Shown piece by piece: positions 1 to 60,000 of a stretch of DNA of 60,000 nucleotides. This DNA comes from Bolinopsis microptera (Eukaryota > Ctenophora > Tentaculata > Lobata > Bolinopsidae), in contig NC_087081.1 of the NCBI RefSeq assembly GCF_026151205.1, forward strand, positions 6,445,246-6,505,245. The letters run 5' to 3'. Position numbers and translations under genes: made by a program. How positions within the stretch are numbered: position 1 is the first letter of the stretch; every line of letters begins with the position of its first letter. The notes beneath the pieces were generated by a model. The model had not been told where the DNA came from, did no database searches, and saw nothing but the letters and a program-made list of their open reading frames with translations.

Positions 1-199
1 TCGCCAAATACTGTAATATTAATAAAACGGAATAATGGCATATTATCTTCTTAGATGATACTTAATACAGCTCCTCCCTACACACGGCTACACTCAGCTC
101 TGTTCACACCGCTCCCATTTGACATTACACATTCCACTGTAATTAGCGTTACTGTAAGAATAATTTTCAAATGTGTGGTAGCTGGCACGTGCGCGCGGC
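1..199. repeat. Dispersed repeat, copy 1 (cut by window start)
   Basis: Bases 1-199 match 4127-4325 in the same orientation with only a few differences by eye. The match starts at base 1, so this copy is probably truncated by the window edge. It ends at the shared GCTGGCACGTG block, after which the flanks diverge. No coding potential is convincing; the short ORFs on both strands are chance. Confidence 0.85.
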
Positions 200-204
200 T
201 CATC

Positions 205-2370
205 ATTAACCATTGCAAAACCCACCCTAACCGCTGCCGCTCTTCTTCCCTCGTTGCTATGGCAACAGACCCCTGACTCAGGAAGAAGGTGAGGGATATC
301 GTTTACTGGCGTGCACATTACTTCATTTATTTAGTGGTCCTTCGTTGTTCTTTTTTAACAGTAACTATTAGTCGAAAACCGCTATAGAGAATCAAGAGAC
401 GCCAGATCTCATTGCCCTCTGGTTTATAAGAATACCTGATACAGATAATAATAATATATTTTCCTAATATCTGCACAGTGTTTGGTGATCAAACACCTCT
501 TTCGAGGATTTGCCATCACTTTTAGTTTTCGACTTATGGTACGGTAACTTTGTTCAAATCACTCACTTCCCCGCCTGTTTACGAAGGGCCGTTTTTTTGC
601 TTTGTTTAATCAAAAAATGGTTTAATTTGTATCATTATGATCTCTAACACCCTATAACTACTGATGAATGTTTATTATTATTGACAATATATGTAGGGTG
701 AATGGTTGCCGAGCGTGCTAAATCACTCTACAGTCAACCTTCAAGATTTTTCTAAAAAGCCCCCCGACAGTTGGAACGCTGATTCCGAATCACCCCTCAT
801 GACATTAAAATGCTCCCCTGGCGAGATATTGGCGAATAGCTGTCTTGATCACGTGATATGTCCATTATATAAGGAAATTGGTCAAATATCTCGCTCTAAA
901 GGGTTAGGGTTTTGGCATATGCTTTTGTTAGAGATTGGGTTGGATTAGGGTTGGAATCAGATTATAGGGTTATTCATGGCCACCTAGAGAACAGGTTTCA
1001 AAAGTCACGTGACAGTCGAGTGTAGAGTGATTAATCATCATCCAATGATTTCAGCCATCTACATATTATTTGGAGATCCCCAGGGTGCCTGTATCCATCT
1101 AAACGATGGTACCGGTTACCGGTACTCTTATAGGGTGTGAGACTCAACGACGTAAGACTCTACGGCGGCGCAGTAGAGACTAGGACTCTACGGCGGGAAA
1201 TATTTGTTTCATATTTTCGATCAAAATAGATAGAATTCCATATCAAATTAGGGTGCCCATGGTTACAGGAAATGTTCTTCGAAAGTAAGCTTTTATCTCA
1301 TCAAGAAATATTTATCTTGACCTATGATACAGCCGATGAAATGAAACACTGATTTGAACACATAGCGGGTTGAACTTATCTGAAAACGATAGTCATACTG
1401 TACTATACATTATAGATATTCCTGGGTCGTTAATATCATGCAAACTTTCAAATGTAAACAGCGAGTGCATTTAAGAGTGTCTCAAGCCGTAGAGTCCGGA
1501 CGCCGAAATGAATTGTTTTGAATAAGTTCAAGCAAATTCAGCCAAAATCTGTGTTGTTATTTCTTTGACTCCAGAAACTTCCTAAAAGTAAACCCATGAG
1601 TATATTTATTTGACCTTTTAAAAGCAACTTATGGTCTGAACAGAGCTGAAGGGTACCTTAGCAACGCCACAGCAACACCATTGTAACGCCATAGTGGTCC
1701 CCTAGCAACATCGTAGCAATTCTTAGAAAATTAAGCTAAAAGACAGGAAGCTGCTGTAATATACCTGACAATGATAATTTCTATTTGTAGCACACCTTGA
1801 CACACGTTGCTGCACTTCTAAAAATTGTCTGCATGAGTTCTTAATAATTCTTATTAGTTCTTCCTAATGAGACAGACTTCCTATCGTATCTATACAAAGC
1901 CGTGTTTAGCCGGACAAGTATAAACGTCATAATATGCTAAAGTAAATCAATGCTGACAGATCCAGACGCGATGATACATACAAAACTACTTAGAATTGCT
2001 TAAAGATGACTCGTTTCCATGCATACGGGCAATGTAATTTGAGGTCTGTGGCTGAACCCATTCACTCTACCTATATTTTCAATAGTAATCTATGTTACTA
2101 GTAACAATAGGGTGGATGGGATTAAAATCATGCAAATTAAGCCATTTTTTAGTAAAAAGCAGTGAAAGTGAAATATCATGACAGTTTTCAGTAATTGTTC
2201 CTCACCGGCAAGTGTGGATCCGACCAGCTCCTTGACAGAGGTCCGGATTTACGTACAACCAACGAAAGGTTGTTTTTAAAACTTTGTTTTGATTCGTCGC
2301 ATCATCCCATGGAAGCAATTGATCTAGATTGGGCGGAACTGTCGGGCAGAACTGTCAGTAGTTACATATA
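205..2370. other. Intergenic, no gene seen
   Basis: No supportable gene. Weak features only: a short inverted pair TAAATCACTCTAC (about 719) and TGTAGAGTGATTA (about 1021) that could be ends of an old ~310-bp MITE, TTAGGG-like words near 900-970, and CTCTACGGCGG words near 1155 and 1190. None is enough to name an element. Confidence 0.5.
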
Positions 2371-2371
2371 A

Positions 2372-2424
2372 TGAGATTTTAGTGACGATGTAGTTTATTA
2401 TACGATCGTCACTAAAATCTATCT
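2372..2424. repeat. Short hairpin
   Basis: GAGATTTTAGTGACGAT is followed, after a short AT-rich loop, by its reverse complement ATCGTCACTAAAATCT. The stem is about 16 bp. It may be a tiny fold-back remnant; no flanking duplication was recognised. Confidence 0.6.
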
Positions 2425-3025
2425 TTGGATTGACCGCTGATTTTGGCAGCCAGCTGAATTGCAAAACCTTTTACTCTTTAACATATCATAACCTCAACTA
2501 AAATACTTACTTGTCTGTCTTTTCGGCTATATTTATGAAATTATATCAATATCTATCGTAACTGTGTTACTTCAACTTGCGCGTAACCATGGCAATTGGT
2601 TACGTGGTGTGTTACTCTGATTATGGCTCATCATGTTTGTTATTAATGCTGCTTATTTCGTTTTTAATGTTTTCAAAACTTTGTTTAACCCTTTCCCTAT
2701 CATTTTAGCTAAGTTCTATCTCTCCCAGCTCCCTCGTCGAGATACTTCTTTTTGTCAACTGTGACGGGCCCGCTCAAGGTAAAATATTCACTATCACAAT
2801 ATTAAGTTTGCTATAAAATTTGCAGATCAGCTTGCGAGAGCCACAAACAGTGTTTTTAATGAAATATGTCTATAACTTGGGAGTAAAAGGCCACTGAAAT
2901 TTCGTATCGTCTAACCTGAACAAGCGATCAGTTTGGAAAGAAAAACCGTTTGATTCATTCTGTCTTCTGATTGGCTGAAAACTGTATACTACATTTTTTA
3001 TCTTTTTACAACCCCCCATTTACAG

Positions 3026-3144
3026 ATGGCCGCGGAGAGAGCAGTAAAGACAGAAGCTGAAGAGGACGATATAGAAGCAGGGGGGTCATTACGTATGGAA
3101 TAAGTGAATCTGACGATGAGAAAAAAAAGCTGCTGAAGTTTTTG
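3026..3144 (+). pseudogene. Exon-like coding fragment, frame broken at a G6 run
   Basis: A pyrimidine-bearing acceptor (CATTTACAG) precedes an ATG that opens MAAERAVKTEAEEDDIEAG. The frame then hits a GGGGGG run and soon a stop, but the shifted frame reads on as VITYGISESDDEKKKLLKFL up to a good donor (TTTTTG|GTGAGA). An acidic, Ser-Asp-Glu/Lys-rich product like this looks like a genuine first coding exon. The shift within a mononucleotide run could be a sequencing error, an allele or real decay. I do not recognise the family and found no partner exon. A CCAAT-type ATTGG lies ~65 bp upstream (near 2971). Confidence 0.35.
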
Positions 3145-3479
3145 GTGAGATAAACGAGAAACCTGTCGTACGTGCGATTACTCGATAGTCGATAAGTTAA
3201 CAAACTTTTCTGGCTTGATTAGACGATATTTTCTGACAATCTTGGATATTATTACAGCCTAGCTGTTATACTTTTAGTTTAATACCATCCTCTAACCCCT
3301 CCGGCCTCCATACTCGATATTATGTTATTATTTGTAAAATTAGTGATATCCCAGGTTTAAAGCTAATGGTACTGGTAGTTTTGCTTTTGGTATTTGAGAC
3401 GGACTTTGGGAACTAAAACTTTCTTTGAAAACCCCTCTAAACAGGTAAAACTGCATAGTTAGTGTGTCACTCAAACATT

Positions 3480-3498
3480 GGGGGGGGGGGGGGGGGGC
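3480..3498. repeat. Poly(G) tract
   Basis: Uninterrupted run of about 18 G, followed by the ~500-bp sequence that has a diverged relative at 7860-8330. Confidence 0.9.
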
Positions 3499-3529
3499 AA
3501 CCATATTAAAGTATATTAAAATATAGGAT

Positions 3530-4062
3530 TTTTTCCGATTTTGACCCGGATATCTCCTTGGAGGCCTACATCAACAATTTTTGCCGGCACAATAAGCTTG
3601 AAATGCAATTCTTAATCGATTCCAAAAAGTTCTTGCAAAAATATTGAAAACTGATAGAGTTATTTCAATTTTAATAAAGTCATAATTTTGGCTAGTATTC
3701 CGAACCGAGATAATATTATGTGCAATTTTCCCAATTTTTTTCATAGAGGTCTTTTTACTTAGTAATCACTATATTCAACAAACACTGAGGTATATCTTTC
3801 ACATAGAGTTAGTCTCATTAAAAAATATTGAAGTTTGATCGAATTTAGGCAAAAGCAAATTTGGGCAAAATCGTATGCCCAAATGTGGGCATATTTTTTA
3901 AAGCTCATAACTCAGCCAATTTTTGACCAATTTGGATGTAAATCCATGTACTAGTCCTAAAACAGGCTTATCTTGCGAATCTAAGCGAAAAATATAGTTC
4001 ATCATGTAAATCTTAACGAAGAATATAAATATTCTAATTTTTTCCGATTTTGACCCGGGGAT
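3530..4062. repeat. Diverged dispersed repeat, copy A
   Basis: This stretch and 7860-8330 share the same order of words, for example GTATGCCCAAATRTGGGCATAT, then CATAACTCRGCCAATTTTT, then a conserved tail. TCCGATTTTGACCCGG occurs at both its left (about 3534) and right (about 4043) ends as a direct repeat. Likely an old mobile-element copy; the class is not clear. Confidence 0.55.
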
Positions 4063-4126
4063 ATACTTTATATTGCTGACCTTGTATTGTCCTTCCAAAA
4101 GATACACAGCACCATCGGCCAGCCAG

Positions 4127-4325
4127 TCGCCAAATACTGTAATATTAATAAAACGGAATAATGGCATATTATCTTCTTAGATGACACTTAATACAGCTCC
4201 TCCGTACACACGGCTACACTCAGCTCAGTTCACACCGCTCCCATTTGACATTACACATTCCACTGTAATTAGTGTTATTGTAAGAATAAGTTTCAAATGT
4301 GTGGTAGCTGGCACGTGTGCGCGGC
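4127..4325. repeat. Dispersed repeat, copy 2
   Basis: Direct copy of bases 1-199, only a few substitutions. The spacing of 4,126 bp and same orientation could reflect two insertions, a segmental duplication, or two terminal repeats of one element; no reverse transcriptase or integrase was seen between them. Confidence 0.85.
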
Positions 4326-5246
4326 TCTAGTCATGCCATAATTTTATAGTCACGCACAAATTCATTCATAAAATGTATCCGAAAGTTTTATATAAACCAC
4401 ACTCACTTCAGCATATATTTCTATATTTTACCGCGCTCTCGGGCGTGCCGATCAGCCGATGGGGCAGGGCGGGGGTTTCAAATCATCAAATGATTTAGAT
4501 TACGCTAGTGTTATTATGACACATAACAATAGCTATACTATCTGTAAAATTGATAACGTAGTGGGGGTGGGGAGGTGTAAGAATTGGCCAATAGTGATAA
4601 CCTAATTACGTAATATGTGAACTGTCCCTAAATCATTCGACACAATACCGTGTCAATAACTATTATTTAAGTACGTGGGGGGGGGGGGGGGGGGGGGGGG
4701 GGTCCAACCCGATGTCCGATATGAGGGTTGATGAGGCCAAAATCGGAATCGGAAAAATCGGAAAAATCGGAAAATTGAGAAATTTTAGAGAATCGATCTC
4801 TAAAACCTCTCAGAAGTGAGGAAGTGATAAAAAACCCCTACATATGCTATATTGTTATGAGAAAACGAACTAATTGGACATTCCAATAGTATGTTTTATG
4901 TGTTTTTCCACTGCAGGGGCTAGTATGCTCACTACTAGTTGGAGTTGTCATGTACTCCCAGACCCGAGTGCTTTGGCCTCTTGACGTGAGATCGATTGTT
5001 TCTGCTCATTAATTTTATCCCTGTTACTTGTTATTATGTATTAGTACAACACTAGGGTTATATTTTGTGGTCCGGTCTTTAAACATACCATAATATCACT
5101 AGTACACTGCACCTTAAATGTATAGTCAAGTACATTTGTATCGTAACACATGCTTGACTGGGGGATCATGTTTTGTGTCCGTTCGGTACCCTGTATTTTC
5201 AAAACGGACAAAAAGTAGGGCGGACAAAAACAGACAAAACATTTAG

Positions 5247-6976
5247 ATGTCCTCCTCCTCCTCCTCCTAAGTCTTCCTCCTCCTGAGTCCTTCTCCTCCT
5301 CAGTCCTCTTCAGTCCTCTTCCTGACTCCTCGTCCTCGTCCTCGTCCTTCTCCTCAGTCCTCCTCACCCTCCTCCTCAATCCCCTTCTCCTCCTCAGTCC
5401 TACTCCCAGTCCTCCTCCTTCTCCTTCTCCTTCTCCTTCTCCTCCTCCTCATCCTCATTTCTCCTCCTGATCCTCCTTCTCCTCCCTATCAGTTCTCCTT
5501 AGTCCTCCTCATAGTCGTCCTCCTCCTCCTGAGTCCTCCTCCTCAGTCCTCATCTTTCTCCTCAGTCATCATCCTCTTCCTCCTGAGTCCTCCCCTAGTC
5601 CTCCTCCTCCTTCTACTCCTCATCCTCCTCCTCCTTCTCCTCCTCATCAGTCCTCATCCTCTGTCCTCCTCATAATCGTCCTCGTCCTCATCCTCGTCCT
5701 TAGTCCTCCTCCTCCTTATCCTCCTCCTCAGTCCTCCCCCAGTCCTAATCCTCCTCCTTCTCCTCCTCCTCCTACTCCTCCTCCTCCTTCTCCTCTTTCT
5801 TCTCCTCCTAATCATTCCTCCTCCTCAGTCGTCCTCCGCCTCCTCCTCGTCCTTAGTCCTCGTCCTCTTCAGTATTCCTCCTCAGTCCTCCTCAGTCCTC
5901 ATCCTCCTCATCCTCCTCCTCCTCCTCAGTCCTCCTCCTCATCCTCCTCCTCCTTCTCCTCTTCCTTCTCCTCCTAATCAGTCCTCCTCCTCAGTCGTCC
6001 TCCTCCTCTTCATTAGCCCTTGTCCTCATCCTCCTAGTCCTCGTCCTTAGTCCTCGTCCTCATCCTCCTCAGTCTTCCTCCTACTCGTCAGTCCTCCTCC
6101 TCCTCCTTCTCCTCAGTCCTCCTCCTCCTCCGCAGTCCTTCTCCTCCTCGTCAGTCCTCCTCCTCGCCAGTCCTCCTTCTCCTTCTTCTCCTCCTACTCC
6201 TAAGTCCTCCTCCTCCTCCTCAGTCCTCCTCCTCCCTCTCATCCTTTTCCTCCTTCTCCTCCTTCTCCTCCTACTCCTAAGTCATCCTCCTCCTCATCAG
6301 TCCTCCCCCAGTCCTCCTTCTCCTCCTCCTCATCCTCAGTCCTCCTCCTCATCATCCTCCTCAGTCCTCCTCCTCCTCAGTCCTCCCTAAGTCCTCCTCT
6401 TCCTCAGTCCTCCCTAGTCCTCCTTCTCCTCCTCCTCATCCTCAGTCCTCCTCCTCATCCTCAGTCCTCCTCCTCAGTCCTCCTCGTCCTTAGTTCTCCC
6501 CCAGTCCTCCTTCTCCTCATCCTCAGTCCTCCTCCTCAGTCCTCGTCCTTCTCCTTTTTAACAGTCCTCCTCCTCAGTCTTCCTCCTCGTCCTCGCTCTC
6601 GTCCTCCCCCTTCTCGTCTTCCTCCACACCAATCCTGCTCCTCTTCCTCAGTCCTCCCTCTCCTCTTCAGTCCTCCTCCTCCTCAGTCCTCCTCGGTCCT
6701 CCTCTTTCTCCTCAGTCTTCCTCCTTTTCCTCCTCCTCCTCATTTCTCTTCCTCATCCTCCTCCTCCTTCTTCTCTTCCTTCTCCTCCTAATCAGTCCTC
6801 CTCCTCAGTCGTCCTCCTCCTCGTCCTTAGTCCTCGTCCTCATCGTCCTTAGTCCTCGTCCTCATCCTCCTAGTCCTCGTCCTCATCCTCCTAGTGCTCG
6901 TCCTGGTCCTCCTCAGTCTTCCTCCTCTGTCCTCCTCAGTCCTCCTTCTCCTCAGTCCTCCTCCTCCTCCTCATCA
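5247..6976. repeat. 1.7-kb TCC/CAGTCC-type polypyrimidine array
   Basis: An almost unbroken pyrimidine-rich tract made of TCC, TCCTCA and CAGTCCTCC words, with sub-periods such as TCCTCCTCAGTCCTCCTC recurring throughout. The opposite strand is GGA/GAGGA purine. The Lys/Arg/Glu-rich minus-strand ORF inside it is a by-product of the repeat. Such homopurine-homopyrimidine DNA can form triplex structures. Confidence 0.95.
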
Positions 6977-7120
6977 GTTTACACAATTTATTGTTACTAA
7001 AATGTTTTTAAACGCATTTGAGTCTGTAACATATTGACATGTTACTGTTACTGACTCAAAATGTGCCCGAGAATTTTTTTGTTTAACAGAGTTTTACTCT
7101 CCAGTACTATGGAAAAGTTG

Positions 7121-7693
7121 TTACGGGTATATGGCCCCCAGAATATAGGTCGTTTTTTGAGCACTTAGAAACAGGTGTTAAAACTACTTCTAAGCATGTT
7201 TAGGGCTGTAAATATGTACATAATAACCCTTTAAATGTTTCTTGGGTAGTTGAAAATAATTATTAGGTTTTTAAGTGTACTTTTTTTTCACCTGTAAAAA
7301 TACCATTTTTTAACAGGGCCCCCAGAATATAGGTCCAAACATCTGTTCCTAAGTTGTTCTAAAATTGTCACAGACAGTTATATGCAGTCAGAATATGTTG
7401 CTGAGACTGTATTGATGATGCCAATGGCTCCAGATACTAAATTGAAATGGTTTAGAGTATACTTAATAGCAAAAAATCAAAAACTACGGCCCCCAGAATA
7501 TAGGTATGCAAAAATCGTCCTCAAATACTCCACCTTCATACATTTTGATGATGCCATCTCTTCAGCATATGTTCTTTAACTGTTTCTCATCACTACCCCA
7601 CATTCCTTAATGCTCAGGGTGACAGAGAAAATGCAGAATCTTGGTCGCTATTTTTTTTTAAAAACCTATATTCTGGGGGCCATATACCCGTAA
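7121..7693. mobile_element. MITE with 30-bp terminal inverted repeats
   Basis: The left end (7121-7150, starting TTACGGGTATATGGCCCCCA) is matched by its exact reverse complement at 7664-7693. The core word CCCCCAGAATATAGG also occurs internally at about 7319 and 7491, a subterminal-repeat pattern typical of class II elements. No ORF resembles a transposase. No certain target-site duplication. Confidence 0.75.
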
Positions 7694-8777
7694 TGAGTAA
7701 AATCTTTAATTTTACTTGTTAAAAAGCTTTCATGCACTCATTTAGTAGGGATATTAACTAAATACTTAAATAAGATTGAAGGAGTGTCCCTAGATATGAT
7801 TGAGGGGGGCTGTTTTTATCTGTATCAATACAATGTGCACCTCAATGACTGTAAATCAGACATTTTTGGCCGCCAAATTTTTTTAAAGGCCTAACTCAAA
7901 ATTCTGTCCCAAAACTTAAGGTCATGAGACTATTCTACGTTGATTCTGAAAATTTCATGTGAAAATATTGAAACCCTATTGAGTTCTATTGTTTTGAGCG
8001 AAGTCAGTTTGAGATATGGGCGATTTTGTTCATTTTTTGCGATTATTTGAACACAGAATCCACAGTTAGGTAGATATTGAGCTGATAATCATAGAGAATG
8101 TGTAATATATGCTTACCTTCCATATAAAGTTGGTTTCATTCAAAAATATTGATATTTGACCAATTTATGGACCAAAATCGATCAAATTTGGTGCGTATGC
8201 CCAAATATGGGCATATGGTTTTTGTTTTTATCCCATAACTCGGCCAATTTTTATCCAATTTTGATAAAACTTGATATGTGGGTTCAGGAGACTAGTAGCT
8301 ACAAGTAGAGCATCCCAAAGCATGGTTTTGGGCATGTTCAGGGTTTTTGACCAACCTATATTCTGGGGGTCGTATAGACCTATATTCTGGGGGCCCGTAA
8401 AATTGTGGTGGCCATAACTTTTTTCCAAATTGTCAGTTTGCAGATGTCTCGATGAAAAGATAGCTTAAAATAATACTTATACTCATACCAGTAGTCTTAA
8501 TGGCATGTGTTGGACAGATTTTTGTCATGACAATTTTTCGCCATATTTACCCCTCTAGAAAATGACAACATCGTTTAAATCTTTCGCTGTCATGACCAAA
8601 TATACCAAAATACCTCATGTAGGTCCAAAATTTTTATCCAGAAACATAAGTTACATGTTTTACTCCAACCTAGCAGTAACAGATCCCATTAGTATCGCCT
8701 ATCTTGGTTAGAACTGTATCCACTAACATGACCTATATTTTGGGGGCCACCTATATTCTGGGGGCCATATACCCGTA
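7694..8777. mobile_element. Second, larger element sharing the same ends
   Basis: A further terminus in the inverted orientation ends at 8777 (CCTATATTCTGGGGGCCATA, then TACCCGTA). Additional inverted copies of the core word lie at about 8356, 8377 and 8731. Forward copies lie only to the left (7134, 7319, 7491) and reversed copies only to the right, so one 7121-8777 element holding a shorter derivative is plausible. It includes the diverged repeat at 7860-8330. Confidence 0.5.
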
Positions 8778-9533
8778 CATGATAAATAAAGATTTTGATA
8801 AATAAAGTGATTTTCATCCCTTTTAATGTTATTGAAAATTGTGTAGACTATTCTTTGTATCTAACTGAGGATTGGAAGTTTGAGAAAGGACCATAGTCAT
8901 TAACCGTGCTACCCATTTCTGCAGATAGCCTGTTACAAATTGTGGAGACAATTTAAATCAAAAGTTACTAAAGCGTTCGCTATTTGTTACGATTGTTATT
9001 ACCAACCGTACCTCTTTCAATTGTGGACCGGGGTGGATGTTTCTGTCAAACAAGAGTTGGTACGACATTGTGTTGTTTTTCGGACGAAACGATTCTTGTT
9101 TGGAACAAGATACCATTTTGGGGTTCTGGGACCACCACCAATCGATTTCTTGTCATATTTAAGTACAGAAATAGCTACCTATATCGCCTAGAAACCTCAG
9201 AGGGAAGATTTAAATTTTCCCGATTTTTCCGATATGAGGGTTGATGAGGCCAAAATCGGGATCGGAATGATCGGAATTGATCGGGTTGGACCCCCCCCCA
9301 GTACGTTACGTGAATTGTCGCGTACAGACGGTAAAGTGATCGACCCCAGGAGGTGACCGGGAATCCCGGTACCGGGATTGGCAATTTTGAGCTATCCCGG
9401 TCCCGGTCCCGGTCAACCGGGTCAAGTCACATTTTTCATCCCGGTCGCGGTCCCGGTCCGGGGGTGATGCAACGTCAATTAATGTCAGTATTCCATAAAA
9501 ACCCCAAACTGACATTGACATTAATTGACATTA

Positions 9534-9586
9534 ATTGACATTAATTGACATTAATTGACATTAATTGACATTAATTGACATTAATT
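9534..9586. repeat. TTAATTGACA tandem array
   Basis: Direct tandem 10-mers, part of the left terminal repeat of the MITE starting at 9460. The mirrored array is at 12,850-12,917, and the same arrays lie at 49,150-49,215 and 49,808-49,890 in the second copy. Confidence 0.9.
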
Positions 9587-10140
9587 TGTCTTGAAATTTG
9601 AGATTATCATTATTCGATAGATATTCACGTCTATGTAAGTTAGACCGGTTCAAAAAAAAACAAAATGTCCTTGAATAATTATGATTATGTTCTTATCTGT
9701 TGATCCTGAGGTTCAAAGACCACCAAAAAAAATTTAGCTTCCAACTCTTCCATCTTCGGTCCCCACCGGCCACGCCCATATTTTATTGGTTTCTTATACA
9801 GGTAAAATATCTAGAATCGGCTTTTTTAGCATGAAGGAGTAATGTTAGCTGTTTAAGATTCGTTATTCAAATATAAATGTCATGAAGGCATTTCGTTTAA
9901 TGTGGGTTTTAAGTTCTGATGATGTTGAGAACCACGCCCTTGGATGGCCACGCCCATTTAAGAAAATTAAATTTCGGAAAACCGTTTTATTTTAGTTTTA
10001 TTGTTTAATGATCTGAATTTTTCACATTTCACATTTCCATATGTGAAAGTAGTGAATAAATTGATGATATAAACGTTCTAAAGTGCTAAAAATATGGTAG
10101 AACTACATAATCTCTGGTCGAAAAATATCGTGTCAATTAA

Positions 10141-12816
10141 CCCATTAGGGACGATAGGGTCGTTTACGACCCACCTTTTCTAGAGGCTATAGAGGACAAA
10201 CCAAAATATTAAACCCCAAGAATCTTTCGCACATATGCTCAAAATTTATTGGGCTACATTATTGACTTTCCAGTCGAGACCCAATTAATCACTAACAACT
10301 AAATAATTAGGCTAATTAGTCGTCATAATTGGAAAATATTTCAGGTTACTTCTTGCTTTGATTTGGACATTAAAACTTTATGTAGGCTTATTTTGTTGAG
10401 GACAAAGTAGTTGCGGGCAACGATTTCCTTGAGACATATGAAAAGCCCGTGATAATCAGATGTTCACAAACAGAGCTAGACGCTGTTTACTAACTGCGGT
10501 CGCATACGACCCACTCGTCCGGGTCGCAAACGACCCATCACGGTTTTTCGGCTTTAACGTCTGAAACAAAGACGTTAGGATAAAATAAAAACTGTAGCAT
10601 AAGTTAAAACCATATGGTCAATACTGTGTGACTCTAACTTTTAAAAATTAAAGAATTTGGGTCATTAACGACCCACTCGGCTCACTTGCTTATTACTACA
10701 TATGTCCATGTAACTTCTGGAATTCAGCCTAAAACATGACATCATAGGTGCAAAATCGCCTCTCAGCAAGTGATAATCATCATAAATTGCGAAAAATCGG
10801 TTAAATGGGTCATTAGCGACCCACTAGGACCACAAAATTGATTAATTAAATATAATGTTGTCAAACTTTTACAAATATTAGTATAAAAACATGTTATATC
10901 TTGGTCATTACTCCTGTACGTTGATTTAACTTTTAAAATCGATCGACTGGGTCAATAACGACCCACTCGGAAGTTGAACCACGACATTAATTATCAGTAT
11001 CATGCTATTCCACCATTAAGAAAGACACTCGTAGGCCTAATTCCACGCAAACCACGGTGGCTGACAACTAGCCCTTCTGAGATCCAGGGCCATCTGAAGG
11101 GCCGTCATCACTCATCAAGAGCTGCGAGAATAACACGACTGCATACATGCCTGAAGTTGCGTCTTGAATATGGTGCGTGGACATCTGTAACGAAAGGACC
11201 GTGGCCGTGCCGCAAAAGAAAAGGAAATCGGCCCTCGTTCCTAACTTGCTAGATAATAGTCATGCTGTTGTTGTTGCTTATTACATTCTGTTACCTTTTT
11301 CTTCAATTTCGAATCTTGGTAAACGACCTGCTACAAGCCACCGCTTGAGACCCAGGGTCTTACGGTGATCAGATCATGTCACTCAAGAAAAATCCCCTGA
11401 ACGGAGTATACGAGATATCCTGTAACCTTGGGTAAATACTGAAAGACGAGTGGTCAAATTGCATATTCTAATCCAACATGCCAATCTGTTTGACATTCCT
11501 AGAAAGTATGAGAATAACTAAACAACTGTTGCATTCAGATGGCTACATCTACAGCTCTGTAAAGAAGGACAAGGAAAAAGCCCCCCCCCCCCCCCCCATT
11601 TGGCTGCCGGTGCTGCAACCTGCAATCTCTCAGACAACTACCTCGTTGTGGGTAACAACAACGAGGCAGCTTTCAAAACGAAAACAAGTATTACTTAATC
11701 GGCCTAGAGGGAGGGGAGTTTCCAAATGATTACGCTTGTGTACTTTTGACATAATAGCTATGTGGTGGGGGGGGGGGGGGGGGGGGGGGGGGGTAAAAAT
11801 TGTCCAATAAGTAATTACGTAATATATGAACGGCCCCTAAGAAGTAAAGAAAGGAAGCTGCGAAAAGAGTAGATGCAGTCGTCTGAAATCTGAATCCAGC
11901 AGTTGTACACTGTACAGTTCTTGTTGGACGTTCTATGAATCGGGAAAAGATGGGCATGTTGTTTGCTGTCTCGCGACATTACGGTCGTGTACTAACAGCT
12001 GATAAACTCACCTACCTATCAATCCAATTCTGCCCATTATTCGTCAGTGATTGGGTAACGTGATCTGCAGATCACCGTGAGACTCCAAATCTCAGGAGGG
12101 CTAGTGGTCAAACTGGTCATCCACCCGTGGTTTGCGTGGAATTAAGACCTACGAGTGTCTTTCTTAATGGTGGAATAGCATGATACTGATAATTAATGTC
12201 GTGGTTCAACTTCCGAGTGGGTCGTTACTGACCCAGTTGATCGATTTTAAAAGTAAAATCAGCGTACAGGAGTAATGACCAAGATATAACATGTTTTTAT
12301 ACTAATATTTGTAAAAGTTTGACAACATTATATTTAATTAATCAATTTTGTGGTCCTAGTGGGTCGCTAATGACCCATTTAACCGATTTTTCGCAGTTTA
12401 TGATGATTATCACTTACTGAGAGGCGATTTTGCACTTATTATATCATGTTCTAGGCTGAATTCAAGAAGTTGCATGGACATATGTAGTAATAAGTAAGTA
12501 CGCCGACTGGGTCGTTAATGACCCAAATTCTTTATTTTTTAAAAGTTAGAGTCACACAGTATTGACCATATGGTTTTAACTTATGCTACAGTTTTTATTT
12601 TATCCTAACGTCTTTGTTTCAGAAGTTAAAGCCGAAAAACCGTGATGGGTCGTTTGCGACCCGGACGAGTGGGTCGTATGCGACCATAGCTGTATCTATT
12701 AAAGTAAACGAGATACAGATTAGCTTTTTTGGATATCTCATTTTTGCAGTGAAGTGACCTAGTGTGTTAAACGGCATCAAAATCGGCAAACTTTAAAACT
12801 CGTCGTCCCTAATGGG
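10141..12816. mobile_element. piggyBac-like non-autonomous element with ~0.75-0.9-kb inverted arms
   Basis: Ends CCCATTAGGGACGA and TCGTCCCTAATGGG flanked on both sides by TTAA (10137-10140 and 12817-12820): the TTAA target and CCC/GGG termini are the piggyBac superfamily hallmark. Left arm (10,141 to about 11,085) and right arm (about 12,090 to 12,816) are inverted copies of one another with indels. Both arms carry spaced palindromes of the form GGGTCGTnnACGACCC. The central 1 kb (11,090-12,090) has C- and G-homopolymer runs and no recognisable transposase, so the element probably depends on a partner in trans. Confidence 0.8.
11090..12090. other. Unrecognised core of the piggyBac-like element
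   Basis: Contains a C17 run (about 11,581) and a G~28 run (about 11,766-11,793). The sequence after the G run (TAATTACGTAATATATGAAC, then GGCCCCTAA) also occurs in related form near 4600 and 22,245, so a smaller repeat family is probably inserted here. Short plus-strand ORFs show no known domain. Confidence 0.4.
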
Positions 12817-13708
12817 TTAATGTCAGTATTCCAAAATTTTGCAAAACTGACATTGACATTAATTGACATTAATTGACATTAATTGACATTAATTGACATT
12901 AATTGACATTAATTGACGTTGCATCACCCCCCCCCCCCCGGTCCCGGTCAAATGCTGATTTATGATCCCGGTCCCGTCCCGGTTAATTCAGGATTCTTGG
13001 TCCCGGTCCCGGTCCCGGTCAATCACTCAAATTTGCCGGGATTTTGACCGGGATCTTTCACATAATTTCATTCACTGTGATTTTAAGTTTTTACTTTCAT
13101 TCATTGTGAATTTCATCTTTAAACAACCTCTGAGCCAAATAACACAATGTTTAAAATTGCTAAACAAGTTTAGGTAACTAATATCGTTACATAACTCATA
13201 AGTGCAAACTAACATCAAGTTTTCAACTCGGGCTACGCCCAATTGTCAATTGGAATTGGAGAATGAAACTGTTGAATAATTTGAGGGATCATTGATTGAG
13301 GAATGAGGAATGAGGGTGAACTTGAGTAATCAGTACATGAACATTATTGGTGTAGTACATTAGGCCCATGCCCCATATTGACGGTTTTTTAAAAGTTTTT
13401 TCTAATTTAATATTCTAGTTATTACTTATTCAAATTGTTCAATTATAATGTAAATGAAAGTTGCAGCTTTCAATATGAGAATACCAGTTTTGGTCCCGGT
13501 CATCCCGGTCATCCCGGTAAAATTGGATTGTTGGTCCCGGTCCCGGTCCCGGTAAGATAGAAATCCCAGAACTTATTGGTCCCGGTCACGGTAAATTGAT
13601 AATCTCAGTCCCGGTCCCGGTCCCGGTCAAGTCACATTTTGTATCCCGGTCCCGGTCCCGGTCCCGGTCAGGCCTAAAATCATGTCCCGGTCACCTCCTG
13701 ATCGACCC

Positions 13709-14170
13709 TTTAGACTTAGTTACGCTACCACCTCTATCACCCCTTCAATCGCTCACCCCTACTAAGAGAAAGAAAACTTCGCCGGTTGAAGACGGTAGTT
13801 GATATTTGGGTTACAATGTTTTATTTTTTCTTCACTTACTGGTAATTTCCGTCAAAAATTTAAAAAGAATGTTCACTGTTAAGGACACAGTTTATTTTAC
13901 ATCCAAAACGTGTTGGGAATTTTCAAGATACCACATTCCATATGACACGTAACATGGATCATTCAACGTCAATTAATACAGCCACGCTCTTATCCCATGA
14001 ATTTGTGTTTATGTTTGTTTGTATATTACATAACCACTTTATATTACGTAATCAATCACTTTTCCGACAATTTGTACCCATGCAACTCATCCCACGTAAC
14101 TGGAATATTATAAGACTTAGCTTATAAATTCTAAATAGATTTCTAAACGCACACCTATTTTTCAGGAGGT
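13709..14170. other. No gene seen
   Basis: AT-rich sequence between the hAT-like element and the transposase-derived pseudogene. One short plus-strand ORF lacks any family signature. Confidence 0.4.
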
Positions 14171-14559
14171 GATCTACAATAATGAAAGATGATCTATTTC
14201 TGGCCAGAAATTTGCGGAGTTCAATCGTCTTGATATCAGTCTTGGCTGCAGTTGTATCTCTAAAAATCAGGTATACATTATTTTAAAATAAAACTATCCT
14301 TCCTGGCTTAAACCCTGGTTGTTAAAACTAAAAGCCGCCTTGCATATTCATCTTTGAATCAGATTTGTTAATTTGGTAATTTCATGATAGAAGTTGAACA
14401 TTTTCTCCTCATTTTCACACGTAGTAGCTTATTTTCTTTCCCTCAGTGACGGTTTGAGGAGACACTGCATCTCACTGCTCAGTGGAGACACGGGGATATG
14501 AAGCAGTTTTCCCTCTTAAAGTCCACTGAACGTTGTCACAGTCCGATCAGAGTAAGCAG

Positions 14560-15590
14560 CAAAGATAAAAAGAGACTTTACCTCTGATGTCAGACAGATA
14601 AATTTTGACGAAAACAGACCTCGGAGGGTTTAGTAAAGTAAACAGACTGGCTATGGTCCTAGTACAAGAGGAGGAGAACAAGATACTCGCAATCTGTACG
14701 ACTAGTTACTCTCCAGTCTAAAAGGACTAGGACGAAGCAGACAAAGTGAAGAAGATTCTCGACGACCGGACCTAGCAGATAAAATAATAGCCGTTGGATT
14801 TGATACGACATCATCAAATACTGGAGTTCACAAAAGAGCATGTACTTCTCTTCAGCAGGTCCTCAATCGACAGATCCTCTGGATGGCCTGCAGACATCAC
14901 GTCCTGGAGGCGGAGCTTGTAAGAGGATCTGCCTCCAAGCAACTGTTCGGTGACACAATATCACTCGAAGTAACCCTCTTCAAGATCATGAAGACCTCCT
15001 GGGAATCGATCTGCAGAACATCGTCCTTCCCGATATCCCTACGCGCTAAAGGAACGACGTAGGAGATATTCTATCCTTTATTAATCACATCCGTCAACTC
15101 AACAACCAGCCCAGAACATTACAAGGAATTCCTAGAGCTTGCTAAACTAATCCATAGAGAAAGCATAGATATGAAGAAAGGATACGTCTTCCAGATACAA
15201 AGACCTGGAGCTGACCACCATGCCAGATGGATGGCTAAGTCCATCTACATTCTACATTATGAAGATGGCTTTTCTTCACTAGATACCAATTCACTGTACG
15301 AAGAAGAGAAACGTGCAGAAGATGGCTCACTTTGTTGTCTTCGTTTATTTGAGAGCTTGGTTCAGCGCTCCTTTCCTTGAATCTACAGCCTCCGCCGACA
15401 CCCGTTTGTTACAGAGTCTTCAAAGGTACAAGAGTGTGGACATAGTATCAGCCATCACCACGGCAGTCCTGAAGAGGCAAACATGGACCTGACTGAAAAG
15501 CTCGTCCCACAATCCTTGTTTGATAAAGACCTACCTCTAGAGCGAAGAGCTCTCCTTGCAGCAAGAATAGGCCAACAAACTCTTTGAGCC
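14560..15590 (+). pseudogene. Transposase-derived (hAT/RNase H-like) pseudogene
   Basis: Around 14,790-15,050 one frame reads VGFDTTSSNTGVHKRACTSL, then LNRQILWMACRHHVLEAELV, and then a segment ending TLFKIMKTSWESICRTS. Around 15,150-15,250 it continues with GADHHARWMAKSIYILHYED. At about 15,455-15,590 comes TAVLKRQTW.LTEKLVPQSLF and LPLERRALLAARIGQQ. The order DTT...N.G...CRHH...ARWMAKxIY...LTExLVPxSLF matches a widespread invertebrate family that I associate from memory with hAT-like transposase remnants. Stops and frameshifts occur before 14,790, near 15,060 and after 15,380, so it is dead. The exact superfamily is my inference. Confidence 0.65.
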
Positions 15591-15639
15591 TTATGAACGT
15601 AAAATTATCTTAATTGATAAAAATTTTTTTGGATATGTT

Positions 15640-15997
15640 TTCCTTTTATGAACCTCTTTATAATGACCAAATAAGGATGTTGGTATAATTTGTCGTAGTC
15701 GTACGGGTAATGGTTTTCAACATACGTTCTACACTCTAATTTGGGTTTAGATTTTTAATAGTCTCTAAGGACTACTTGAAGTAGTACGTGTTAAAGTATG
15801 CTACGTGCAGTTGGTCGAGTACTGAGTGATCAATCATCTTCACATGTTTACTGTTTCAGTTTAGTGTAGACCTTGTTGTAGAAACTCAGTACGGTGCTCC
15901 GCAGTTAATGTCATTCTGTATCATACGAAAATGCATAGCTAGCATGAGGTATGATAATCCCTCGTATCGGAATCTTTTACATATCTAATCGATTGAG
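15640..15997. other. No gene seen
   Basis: AT-rich, stop-dense in all frames; nothing recognised. Confidence 0.4.
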
Positions 15998-16119
15998 TAC
16001 CTGGGGACCCCGTTTTAGGTTTTCATACACGTATCAGTCATGAATCAAGCATATTTACTAAAATCTAATATTAATATAACTACTGTGTTTGAGAACACAA
16101 AGCCCGGGGTCCCCGGGTA
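15998..16119. mobile_element. Small MITE with TACCTGGGGACCCCG ends
   Basis: TACCTGGGGACCCCG at the left is mirrored by CGGGGTCCCCGGGTA at the right, ~120 bp apart. A third related terminus lies at 16,827-16,848 (AGCCTGGGGTCCTCAGGTAA). The element is tiny and has no coding sequence. Confidence 0.55.
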
Positions 16120-16256
16120 AGTTAAAGCTGAAAATATTCTGAGTGATTTGTGTATTTGGTAATGGTACTGGCTGTAGCACTGACAACTGTGAACTGAGCA
16201 CTCTCGTGAATAGCTATTTGTCAATAGTTTACGAATGACTCCATTATCAACCGTTC

Positions 16257-16326
16257 TCTTTAAATTATGTAATAAAATTATTAGAATATGATCTTTAAAT
16301 TATGTAATAAAATGATTAAAATATGA
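16257..16326. repeat. Two-copy ~35-bp tandem repeat
   Basis: CTTTAAATTATGTAATAAAA, then ATxATTAxAATATGA, occurs twice in a row. Confidence 0.8.
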
Positions 16327-16329
16327 AAG

Positions 16330-18970
16330 TTGACATAAATTCTGTGATATGTCTACCACCTTTTTCCACTTGATTGTATTAACCTTTAGACCTCCGGCTT
16401 TTGTGTTCTTTAACACGATTGATATATAATATGGTGGAATGACATTGGTCGCGTTTTTGGTGTGGAATGCTAGGCGAGTTGTCGTGTGATCATTAACAAT
16501 TCAGTAATAGTAATACTAGTTATACCATCATGAAACCTCTGATCCGTCAAAGTTCGGGATTGCAATTGCAATTGCAAATTGACCAAAACAAATGAGAAAC
16601 TTCATAAAGTATCACAACGCTACCGCACTAGTAACTTACAACATGTCGCTTGTCGGCTTGTTGCCACTCTGTCACATACTGCTTTTAAAAGGTCTACCGA
16701 TATGCGATTATCATTACAAAACATATATTTTGCGCGCTCAGCATTCCACGCGCAAAAACGCGCCCGTCCGAGAGACCTGCGCGTATTAGAGGGTTCAGTC
16801 TCACCAGGCTATGTTAATGAACATAATAGCCTGGGGTCCTCAGGTAAATAAGTCAATTCATCGCAGCTCGGCCAGGCCTTGTTAGTAGCGCATTTTGCCA
16901 ATCTAGCGGTTGCGGCCCAGTAACGCATCGCGCTACAAATACATACAATGTAATGTGTACAAGTGCAAAGTGCAATTATGTGTACTTAATGTCGCGCGCG
17001 AGCTCAGCTCCAACTAATTGCTGTAAAAAAAGCATCATATCAGTAAGGCTAAGTTTTCTCATGGGAGAAACCGGAAGCACTGCAGTGTAACATGTTACAT
17101 AATGTTCATAAACGCCGCGCCGATTACTAGAGATTCGGCGGAATGACATTACATGCTAAGCGCTGCCCTGTATTTATTTGAGTATTTTTGATCTCAATCT
17201 AGACCGTCTACGAGTCCAATAGAAGCGCGCGCGCCCGCCTATAACAAGTAGACTCATTGGATATGTGAAGATTATTGATTATAACGCGATGTCGACCCTT
17301 CGAGATCGTTGCATGCTCTGCGAAGAAAAACGATGGTTCGCGCGGCGCGTTGAAGTCCTCCATTTTAATTAAGTAATAGTAATGCACATCACGTGCCAAA
17401 ACAAATTAAATGTGCCTGTGGTCCGCCTTTTATCTGAGACACCGTGACTTATGTCAGGCACTCTAATCCAATTCCAAGTCGTTGATTCAATAATTTTTTA
17501 TGTGGCTATAACTTAGCAACAGTGTGATATTTTAACATTAGGTTTTATTATAAGCATTCAGTTTTATCTTCTCCTTTTGACCAAGTTTGCCAGACAAAGA
17601 AAAATTGCGAAGTATTCTGAGTAGAGGGAGTAAGGATTAATTAGTTAGATGTTTGGGCGGTTTTTTAGCATTTAGTTACGAAGAAGAATTCCGTGAGACA
17701 TTTAGCATCTAGGATTAGGAGTCCGAGTAGGAGTAGTACAAGTTCAAAACAACGAAATCGATTAATAAATCGTCAATCCAAATTAAAAAATTCAATATAA
17801 ACTTACAAATATACTATTTGCAAACAACTTTTCAAACTCCTACAACCAATTGTTTCTCTCAAATCACCAACCTTAAAACCCTCTACCTAAAATCAAGTAA
17901 TTAAAATCAAGAATTCATTCAGATCCAACAATGAATTACATCTGGCATAATATTAATACTGCTGGTACATATGGATGAAAAGGGTTGGGCGAGGATAAAA
18001 CATTTGAAAAGATGTGGCATACTGAAGCTAACCACGTCAAATTTATACTATCTACATTGCATATATAGTAGAGGCTCTTACGGGCTTTGTCTGCTCGATA
18101 CACTAAAATCACCAGACCCATCTTAAAAGACGTATTTTTGACCGTAGAATCGATTAAAAGTGGTTAGAAGTGTTTAAAATGGGGGTTACCTGGTTTTATT
18201 TTGAAAAAAACCGTTTTTTGGCCCCAAAAATGGCCATTTTTTGAGGTTTTTTAGAAATTTCGACAGGTTAATTCAATGAAAAAGCTTAGATATTTTGGTT
18301 TCTTGTACATTTTTATTTGCCGCACTAGCTAATACCAATATAATAAGCACACCTAAGAGTTTACCCGGTCAAAATTTTAAAAAACCTCCCAAAAAAATGT
18401 TTTTTTGCGCGCTAAATTTTTTCGGCTCTTTATACATCCATAATGAAATATTTTTGCCCACAAAGTGTTTTAATACTGTTCAACAATACTATTTGATAGT
18501 TTTTCAGCGTCAAAACAAGTTTCGAAAACGGAAGAAAAAATTATATTTTTCGTGGTGCTGAGCACTTTGAAAATTTTTGAATAAAATCGAGCGCTACCGT
18601 AAAATTTTAGTTACCCTTCCCTGAAACTCATTTAAGTTTTTGTACCGTTAGTGTTTTGTCCTTTTCTGAAGTTCATGCCTTCTCTGGCTTAATTTCATTT
18701 AATATTGTTTAATACAGTACAGTAAAGTGTTTTATAATAGTAGAGTGCCATTTCTAATACTTCAATGTTACATTGTTGAGATACCTTTACTTGACTGATT
18801 ACCTTTTGTTAATACAATTTCACAAATTTAGTATTGCATTGCTTATATGACTATTTGGATTTATAATAATTTATCGATTGTGGGTATGAATAAACTTTTG
18901 GTTCACAATCAACAATATAATGTCTACTGTGTGGTACCCTTACAAGATTAATTGAAGATCTTTTGACAAG
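16330..18970. other. Intergenic, no gene seen
   Basis: Includes a CG/GCGCGC-richer patch (16,700-17,360) unlike the surrounding AT-rich DNA, and an A/T-homopolymer patch (18,170-18,600). ORFs here are short, overlap on both strands and show no domain. No promoter or splice pattern could be defended. Confidence 0.4.
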
Positions 18971-19523
18971 AATGCCTGACTTAAACCCCCTCATCCATCA
19001 CTCATTCCGTGTTACCTGTTGGATGTGGAGGACCCCTACCACAAACTGAAATATTGTAAAGGTACCCTTCAGTACATAAATAGAGCACTGTAAATAATAT
19101 AGATTAGTTACTGCTATCTTCTCAATGCAATTTTGAATACATGTCAGGAACACCTGACTTAAACCCCCTCATCCATCACTCATTCAGTGTTGCCTGTTGG
19201 ATATGGAGGAAATCTACACCACAAAGTGGAATATTGTAAAGGCACTCTTCAGTATACATAAAATAGAGCACGGTAAATAATATAGATTAGTTGCTGCTAT
19301 CTTCTTAACATGATTTTGAATTTATAAAATAGTAGTAGAGTAAATGTGAGGAATGCCTGACTTAAACCCCCTCAGCCATCACTAATTTACACATAAAATA
19401 GAGCACGGTAAATAATATAGATTAGTTGCTGCTATCTTCTTAACATGATTTTGAATTTATAAATAGTAGTAGAGTAAATGGCAGGAATGCCTGACTTAAA
19501 CCCCCTCAGCCATCACTAATTTC
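18971..19523. repeat. Four diverged tandem copies of a ~180-bp repeat
   Basis: The block beginning AATGCCTGACTTAAACCCCC recurs at 18,971, 19,149, 19,351 and 19,485, each time followed by TCAxCCATCACT. Copies 1 and 2 carry the full ~180-bp unit with CTGTTGGATxTGGAGG and AATATTGTAAAGG; copy 3 has lost the middle; copy 4 is cut off after the conserved head. Confidence 0.8.
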
Positions 19524-19765
19524 GAATAAATGTATAGATGCTGCATTGAATTCATGAAGATATCATTCGTTTTGAGCAATCATTCCTTAGCTCCCCCGTT
19601 CTTTGATTGTTTCAAAGAAGTAGTCATACTACAATATGTATTGTTTAGTTACATCTATTGCCAAGTTATTTAAGCCATTTCATCTCTAGTAGATTACAAT
19701 AATTTCTGTAATTCTGAATTATGTTGCTGAACAAACTTGACAATCACCATTAGAAAGAAGGTGAC

Positions 19766-19960
19766 ATGTTTATGGACCCAGAACTAGCTAAGACAGTTCT
19801 CTGTGTACATGCGGATCACTTCAAGAATCTTCCTGATGAAAGAAGGTTGCGTGGTTTGTTAAAAGACTTCGATCCGCTCACAGCCATGCAGATTAAGAAG
19901 AATTTAGATCGACATTATTTTGATAACAATGAAAACTCAAATGGTTTGATTTTTAGCTAA
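19766..19960 (+). CDS. Unrecognised short ORF (possible exon)
   Basis: A 64-residue open frame beginning MFMDPELAKTVLCVHADHFK and containing LPDERRLRGLLKDFDPLTAM. Composition looks protein-like (balanced charged and hydrophobic residues) rather than repeat-derived, and an AG precedes the ATG. No homologue is recognised and no adjoining exon is evident. It may be a decayed exon or part of a mobile element. Confidence 0.25.
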   Translation: MFMDPELAKTVLCVHADHFKNLPDERRLRGLLKDFDPLTAMQIKKNLDRHYFDNNENSNGLIFS

Positions 19961-20244
19961 ATTACCATAATTATTATAATTAATTAAATACAGGCTGACA
20001 ATGTTTCATTTCGCAAACTGTATCTGAATAATGTAATTTTAACTGAATCTTAAGCTGTTCAAACAGCTTTTTTAGATGATGTTATCGATGCTGTATAAGT
20101 TGAAACCTTTTGATGATGAGAGGTACATGAACAAACCTACACTAAACAATACTACATTCCAGCTTGGAACGAAATGAGTGGAGTTGAACGACGCCCTGTT
20201 TATTGAAACTTCATCAATCAACTTTTAAACTATGCAGGTTATTA

Positions 20245-20594
20245 ATGAAATGAAATGAAATACTACTACTTTGTCGGAACTAAGTCCGATCTACGCCAGA
20301 TAACCCCCTCCATATATCCCTGTCCCGCATCAGGGTTCACAGTTCCTCTTTTGAGTTTGTCCCAATTTGCTTCAGTAACATAGACAAGTAGCTTTGTCTT
20401 GGTCGGCCTTGCTGTGCTCTACCATGCATAGGTTTCCATAAGACTAAATCACTGGCAAGTAGCTCAGGATGTCTGATGCAGTGTCCTGCCATTTTTAGTC
20501 TCCTGCTTCGTAACTTGTTTGACAGCCTTGGTAGACTACCATACAAAGTTATATTGCTGACTTTGTCCTTCCATGAGATACTTATGGACGTATG
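20245..20594 (-). pseudogene. LINE reverse transcriptase C-terminus and 3' tail
   Basis: The minus strand reads SWKDKVSNITLYGSLPRLSN, then RRLKMAGHCIRHPELLASDL and VLWKPMHGRAQQGRPRQSYL. The pattern SW...LYG.LP..S..I..RRL..AGHC.R...E..SDL.LW.P.HG....GRP..SY is the typical C-terminal end of non-LTR reverse transcriptases in invertebrates. A TGA replaces an expected Trp soon after KEEL, and a second stop follows. The element ends in a (TTTCA)n tail at 20,245-20,262, a normal LINE 3' end. Confidence 0.85.
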
Positions 20595-20758
20595 TCACTC
20601 ATTATTATGTATCACCCTAATTTTGGAATTTTACTCTCCTAACGGTATTTTAATATCTCCAAAACAGTCTCAATTGATTACAGAAGTCAATTGACCCTTA
20701 GTTTATACAAAATTTGACAATTTTTGTGTGAAGATTTTCAATCGTTTGGGTGGGTGCA

Positions 20759-21226
20759 ACAGGAGGGGCTAAGTGCAAAGAAACTGCTGCTAACTGCTGC
20801 TCACTGCTGCTCACTGCTACTAACTGCTGCTCACTGCTGCTCACTGCTGCTCACGGCTGCTCACTGCTGCTCACTGCTGATGTCGCGCGCGTTCCCATAG
20901 CAGCAGTGAGCAGCAGTGAGCAGCAGTGAGCAGCAGTGAGTAGCAGTTGCGCGCGGCGTGCGTTGTGCAGTAAAGACACGCATATAACTGCTGCTAACTG
21001 CTGCTCACTGCTGCTCACTGCTGCTCACTGCTACTAACTGCTGCTCACTGCTGCTCACTGCTGCTCACTGACAGCAGCAGTGAGCAGCAGTGAGCAGCAG
21101 TTAGTAGCAGTTAGTAGCAGTGAGCAGCAGTGAGTAGCAGTGAGCAGCAGTGAGCAGCAGTTTCTTTGCACTGAGCAGCAGTGAGCAGCAGTGAGCAGCA
21201 GTTTCTTTGCACTTAGCCCCTCCTGT
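20759..21226. mobile_element. Fold-back element of inverted CTGCTGCTCA arrays
   Basis: Ends ACAGGAGGGGCTAAGTGCAA and its exact reverse complement. The interior alternates (CTGCTGCTCA)n and (TGAGCAGCAG)n blocks, giving two nested palindromes separated by short GC-rich spacers near 20,880 and 20,950. At its right side the end motif TTTCTTTGCAC appears twice. It separates the ORF1 and reverse-transcriptase remnants of the minus-strand LINE. The end CAGGAGG matches the first bases of the element at 9347. No convincing target-site duplication. Confidence 0.8.
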
Positions 21227-21881
21227 GGACCCGAACCTACACGGTGGAGCCATGCCTGCTTTGGCTATCTGTTTCATTTCCAAGACCAACCGCTGATGGA
21301 TAGCTCGATCTTCAGGTGATCGATCTGGAGAGATGAAAACAGTCTTATGATCTTCACACAGTCTCAGCTTTTTGGCATTTACTAATATCTGATGAACGGT
21401 AAGTTAGAATTACCTAGCGAAACTTTGACTGGTCTCGTCTTGTTGGCTGATTTTCTCCCAACCCAGATAGCTTCAAAACGTGGTTTTTCTTCAATCTGCT
21501 GAAAAATCACGGTAACTTTATTGCACAGTTCCTCTTCATCAGTCTCCTTCAAACCAAATATGAGCACATTCCTACTGCGATCCTCTTCCGATACAGCATT
21601 CTGTACAACCTTTTTAAACTCTCTTCTGCAAGCACAGGTGCATTTTTAGTCACAGCTTGACTGTATGACTTCATCTCAGCTTGGACAGTGTCTTGAACGG
21701 CGGTCTTGACGGTGGAGTGCACGGATTCCAACTGCTTCGATTTAGTTTCCAGAAGTTCAGCCTGCAGCTTGATAACAGTACTTTGCGATCGGATAAGATC
21801 GCTCTTCAACTCCTCCATATCTTTCTTGTTATCAAGAAACGTACTTACATGATTATCGGTAGTCTGATACGCAGAATACAA
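21227..21881 (-). pseudogene. LINE ORF1-like protein remnant
   Basis: Minus-strand frames join as a coiled-coil-rich stretch (MEELKSDLIRSQSTVIKLQA and following), then SRNVLIFGLKETDEEELCNK, an RRM-like LINE ORF1 signature, then VHQILVNAKKLRLCEDHKTV and FISPDRSPEDRAIHQRLVLE. Two frameshifts (near 21,570 and 21,390) break the frame. Orientation and position fit the same element as the RT end at 20,245-20,594, with most of the RT missing. Confidence 0.75.
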
Positions 21882-21939
21882 ATTACAAATGTTTTACTGA
21901 AACTGACTTCACTGAAAACTCAGATTTATTGTCACTAAC

Positions 21940-22330
21940 AGTTCGTAGCTTCCGCGAGTTCAGTGATCCAACCGTTATAGACCTCATACTCTTCAGTAAT
22001 GTAGGTAGAATAAACTGACAATCTTTGAAGAGTATCCATTTCCTCCATCGTTTACTTGTACTTGTATAAAGTAAAAACACAGTACCAGCAAAATGGCAGT
22101 TGTTATGTAGCGATAAAATAGAGATAAGAGCTAGATTATCAACACGTAACAAAAACTGTAAAACTGTATCATAATATTATGATGCTTTTAACATCATCTG
22201 TTGTGATATACATGACAAAGGGTTGGAAATGTACAGTAACCTTACTATATTGCAATTACACAATATTATGTGAACGACCCCTAACCCCTTATAGGCTCTA
22301 TAAGCATTGAATAATGATAACTGCAGGGTT
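21940..22330. other. No gene seen
   Basis: AT-rich; near 22,245-22,290 it carries a sequence (ATTATGTGAACGACCCCTAA) related to those at about 4,600 and 11,800, so a repeat family member is likely. Confidence 0.4.
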
Positions 22331-22470
22331 TCAAAATGTACAAGGCATCATATCAAAGATTGCATATGCCCGAAAGAAGGACAAATCCAATTTGGCTTTC
22401 TGGATGTATGGAAAGCTCTCAACCTTCCAGAAAAGTACTTTTCAAAGGAACACTTAAATCCCTCCGACAG
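22331..22470 (+). CDS. Exon-like fragment, unrecognised
   Basis: A tract bounded by CTGCAG and by a donor-like CCGACAG|GTAATT. All three frames are mostly open. The most protein-like reads CTRHHIKDCICPKEGQIQFG followed by FLDVWKALNLPEKYFSKEHL. Its phase at the donor is 2. It might be an exon of a decayed transposon-associated gene with the fragments at 24.1 and 25.1 kb, but nothing ties them together. Confidence 0.3.
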
Positions 22471-22763
22471 GTAATTATTATAAATAATAATTTAGTCTAC
22501 ACTTCATTATGTCAAATCACCTACTATAATGAAGAACTAAAATTGTTGTGTTAACCAAGTTTAATGTGACTCAATTTTGGTGGAACTTTAGAATTTGGAC
22601 GTTATATCTATCATGTTCATCTTAAATCTCATATATTATATACTCAATATTCAATTTAAACAGACAAAGATAACCTCTCTAGGCCCTCTGGTGGTGACGT
22701 ATATAAGTGCTTTCTCAGTTCTTTCTCTCGCTTTTGGACAAATCCAGTGAGTTAACTTTTTAT

Positions 22764-22944
22764 CAGTGGTCGACCGGGGGCAGGATTCTGACCGGGGCCG
22801 GGGAGCCCCAATATAGCCGGGGCCGGGGCTGACCACTGAGAATTGGCCGGGGCCGGGGTTTACCCCCGGCGAATTGCCAATTTTTGGCCGGGGCCGGGAA
22901 GGGCTAAGGGTTGTGATTTTGGCCGGGGCACCGGTCGACCACTG
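22764..22944. mobile_element. hAT-like MITE with GGCCGGGG repeats
   Basis: Terminal inverted repeats CAGTGGTCGACCGG and CCGGTCGACCACTG; flanks CTTTTTAT and CCTTTTAT agree at 7 of 8 positions, fitting an 8-bp hAT target duplication. The 181-bp body is dominated by GGCCGGGGCCGGG words, very GC-rich against an AT-rich background. Non-coding. Confidence 0.85.
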
Positions 22945-22949
22945 CCTTT

Positions 22950-24080
22950 TATGTCACGATTTTTAAAACTTTATTCATAAGTTTATGAAACATCAAAACT
23001 TTGCATGCTCTGCATAATGTAAACTCAGTCATGCACTAGAGCACAGTTCACATATAACCTAATCCACCCTAGGGGAGGGGGTTTGAAATCGCTTGTGCTA
23101 GAGTGATTTATACTCAATAGCTATGTGAAAAGTGGCTCAAGGAGGGGAGACCGACGTAAACAATTTTGAATTGGTAGAAGTTAAGTTTAGGCTTTAATGA
23201 AAAACTATTTAAAGAATATCATTCTTTTACCACAGACATAAGACTTTGCCGTAGGGTATACAAAAATGTGACCATTCATCAATTTTCAGAGTGCTGTATC
23301 TGTACCCGAATAGAAATAAAGATAAAATAAAAATTTTAATGAAACAGTTTTCTTCCGCTCTGAAAGTGAACGAATGACAAAACAGTCTAGAGAATTCCTC
23401 GCCCTGCTGTAGAAGATCAATCCTGGGTTGTGCTCACCAAAGCAAACCTCTTTTTTGTGTATTCAGTGTCTTAACTATGTAAAAGACAACTATAACAGGG
23501 TGAGTGGTTTCCTCCTGTTTTACTAACATTTAAAAACATTATTATTCAAAGGTAAATAGACAGCGAGTAGTAATTTTTAATCCATTTCTATCGGATTTGC
23601 AAACTTTTAAATGATATAACACTTGTACGATCTCAAACTTATGTGATATGATACTGTTGATATAAATGTGGGAAGTAATAAAGTATTTGCAGGTGTACAG
23701 TGCTGTTTCTGAAATTGACGAATCCTCTTGTGATGAAGATTGAAGAAGCTATTGCCATCCAAGTGGAAAAAGTCCCGCCTTTGTCACCCTCCTCGAATAG
23801 AACTAAGAAAATGTGGAGACTATCTTCATTTAGTTCCCAATCAAGTGGACCAGATGTTGATTTGTTTGAAATGGACTGAGACTTGTGTTTCATATGCCAG
23901 GTTGAACAGGTTTGTGTGAAAATTTTGCTCGCAAATATAATTATTATACATATTATCTCGATTTAATTTTAAGAGTATGAGAGGTTATTCTTCTTTAACA
24001 ATACGAATTTCCCTAGACGTTAGAAACGAAAAAGGATAGTATGATTCAAGGAAAAGATAAAAGTTTCTTCGTCGATTTCG
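22950..24080. other. Mostly no gene; possible plus-strand coding scrap
   Basis: Around 23,815-23,905 one plus frame reads LSSFSSQSSGPDVDLFEMD, a TGA, then DLCFICQVEQ. The FxMDxDLCFICQ pattern with a TGG-to-TGA change may be the zinc-binding start of the fragment at 24,094. The rest is AT-rich with nothing recognised. Confidence 0.3.
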
Positions 24081-24093
24081 CAACATACTATCT

Positions 24094-24520
24094 GTGGACA
24101 TCTACAGAAATCGTCAGGATCTGTGCAACATCGATCTTAATCCTGATTCGCACATGAACAAGTGCCCTGTTCTTAACCCTGAGAGTCTCGGAAAATATCT
24201 CTATAGCAAGCTAGGTAGATATCACAAAACATGTCGTTTGAGGTACAGCAACTCGAGGGTGAAACAATTGAAGGGTAAATTATCTGAAGCTGTAAGTTTA
24301 AAACCTGTCTCTAAGGCAGGTTTTAAAATGGAAAGACACGTGTCCACGCACGACAACACCAATGCTGCATTAATGAGTGCAGGTATTGACGCTGTACGGA
24401 CCTTTTAACTGGAGCAGGAGAATGTTTTACCAGAACTGTACCTCGTGTCTGACCTGAAGCTTAAGTACAATGACTATGTGACGTCTAATTTATCTGAGAA
24501 CGCTGCAAACTCAAGCAATG
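24094..24520 (+). pseudogene. Zinc-binding-type domain fragment of a transposon-associated gene
   Basis: The open frame reads RQDLCNIDLNPDSHMNKCPV, then LGRYHKTCRLRYSNSRVKQL, then a Ser/Lys-rich stretch, stopping after VRTF. After the stop a neighbouring frame continues LEQENVLPELYLVSDLKLKY. The YHKxCxxxYxN pattern resembles the zinc-binding head of uncharacterised transposon-associated proteins common in cnidarian and arthropod genomes (recalled, not searched). Broken by stops. Confidence 0.4.
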
Positions 24521-25049
24521 TTTAATCTGATCACATCAGTTTTCAGAAAGACAATGTCGGTAAGACGAGTTTGTTTCGACAGCAGAATCGTATCTAATCT
24601 TGCCGCAACAATAGATGCGGATAGAGATGATAACACTTTAACAAAGACAGCACTCATAATATAAAGGAGATCAGAAAAGAAATCTTTCAATGTAGAAACG
24701 AATTCTATCAGCTATGTTCGATTTACTGATCGGTGGCATCTGTAGAAATATAGTGTTTATGTGGATTAATCTGTTAAAGCAGGGCTATTGTATCATTTTA
24801 ACATTAACTTTGCATAGTGATGATACTTTTATTGTGTCTCTTGTGATTATCTATTTCTACAGTGTTACGGTACCACGAGGTTTCTGGCGCAGTAATGCGC
24901 TTTTGAGCAATATACGTCACGCGCCGCAACCGAATCAGATTTAAGTGCACTTTTTTCATTGTAAACACTACATACGACGCGCAACACGTTCTACGAGGTC
25001 GAAATTTTCGAGGTCTCTAACTCCGGAATAGAGCAATATTTAGACGATC

Positions 25050-25308
25050 TGACACTTTCTGGGGCTTAAGCAACCTAAGAGAAATTAGGGGAACAACTCA
25101 GAAAAAATTTTTAGTCGATATTCCGGTGTCTGTAGATGTCCGAAGTTTTGGCAGTAAAGTGCTCACAACACAGCTTCTGAATGCTCTAGAAGGTTCCCGA
25201 TACCGTCAGAGTGTTCAGTACACTCCATTCTATCATATAAGAACCCTAAAAGAAGTCCCAGAGCTCGAGCAGAGAAGTGCGATATTTGCCCGTAAGAGCC
25301 TCTACTAA
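25050..25308 (+). CDS. Unrecognised ORF fragment
   Basis: A plus frame is open from about 25,070: LREIRGTTQKKFLVDIPVSV, then DVRSFGSKVLTTQLLNALEG, ending KSLY and a stop at 25,306-25,308. Protein-like composition with no family recognised. Could be the 3' part of the decayed gene represented at 24,094. Confidence 0.25.
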
Positions 25309-25496
25309 TAACTAAGTATTCAACCAAAAAAAACAGCTAGTGTATCTAATAAAATAACGATAATTCACACTTATTTAAACAAAGCAATTGCTCTACTTTA
25401 CACAAGAGTTTTTAAATCCCTTACAACAATTTAAACCTATAAATTAGGTTTTAACCTTCTGAAATCATGTCTTTTGACTGGATCGGATCAATCTTC

Positions 25497-25502
25497 TTTA
25501 TT
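25497..25502 (-). terminator. Polyadenylation signal AATAAA
   Basis: AATAAA on the minus strand, about 206 nt past the stop codon of the KIF26-like gene. It is the first such hexamer I found downstream. Confidence 0.6.
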
Positions 25503-25707
25503 CATCTGAAGGTGAAAAGTATAACTGATGACATGTGATATGATGACGTCAGACAGCTTCACATTTCCTCATTCTCATGCAACTCTCTGACAGTAACGGG
25601 TAAAAATCACCGTCCTAGAAAACACTGATTTCGCCACAGGAATGGTCTCAAGTAAAATCCGATTGATACATTGCTTGGTAAGTCACGTTATCAATCACGT
25701 GTTTTCT

Positions 25708-25838
25708 TCACATGAATGATGTTTCGACTAGAATTTTAGATTTGCACGTATTGACGCGCGTCTCCAGGTTACTGGTCTCCTTCCACAGTGCACTGAGATA
25801 GCCGGGCGAGTTTTCGTTCATCGTACTGTCCACCGTTA
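25708..25838 (-). CDS. KIF26-like: KIF26-like exon 22, C-terminus
   Basis: 131 nt including the stop TGA (25,708-25,710); acceptor TTTTTTCAG, phase 1. TVDSTMNENSPGYLSALWKE, TSNLETRVNTCKSKILVETS, FM. The pattern YL..L......LE.RVN.CK..I...T.F is the very C-terminal signature of KIF26 proteins, confirming gene end. Confidence 0.88.
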
Positions 25839-28800
25839 CTGAAAAAACAACCAATTATAAAGTGGATCGGGGAAATCAGGTCATTGTTAATTTTTCATAT
25901 TCAACTTGTCAGATTATTGGATTTGATGATATGAAGATATTAGTGTACATTTCAATAATTACAGCATTCTAAATTCGCGCGGCTCGAATGTAACTTACAG
26001 TCAGGTTTCCAATCGGTGCTCATCAAGTTGTCTTTTGTACACTTCAGTTCTGATAACAGTTCGAATTGTTTCCTCCGGAGTTTTTCGATCAGAGAGTTCC
26101 GCCGTTCCAGGATCCTAATTTGCTGGTCGAAATAGTCGAGGTCCTGGTGAATTACGGAGGTCAGTTGATCGAAACTATCATTGCAGAGTTTTAAGTTGCG
26201 GTTGATCAAGAATTAGTTGGCTGAAAGTAAACTACATGTAAGAAAGAAAGTGGGGTTAAGAGAATGTCGAAAGAGAAAGAGAAAGAGAAAGTGAAAGTGA
26301 AAGTAACCTGAACAGCACCCCTCCACTGCATCTTGTGCTGAACCAACTGCTCGATCTCTTGCACCTCTTCATACAGTTGATCTAAGTAAAGTTCCTCTAC
26401 TTCTTGGACTACCCTCTTTTTCTCAGACTGAAACAGTTAATTTGGTAAATATAAATATAGCCCAGGTAATGGGGAGTAATCATTATTATGGGATTCGAAA
26501 GTAATTAGTTTGAAAACAGTATATAATATGTAACGCGCGGCAATCCACTTGGTTTTTTATTGTTAGACAGATCAAACCAGGTTTGAGAAACAACTATTTT
26601 GTAAATTCTAATCTGACTAACTCCTTAACAACTCACCTGATTTTCAGCGTGTCGGTTGTTGCGGTGTCTGTGTCTCTGCGAGGGACCGTCTGACTGGTAC
26701 CCAGAACTCCGGGGTTTGGGTCGAGCGCTGGAGGAGTTGGAAGAAGGAGCATCAGTGCTGTATCCTGACCTCTTGTCATTCCGCCTGTCACTGTGCCTCA
26801 AGTCTCGATTATTGACGTTAGCACCATTTCCCCTGGTTAACAACTCGTCCTCTGACATAGAGTTCTTCACTCTCTTCGGCTTCACCTCTCTTATCTGGGG
26901 CTTCTCACTGAAGTCAATAGGTCCGTAGTCTATAAACTTGCCAGTGGGGGGAGTCTGCCTCTTCTTCTTGATCTTCTGAAGCCACTCCCGGGATATCTCC
27001 GTCTTCTCTCTACTGGATTTAACCCCACTGTCGCTCTTGTACCCTGACTTGCTCCTCCGGGGACGGTTCTCGTCCAGGAACTGGTCCAGCACCGCACCAT
27101 CATCCTCCGTGTCGTATATAGTGTAGAGACGTCTGTTATCTACCTTACTCCGAGATTCTGATCCAGTTCGTACTCGGAGTTTCACTTCCTCGTTCTCCTT
27201 GTCCTCCTCTAGGATAGGATCTACCACGTTGTCCTGCACTGGGGCTGATTTAGTGGGGTTCTCTGCAGACCATCCTGCTTTGTCTACTGCTTTGTCTTCA
27301 CTAACTGCACTGTCTGGGGTTGATATTCCTGAAACAAGGTTTCATTGAGGATGGAATAAGAATGGGGGCAATAGTTATGAGTAAACTTGTTGAAGGAGTG
27401 GGGTATAAAATCTTCATAATCTGACGTAATAAGTGAACTTATTGGTTGTAACGGGAATTATTGGCAGTTTAAAATCATTTCTAAAATTAGAAGATTATGA
27501 TAAGATGATAGGAGAGTGCTGCATAAATTTTCAACAACAATACTATAATAAAGTTATATTGGTACGACCATTTTCTTTCTTATTGCAATGAAAATGTACG
27601 GGCATTTGGCGTGATAAACCAATACTTTTAAAACTTTTCTTACAGTTAAAGTTTTGCAGACACGGAAATTCTTAGAAAATACAAAGTCTACGAGACAAGA
27701 TCTGGTCGAATGACAGCCTAATGCAAAGGAGGGGAAGAAAGTTTTCGGTTCTTTTCAAGTCAAATTTCCTTTATTTCTTCAACAATAAATCGAATCTTTT
27801 TTCAACATTCACAAAAACTGAACTCATAATACAAAAACCGACCGAAAAATAGAACGAACCTCGCATTTCTTTAGATTGCTGCAGAATAGCCTCTCTCTGA
27901 TTCTTTAACCTGAGCAGTTCAAAGTATCGTTTTAACTGTTGCTGGTTTTTCTGGACCCGCTTCTGTCGAACATCTTCAGCAGTTTGAGCTGTTTTGGAGG
28001 TTTGACGGCGTTTTGGAGGTTCTGACATTTGTAAGTTAATATAACTGCAAATCAAGCCACCGATAGTAGTGATGTTAAAATATAACAAAATCGCAGGATT
28101 TCAAAGTAAAAGCACGACTTAAGTCAAGAATAATGCTCTGAGCTAAACCCGCAACTATTTAAAAAAATAGATTAAAAAAACCGCAACTAACCAACATGAA
28201 CTCCAGTCAAGTTCTCAGTATCACTAGCAAACTGTTTGTGTTGTCTGGCAGATCCAGAAGTGTGCCGTAAGTCCTCGCTGTCAGTCAGAGCATACTGACG
28301 AGACCGGGACGGCTGGTGAGAGGTTGTAGGCTGCTGTTGGGGTGCTACCGGCCGCGTGTAATCTACAGAGGAGAACAGCTTATTGTAAAGAGAAATAGTT
28401 AATTCTGTTCTATGATCTAAATATCATCTTCCTCGTGAAGATGAGTATCTATAATTTCGCTACAAAACTATTTAAAGTATTAAAGCCACGTTTAGCGAGG
28501 AGATCAAGGGAATAGAGAATGTAAAATAACTCACTGTGAAGGGAGGGTTTGTAGCTGCCACCATCACTAGCGTACCCCGTACCTCGTCTCACGTGCGCCC
28601 TACCAGTGTCACTATGATAACCGGTAGGTAACCTGGGTTTCCTGGCTTCTTCCGTGTCACTGTAGTTCCGTCCTGGTGGTCGCTTGTTGTTGCAGAACTG
28701 AGGGGATTTCTCCTGAAAAAACGAACAACTCTAATTCAGATCACAATTTCAGAGGGGAATAGGCGAGTTGCAGAGGGCTGTTGAGAGTATAAATTACATT

Positions 28801-31800
28801 TTAAACGAAACTTTAGAATTACAGACAAACTAATTAACCTAATTGTTCCAGTTACTAATTACACATCTAATTACCTGTCCGTCACCCTTAGTTCGCTCAG
28901 GGAGGTAAGATTTGGGGGGTCCTTCTCCGTCACTAGCTAGTCCTGGTCTGTAGATCACTGTAATGTAATGGTATTATGAAGGAGTAATGTAATGGTATTA
29001 ATAAACTAGTCCTGGTCTGTAGATCACTGTAATGTAATGGTATTAATAAACTGTAATGTAATGGTATTAATAAACTAGTCCTGGTCTGTAGATCACTGTA
29101 ATGTTACCATGGTTACTACTAGTTACCATGGTTATGTAATGTAATGGTATTAATAAACTGTAATGTAATGGTATTAATAAACGTAAATTAAGCTTTTTCC
29201 ATACATAACGATTGATTAAACTTCAAATAATAACTGAAACCCAATAAACATACCATAAATAAATAAACAATAATAATCAATTAAATTTTAACAAAATGAA
29301 GCAAACAATTACCAGTATCAGCAGATTCCTCTCCAGTGGAGGTAGCAGACGAATATTCCTTCTCCCGCTTCAGCCTCTGTAGTTCACTCCTCTTAGCTGC
29401 CGGCAGATGACGCATATAAAGTCTAGTAGCCAGGTTAAGAGTGATACCTATAGCTTGGTAATCTTTAGGACTGTGGGTTATGTGACCAACCGACACGATG
29501 TGGGTTTTACTCTGCATCAGATTGTGGCGGAGTTGGACGAACGTTTCGAAGAATTTGTTCCCCGTCGTTTGGGTTACGTCCTGGGAATATGTTAATGTTA
29601 ATTGGTTAATTGGTTAATTATGTACTGAAAATTGATTGGTTGATTCTTATATCGTGTTATATTGGGTTGGAACCTCAGAAATCACCGCAGAGACACTTCC
29701 AGCATAGTTCTATTATTCAATTGTAAACATATTTTAAAAATTTGTTATTTAATTACCTGCAGCCACTGCCAACAAAGAACGTTGGAATTATCGTTCTTGC
29801 GAATAGGAGTGCCCACATCAATGAAAGTCAGCATACCAAAGTTATCCTTGTTCTTCTTTTTAGATTTAGACTTGGAGAACGTCATGTTTATTATTAGAGC
29901 CTGAAAATGTTCAAATCTTTAAAATAGAGAAATTTCTTGAAAAAGAGATGTAGGTTTAAGATTTCGATAGTAATTTATAAAAGCAATCGAATACCTAATT
30001 ATTTAATAACTAACCACTAATTACTAATCACTAATTACTAATTACCTCGTCGTTAGGATGCTCCCGAGCAGGCAGAGTTAAAGTCAGTTTATCCAAATAC
30101 TTTCCCAGATCCTCAGATTTAGAGATAGTTGCCGGGGAAACAAACTCACTCAGCGACTTCTGCTCGTCTAATCTAAGAGAGGTGACGTGAACAGTGTTAG
30201 GTCCACACTTGCTTCTGTCATCATCTCCCAGCTTGTTTAACCACGTGACAGCGGTCGGGACCAGTCCTAGACTTTGGGTGGAGTCACGTGATCCGATCAG
30301 AGAGAATTGGCGACCTGGGGAGGAGGGATTATAAACTGGCTTACTGTGAGTTGTTACAGATGGTTAAATCAAAGGAATACCAGAATGTGTTGGTAACTCA
30401 AACTTACTGTTATGGTAACTATAAGTATAATGGTAAATTACCGAGAGAGTTTTTGCCGAAGGTAACCACGACAACGGATCTGCCGTGTAGAATAGCAGGG
30501 AGAACATCAGACAACATAGAGGAACACACGTCTATCTGCTTACTTTGGGGACCTGTTAATTGAATGTTAATTAATTAGCTAATTAGGGGTGAAATGTTAA
30601 TTAAGTTTTTGTGTGAAACGCAACAGCAACATCTCCAAGGAAGCTTGGAACGGGCTATTTTGTGGATATTTAGGCGAATGTTTTCCCAAATGCCCCAGAG
30701 TTGGAGAAATAAAGAATGCAAAAATAAATTGGGGATGAAAAGTAAATGATTAATGATTATTACCGTGAACGTAATCAAAGAAAAGAGTCTCATTAGCGAT
30801 TAGAACAGTAGATTTTCCCTCATCTACTGACAATATAGACTCCTTGTTCTGCGGGTTTGGACTAATCCTCATACCTACTTTAACCTGACATGGAACTTGG
30901 TTAAATCATGGTCTCAAAAGAAACAAAATTTAAAACATTACTTGATAAAATGGGTAAAGCGGCTAAATAACACAGGTTGGTTGGTTTCAAGACCTGGAAA
31001 GATGGGTCGGGTAGCTTTAGAACACACACTACCCACCCCTGAAACACATAACCCGTCATAACATCACTTATATGTTTCTAAACCCACACTACTCACGTTG
31101 TACGCATAGTTGTCAGTAGCGCGGCTACCCTCGGTGTGATAGGCGCGCAGGAGCCCCTGCGGAGGAGGCGGCGCAAACAGCCTCATCAGCTCGGCGTACG
31201 TCAGCGGGCGTTCCTTCTTCCGCTTCCTGAACATCTGCGATGCCCTAAAGGAAGGAGGGGTTAGAAATTGATGGTAAACTGAAAGAGGTTGCTCTGTTGG
31301 GGAGAAGGGTTTAGAATATGGTTTTAAACTGTCAGAGGGCTGCTGCCGAAACTATGTGATTTTAATGAGAACGGAGCCTTTTAGTTAGGTCATTAAAGTT
31401 AAGTTCTCAGTTGTGTAATAGGTTGACGACCAATGCCCATATAAGGCAATGACCATATTAGGCAAAAGACAAATGACCATACAAGGTAATGACCATATTA
31501 GGCAAAAAGACAAAAATCGGTAAGGAGAGATAATGCAGTTTTTAGGGAAGGTTCATTGCAAGAGAACTGAGCGGAGGAGTTATGAAAGAAACAGGGTACA
31601 CAAACTTAATAAGAGACCATGTCTACAAATTACTTCACATTACCATGGATATTTACTGTGCGACTCACACGATATACCTGTGATCAGGAGTAAGGGTGAA
31701 CTACCAATTAACAAATTAATTCAATAAAATGAGTTAAATTTAAATGATTATTATCTAAAGAAATCTTACTTTCTGACGATCATAGGAGTGTTATACGATC

Positions 31801-34800
31801 TGGTATCACATCTTATCACTAGGTTATTAAAAACATCATACAACCCGAACACTAAAATAATCCGTACTACTGCACTGAAACCCGAAACCTTTTGAATATA
31901 ATATCACATAAAATGCGAGGATCCCTAATCCAATGAGGCGGTGCTAAAAAATGTCACGTGACTACCATATATGGTCATGTGACTGGTTTGTAATGGTCCC
32001 CTGACCCTTGAAACAATTCGAATTGAGTGTCCTGGGACCTGGAGGCTTAATGTATAGGATCGTGTTTGGAGGGTTGCGATTGGTCCGATTAGGCAACACT
32101 CTGATCTTATTGGTTTGGATGAGAAATACTGTGTTCTGATTGGTCCAGGAGGAATACTGTGTTCTGATTGGTCCAGGAGATAAATATAATGACAGATAAA
32201 AAGGTGGATATATATGGATTAATATGTAAAAGGGGGTATGCTTAGCGAGCATGACGGGGGTGGACAGGATTCTGGTGGAACATAAGGTCACAGTGGAAAT
32301 AACATCATTTATTTGCACATAATGGATTGATACGAGATGATACGAAATGGATTGATGCAGTTTTCAAAGTTAAACGAATTTATAATATAAAAGTTTTAGA
32401 GATCGTTACGAACGTCACAGAGACTCAGCTCAGAGGGCATTATTACTCATGTTGCTACGAGATTAACTAAATACCGCGAATAGACTAATTTATACGTTAA
32501 ACTCTCTCCAGAACAAATAATAAATAATAAATAATAACAAAAATTAAACAAGACATATTGAATTTAGCACATAAACTCAGCGCAACGCTAAGTGAAATTA
32601 TAAACAATATTTCCAGTATAAAAGCAACAAGCATCAGTATAAATAGCAACACTACGCGCTTCAAGAGTTAAATACCAAATACATTATGTTGTCATTTATA
32701 ATGAATGCTATAGAGTAGTTTTAAAAAAAGGCTTTTTGTCCGCACACGTAGTCTTAGGAAATACAGTTTATAAAATTGACATAATATATAAGAGATACTG
32801 TGCAGGATATGGGAGATTTGACAGTAATAATGTGTGATGCGAGGGAATAATCTAGATGATTGAGACGGAAATGTGGAAATAGTTTGGCACTACTGATTAC
32901 AGATATCTATTTACAGATTACTACCAGGCGGCGAGAGAGAAAGGATTATAATCCTATAATGTTATAATCACAATGTTTAATCTTGGACTCAACGACTAGA
33001 GTAACTATTGAAACAAAGTAAAATATTGTTACAGATATCAAAAGAAATGCCGATAAGTATGCCGATAAAGGGGTCAGTAAAAGTACTGATATTTTAACAG
33101 TGTTTACACACTCATTGTACTTCCTAGACTTAGCGAAACTTAATCATTAACCTCAAACGTTGAGAAGAGATAGTATCCAAGTCTCTATACCTAGCTGCAG
33201 TAATATGGGTAGCTATGATTCTTATAAGCGACATTTAGGGAAATGAAGTGAAACTATAGTGTTATTAATCGTGAACTCTATAAAACATATGGACAAACAT
33301 TCTGACAAATTGTGCGAGTATTCTGCGAATTCTACACAGATTTTACACGGCTGCTAACAATAAGATATTGGACTACTAGTACTACTGAGACTACATTTAG
33401 CAAAGAGTAAAGGGGCCGTTTGACTACCTTTCCGAAAGGGACTTTGGGGCGGTTTGGCAAAAGCGAAAAGGAACAAAGGATTCTAATATTAAGTTCGCAG
33501 AAGCAGTCCTCGAGCCGTTTATAGTCTATGGGGACTTTAAACCGGCAAAATAGTAGTGAAGTGAAGAAAACAAGGCATTACATCAGACTCAGAGTTTATC
33601 AGGTCTTACACTAATTACGCGTGTCAACATGTATAGACCAGACACGTGTTGAAGAGAAAAAGTAAGGAGAAATATAAGGAGAAAAAGTAAGGAGAAATAT
33701 AAGGAGATACATGAACACTGAACAGAAGGAGATATAATCGCCTGATCTATATTTATAGACACCAAGTTTTGTACACCTACACGGGGATTACAGTGATCAG
33801 GTAGCCGCGTATCAACTGTATTTTCTTGGTGATCAGACGGGAAGGCAGGGTGAAATGTGATCAAGATATCAGAACTGTCAGATATTATTAATGTTTTCTG
33901 GTGCCCGATACTAAACGAGTATATTAATAGATTGATGTGAAGATATGTCTGTATTCTGTACCGTAATATGATGTCAGTTTTGTAGAAATAAACTAAAAGA
34001 GGGCAATATATATGTGTTGTAGTAGAGGCACGTAAAGCAAAGGTAGGGTGAGGGGTTATCACAGACGTGAGGTAATATCAGAGAGATAGTATCTCTCTTC
34101 TGATTGTGTTAATTGCAAAAGTACTCAGATGCTGCAATCAGAGCCTCTATTACAGGTGCGTGACATTAAAATGACGTGACCCAAACTTCAAAGACGTAGC
34201 AACACCACTAGGCTATAGGAGTGTGGAACAAGCTGACCAAAGCAGGGGCCGGGCACACGGCTGAAATACAGGGGCTCACAATAAAGGAGTTTTTGTTGCC
34301 CAGCAATATAGTCACGTGTTATGTCACGTGACACACTGCGCACCAATCACTATTCTTTAAATTCGACATGATCACGCGAGCTACTTATCTCTATTAATGG
34401 CGAGGAATGTGCAAATGAAGTAATATTTATGGATTATGGCGACAGTAAGATGAGCTGGTTGCACGTGCGCGCGTTTCCCAGGGAAATACTAATAAGCTTG
34501 CAAATGTGGAATATGCAAGCGTTATACATAAGGTGGAATGTTGAGATAACGTCACGAGATAATGATAACGGAGTATCCGAATGAAATATAGCTTAGAGTA
34601 GAAAGAACTAGTAAAATGACAGAGTCACAGCACACTCGTATTCTGTACAGTCAATAACATGTCACCAAATTAGTAGTTAGTACTACGCCTGTACACCCAG
34701 ATATATAATATTTAATAGGTGGAGGAGAAAACACTGCAGTCAAATTGGGATGACAACACCAAGACGGCATACACCATACTGGTAACTAGTTGTGTTGTAC

Positions 34801-37800
34801 TGGTAAACAATAGGAGTGTTATACTTGTAACTAGTGACACTGTTAACTAATTCCAGTGGCGAGGGAGTGCATCTGTCGTTAAATTAACAGTAGTTCTAGA
34901 CAACATGTTTCAACACGTCATCAGGGAAATATTAATAACACGTTATCAGGGAGCTTACTTTTACTCGTGTTTGTAGGTAGTAATTTCTAGTTAGTAATTT
35001 CTAGTTACAGTTACTGTTTTCGTGTTTTTATAACTGTTATCAAAACGTTCCAATTTCTAATGAACTTAAGAGTTGTGACTCATCTCTAATGAACTTGCTG
35101 TGTACAAAATTGGAGAAAGTATTTGAATAGCAGACGGTCACAAATATCTCGACTTTCTTTTGCGAAGTTACTATCGAAAAATGTTTGCACGTGCAAAGGC
35201 GCTGCTCGTAATATTCCGAAAATCTAATTACTTTAAGGCTTGATTGATCATCCATAAAAATCGAATAATAAAAACAGGAAATAAAAGACGGAAATCAAGA
35301 CAAAACGGAAAGAATAAGGACTAATTAATACAGAAGAAAGTAGAGCGTTTATAGTGAAACACATCACCAAGTAAAGTATAACAGAGGGAGTGGAGAGAAA
35401 GTTTAAAACACTACAAGTGTAATTGGTAATATATTTTAAACACTGAACTGTATATATACATAACATATTCAACTACTATTTATGTACGTGACACAATGAC
35501 TGATAAAACAGTTAAAATTCGCTACAAACTCACTCAATATTTCCCGCTATCGGGCAACGAATGAGTGTTAAACTTCCAATCAAATAGTTATTTTAATATT
35601 AAAAGCTCGCAACATATACATCATACATGTTACATTTATCTACATATTACAATTTATATAGCACACTGATAAAATGAACATTGGATAACCTAGAAGTCAG
35701 AACACTGTACACACCAGACTAACACACAGATATCCCAGAAATATGAAACTCAGGAGAGGATAACAACGCCCTGTTAATTACATTAGATGCGCTTTTTGGG
35801 CGCCTCGGTAAAAATTCAGATTAAAGAGTGACAAATCATGGCTGAGAAGGGAACAAGGGGCGGGGGATATTCAAAAGTAATTAGTTTTTCAGATTGAGCA
35901 ACTCTACAAACTCCAGATAGCATACAGTCTAAATTCTAGTTAACTTTAGATTAAAAGTGACAAATCAGCACAGAGAAATGGGGGTAACCATCTCAAAACG
36001 AGGGACGAGTAAACTCAAAGTAATATTTAAAGATAATGAACATTTCAGGCTGAGATAATGAACATTTCAGGCTGAGATAATGAACATTTCAGGATGAGAT
36101 AATGAACATTTCAGGTTGAGATAATGAACATTTCAGGCTGAGATAATGAACATTTTAGGTTGAGAGCAACCTTACAAACGCCAGCTAATCCAGTCTGAAG
36201 TGCAGTGCTACAATACTAAAACAGAACTCTAGTGCTACACAGAAGATGTCTGAGTACTGTGATAAGCTAGTAGTCAGTCTACACTGAGGAAGTCCATTAG
36301 ACGTGAGCACTTGGAATTACAGGTGTACATTGTTATACATGTGGAATATTCTAGATTAAATATTGAATTAAACACAATCGCAATGTAAGCCTTTAGAGAC
36401 CAATATTAGTAACTAACTTTACTACTTACATTATTATACACATATATTACATTAGTATAGTAGTTTATATTATAATAGTTATATATAATAGCAGTTATAT
36501 TATATAAGTATATACTAGTTACATGGCTAATATAATGGCTAATATAATTAATTGTGATGTCCACCTGACAACTGCACTAAACTAAAACACGACTCACAAG
36601 GCAGCGAGACTGTTGTTTATTGGCCGTGTAAGCGAGTAGTATTGAGCAACATTAAACATAAAGCTGTGTAGTTCATAGTGAGTAGTAGTGAGCAACATTA
36701 AACATAAAGCTGTGTAGTTCATAGCTAGACAAATAGTCTAGATATTCTACAGAAGTACAGGTCATGTTTAGTCAATGATCTAGTGTTTAATCTAGTCACA
36801 ATTACAATTTACAGGATGTGTACACTGTGCAACTACAAAGTGTGAAGGGACATGACAATACAATGTTAACAATATAACAAGACTGCGAAACATAAGAATG
36901 TGAAATAATAATAATAATTAAGGAATAAGAAGGTGTAAAAATACAGGAGGGAGTAGTGTACGGGGGCCCGGAGAATGAATAATAAAATGTAGCCATATAA
37001 CGGAACATTATGTAATGAACAGCCGTTATTCCGATGCGGCTAAACTTTCAACAACTGACCATTCTTAGAGCGTTATAACAGTCACGTGGGGCTCGCTGGC
37101 CAATCACGGGGCTGCATTCCAACATCTGGAGTGCAATCAATTAATGAATGTGCTAGTGGGACACTGCCTATGTCACGAGTATTCACGGATATCAAGACTT
37201 TATGTTACACTCGCGACTAGCAATGGCAAGCATAGATAAATTACATAATAATATTGGAATGAACGGGGGGCACTTTAGTCTACAATCTTACAATAAGATA
37301 CAGTCTGCAATAAATAGGGGAGGGTGTAATGTGGAACGTGAGGAATGGGACAGGAATGCGTGTTTTATGACATCATGATTATTGTAACTCATTGGTCTCT
37401 CTTATCGTACTACTCGCCTCCTTCTGTATCTGACCACAGCGGACTCCAGCATCGGGGAGCGAGGAGTTCTTGTCTAATCAGAGGGGAGGATTTATGGTGT
37501 TGTCCAATGAGAGGGGAGGATTTATGGTGTCGTCCAATCAGAAACGATTAATTGTGTCAGGTGATGATTAACAACCAGAGATGTGAATCCTGGATTGAGT
37601 CCAGTCTTTGATCTCGTGATTGAGAACTTCACTAAACGTTTCACACAAACAGCGTTTACGAAACCGAACTATAAAAACTTGTAAACTTCAAAACAACTTA
37701 CAAGAGTTGCTTCTCATACAATCTAACAATCAGAGTAAAGTAAGGGAGTTGTCCGCTCCAGGATGTTACAACTAATTACTCAGTTAGGATACAAGCTAAT

Positions 37801-40800
37801 TAGTAGCCTGTTCTATGGGAATATTTAGACTAACTTGAAAATTAGAATTCTTAGCACCAAAATAGTTCACTTTTGAGATGACTGGATAATGGGGAAAATA
37901 GTCGTTGGTAAATTAAAATAGATGTGAATTAAGCATTATTAAGTTACTGTTGTAACCAAAGTAAATACGCACAACCCAATGGAACTTTAGCAACTAGCTG
38001 GTTACTGATTAACATCACCAAATAGTAACCAGCTAGTAACTATAGTAACCAACTGTAATTAAAATCTTAAACTTACCTCCTAGCGAGACTCATCACGACC
38101 CTTCAACAAAACAGTCTAACACACTAAACGATCTTAAACCTAAGACGAGAGAAACGTGTCCCGCGTAACTAAGAGTAATAGTAACAGATCACAGCATCAC
38201 AGCGTATAACAAGACACAAGACTTGTGTATAACGTAATATGAGAGTGAGAGGCCACCTGGGGAGGAGGATGAGGGGGGGGGGGGGGCTACAATAATAATA
38301 GGGAGGGGGGGGGGGGGGGGGGGGCTACAATAATAGTACCCGGGGTCCCGGGGCAGGTGCTACACTGATTATATCAGGATTATGGTAACAATAACAAGGG
38401 GGGATGTTTAGTGACGGTGTTATAACTAGGGGGTTGTTAGGTGTGGGGAGGCAGTGATGCAGGAGTCATTGTACGAGTCTGGCAGGACTATTCATACAGG
38501 CTCTCGATTAGAGGTCGACCGCGGGTGATGCAGGGGAGATTGCAATATTTGGAGCCCTTATCGGCCCTAATATAATTTGGACGGACCTAATTATCAGTGT
38601 ATGGATAATGCAATTTGGATAGACCCTCGATTGTAGGACGGACAACTGGAACTAAGCAGGTACTTTCTTTCTTTAATCTAATATGGAGCCGAAAACGTTT
38701 AACAATTTATTTGAGTATGCTTAGAGAATGGTTATTTTTAAACTGTTGAAACACCAAATACACTAAATCATGACAAGAAATAGTCAGTGAAACGAGAATT
38801 AAACAATGACTTACCATGCTAGAGGATGTTCAAGATGCATGTACGTTCAACTATTCTAATAAAAAGGTAAAAACAATGAGGAGAGACGCTCAGCAGCTCA
38901 CTACTACAAACACTACAATCACCGGACCAAGGTGCAGGACTCTGGCGGGTGTTTCAAATATGTGTCCAGTATGGTGTTACCATGTAGGAAGCAATCACAT
39001 CAGATTGCTTGAGTGTCCCGCGGTTAATCTAAGGAGATGTTAGAGCCGTGATTGGACCATTTACCTCAAGGTGGCAGCTGATTGGAGGACATGCAGGCTG
39101 ATCTGCGCGCTGATTGGTTGACAGAACTGATGACGTCATACCACGTGACGCACAACTATTGGTCGTACTGATGACGTCATACCACGTGACGCGCAACTAT
39201 TGGTCGAACTGATGACGTCATACCACGTGACGCGCAACTATTGGTCGGTGAGATGCAGGGAGCTAGCTCATGATTGGTCCCGTGGCACATCACGTCGTGT
39301 AATAATCTGTTGATATGCAGTGCCGAGGGGCTGTTTTTCGGGAAGCTTTGCGGTCCAAGTAATATTCAGCATGTAATTGAATAATGCACAGGTCAGCCGG
39401 ATTTTATTACAGCTAGTAGAATGGAAATTAATCTTTACGGACTGATTACACTCAACTTAACAGCATCAAAGAACTTTAATTATGCCGAAAACAGGACATC
39501 AAATCTAAATTCCAGGGCTGATATATTCTTCAAATGTGAAGAAAATTCACAGCTAACTTAGTTATTTGCTAAGTTAACTTAACTAACATTTAACAGAACA
39601 TTTAAAAAGTTATAACTAACAAAGAAACTAACTTGGCAAAGAAAGATCCGTCCTTCTGAGGGGTTGCTTTAGGATCAGGAGTAGAGCTAGGAGTGGAGGG
39701 AGTTGACTTGCTGTCCTTCTTCCGCTTTAATCTGGAGGAGAACCTGGAGCTCTCTGTTCTTTTGGGAGGGATTGGGGCTAGGTCTGTGATAGTTCTGAGG
39801 GGAGATGGAGTTGTTAACCTCGGGTTTATCAACAATCAGATCGAATATACAATATTATAATATGAACTTATCATCCCCTAAAAACAGTTTTAATCTTATA
39901 AACCAACCTGTTAGGAATATGAAATTTACAATATAGATAAAATGACCTGTTAGGAATATAAAAGTTATAACATAAATAAACCAACCTGTTAGGAATATCA
40001 GCGGGTGGTACAGGAGTTACGCTGGGTTCAGGACCATGCCACGTGTCATTACCAGACATGTCGGAGGGAGCTGACACTGTGTTCTGCAGCTTGTAGATCT
40101 GGTCTGTGTGCCCGTTCATTATTGGGGGTCCACCTGGGGAGGAGGGGGTGTTAGAGGGGTGTTACTAGGGCCAGGGGTGTTACTAGGGGTGTTACTAGGG
40201 TGTTACTAGGGTGTTACTAAGGGTGTTACTAGGGTGTTACTAGCGTGTTACTATGGAGATGAGGTTTTGAAGGGTACTGAGCTGGTTTTTATATCCGGCT
40301 ACAGACGAGTTGACTGTTGAACACATTTACATAAAAATAGAATAATATTAAAGTATCGATATGTAATACTGACCATCGCTCAATTATGTTGAGAACTGTT
40401 GATGTGTGTTTTGTGGTTTATCGTAAAGTATTAGATTTTAAATAAAGTAATAAGATCATTCAGAAAAGGTCCAGAGGTAGCATGAGTTAAGATCTAAATA
40501 TACGATCATTCAAGTTTTCAAGAAAGAGTCGTAATTCTAGCACAATACTAGGACAAACTTTTGTTCTGCAGTATAGATTTGATTTCGTAAGAAAGAAAAA
40601 TAAATGCATCAACATTCATTAGACGTGAAATAACGAAGGGTAAATTATATGGGAAAGACATTTCCTCGGAAAAATTAAAGTTGAATACGAAAAGATTTCA
40701 GTAAAAGTAGTGGTCATAATGTCTCAAATAACGACGGTAACCTAAACACCCCTCCCACTATACTCCATCACCTGTATTACAATCAGTACAATTTGAGCTT

Positions 40801-43800
40801 ATATGGACAGTATTCGTCGTAAGTGTGTCAGGAGGTTACTGGGGAGCGTTACTAGGGGGTGTTACTAGGGTTTTACTATGGTGTTACTACCTATCAGGAG
40901 GTTAGAAACCAGCTCAGGATCGTTGGGATCACTTAGTGGCGGGTAGCGGTTTGTCTGTGTGTTGATTCGTCTGTTTGTTTGTCGGTATTTCCGTAAGTCT
41001 GTGTGTCTGTTTGTTGTGATGTTTGTTTGAATTTCTGTCTGTTTGTCAGTTGTATAAGTGTGTTGGTCTGTTGTTAGAGTGTTTGTCAGTCTGTCGTACG
41101 TGTGGTACACAGTCATTGTATCTGTAATTGTAGGTAATATTATGAATAATATAGACTGTAGGTAGAGTTATATGTATAACGGAGAAAAGATTTTTCTTCT
41201 TATCCGTTCTGATAGAATAACCTTGGCATCAAACCATGCAAAAAACACGTCCATATTTGTATATTTGTACTAGATCTCATTGTGTGTAACTTCTAAGACA
41301 GCATATCATATAACTGCAAGACGTGTAGTGTACAACTATAGTGTTCAAACTTCAAACAAGGTTCACATTCACAAAACGTAAACAAAAGCAGCATCACCAA
41401 AGTAAAGGTACCAGAGTAAAGGTACCAGAGTAGGTACGAATACCCGACCATCATACAACGCATTCCACCCAAAACAGTCAAACCCCGATCTCATCAAAAG
41501 ACAGCTCACTTTCGGTAATTTATAGGGACAGTGCAGTGTTAAGGAGTATACTACCGAAAATGCTATATTTTATGATGCATCATACAATCTAGCGTCAACG
41601 CTCACTAGATCGGGATTTGACCGTGTAGTTCAGCATTGACAATACAACCCAACACCCAAGCACGCATCATCATCACCATGGTTACGCATCATCACCACAT
41701 TCCCCCAAATCACCTGCTAACATGAACTCGTCCACGAACTCATACTCCCCCTCGAGAGGCCCAGGGAAGGAGGCCCCCCAGTCCCCCACCCCCGGCAGGG
41801 AGTTGGTTCTGGGGCGGGGCTGCTGCTCCACCAGTAATTGGGACGCGTGGTGGAATGACCGGGACGGTTGTAGTCGGGGTCGGGGAGGTTTTACCTGGTC
41901 TGTGTAGAATAGCTCAGTTTAACTGTGTTTAACTCAGTTTAACTGTGTTTAACTTTTTAAAGTTTTAACGGTTTGAGTACTCATGGCTCAACGAAGTGCC
42001 AGGCTTTTTATTTTTAGGTCGTGAAATTTCCGGTGAAGGTCTAACGAAGATACTACTAAGTCATCAGGATCGAGTAGCCTGTTTACTTCTAAACTTCTAA
42101 ACTTCTGAACTTAACTTCATCTAACTAAAAATAAAATGTAACTAAAATGTAACTAACCGTTGTTAACGTGGTTGTTAGAGTTGGGTGCAGTATTGTAGCG
42201 TGTGGGCAGGTTAGCATACGCGTGCTCGCTCTTCTGGGTCCCGTTGTTACCATGACTACCGTTACCATGACTACTGTTACCAAGAACCCCGTTACTAGGA
42301 GGTTGTGGCTGTGGTGTGTGTTTAACCCCACTGTTGTAAGCTTTACCCGCTGGTTTCTGAGGAGGAGGTCCGAATGAAGCCAGCTCCACGTAATTAGTCT
42401 TGAGGTTCTCGGTGGACTTGTGGAGGTTGGAGATCTTGTCTACTGAGCGGTGGTTACGTTTCTTGTGGTCCGTGCTGGAGGGTCCGAGGACTGAGTCACT
42501 GCGGTAACCACTCGTCGCTCTCTGGGACTTGACACTCTGAAAATAATGGGGTGTTAGTTGGGCCGGTAGCACAATATAAGTTTGATAATCTAACCTTTAT
42601 GTGTACTCCGTTTCTCCCCCCCCCCTCCCCCTTGGTATGTATTCAAAAGTTTTTAGAGTGTCCCGGACACAACTTTTGAATTAATTTAATAAATATTAAT
42701 CAGGAGAGCAAGGTAATAAGGTATCAAGGTAGTAAGGTAGCGAGGAACCTTGTCGACCCAGATCTCAATCTCCCTATCACCCAGGTCCTGGGTACTAAAA
42801 CTTTTAGCCCTGTTTCTTTGCATCCTCATCTTATTACTATCAACAACTTGAATTAACAACTACAACCAAATTCAAACGATGGACCTGCATCTAATAATAA
42901 GAATACCACTAAAATATCCAAAATAGGGTAAAACAAGAAGAAGAGGCGTCATTTACACAATGGCTGTTTCTACAGTCGGACACCACTAACAGTGACAGTC
43001 CCTTCTAAACCAATCCCGGTCGCCATAACAACACACGTGGGCGCTCCCAACCAACCAGGGCACGTCTAGCAACCCGCGTGGGATGTAGAGAGTGGTCGAG
43101 AGGTTGTTGCTGACGTTTTCATTTCCTCATACAACCCGGGCTAATAAATGAGAGCTAGCTGCCAGACTTGGTAGTTACTACTACATCTGGGGGACACCAA
43201 TCAGCCAATGCCAGGCCAGATACGGGACAACTAGCCAATCATAGGCCAGACAAGGGGGTGATCAGATAGGAGGAGGAGTTATCCACCAATTAGAGAAGAA
43301 GTAAGGGTTTTTAATAACCCGAAACAGGGGCGCTAATGGACCAGCTGGCAAGATATTAGGTGCAGGATCCTATCAATAGTAGTAGTAGTACAGTGGGGTG
43401 ACATATGTTTTCGTCACTTCTGATAATGACAATACAAACAGCGTTAAACTAACAATTTTCATTGAACCATAGCTCCGCTTCCGGACCACCGATTTACAAA
43501 ATTCAAAAATGGGTGTTTAGAGAAAATTCTGAACTTTTCTCGGACAGTAGAAATTAAGTTCATTCGTGCTTCAGAAGAGACTGGCAGGGCCATAAATAAG
43601 GGGTTTGATCACGATAATGATACTATTTATGAAGGAGCACATGTTTTAATAGCAAGCGACGAACTTTTCTCTACTTCAATATTACCATGAAGTTTGATAC
43701 GGAATATCTTTGTACTGCATCGTTCGATTTCGATAAAATTGATAAGGTAACAAGACCAAATGTTTCTCAGCTGATTAAAATAAATACTGTTAGAGTTGTT

Positions 43801-46800
43801 AATCTTCAGCCAGAGATATCATAAGTTTACCATGCTAAGTTGGATATTGTGAACACTTCTCTATTCCTCAATTTTTAGTGGTGTCATAGATATTACATCG
43901 CCACAAAATTTACTACAGATACGCTAAAGGGTCTGGGCCTTGTACTAGACAAATTCTCCAGACTCGTGATTACACTCACTGCTAACAATATCACGTGACG
44001 TGCACGCAAACTCGCGCGCTAAAATGCGCGCATTCAGAAGTGACGAAAACATATGTCACCCCACTGTAGCTATCATTAAACTGTGGTAATAACGGTATCT
44101 GAGTATATAATAAGACTAGATATAACATACGAGGGATAGCAGCCCAGCTGTAAGCTTCTACGAAACTGAAGTTACGATATCAAGAGAAACGCCACTTTAG
44201 GACTACATTACTTCAGCTATATATCTTATCAAATTTATGCTCTTTAACAAAGCCCCTACTACAGCGCTGTACACAATGGTACAATTTTTAAGTAACACCT
44301 TGTAGGATTTACAACTACACGTTGAATATGGTACTTTCACTGGTAAAAACGGTTTCTTAGCAGCCACACCCCACATCTTCCGTTATGGAGTATATTTTAC
44401 ATAATTTAGCATAATTTGAGGTACTATGACAAAGCATCCTGGTTTTTATTGAGTAGTATTTTCTAGATCTAGTAAGAATTACACACTGGTTAGTGGATCT
44501 ACCGTCGAAAACTATCAGTGCGGAGATTGAAGATGTTGATGAACAGGCCCAGGTGACGACTTTAAAAGTTTATCTGGACCGGCAAAACCACGTACGTTCA
44601 CATATTCTCACGATCACCCCGTAACCATGACAACGTTAGGGCACCACCACCAATCAAAACATCTGTTCAAATGACACTTCCGCTTAGGTGTCAGGGCTCT
44701 CTCGGAAGCGAGATAATGGTACAGACAATAGTTTTTACTGTGGAACTAGCCCCTGGAAGTGGAGCTAGACCCTGAAATCCAGCAGCTTATCAGGCAGATC
44801 TAGCTGTCTTGCATTTCCTAGCTTTGTATTTAGTGGGCTTACAATCAGCTCCATAATACAATTACTGTAGACTTTTACTGTTGGTATTTGAGCTAGCCTT
44901 TATGGATCTCTGAGCTCGATGATAATACCAAACGTCAATAAGGATCCGATCCTATTCCAAGAATATGTTCTAAACCATAGAATACGAAGAAGCTACCTCC
45001 TAGAATCTAGAGTAGCAGCTATATGCTATTAACCAACTCAGCTGTAAGCCTATTCTCGTATTGCTTATATAAGTGTAGCCCAGTCTACGATAGCAGCTTT
45101 AAGTGTAGCTCAGCCTGCACCGTCACCTATAAAAGGTGTTAAAAGCGTGCACTAGCAGCCACTAGCTGCTGACACGGTGCAGAATTTGCTGGTAGACACT
45201 ACTGGTGTAAATTGTAATTATTTGTGTCGATGACGACTGTACTATATTCGCATGAGAGTGAAATGTTACTGCAAGCCGACATAAATACACCCAGGCAAAC
45301 CAAGCTATCTGCAAATCATGCAACCCCTCCATTTTTCAAAAAATCATGCTCGAAAAGAACCATCTTAACCCCTCCTTCCGGCTATCGTTAACCCCAAAAC
45401 CCCATAATTAAACCTCCAGGTAAACCCACTAATTAAACCCCTTGTGCCCCCTAATTAAACCTCCAGGTAAACCCACTAATTAAACCCCTTGTACCCCCTA
45501 ATTAAACCTCCAGGTAAACCCATTAATTAAACCCCTTGTACCCCCTAATTAAACCTCCAGGTAAACCCACTAATTAAAGTACACACGAAGTAAACCCCTT
45601 GTGCCCCCTAAACCCCCTCACCTTGAGAGCGTTAGTGAGTCTAGTCTCGTTCTCCCGTACAATGTTGACAGCCCCCACTCTCAGCTGTTGTTCTGTAGTC
45701 TCACAGTCCCCACAGTGGCCTGTACCGTTGGTTCCTGAGACCCACTCTGGGGAAGTCTGGGGTGGGAGGGCTAGTTTGTCTTGTACTCGACCCTTGTAGA
45801 AACCAGCCTGAAATAGTTAGGGTTAAGAATAGAAATGGGTTAGAGGGCTGAAATGGGCGTGTCATGATTACATTTCATTATGTTATCGCGTAAAACTTAT
45901 AGTTGGTTTGATTTGTATGTTGATTTGTTAGCGTTGGACTTAGATTATCATATTTGCTAAGTATCAGGAAAATTTGTAGCAATAGTCATCAGACCTCTAG
46001 GACACAGATAGTTTAGCGGGGAGACAGACAGGGAATCCCTGAATATAAAACCCGCAACTATACTCATTGCTTGGAATCTTAGGAATTTACAACTGATTGT
46101 AAGTGGTCTAGACCCCGAAATTGTGGAGAAGATAGACTCCGTTATCAGTATCTTTCGTCCCGAAACTCAGTTACATTTAGTGGAATAAAACCAATTAGGT
46201 GATTAGGGGTGATTACCGGAATTACTATATTAAATTTGAAGGAGGAGTTGTTACATTGTAGAGAGTCTGATTTTACACTGGTCACTGAGAGGAGATATTA
46301 TTGGGAGAGATACTGACTTTACAAACTTGTACTTTTATCCCATATGCAGGCCACAAGGAGTTGTGAGATCAGTTCCATCTCAAGAAAATATTAAATATTC
46401 CATAGTTCATACGTTAAGTTTGCCAGCATTCTCTTGAATTAAAATGTAGATTGGACAGTAGCCCAAGCCCCCCCCCCCCCTCGCCCCTCCAACATAGCAG
46501 CAGGGTGCAATATCCCCCACATAGAGTGAAAAAGTTAGCACCTGCACACCTGACGCTTAATTAGAGCGTGGGAAAGTGGGTGAGAGAGGTAATGTATCCT
46601 GGTATAATTGACAGATTCTGAATCTTAGCACCTCTTTAATTCGGATAAATGGTGATTATCGAGCTGCTATAATTTCAATTCGGATGGGAATTGTGTACTT
46701 GAGTGAAAGTGTGATGATTCGTGGGAAAATTAGTTTGAATTAGGCGACCTAGTGCCTAGTGGTGGTCGGTGGATCGTAACAAGACACATTATCAACTTCA

Positions 46801-49800
46801 GCTAAATTAAGTTCAATTATTTTATTCGCTAGAACTCTCCTTGTGTAACTGCCCTAAACTATACATTACCTGATAAAAACCCAGACGATCTACAGATAAT
46901 GAACGATACTGGAACATGGGCATGACTTCACGATATCCAGGATTGGTAGGATCGGCAGGATCTCGATTATGTCATCAGTTAACTGAACAACAGACGATCA
47001 ATATTCACTATTCAGTACAAAGAAAGGAAACCAAGTGGAAATAATGTGAAACTGAAGATAGAATCACACTTCCATTAAAATAATTAAAATAGAACCGATA
47101 TGAAGATGTGTGGGAGTGACAACAACAAAGCAATAAAAAGTAGCAAGCAGAACTTCTTCCGCAATAACACTACAGCACAACCAAGAGCTATGAACTCCAT
47201 GATTTATCTCTAAAATAAAGCAACTAATAAAAGCTCAAGCTTGACGGTGGGGGCGGTCGGTGGTTCAGTCACAATACGCAATTACCAATTCTTAAGTTAC
47301 TCAAGCAAGGATTGAATTGTTAACAAATAAACAACCTCGCAATATTTTACAGTAACAAGATTTACAAGGTGATAAGATCAGTATCTAGTCACGTACTGAA
47401 CAATAGCCTAGATTTACAGAAGCAAGCTGGCTTGATCAACATGGTAGTGTAACTAGTATCTGTTCTCAAACGTAACATGAAGTGGAGATGACAGAGATTA
47501 TCATTGTAATGAGTAAGCAATACAAAAGAAGGGATCCAGAGGACAGCAATATTGCAGTATGAACCTAGAGGGTGAACGATTGAAAAGAGTACAATAATTG
47601 CTTAACTATCAGCTTAAGTCATGAATAATGCATGGTAATATTGCAAAGATTCCACTCCTATAGCTAATGGATGGGTAGTAGAGATTGTAACTCTCCCGTA
47701 CTATGCAGAACAATGCAGTGCAAAGCAGAGTAAATCAGAGCTACCTTGTACCAAGAACAGTGATCTCTAACAAAACATAAGGAACATATTGATTATTGAT
47801 AATAGCTCTTAGAACAAGCTGAGCATGAGTCTTTCTATAAGATAGTGAACACCAGTCTTCTGGTTAAATAGTGAACATCAGTATTCTGGTTAGATTGAAA
47901 ACGAGATTTTAGAGTTTTATAAACCATGGAATAAACCTCGTAAGGTTTGGTAATTGCCATTAGAGTTGAAAAGTTGAAAAAAAAGCACGCTTTTCTTGAA
48001 CGAGATGTTAGACAGATGTTCCACTGAAAGAAAGTAAAACAAGGGTAAAGAAATGAGCGGTCTTTGAGAATCTGCATAATGGAAAATACTTTATAACCTT
48101 GTGTATGTGGTTATAAAAGTTCAAAGAAACTGCAACTTTTGCTGTAAAAGCTAAGCTCTGGTAGTAAAACTACAGAGTTAGACCAAGTGACCCTGTATAA
48201 AGTCAACCGACAGACGAAAGTAAGAGTCTTAAACCGCGTACCAGAATGCAGAGTGGTGCCAATAGTATCCAACAAGCATTAGTGAGGCCAATTAACCCCT
48301 TTAGAGTCTATCACCTGCAATCGGATAGTCACGTGCCAGTCATGGGCCAATCAGAGAGCGGTATTCGGGTCACGTGATGTGATAAGAACCAATCAGAGGC
48401 GTGGAGATATATCTGTGATGGCTCATTATAAGGAAATCTCGAATCACCACCCTTATGTCTTAATGATGATTGTGCAGAAATGAGACAGGAGATATAAGGT
48501 CATGACTGCTTGTGGAAACTCGAGATATATGAGGAATATGTCGGATTTTTTGCACGAAACTTTCAAGCCCAATCATCAGATCTAACAAAAATGTACGGAT
48601 GATAATGGAATAACGAAAAAGAGTCGAGTCTAGAAGAATGCTACGTAGACACTAGACACACTCAGACTACCTTTACTCTTATATTTCAACAAACTTTACC
48701 CAGATCTGAAGTGGTTTATAATAACATCCTAAAGATCTGATAAGTCTAAAACTAAAATCCGGTAGATAAAACTTTTACGGCGAATAACTAAAAAACCTGA
48801 CAATAACCTAACAAACAGAAGCAAAACCTCTCCCACAACCATCAGAGTACTGCAAGTAAGCAGTGCATGTATCTCCCATGAAGAGGAGGTGAAGAAGGAG
48901 GAAGTGGATCTGCAGTCTGCACCTCTCGTGTATTGACGGTTACCACACCTAGTTACCACGGTTACCACACCTTGTCTAGAAGCGGCAGTTATCCTTATTC
49001 GGGAGGGAGTATTGCCTTATATGGGTTGTAATTAGGCGGAAGTACAGACGTGCAGGTGCATGCAGTTTACTATGTACTTCCAATGAGGAAGAAGGTGTTG
49101 ACCTTACTTGCTAATCCCAGTGTAATTATCATAAAGGGGGGAATGCAACGTCAATTAATGTCAATTAATGTCAATTAATGTCAATTAATGTCAATTAATG
49201 TCAATTAATGTCAATGTCAGTTTTGCAAAATTTTGGAATACTGACATTAATTGACACGATATTTTTCGACCAGAGATTATGTAGTTCTACCATATTTTTA
49301 GCACTTTAGAACGTTTATATCATCAATTTATTCACTACTATCACATGGAAATGTGAAATGTGAAAAAATTCAGATCATTAAACAATAAAACTAAAATAAT
49401 ACGGTTTCCCGAAATTTAATTTTCTTAAATGGGCGTGGCCATCCAAGGGCGTGGTTCTCAACATCATCAGAACTTAAAACCCACATTAAACGAAATGCCT
49501 TCATGACATTTATATTTGAATAACGAATCTTAAACAGCTAACATTACTTCTTCATACTAAAAAAGCCGATTCTAGATATTTTACCTGTATAAGAAACCAA
49601 TAAAATATGGGCGTGGCCGGTGGGGACCGAAGATGGAAGAGTTGGAAGCTGAAATTTTTTTTGGTGGTCTTTGAACCTAAGGATCAACAGATAATAACAT
49701 ACTCATAATTATTCAAGGACATTTTGTTTTTTTGAACCGGTCTAACTTACATAGACGTGAATATCTTGAATATTTATCGAATAATGATAATCTCAAATTT

Positions 49801-52800
49801 CAAGACAAATTAATGTCAATTAATGTCAATTAATGTCAATTAATGTCAATTAATGTCAATTAATGTCAATTAATGTCAATTAATGTCAATGTCAGTTTGG
49901 GGGTTTTATGGAATACTGACATTAATTGACGTTGCATCACCCCCATCATAAATTTGGTAAATGTTAAATCCAACGGATTTTAGAAATTATGTCTTTCAAA
50001 TCACGTGACCATAACAAAAAAAAACTTTTACGCTTATTGTAGTTACTTCACGTATGGTTAACAGTTATGGTCGTGGTAATCACAAAGGATATTATCAGGT
50101 TTTAAAATATATGGTATCACGGAAATGACCAGATGTATATTATAGTAGTGTTGAAGGTCTGGCGGGAATGTTGCTCCACTGTTATACAGCTCACTTCCTG
50201 TAGGACAACTGGGCCATCTCTAGGAGACTTGGCACTTTGCCAGGGATTGTTTGGGGATTAGACATTTTGTCAGGTATTGTTAGGTACACTGTGAAACATT
50301 TTCACATTTTGGAAATGATGGAAAGTAAGCCAAACACTGGAAAGTGGAATACAAACTGTCAGTTCACAAAGAAGGGAGCTTACAAACTAAACAGGCACTG
50401 ACAAAATGTTACTAAAATCAGAAGGGAAAGCATGGACAGACTGTTGAGGTAGTGACTTAGTGAAGGGTCAAGTAACCTCCTAGCTAAGTGTGGAGATTGT
50501 TCGTGTTAAAAGACCGTACAAAGGGAGCTGCCAACTCATCAGTAAAACATGACGGGTCAGTCAAACCTACTGGAGAACTCTGAATTCAAAACTGAGGCAA
50601 GCTCCTGATTATTATGTTCTTAAGCAGAAATTTAAACCGCTACCAGACAAAAATCGGCGTCGGACCGACTTTAGGAGACAAGAAAACCAGGCTAACAATA
50701 TGTGAAATCAAATAACTCCCAAATCGACGATAGCCAGATGGCAGATGCGTTTAAAAGTTTAAAATACGTTTAAAAGTTTAAAATACATTTAAAAATCGCT
50801 GAAGACAGAAAACAACTAAAGCAGCTATAGACACCGTTTTAAACAAACGCTGAGAGATTTTCTAAATTTCACACCAATAATTACTGTTGAAACCAGACCT
50901 CATGCATTTGGTAGGATTAAGATACGAGATACCTGTTCTTGTGGGAGGGACCCGGATCAAACAATAATTGGTTTAATTAAATCAATTAACTAATTGATGG
51001 CACACGTCGAGTTTTTGAGGATTCCCACGGTAAGGTTCGGCTGAAGGTTAGAACAAAGGGAAGGACAGAAGTTAGTATTGTAAAATAATGACTGTTACTT
51101 ACTTTCTTTAGAACTACAAAGGTTACTCTCGTAAAATAATTAATGTGAGGTTCGTTTTCTTTTCCCTGATTTCAAATTCGTTACAGTACATGGTTTAACT
51201 CAAACACTTCAGTACTTACCTCAGACAGCAGAACAATGCTTCCAATTTTTCAGAATGTCAATCCTGTCCAAATTTTACAGTTGTCGATATTTGAGTCTGG
51301 ATTCAAGTATTAAATTACCCTCAGGTGTGTGGGATGACGTGGTAAATATTTGAATGGAAGGAGTTGTAAAAATTTGAATATTGGAGAGATGACAGAATTT
51401 CTCTGGTTGTCATGGTAACGGCGAATGTGCAGGTGTGCAGTACGTGGTAATATGGTAACATTTATTGTGCTAACTTTGTTAAAGTTAGACATATATATAG
51501 CCTTATAGGCTAATGGAGTGGCAGGTAGAGTGGGGGGGGGGGGGGACTTGGTCTCTTTACCATCAAGATAAACTTTGGTACAAACGTTGACCGTATCCAT
51601 GTCCGTCGACTCAACACATTTCTACCCAATAGATGGCTACGATTTTAAATTTATAAGGGTCATCATAAGACGGCATATTTCACATATCAGACTCATTAAT
51701 GAATTTAGACAGTTACTTGAATTTCTGACGGCAATACCCTGACCTAAGTTTCACAGAATCAGATCATTGGCATGTTCACCTATTGAGCACTGTGTTTAAA
51801 TTGCCTCAAAACATTTTCACTCTGCTGAAGGAATGACACTTTTTCTTCACCTTCATAAACCACAACCATGAGCCGACAGGTTTGAAATATTCAAATTATC
51901 AACACTGATTGGCTGCTAGCTTGAACTGCGCGCTCTGGTTGGTCGCGAGTTTAAATACTGCAATCCGATTGGTTGCAAGGATGTATGTCAGCTACCACTC
52001 TAGGAAGATGGCATACACCGGAGTTGTATGCCAGCACATCACGTGATAGAATCAACTGAACTGCCAAGCAACGAGGTGACGTCACGTGCGTTACCATGGT
52101 GACATGTGATGCCCTGATCACGTGATTTTCAATTATAGTAGTTGAAGTGTACATCCCCTTTGGTGTGTTGCTGGCGCGGGGGAAACAATAACTGCCTCTC
52201 TCTCTCTGGTACTATGTTATACTTACACTTACAAGATAAATATGAGCACAGCTGTCACCTGATTCCGAACACGGGGTATAATTTCAGGTATATTTTACAG
52301 AACCCCTCAGGACCGGAACCACACAGAAAAACATGAAACTTTCGCACGCAATCACGATCTGTGATTGATCTGTACTGAGCGCGATTGCACGGTTGATTTG
52401 GAGTAGAAGAAAGGGCGGTAAGATGGTTGGTGAAAGTACTGAGCTTTACAAAACGTTTGTAAGTAACTTGATTATTTAACTCACCCTATGGTTGGTGAAA
52501 GTACTGAGCTTTACAAAACGTTTGTAAGTAACTTGATTATTTAACTCACCCTATGGTTGGTGAAAGTACTGAGCTTTACAAAACGTTTGTAAGTAACTTG
52601 ATTATTTAACTCACCCTATGGTTGGTGAAAGTACTGAGCTTTACAAAACGTTTGTAAGTAACTTGATTATTTAACTCACCCTATGGTTGGTGAAAGTACT
52701 GAGCTTTACAAAACGTTTGTAAGTAACTTGATTATTTAACTCACCCTATTCTCTGAAGAAGGAGGGGATGTAAGGTGGGGTGACATTGGGTCACTTGGGT

Positions 52801-55800
52801 TGTTATTACTGTTCGTACTGGCTGATAGACTGTCCTGGGACGACCCCTGGAGCACCCTCGGATCAACCGGCCCGACTTTGGATCCTGGCAGTGGCCCAAA
52901 CGGGGACGAATGGAGGGGATAACTCCCTGTACCGTCTATATAAGGGTTAAAGAGCTGCCTAGCGTCCATCTGATCCCGAGCTAGAGACTCGTATGAGCTG
53001 GGAGAGTAGCTGCCTGCTTCTCTCTGGGAATCTGATATTATCCTCCGCTGGGGGTTACTGTCTGTTTCTGAGATGTTGTTGGAGGAGCTCTGGGAGTGGG
53101 AGTCTGAGGAGGGCTGGTAGAGTTTGGTTGCTTGGTCACGTGACTTGGGTTCGGCTGAGTAATCGTAGGTGATTTTACTGGGAGCTTGGGGTCCTCGAGA
53201 GGAAGTGGATGTTTTGGAGGTGGCCTCGCTCTCTGCTCGAGAGCTAGGACGAGAGCTCTGTCTGGAGTCCGGACTTTTTACTTCGGACTTTTTGGCTGAT
53301 CTGGAGTCTGGTCCGGAATGGTAACCGGATTTTTTAGCAGATTTTTTAGTTGAGTCTGGTCCAGAATGATAACCGGACTTTTTACCAGATTTTTTAGTTG
53401 AACGAGAGTCTGGTCCAGAATGGTACCCGGACTTTTTAGCAGATTTCTTGGCTGGGTGGGAATCTGGCCCAGGATTTAAGTCTGGTTTCTTGGCTGGACG
53501 GGAATCTGGCCCCGAACCAGATTTCTTTGCAGAGTGTGGGTCTATTCCGGAATTAAAGTCTGAACGAAAATCTGACATGGGATTAAATTCTGATTTCTTT
53601 ACTGAACGGACATCTGATTCGGCCTTACTGTCTGATTTCTTCAATGAACGGGAATCAGGTCCCGAGTGATATCCTGATTTCTTTCCAGAACGAGAATCTG
53701 GCCCCGAATGATAGTCAGATTTCCTTCCGGAGCGAACGTCTGGCCCCGAGTGATACCCGGATTTCCTGCGAGGATTTGGTTCCGCGGCCTGCGTATAACT
53801 CATCTTATTTGACCGTCCAAAGTCTGAACTTTTTGATTTTCTGACACGGAAATTACTACTGATTGAACTGAGAGCAGATTTAGACTGATGTCTTTCGTTT
53901 GGCTGCACATCAGCACTAGAAAAAGAAACTGAAGACTTCTTACTAGGAGCTGTGGAGCTCCTGTTATTACTGGAAACGGAAGAAATCTTAGTCAAACTAG
54001 ATCTGGAGGACGACAAGCTCTTCAAACTAGGATCCTTGGTGTCCTGAGACGGCATAGTGTTCTCACAATCAATACCTGACAACGTATTCAACAGGTCATC
54101 AAACTGCTTCTGCGAATCCTCGAATCCCTGCCTGATATTCTGCTTCATGCCACCGAATTACATTGAATCTTGACCTCCTTTAAAACAAATAAGAGTAAAA
54201 CTAGCGATGAGGTTAAGTTAAATCAGAGTGAAGTTTGATCTCGGAGTATGATGTTATGTCTAGAGGAGGAGAAATGTAACTGTATAAGTGTGACTTAACA
54301 ATGTTATGGTGAGAAAGAACAATAGCTTAACGTGACTTCATATAATTTCTAACAAACTATTCAATGTCAAGCAGACAAAATATACATTATATTACAGTAT
54401 CTATAAGAGTTAAGGAGAGTTTATAGCCATGCAGGTTGAAGACAGAGCTCATGCTACATGGGAAATTTATCAGTCTTCCGGATCACTTCCTATAGACTCT
54501 AATTTAAGTTGATTCTGTGGCAAAATCGGCTTGAAAAGCTAAACCGATGAGATGACACTAACACAAAAAATTTCAAATAAATCTGGAAAGAATGTAATCC
54601 GGATTAGATCCTCGATAGTAAAATCCGGAACAATCCGGAACCGGGAAGTAAAGTAACCGGAAACAAAGACAGACGAAAGATTAACTAAATCTAGAACAAA
54701 CACACACCGGGATCTGCAGACAGAGGACAAAATATGTATGAAGTAATGTGTAAAAGCAATCCAGAACAGATCCTAAGTGATGAAATCTTCATTAAATCCG
54801 GAACAAAAACGATCCTGGAAGTAAGTAAGAACAAAACTGAACAAACCCGGACACAAACCCGGACACAACCCCGGAACAGACACAGAAAGTAATGTGCAGA
54901 CTCCCCAGAAACAAGAGTCCCATAACATAATCCACACAACAACACTGATGACGAGTTACCAAGTAACGGCCAATTAGACTGTATATAAAAACTCTCCCAG
55001 TCTCTCTAGCTCCTTCCCTCTTTCTCCTCTCTTCTCCTCTTTTCTTCTTTCTCGCTAATGTTTTACGAGACGTTGAGAGCCGGAATATAGAGCCGTTATT
55101 TAGGAAGCAGGTAACGGTAAAAACGGGGAACTAACCGCGGCTTCGTGGGAAAAAGGAGCAAATAACAGGGCAAAAAATATGGGGTATTATGGGAGACGAT
55201 GATGTTATGAGGAACTATGAACAATGAACAAAGGTCGTCAGTCAAATACAGGTTTTTCGTGTAGACGATAAAGACTAAGTCATAAACACTCTCCTAAACA
55301 CTATGTTTACAGTTTAAACACTAGCCTTATTTCATGAATACTATGTTCAAAACATGGTCACCTCTCCAAATCTAGGGCGTGGAGAGAAGGTGGTATCAGG
55401 CACGGTGCTACGGCTTTTTGAGCTCAAATTGGATAAACTGGTAAAGAAATGTTGTAGAAACGAGAGAAATGTTGTAGAAACGAGAGAAATACTCGGCAGT
55501 TTAAAATGAAGTAAACTGTAAAACACTAAACACTATGACGCGTTCAAAACATAGGTCACTGGTATGGGTCGAACACGTGATGTAAATTGTACGGTACCAC
55601 GAATATTTGAGTACTAAATGGAATGACAAACGATATAAACTGACGGAGAACTCTGAGTCCTGAGAAAGAGCCAAATCGTAAACAGAACACTAAATATAAA
55701 ATTACAGCGGAGAGAGCAGAGAGAGAGAGAGAGAGAGAGAGTGAGAGAGAGAGAGATAAAAGAGAGAGAGCGAACAGAGCTCGCAACGGAGAAACAGATG

Positions 55801-58083
55801 AAAAACCGACAAAAAAAATACCGAAATAAAGAGAAATACTGAAATGCAGCATGAAACTATTAAAAAATCAAGACGTAAACAGAACAGTCAGAAATAAAAT
55901 ACCGCGAGAGAGAGAGAGCAGAGAGAGAGAACGAGAGAGTATATTGAGCACTAGAAAGAGTCCTAGACCAGTCCCGGAGTGCTAGAAACCTAATACTGGT
56001 GCACCACGACCACACTGTGCCACCTGAACCTCTAATTGTATATCTAGTTGTAGAGGGGAGGTGTGGAGGGTGTGAAGATATAGGAGGGAGTGTCCAAACA
56101 CAAGGATATGTTTTTGAGGATAGATTAATTAATGAGACAGAGAGTAGGGGGGGGGGGGGGGAGTTTGAGGAGGTAATTGTATGCTTGACGAGTACTTAGA
56201 GTTGCGAATTAAATAAGTGTCTTGGTGTGTGTGCTGGGTGTGTGGTTGGTATGGTTACAAACCGAGGTGGCTTGTTGATGAGGTCACGTGACTTGAAATA
56301 TGTCGTCATGGTAACACGTGTCAGGATGGTAAACTACTGGAGAGTGGAGGGTAGTGGTGATATCACCTGGATTTCCAGGTGGCCTGTATCTCTGACAAAC
56401 AGGATGTGATGTAATAATAGAGCTCTCTTTACGTTCTACATCTACTTTACTCTATTTTGGGCCACCTCAGACGGTGATCTGGGCTATTTTTGTCCTCAAA
56501 GATTGAGACATTTGTCCAAATGTTTCTGGGACAGATTTCTCTATATTAAGACGCAATGAAACTATATAACGTGCCGATACATTTTAAATTTTTACCAAAG
56601 ATCTACAAGATCTTGCATCTGATCCTCCGGCATTAGATCTTGCGACGTTTAAAATAACAGGATGTCCAGTCCCCTTACCAGAACACCCCCCCCCGGCCCC
56701 TTACCAGAACCCCCCCGGCCCCTTACCAGAACCTTAAGTAGAACAATCACAAAGTGCTAGTAGAAGCACGTTAGTAAGCAGTGCATGTTCGTGTAAGTAC
56801 AGAGCTCCAAAAGGAGCTGAACGACAAGGTTATGAATAATCAGCGAGATTAGTGATTATGGTAGGAGGGAATTAGATTAAAAGGGACTGAGAGAAATTTA
56901 ATTAAAGAATTAAAACAGCCGGTCCGAAAACCAATAAAACTGCTCAGTGGTCACTAAGTCTGTTGATTATTGCGCTATCTTTGTCAACAGCCCAACTTTA
57001 CAATATCAGACTAGCTGACTGAATGATTCATAAGAATGGCCACATCCACAGTGAACGCTTCATTCTGAGTATGTAATGAGATAACCACCTAATTAGGTAA
57101 TTAGTGGGTCGTTAGTGAAAAGGTTGGCCCGCTGTTTTGTTAGATATTCAGAGTACCCCAAATTATATAGAATTTATTGTTTTGTTGCCACAAGTATAGC
57201 TAATTACTTGTTAACTATAGTACGAGAGTATAATCTGTATACAAATTATTTTCTTAGCAAAGTCTAGCAGTGAAGTAGGTAAACAAAGCTATTATATCAT
57301 TAAGTCATTACCGGACCCGTAAGGTTACCACTACGTAGACCTTTAAATTAATTAAATACCCAACTTCTATTGACTTGTTGAGTATCTTTAATTCTACATG
57401 TAATTGTAAATAAATGTAAATCTTCTTGGAGGCGATTTGTTTTGACACGTGATGCGCCTCCCCAACATAAGCTAGATCAAAATATTAAATAATTAATTGA
57501 TTAATTAATTAATAATTAATTAAGTAATTAATATTTACTAAGTAATTAAATAATTATTAAATAACTAATTAATTAACTAATAGTAATTAATAGCGGAATC
57601 TTACCGCATCAGGTTTCTCCTCATTTTTAGTCTTCAGAAAGTGCACTACAAACAGTTTGGTAGCTTGCTGCTTCAGTTCTATCAGCCTCTTGTGGCATTT
57701 CTCACACATAATGTTGATTGGACGTGTTTTATCTGCTATAAACAGACCCTCCTGGAATAATAACATTTAATTATTGATTAACTAATTTGTTAATTATGCT
57801 AGTAAATAAGTTATTGTCAATCAATTTACAGTGTTATTAAACAAGTCACCTTTTCCAAACATTGCTAAAAATGCAACAATCTAATAACCGCTAATTGGTC
57901 GGTAAATTCGTTAACTAATTATGTTAATTAAATTTATTGAATATGCTAATTAAACATATCTATTATCTAATTACATACCATCTTGACGGGTAGTTTGTCG
58001 ACTGCTTTGTTTTTAACAGGATCCTGCTCGTTTATGTTGATATCCTGTACTTTCATGATCTCACACCATGTCTCATATACTAG
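25708..58083 (-). CDS. KIF26-like: KIF26/VAB-8-like divergent kinesin, whole gene (22 traced coding exons)
   Basis: Traced exon by exon on the minus strand; frame is kept at every junction but one. Protein order: CxxC region (57.6-58.1 kb), Ser/Lys-rich repeat exon (52.7-54.1 kb), second CxxC segment (45.6-45.8 kb), linker exons (39.6-42.5 kb), basic pre-motor exon (31.1 kb), motor fold (29.3-30.9 kb), disordered tail (26.6-29.0 kb), coiled coil (25.8-26.4 kb), C-terminal end. Motor motifs follow the KIF26 pattern: FGKNSLGRQ where other kinesins have a GxTGSGKT loop, SRDSTQSLGLVPTAVTWL, and LTFIDVG in place of DLAGSE. Family proteins bind microtubules, lack normal ATPase activity and act in axon guidance and adhesion signalling (known for KIF26A/B and VAB-8). 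Traced length ~1,840 aa, like human KIF26A. Upstream exons may be missing. Confidence 0.88.
25999..26209 (-). CDS. KIF26-like: KIF26-like exon 21, coiled coil with unresolved start
   Basis: Open frame LINRNLKLCNDSFDQLTSVI, then QQIRILERRNSLIEKLRRKQ, ending TDWKPD at a consensus donor GACT|GTAAGT, phase 1, which fits exon 22. Upstream, the only good acceptor (CTTTCAG at 26,221) is followed in the phase set by exon 20 by four codons and TGA. See finding. Confidence 0.7.
26308..26427 (-). CDS. KIF26-like: KIF26-like exon 20, coiled coil
   Basis: 120 nt, phase 0 to 0; acceptor CTGTTTCAG, donor CAG|GTTACT. EKKRVVQEVEELYLDQLYEE then VQEIEQLVQHKMQWRGAVQ. Heptad-like hydrophobics suggest a coiled coil. 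Confidence 0.82.
26637..27328 (-). CDS. KIF26-like: KIF26-like exon 19, long disordered tail
   Basis: 692 nt, phase 1 to 0; acceptor TTGTTTCAG, donor CAG|GTGAGT. Features LYTIYDTEDDGAVLDQFLDE, SKSGYKSDSG, EISREWLQKIKKKRQTPPTG, KFIDYGPIDFSEKP, RSGYSTDAP and SSGYQSDGP. The conserved-looking WLQKIKKK...FIDYGPIDF block may be a short binding motif. No globular domain. Confidence 0.87.
27860..28021 (-). CDS. KIF26-like: KIF26-like exon 18, helical basic segment
   Basis: 162 nt, phase 1 to 1; acceptor AAATGTCAG, donor CGAG|GTTCGT. PPKRRQTSKTAQTAEDVRQK, RVQKNQQQLKRYFELLRLKN. Probably a single charged helix. An ATG overlapping the acceptor is not needed, since frame agrees with exon 17. Confidence 0.78.
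28192..28362 (-). CDS. KIF26-like: KIF26-like exon 17
   Basis: 171 nt, phase 1 to 1; acceptor CCTCTGTAG, donor GTTG|GTTAGT. TRPVAPQQQPTTSHQPSRSR, then YALTDSEDLRHTSG and FASDTENLTGVHV. Disordered, with more SD/TD motifs. Confidence 0.82.
28535..28712 (-). CDS. KIF26-like: KIF26-like exon 16, GYxSD motifs
   Basis: 178 nt, phase 0 to 1; acceptor TTTTTTCAG, donor CACA|GTGAGT. Carries NYSDTEEARKPRLPTGYHSD and GTGYASDGGSYKPSL: three motifs of the repeated type in 59 residues. Confidence 0.85.
28875..28957 (-). CDS. KIF26-like: KIF26-like exon 15
   Basis: 83 nt, phase 1 to 0; acceptor CATTACAG, donor CAG|GTAATT. IYRPGLASDGEGPPKSYLPE. Contains a GLASDGE variant of the GYxSD motif. Confidence 0.8.
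28938..29104. repeat. 69-bp tandem repeats spanning exon 15 acceptor
   Basis: CTAGTCCTGGTCTGTAGATC followed by ACTGTAATG occurs with acceptors at 28,957, 29,026 and 29,095 (period 69). Extra TAATGTAATGGTATTAATAA units continue to 29,182. Minus strand: CATTACAG|TGATCTACAG is present three times. Confidence 0.9.
29313..29580 (-). CDS. KIF26-like: KIF26-like exon 14, end of motor and neck
   Basis: 268 nt, phase 0 to 1; acceptor TATTCCCAG, donor ACTG|GTAATT. Reads THIVSVGHITHSPKDYQAIG, ITLNLATRLYMRHLPAAKRS, then EYSSATSTGEESADT. The closing L..A.R followed by a Ser/Glu-rich stretch matches KIF26 (Tyr-Thr-Ser..GGES type). Confidence 0.9.
29757..29900 (-). CDS. KIF26-like: KIF26-like exon 13, switch II region
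   Basis: 144 nt, phase 0 to 0; acceptor CATTTTCAG, donor CAG|GTAATT. ALIINMTFSKSKSKKKNKDN then FGMLTFIDVGTPIRKNDNSN. LTFIDVG stands where canonical motors have LxLVDLAGSE, so D and G remain but the Glu is lost. Confidence 0.9.
30046..30314 (-). CDS. KIF26-like: KIF26-like exon 12, motor core
   Basis: 269 nt, phase 1 to 0; acceptor CTCCCCAG, donor GAG|GTAATT. GRQFSLIGSRDSTQSLGLVP, then TAVTWLNKLGDDDRSKCGPN, then an acidic stretch ending LPAREHPNDE. The S.QSLG.VP.A..WL pattern is diagnostic for KIF26/VAB-8. The expected GKS/GKT of the ATP loop is GRQ, and the canonical switch I SSRSH is absent. Confidence 0.92.
30442..30552 (-). CDS. KIF26-like: KIF26-like exon 11, motor up to ATP loop
   Basis: 111 nt, phase 1 to 1; acceptor TTAACAG, donor CTCG|GTAATT. 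GPQSKQIDVCSSMLSDVLPA, ILHGRSVVVVTFGKNSL. VxxGxxxxVxxFGxxxxG is the kinesin sequence leading into the ATP-binding loop; here the loop begins GKNSLG. Confidence 0.9.
30764..30884 (-). CDS. KIF26-like: KIF26-like exon 10, motor strand 1
   Basis: 121 nt, phase 0 to 1; acceptor CATGTCAG, donor CACG|GTAATA. VKVGMRISPNPQNKESILSV through TLFFDYVH corresponds to the kinesin opening (VxVxxRxxP ... FxFDxVF). Confidence 0.9.
31097..31244 (-). CDS. KIF26-like: KIF26-like exon 9, basic pre-motor segment
   Basis: 148 nt, phase 2 to 0; acceptor CTTCCTTTAG, donor AAC|GTGAGT. Encodes ASQMFRKRKKERPLTYAELM then RLFAPPPPQGLLRAYHTEGS. Strongly GC-rich (many GCG/CGC codons) compared with its neighbours. Confidence 0.85.
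31770..31783 (-). CDS. Candidate alternative first coding exon
   Basis: ATG ATC GTC AGA AA|GTAAGA: 14 coding nt, phase 2, fits exon 9 and gives MIVRKASQMFRK. Independent of, and parallel to, the MSLARR exon at 38,077. Very short, so frame agreement could be chance (1 in 3). Confidence 0.4.
31955..32171 (-). promoter_or_regulatory. Second internal promoter candidate
   Basis: Four minus-strand CCAAT boxes (ATTGG at 32,079, 32,109, 32,139, 32,167; the last two inside a 28-bp duplication) and CACGTG at 31,955. It lies ~170-390 bp upstream of the candidate exon at 31,770. Confidence 0.5.
36033..36165. repeat. 22-bp tandem repeat, six copies
   Basis: GATAATGAACATTTCAGGCT plus GA repeated head to tail with few changes. 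No spacers, so it is not CRISPR-like. Confidence 0.92.
38077..38139 (-). CDS. Candidate second exon with internal start codon (motor-only isoform)
   Basis: Strong acceptor (CTCTCGTCTTAG) at 38,140 and consensus donor AG|GTAAGT. Contains ATG AGT CTC GCT AGG AG (38,077-38,093), phase 2, which fits exon 9 exactly and gives MSLARRASQMFRKRKK. This would start the protein just before the motor. Confidence 0.6.
38271..38325. repeat. Two poly(G) tracts in a duplicated segment
   Basis: Two copies of a G16-20 run followed by CTACAATAATA. Likely slippage products. Confidence 0.9.
38815..39030 (-). other. Candidate noncoding first exon of an internal transcript
   Basis: Ends in a strong donor AGCATG|GTAAGT (donor just below 38,815). 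The start is inferred from the promoter cluster at 39,041-39,285. If its terminal ATG is spliced to 38,139 the frame stops after one codon, so it is treated as 5' UTR. Confidence 0.45.
39041..39285 (-). promoter_or_regulatory. Internal promoter region: CRE, E-box and CCAAT array
   Basis: Three perfect-to-near-perfect 41-bp repeats (39,126-39,248), each with TGACGTCA (CRE), CACGTG (E-box) and ATTGG (minus-strand CCAAT). Four more ATTGG boxes flank them (39,051, 39,081, 39,113, 39,272). CCAAT orientation and position point to minus-strand transcription into the exons at 38,815 and 38,077. Confidence 0.65.
39633..39794 (-). CDS. KIF26-like: KIF26-like exon 8, basic linker
   Basis: 162 nt, phase 2 to 2; acceptor CCCCTCAG, donor CAA|GTTAGT. 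Reads TITDLAPIPPKRTESSRFSS, RLKRKKDSKSTPS and ends DGSFFAK. The basic stretch followed by SFFA precedes the motor in KIF26 proteins. Confidence 0.8.
39904..40000 (-). repeat. Three 39-nt tandem repeats each carrying a splice donor
   Basis: CATATTCCTAACAG|GT recurs with donors at 39,986, 39,947 and 39,908. Period 39 nt is a multiple of three and the frame stays open, encoding units ending FYIPNR and FHIPNR. Confidence 0.88.
39986..40133 (-). CDS. KIF26-like: KIF26-like exon 7
   Basis: 148 nt, phase 1 to 2; acceptor CTCCCCAG, donor AACAG|GTTGGT. Encodes GPPIMNGHTDQIYKLQNTVS through PPADIPNR. Its donor is the first of three tandem copies (see 39,904-40,000). Confidence 0.8.
40134..41713 (-). 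other. Intron 6
   Basis: Contains GTGTTACTAGG tandem repeats (40,148-40,255), TGTTTGTCTG-type simple sequence (40,940-41,110) and a two-copy AGTAAAGGTACCAG (41,399). No coding exon seen. Confidence 0.6.
41714..41899 (-). CDS. KIF26-like: KIF26-like exon 6
   Basis: 186 nt, phase 1 to 1. Acceptor CTACACAG keeps frame (DQVKPPRPRLQPSR); the next AG, five bases in, would not. Ends EGEYEFVDEFMLA, an acidic-aromatic patch, then donor CAG|GTGATT. Markedly GC-rich for this window. Confidence 0.75.
42158..42536 (-). CDS. KIF26-like: KIF26-like exon 5, disordered linker
   Basis: 379 nt, phase 0 to 1; acceptor TTATTTTCAG, donor ACG|GTTAGT. Starts SVKSQRATSGYRSDSVLGPS (one GYxSD motif) and ends in Pro/Asn/His/Gly-rich sequence. 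No fold expected. Confidence 0.8.
42749..42829 (-). CDS. Candidate alternative first exon or extra exon
   Basis: 27 codons beginning MRMQRNRA and ending KSFSTQDLGDREIEIWVDK, in phase 0 at AAG|GTTCCT, which matches exon 5. Composition is convincingly protein-like, the donor is weak. CCAAT boxes lie ~400-450 bp upstream. Confidence 0.4.
43393..44065. mobile_element. MITE with CAGTGGGGTGACATATG ends
   Basis: Left end TACAGTGGGGTGACATATGT, right end its reverse complement ACATATGTCACCCCACTGTA, with TTTTCGTCACTTC continuing inside on both sides. CAGTGGGG ends fit a hAT-like element. Flanks TAGTAGTAG and GCTATCAT show no clear duplication. No transposase. Confidence 0.75.
45404..45600. repeat. ~46-bp tandem repeats next to exon 4 donor
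   Basis: Four copies of CCTAATTAAACCTCCAGGTA followed by AACCCACTAATTAAACCCCTTGT. Each carries CCAG|GTAAAC, but on the plus strand. Confidence 0.9.
45622..45807 (-). CDS. KIF26-like: KIF26-like exon 4, second CxxC segment
   Basis: 186 nt, phase 0 to 0, acceptor CTATTTCAG, donor AAG|GTGAGG. Reads SPEWVSGTNGTGHCGDCETT; W.SG..G.G.CG.C is a KIF26 pre-motor signature. It is GC-richer than the intron around it. Confidence 0.85.
46870..46923 (-). CDS. Candidate alternative first exon of the KIF26-like gene
   Basis: ATG opens MPMFQYRSLSVDRLGFYQ and ends at TATCAG|GTAATG in phase 0, which fits exon 4 (phase 0 start). No acceptor keeps frame upstream, so it reads as a first coding exon and not an internal one. 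The prediction rests on frame, donor and composition only. Confidence 0.45.
48316..48400. promoter_or_regulatory. CCAAT and CACGTG cluster
   Basis: CACGTG twice, with GGGCCAATCAGAG and GAACCAATCAGAG between and after. Resembles the clusters ahead of the candidate first exons elsewhere in this gene; CCAAT here is in the plus orientation. Confidence 0.35.
49136..49944. mobile_element. TTAATTGACA-rich MITE, copy 2 (uninterrupted)
   Basis: 809 bp, ends GGGGGGAATGCAACG and CGTTGCATCACCCCC, perfect 8-bp flanking duplication ATCATAAA (49,128-49,135 and 49,945-49,952). It is the reverse complement of the element at 9460-12931 without the inserted piggyBac-like DNA. Its TTAA at 49,247-49,250 is the empty site. 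Confidence 0.92.
51905..52125 (-). promoter_or_regulatory. CCAAT and CACGTG cluster
   Basis: ATTGG/TTGG boxes near 51,909, 51,938 and 51,968, plus CACGTG at about 52,041, 52,082 (overlapping a GACGTCA half) and 52,119. Orientation of the CCAAT boxes is minus. No matching first exon was proven downstream. Confidence 0.4.
52425..52749. repeat. Five perfect 65-bp tandem repeats spanning a splice donor
   Basis: The unit GGTTGGTGAAAGTACTGAGC and the next 45 bp is repeated five times at exactly 65 bp. The last five bases of exon 3 and its donor (minus strand ATAGG|GTGAGT) belong to the unit, so the donor is present five times in series. Confidence 0.95.
52745..54148 (-). CDS. KIF26-like: KIF26-like exon 3, Ser/Lys-rich repeat exon
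   Basis: About 465 codons, ending ...SSENR|GTGAGT in phase 0. The 5' limit is uncertain: either the ATG at 54,146-54,148 begins a protein (MKQNIRQGFEDSQ), or the acceptor GAAGCAG joins at 54,139 in phase 0 from exon 2. The central part (53,260-53,770) is an array of 13-17-residue units of consensus KKSGYHSGPDSRS, five near-perfect and several degenerate, flanked by Ser/Thr-rich disordered sequence. No globular domain. Both ends agree in frame with exons 2 and 4. Confidence 0.8.
53260..53770 (-). repeat. KIF26-like: Coding minisatellite, KKSGYHSGPDSRS units
   Basis: Tandem 40-60-bp coding units encoding SGYHSGPD (five times) and SDYHSGPD (once), spaced by K/S/P-rich linkers. Low-coordinate copies are more alike than high-coordinate ones, as if expanded more recently. 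Confidence 0.9.
54969..54990 (+). promoter_or_regulatory. CCAAT plus TATATAAAA, plus-strand orientation
   Basis: GGCCAATTAGACTGTATATA runs into AAAA, followed 30 bp on by a pyrimidine-rich initiator-like tract. It is the only well-formed TATA box noticed and points against the gene. No plus-strand coding sequence follows. Confidence 0.35.
57480..57590. repeat. TAATTAAT-type low-complexity DNA
   Basis: Irregular TTAATTAA words in the intron just downstream of exon 2 donor. Confidence 0.8.
57605..57751 (-). CDS. KIF26-like: KIF26-like exon 2, CxxC motif
   Basis: 147 nt, phase 0 to 0, acceptor TATTCCAG, donor GCG|GTAAGA. Encodes INIMCEKCHKRLIELKQQAT; CxxCHxxLxELKxQAxxL is the conserved Cys segment of the KIF26 N-terminus, which suggested the family assignment together with the motor. 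Confidence 0.85.
57979..58083 (-). CDS. KIF26-like: KIF26-like exon 1 (first traced)
   Basis: Reads LVYETWCEIMKVQDININEQ and on to DKLPVKM, phase 0 at both ends, acceptor AACAG and donor ATG|GTATGT. An internal ATG (EIM) could start translation, but the in-frame residues upstream and the acceptor suggest earlier exons exist. Confidence 0.7.
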
Positions 58084-59610
58084 CTGTTAGTTGGAGAGGT
58101 TAATTTCTTTGATATTTGTCAACAAGTAATATTATCAATAATATTATCAATGATATTATCAATAATAATAATAAAGTAATATTATTGGAATAAAAAATTC
58201 AAAAAGTAATATATATATATATTATTATATATTATTATATATATTATTATATATATCTGGAACAAATTGTTGCTGGGCAGAGCTATTAAATGTATTTTAC
58301 TTTAATCTTTATATGTTCAATTTAACGATCGAATTCTAATTAAATTTAGATGGCTGTCAGATTTTCAGATATTTAAAACGTTTGAAATTAATGAAAATAT
58401 ACGGAAAATTATGAAAACTTCAGCACAATCAAACGCTATTCTATGAAAAAAAATTATAACAAAGAATTTTCAACTTTTCGGGAGTCTTTCAACGGAAAGC
58501 GGACAAATGACATGTACAGAATTTAATTAAAAACTAATGCAAAAGTAATAATAATAAAACTGCAAATCGTGGGCGCGTTTATACTGGGTTGCAGATATCA
58601 TAATATATTAACCTACTTTCTTATTTGTAAGTTTACAACCGATATCTGAATTTGACTTATTGGCGAGGGTGGGTCAAAGAAATTACGGAAAATTAATAAA
58701 CGGAAAAACACAGAAAGTCATGGGAGTTTGTGGGAACAAACAAACGGTATTTGTGATACAAATTATAACAAAGGCTTTTCATCTTTTCGGGATCTTTCAA
58801 CACAAAACGGACAAATGAAATGTTTAAGAATTCAATTAATCTGGATCCGCCGCTACAGCTAAGAATAACTCTTAGAAAGATCAAAAAAGTGCGCAGGATA
58901 AAAATATAGAAATCCTTGCTCCTTGGAGGCAACTATTTACAGAATGATAGGTACTTCAGAGGAATGTAACTGATAGTACGTGTAAAATTGTTTAGTAGGA
59001 GATATAATATGTTAAAATAGAGCAACAATCACTGGCAAACTCCTTATATGGGCATCACGAGACAGGTTAATATGAGCCTCAAAGTCGGCCGACACTTTAA
59101 ATATTGATCATGAATGCAGGGTGCACTACAGAGTACAGAGGCAACATATAATTATATTGCCGCACTCGTATCTTGCCCCTGGTGCACTATAATTAAATTC
59201 TTACCCCAGGGTACCCTTCAACTTTTAAATTTGCACTTTAACGTAGAAACCTGCACTTTTATTATTTAAGTACTTTAAGTGTAGCTGATAATTGCAGCTA
59301 AGTGACATGAAATAAACACGATAAACACTAAATGGGTGCTCCAGCAGGTCGAGGGCTCACTAAACATGCTAATACATAACATCATCGTCAAAAAGACACT
59401 TTCCGAGAGACAGATGGGGTATAACATGAGAAATAGATCACGAGAACCAATGGGAAACCACAGTTAAACCTAAAGAGCCAATCAGAGCAGATCTACCCGT
59501 CACGTGACGCTCCTAATATGGGCATCACGCTCCTAATATGGGCATCACGTGACAGGTTTTGTTATAGTTGACAGAAGGAAGTTTGTTTTAGATTGTACTC
59601 TGTGAGTAAT
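58084..59610. other. Upstream region of the traced KIF26-like gene
   Basis: Contains a TA microsatellite (58,208-58,258), CCAAT (59,477) and CACGTG (59,502 and 59,548) with a duplicated CTCCTAATATGGGCATCAC. A strong minus-strand donor (CCCTGGG|GTAAGA, exon low edge 59,205) could end a noncoding first exon ~270 bp below that cluster. No coding exon is certain. Confidence 0.4.
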
Positions 59611-59615
59611 AACGA

Positions 59616-59640
59616 AAAAAAAAAAAAAAAAAAAAAAAAA
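59616..59640. repeat. Poly(A) tract
   Basis: About 27 A, immediately before the open frame of the reverse transcriptase fragment. Confidence 0.95.
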
Positions 59641-59641
59641 A

Positions 59642-60000
59642 TTTAACGATTACTTCTCAAACATCGCTCCAAAAATTAAGTCTGAAATTAGTAGTAGGAC
59701 CACTTTTGATCCTGGTGGAACCCATAGCACACTTCGCAACGCCACTCCAAGTAGTATTTACCTAAAGCCAGTCACTGCCACAGAAATTCAGGACGTCATA
59801 AACCTGCTTAAGAATAAAGCCACACTAGACACTAAAATTGAACCTCTAAAAATCGCTAACAGTTGTCCCAGTTTTACTAGTGTACTAGCCCACGTTGTCA
59901 ACAGTTCTTTTGAACAGGGGATCTTTCCACAGGCTTTGAAAGAAGCGAAGGTGGTCCCAATTCACAAAGGTGGATCTAAATCTGACATAAAAAATTACAG
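59642..60000 (+). mobile_element. LINE reverse transcriptase fragment, runs off the window
   Basis: One frame open to the window end: FNDYFSNIAPKIKSEISSRT, then LKPVTATEIQDVINLLKNKA, then LAHVVNSSFEQGIFPQALKE, AKVVPIHKGGSKSDIKNYR. The pattern FxxxFSNIAP...T..EI...I..LK.KA...D.I...L......A...V.NxSF..G.FPxxLKxAxVxPIxKGGxxxDxxNYR is the start of a non-LTR (Jockey/CR1-like) reverse transcriptase domain. It is 5'-truncated here, abutting a poly(A) tract. Confidence 0.92.

Follow-up and report, generated by a model that had tools for sequence, protein, structure and literature searches.

A promoter-like array in intron 8 of a KIF26/VAB-8-like kinesin gene of Bolinopsis microptera as a candidate internal start for an N-terminally shortened product

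In the analyzed window (the whole 60,000-nucleotide stretch of Bolinopsis microptera DNA), a dense array of CCAAT, E-box and CRE motifs lies within an intron of a kinesin-like gene, with two strong splice donors below it, which raises the question of whether this gene possesses an internal promoter for a shortened kinesin. A sequence-only reading had proposed such a promoter, joined through a small exon to exon 9 of the gene. Here, the host gene, the array, the splice sites and the predicted product were analyzed; the features are collected in Table 1.

Table 1. Positions of the modelled exons, promoter-like clusters (P1-P5) and putative short exons in the window.
Feature	Positions	Strand	Description	Basis
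P1	59386..59560	minus	cluster of CACGTG and CCAAT about 1.4 kb upstream of the exon 1 start codon; donor 59,204 (3.8) downstream	
Exon 1, coding part	57979..58056	minus	MKVQDININ	gene model
Exon 2	57605..57751	minus	carries the first CxxC and the first half of the tri-helical domain	PF23081 across exons 2 and 4
Exon 3	52745..54148	minus	Ser-rich, own ATG	frame reading
P2	51907..52130	minus	CACGTGACGTCA and CCAAT cluster; strong donor 51,219 (7.6) 681 bp below	
P3	48259..48400	minus	CCAAT/CACGTG cluster; no donor of at least 2 within 1.3 kb on the minus strand	
Exon 4	45622..45807	minus	carries CGDC and the second half of that domain	PF23081 across exons 2 and 4
P4	43010..43350	minus	CCAAT/CACGTG cluster	
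Exon 8	39633..39794	minus	exon of the long form; weak donor CAA/GTTAGT, phase 2	gene model
P5	39041..39285	minus	promoter-like CCAAT/E-box/CRE array in intron 8	motif counts, densest of nine clusters
41-bp unit	39124..39247	minus	three head-to-tail copies, each CCAAT-N9-TCACGTGG followed by TGACGTCA	copies match the reference copy at 95-98%
Putative exon 1'	38815..38990	minus	donor ATG/GTAAGT at 38,814 (6.45); ATG 38,840, phase 2	
Putative exon 2'	38077..38139	minus	ATG 38,093 (MSLARR); acceptor 38,139 (5.46), donor 38,076 (7.63)	
Exon 9	31097..31244	minus	common to long and short forms; in-frame ATG 31,234	acceptor 7.6, frame

The host gene and its start exons

The array is located within a KIF26-type gene encoded on the minus strand, from about 58,056 to about 25,710 of the window. 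The gene was modelled as 20 exons bordered by AG/GT, followed by two tentative terminal exons; in this model, exons 1 and 3 begin their coding part at an ATG, not at an acceptor. Exons 1-2-4 to 20, joined, encode 1,251 residues with no stop, and a likely exon 21 (acceptor 26,143, one of three open acceptors) together with exon 22 adds about 91 further residues. As its predicted protein matches the kinesin motor profile of Pfam and, at a borderline score, the tri-helical domain, the gene is KIF26/VAB-8-like (kinesin-11). The motor match (PF00225) reached 30.6 bits in a 782-aa partial model and 32.3 bits in the short form (cut-off 29.3), covering only positions 33-120 of the 327 of the profile, and kinesins of the PDB matched the kinesin reading as well (to 3.8e-05). 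The KIF26A/B-specific N-terminal tri-helical domain (PF23081) gave a specific but borderline signal, with 27.3 bits in a 264-aa piece of exons 2 and 4 joined (cut-off 27) and 25.1 bits (E 2e-05), under that cut-off, in the 782-aa model.

In motile kinesins, a loop of the GQTxxGKT type is found where FGKNSLG was aligned in this protein, and KIF26 proteins are non-motile kinesins that act in signalling. In the available part of PMC10585591, KIF26A is described as binding microtubules and unable to hydrolyse ATP, and the available part of PMC12646758 describes both VAB-8 and KIF26A as having no functional P-loop. The predicted protein resembles KIF26A, KIF26B and VAB-8 of Caenorhabditis elegans in its degenerate-loop kinesin motor and the long tail and, at a borderline score, in the KIF26A/B tri-helical domain. 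No relatives of the motor part were found in viral contigs (90-aa query) or genome contigs (87-aa query), which is the expected outcome for an animal gene there.

When exon 3 is read on from exon 2 via the sole scoring acceptor (54,177), a stop follows after ten residues, whereas from its own ATG the frame is open via exon 4 onward, giving 1,644 residues to exon 20. As exon 3 is unreadable in frame from exon 2 and open from its own ATG, it is probably an alternative start exon, and in that role it would be a precedent within this gene for varied N-termini. The exon (54148-52745, minus strand) carries repeats of the GYHSGPDSRS type, with an in-frame stop ahead of its ATG. A 65-bp unit in five perfect copies (52423-52749) spans its 3' end and donor.

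The promoter-like array and related clusters

Intron 8, 8,388 bp in length, contains the array designated P5. ATTGG on the plus strand, that is CCAAT on the minus strand, occurs in it seven times (39,051, 39,081, 39,113, 39,158, 39,199, 39,240 and 39,273), the CRE palindrome TGACGTCA three times (39,131, 39,172 and 39,213; three of the five in the window) and the E-box CACGTG also three times (39,142, 39,183 and 39,224; three of the 36). P5 is the densest 250-bp segment of the window for CCAAT (7 versus a mean of 0.56 over 60 kb), with a CpG observed/expected ratio of about 1.1-1.3. The tandem copies of the 41-bp unit supply three each of its CCAAT, TGACGTCA and CACGTG motifs, and four same-orientation CCAAT boxes fall outside the triplicated unit. 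With two of the three copies removed, five CCAAT in one orientation remain in 240 bp, and at least five were reached in 18 of 300 shuffles; after this removal, the CCAAT clustering alone is unremarkable. As the collapsed density was matched in those shuffles, the case for P5 rests on the combination of elements, not on CCAAT alone.

The ERSE consensus, CCAAT-N9-CCACG, is bound by NF-Y plus ATF6. In the array unit, CCAAT, nine bases and TCACG follow one another three times, one base off that consensus, and this CCAAT-N9-TCACG spacing was found in the array units and nowhere else in the window. The exact ERSE was absent from both strands of the window, where three sites with one mismatch were present. 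Comparison of the region 37,001-39,700 with the window for dispersed repeats returned only P5's own copies, a short inverted repeat (37,984-38,046) and short matches due to low complexity or chance.

Clusters, defined as at least two CCAAT and at least one CACGTG in 200 bp, number nine in the window, and seven of them (at 31,930, 37,083, 39,050, 43,010, 48,259, 51,907 and 59,386-59,447) are placed within or just above the KIF26-like gene. Shuffled sequences contained 0.73 clusters on average and at most 4 (200 shuffles), and circular shifting of the CCAAT positions gave a mean of 2.5 and a maximum of 8, with none of 2000 shifts reaching nine. The observed number exceeds the shift control, and the CCAAT/CACGTG grammar is therefore not random in the window. 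One of the seven, P1, lies ahead of exon 1 and is likely the main promoter.

CACGTG itself occurs 36 times in the whole window, versus 1-17 times for each of 15 other CpG palindromes, often in TCACGTGA-like sites. The donor below P2 (51,219) has no open ATG, and the segment 51219-52130 (minus strand) may hold a further non-coding first exon. Under P4, at 42980-42690 (minus strand), the frame MRMQRNRAKSFSTQDLGDREIEIWVDK begins with an ATG and lacks a good donor; it is another possible first exon. A general link between clusters and strong donors was considered and is not pressed, as three of the nine strong donors (counted by eye) lie within 1 kb below a cluster on the same strand, only slightly more than a rough expectation of about 1.4.

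Splice sites and the predicted short product

Splice sites were scored with a generic animal weight matrix, not trained on this species. The donors at 38,814 and 38,076, lying 236 and 974 bp below P5 on the same strand, are the sole donors of at least 6.4 in intron 8 and two of the nine in both strands of the window; at the window's donor density, two such donors in 1 kb have a Poisson probability of 0.0027. Among the modelled exons, donor scores range from below 0.5 to 8.4, most of them lower than those of these two sites. The array, donors, acceptor and ATG named in the sequence-only reading were all recovered from the minus strand of intron 8, in the order, strand and frame it had given, and its splice positions proved accurate to within a base (first intron bases 38,814 and 38,076; first exon base 38,139). 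The 5' end of putative exon 1' was placed at 38,990 by assumption, based on the spacing of CCAAT, and a longer form of putative exon 2' is offered by the upstream acceptor 38,256, which scores higher (7.42 versus 5.46).

Of 200 shuffled introns, two held a phase-2 cassette of acceptor, ATG and donor at thresholds 5.4/7.6; at 5.4/6.4 it was 0 of 200. Both threshold pairs were picked post hoc, with the sites already seen. Looser thresholds weaken the case: the same cassette appeared in 12% of 200 shuffles at 4/5 and in 50% at 3/3, and at 4/5 the observed two donors were reached in 0.5% of shuffles. An open ATG in phase 2 precedes 1,446 of 7,195 GTs within 300 nt (about 20%) and 1,132 of 7,195 within 63 nt. 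The phase-2 fit to exon 9, on which the proposal of the short form had leaned, is thus real and at the same time weak as evidence, about one GT site in five matching it.

Spliced to exon 9, both putative exons are in frame: exon 1' would give MHLEHPLAW-ASQMFRKRKK (from ATG 38,840) and exon 2' MSLARR-ASQMFRKRKK, as had been predicted for the latter. These open frames, joined to the shared downstream exon and extending through exon 20 (831 and 828 residues, respectively), are weak evidence by themselves. The MSLARR exon (38,139-38,077) fits in frame as proposed and is dispensable, because exon 1' can join exon 9 directly and exon 9 has its own in-frame ATG at 31,234.

The label of a motor-only isoform had to be abandoned, since the product would continue from exon 9 past exon 20 into the last exons and retain the whole tail, with about 920 of about 1,340 residues. 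The predicted short form is motor-plus-tail, without the KIF26 N-terminal domain (the first third). Kinesin-1 motors of the PDB aligned with the exon 9 reading from its residue 49 onward, which would put the start of the short protein about 55 residues ahead of the motor core. The claim that it lacks the CxxC and Ser-rich N-terminus stands as far as the missing N-terminal domain is concerned, and fails in treating the CxxC and Ser-rich parts, unreadable in one frame, as one N-terminus.

Readings of the locus and comparison with known systems

A used alternative intronic promoter for an N-terminally shortened KIF26 appears to be the best reading of the locus, since order, strand and frame hold and the combination of a promoter-like array with strong donors is unusual for intron 8; we lean towards it, if only slightly. 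P5 joins promoter-like sequence to a putative first exon on the host strand, as judged from the letters of the DNA. From the elements, their order, strand and frames, and the gene family, we infer factor binding, a start site, splicing, translation and function. The array at 39,041-39,285 would be bound by NF-Y (at CCAAT) and by two further factors, one recognizing CACGTG and one of the CREB/ATF type, minus-strand transcription would start roughly at 38,990-38,950, and the first exon would end at donor 38,814. This exon would then be spliced either directly to exon 9, with the start MHLEHPLAW-ASQ, or via the small exon ending at 38,077, with the start MSLARR-ASQ. Both messages would encode a KIF26 without the CxxC/tri-helical domain, with the degenerate motor core and the tail. 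Against this reading, the assumed leader contains three upstream ATGs before MSLARR (four with acceptor 38,256) and one before MHLEHPLAW.

P5 may instead be an intronic enhancer of the KIF26 gene (or a start of enhancer RNA) that binds NF-Y, E-box and CRE factors and yields no stable KIF26 message. The seven clusters within or just above the gene exceed the number of first exons needed, and the two further clusters of intron 8 (37,083 and 31,930) have best donors below them of only 5.2 and 3.8; since these two are without a strong donor, clusters need not be promoters. However, the two strongest donors of the intron lie just below P5 on the gene strand, and no donor of at least 3 was found within 1.3 kb of P5 on the other side and strand, which makes the enhancer a serious but unlikely explanation.

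Rather improbable is that P5 drives, on the minus strand, a nested gene or a long non-coding RNA that ends inside intron 8 and leaves exon 9 unused. In its favour, exons 1' and 2' are essentially non-coding, and the ATG in the best context (AGCATG at the donor) is out of the kinesin frame in both splice routes. Against a nested gene, none of the ten intron-8 ORFs of at least 70 aa reached the Pfam cut-off (three sub-threshold hits), and no Rfam family was found at gathering score in the window. Chance would mean that neither the 41-bp minisatellite, rich in CpG, nor the two good-looking splice sites have a function. This reading draws on most of the striking counts stemming from one unit copied three times, on the collapsed CCAAT count being reached in shuffles (18 of 300) and on the commonness of the phase fit, but it is the least probable of all, the four same-orientation CCAAT outside the triplicated unit and the cluster number and donor placement, both above their controls, speaking against it.

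Under the internal-promoter reading, the proposed short form differs from KIF26A, KIF26B and VAB-8 in dropping the N-terminal domain and retaining the motor. The available part of PMC12533845 describes long and short isoforms made by vab-8, the short one without the motor domain. As far as that text goes, it is likewise a shorter product of a kinesin-11 family gene, but with the opposite truncation, VAB-8 short losing the motor. For ADGRB1/BAI1, the available part of PMC11711277 reports an alternative promoter in intron 17 giving an N-terminally shortened protein, documented by transcripts and chromatin marks. The arrangement described there is alike in that a promoter within an intron brings a first exon of its own, which is spliced onto a shared one, whereas here it is predicted from sequence alone. 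Among the papers listed for KIF26A/KIF26B/VAB-8 isoforms and promoters, we have not seen an intronic promoter described for a KIF26 form with motor and tail, which is not a claim of its absence from print. UniProt reportedly lists an N-terminally shortened isoform of human KIF26B, which carries no weight in the argument.

Taken with exon 3, the locus would admit a broader and tentative reading, somewhat doubtful in our view, of at least three mutually exclusive N-termini, each with its own promoter of the NF-Y/E-box/CRE type. Exons 1-2-4 would provide the CxxC/tri-helical form, exon 3-4 the Ser-rich form, and intron 8 the short form beginning just before the motor. If so, the N-terminal scaffold part of a non-motile kinesin would become uncoupled from the microtubule-binding part within one gene. 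If one promoter gives motor and tail without the N-terminal domain, comparing the forms would show the purpose of that domain. Since alternative promoters per se are common, the interest stays modest as long as RNA does not confirm several interchangeable N-termini.

Other repeats of the window include a degenerate TCC-type tandem repeat of about 1.7 kb (5250-6973) and two inverted pairs (9460-10140 with 49247-49944, and 10498-11083 with 12089-12685), the copies of which, about 0.6-0.7 kb long and 94-95% identical, are likely mobile elements.
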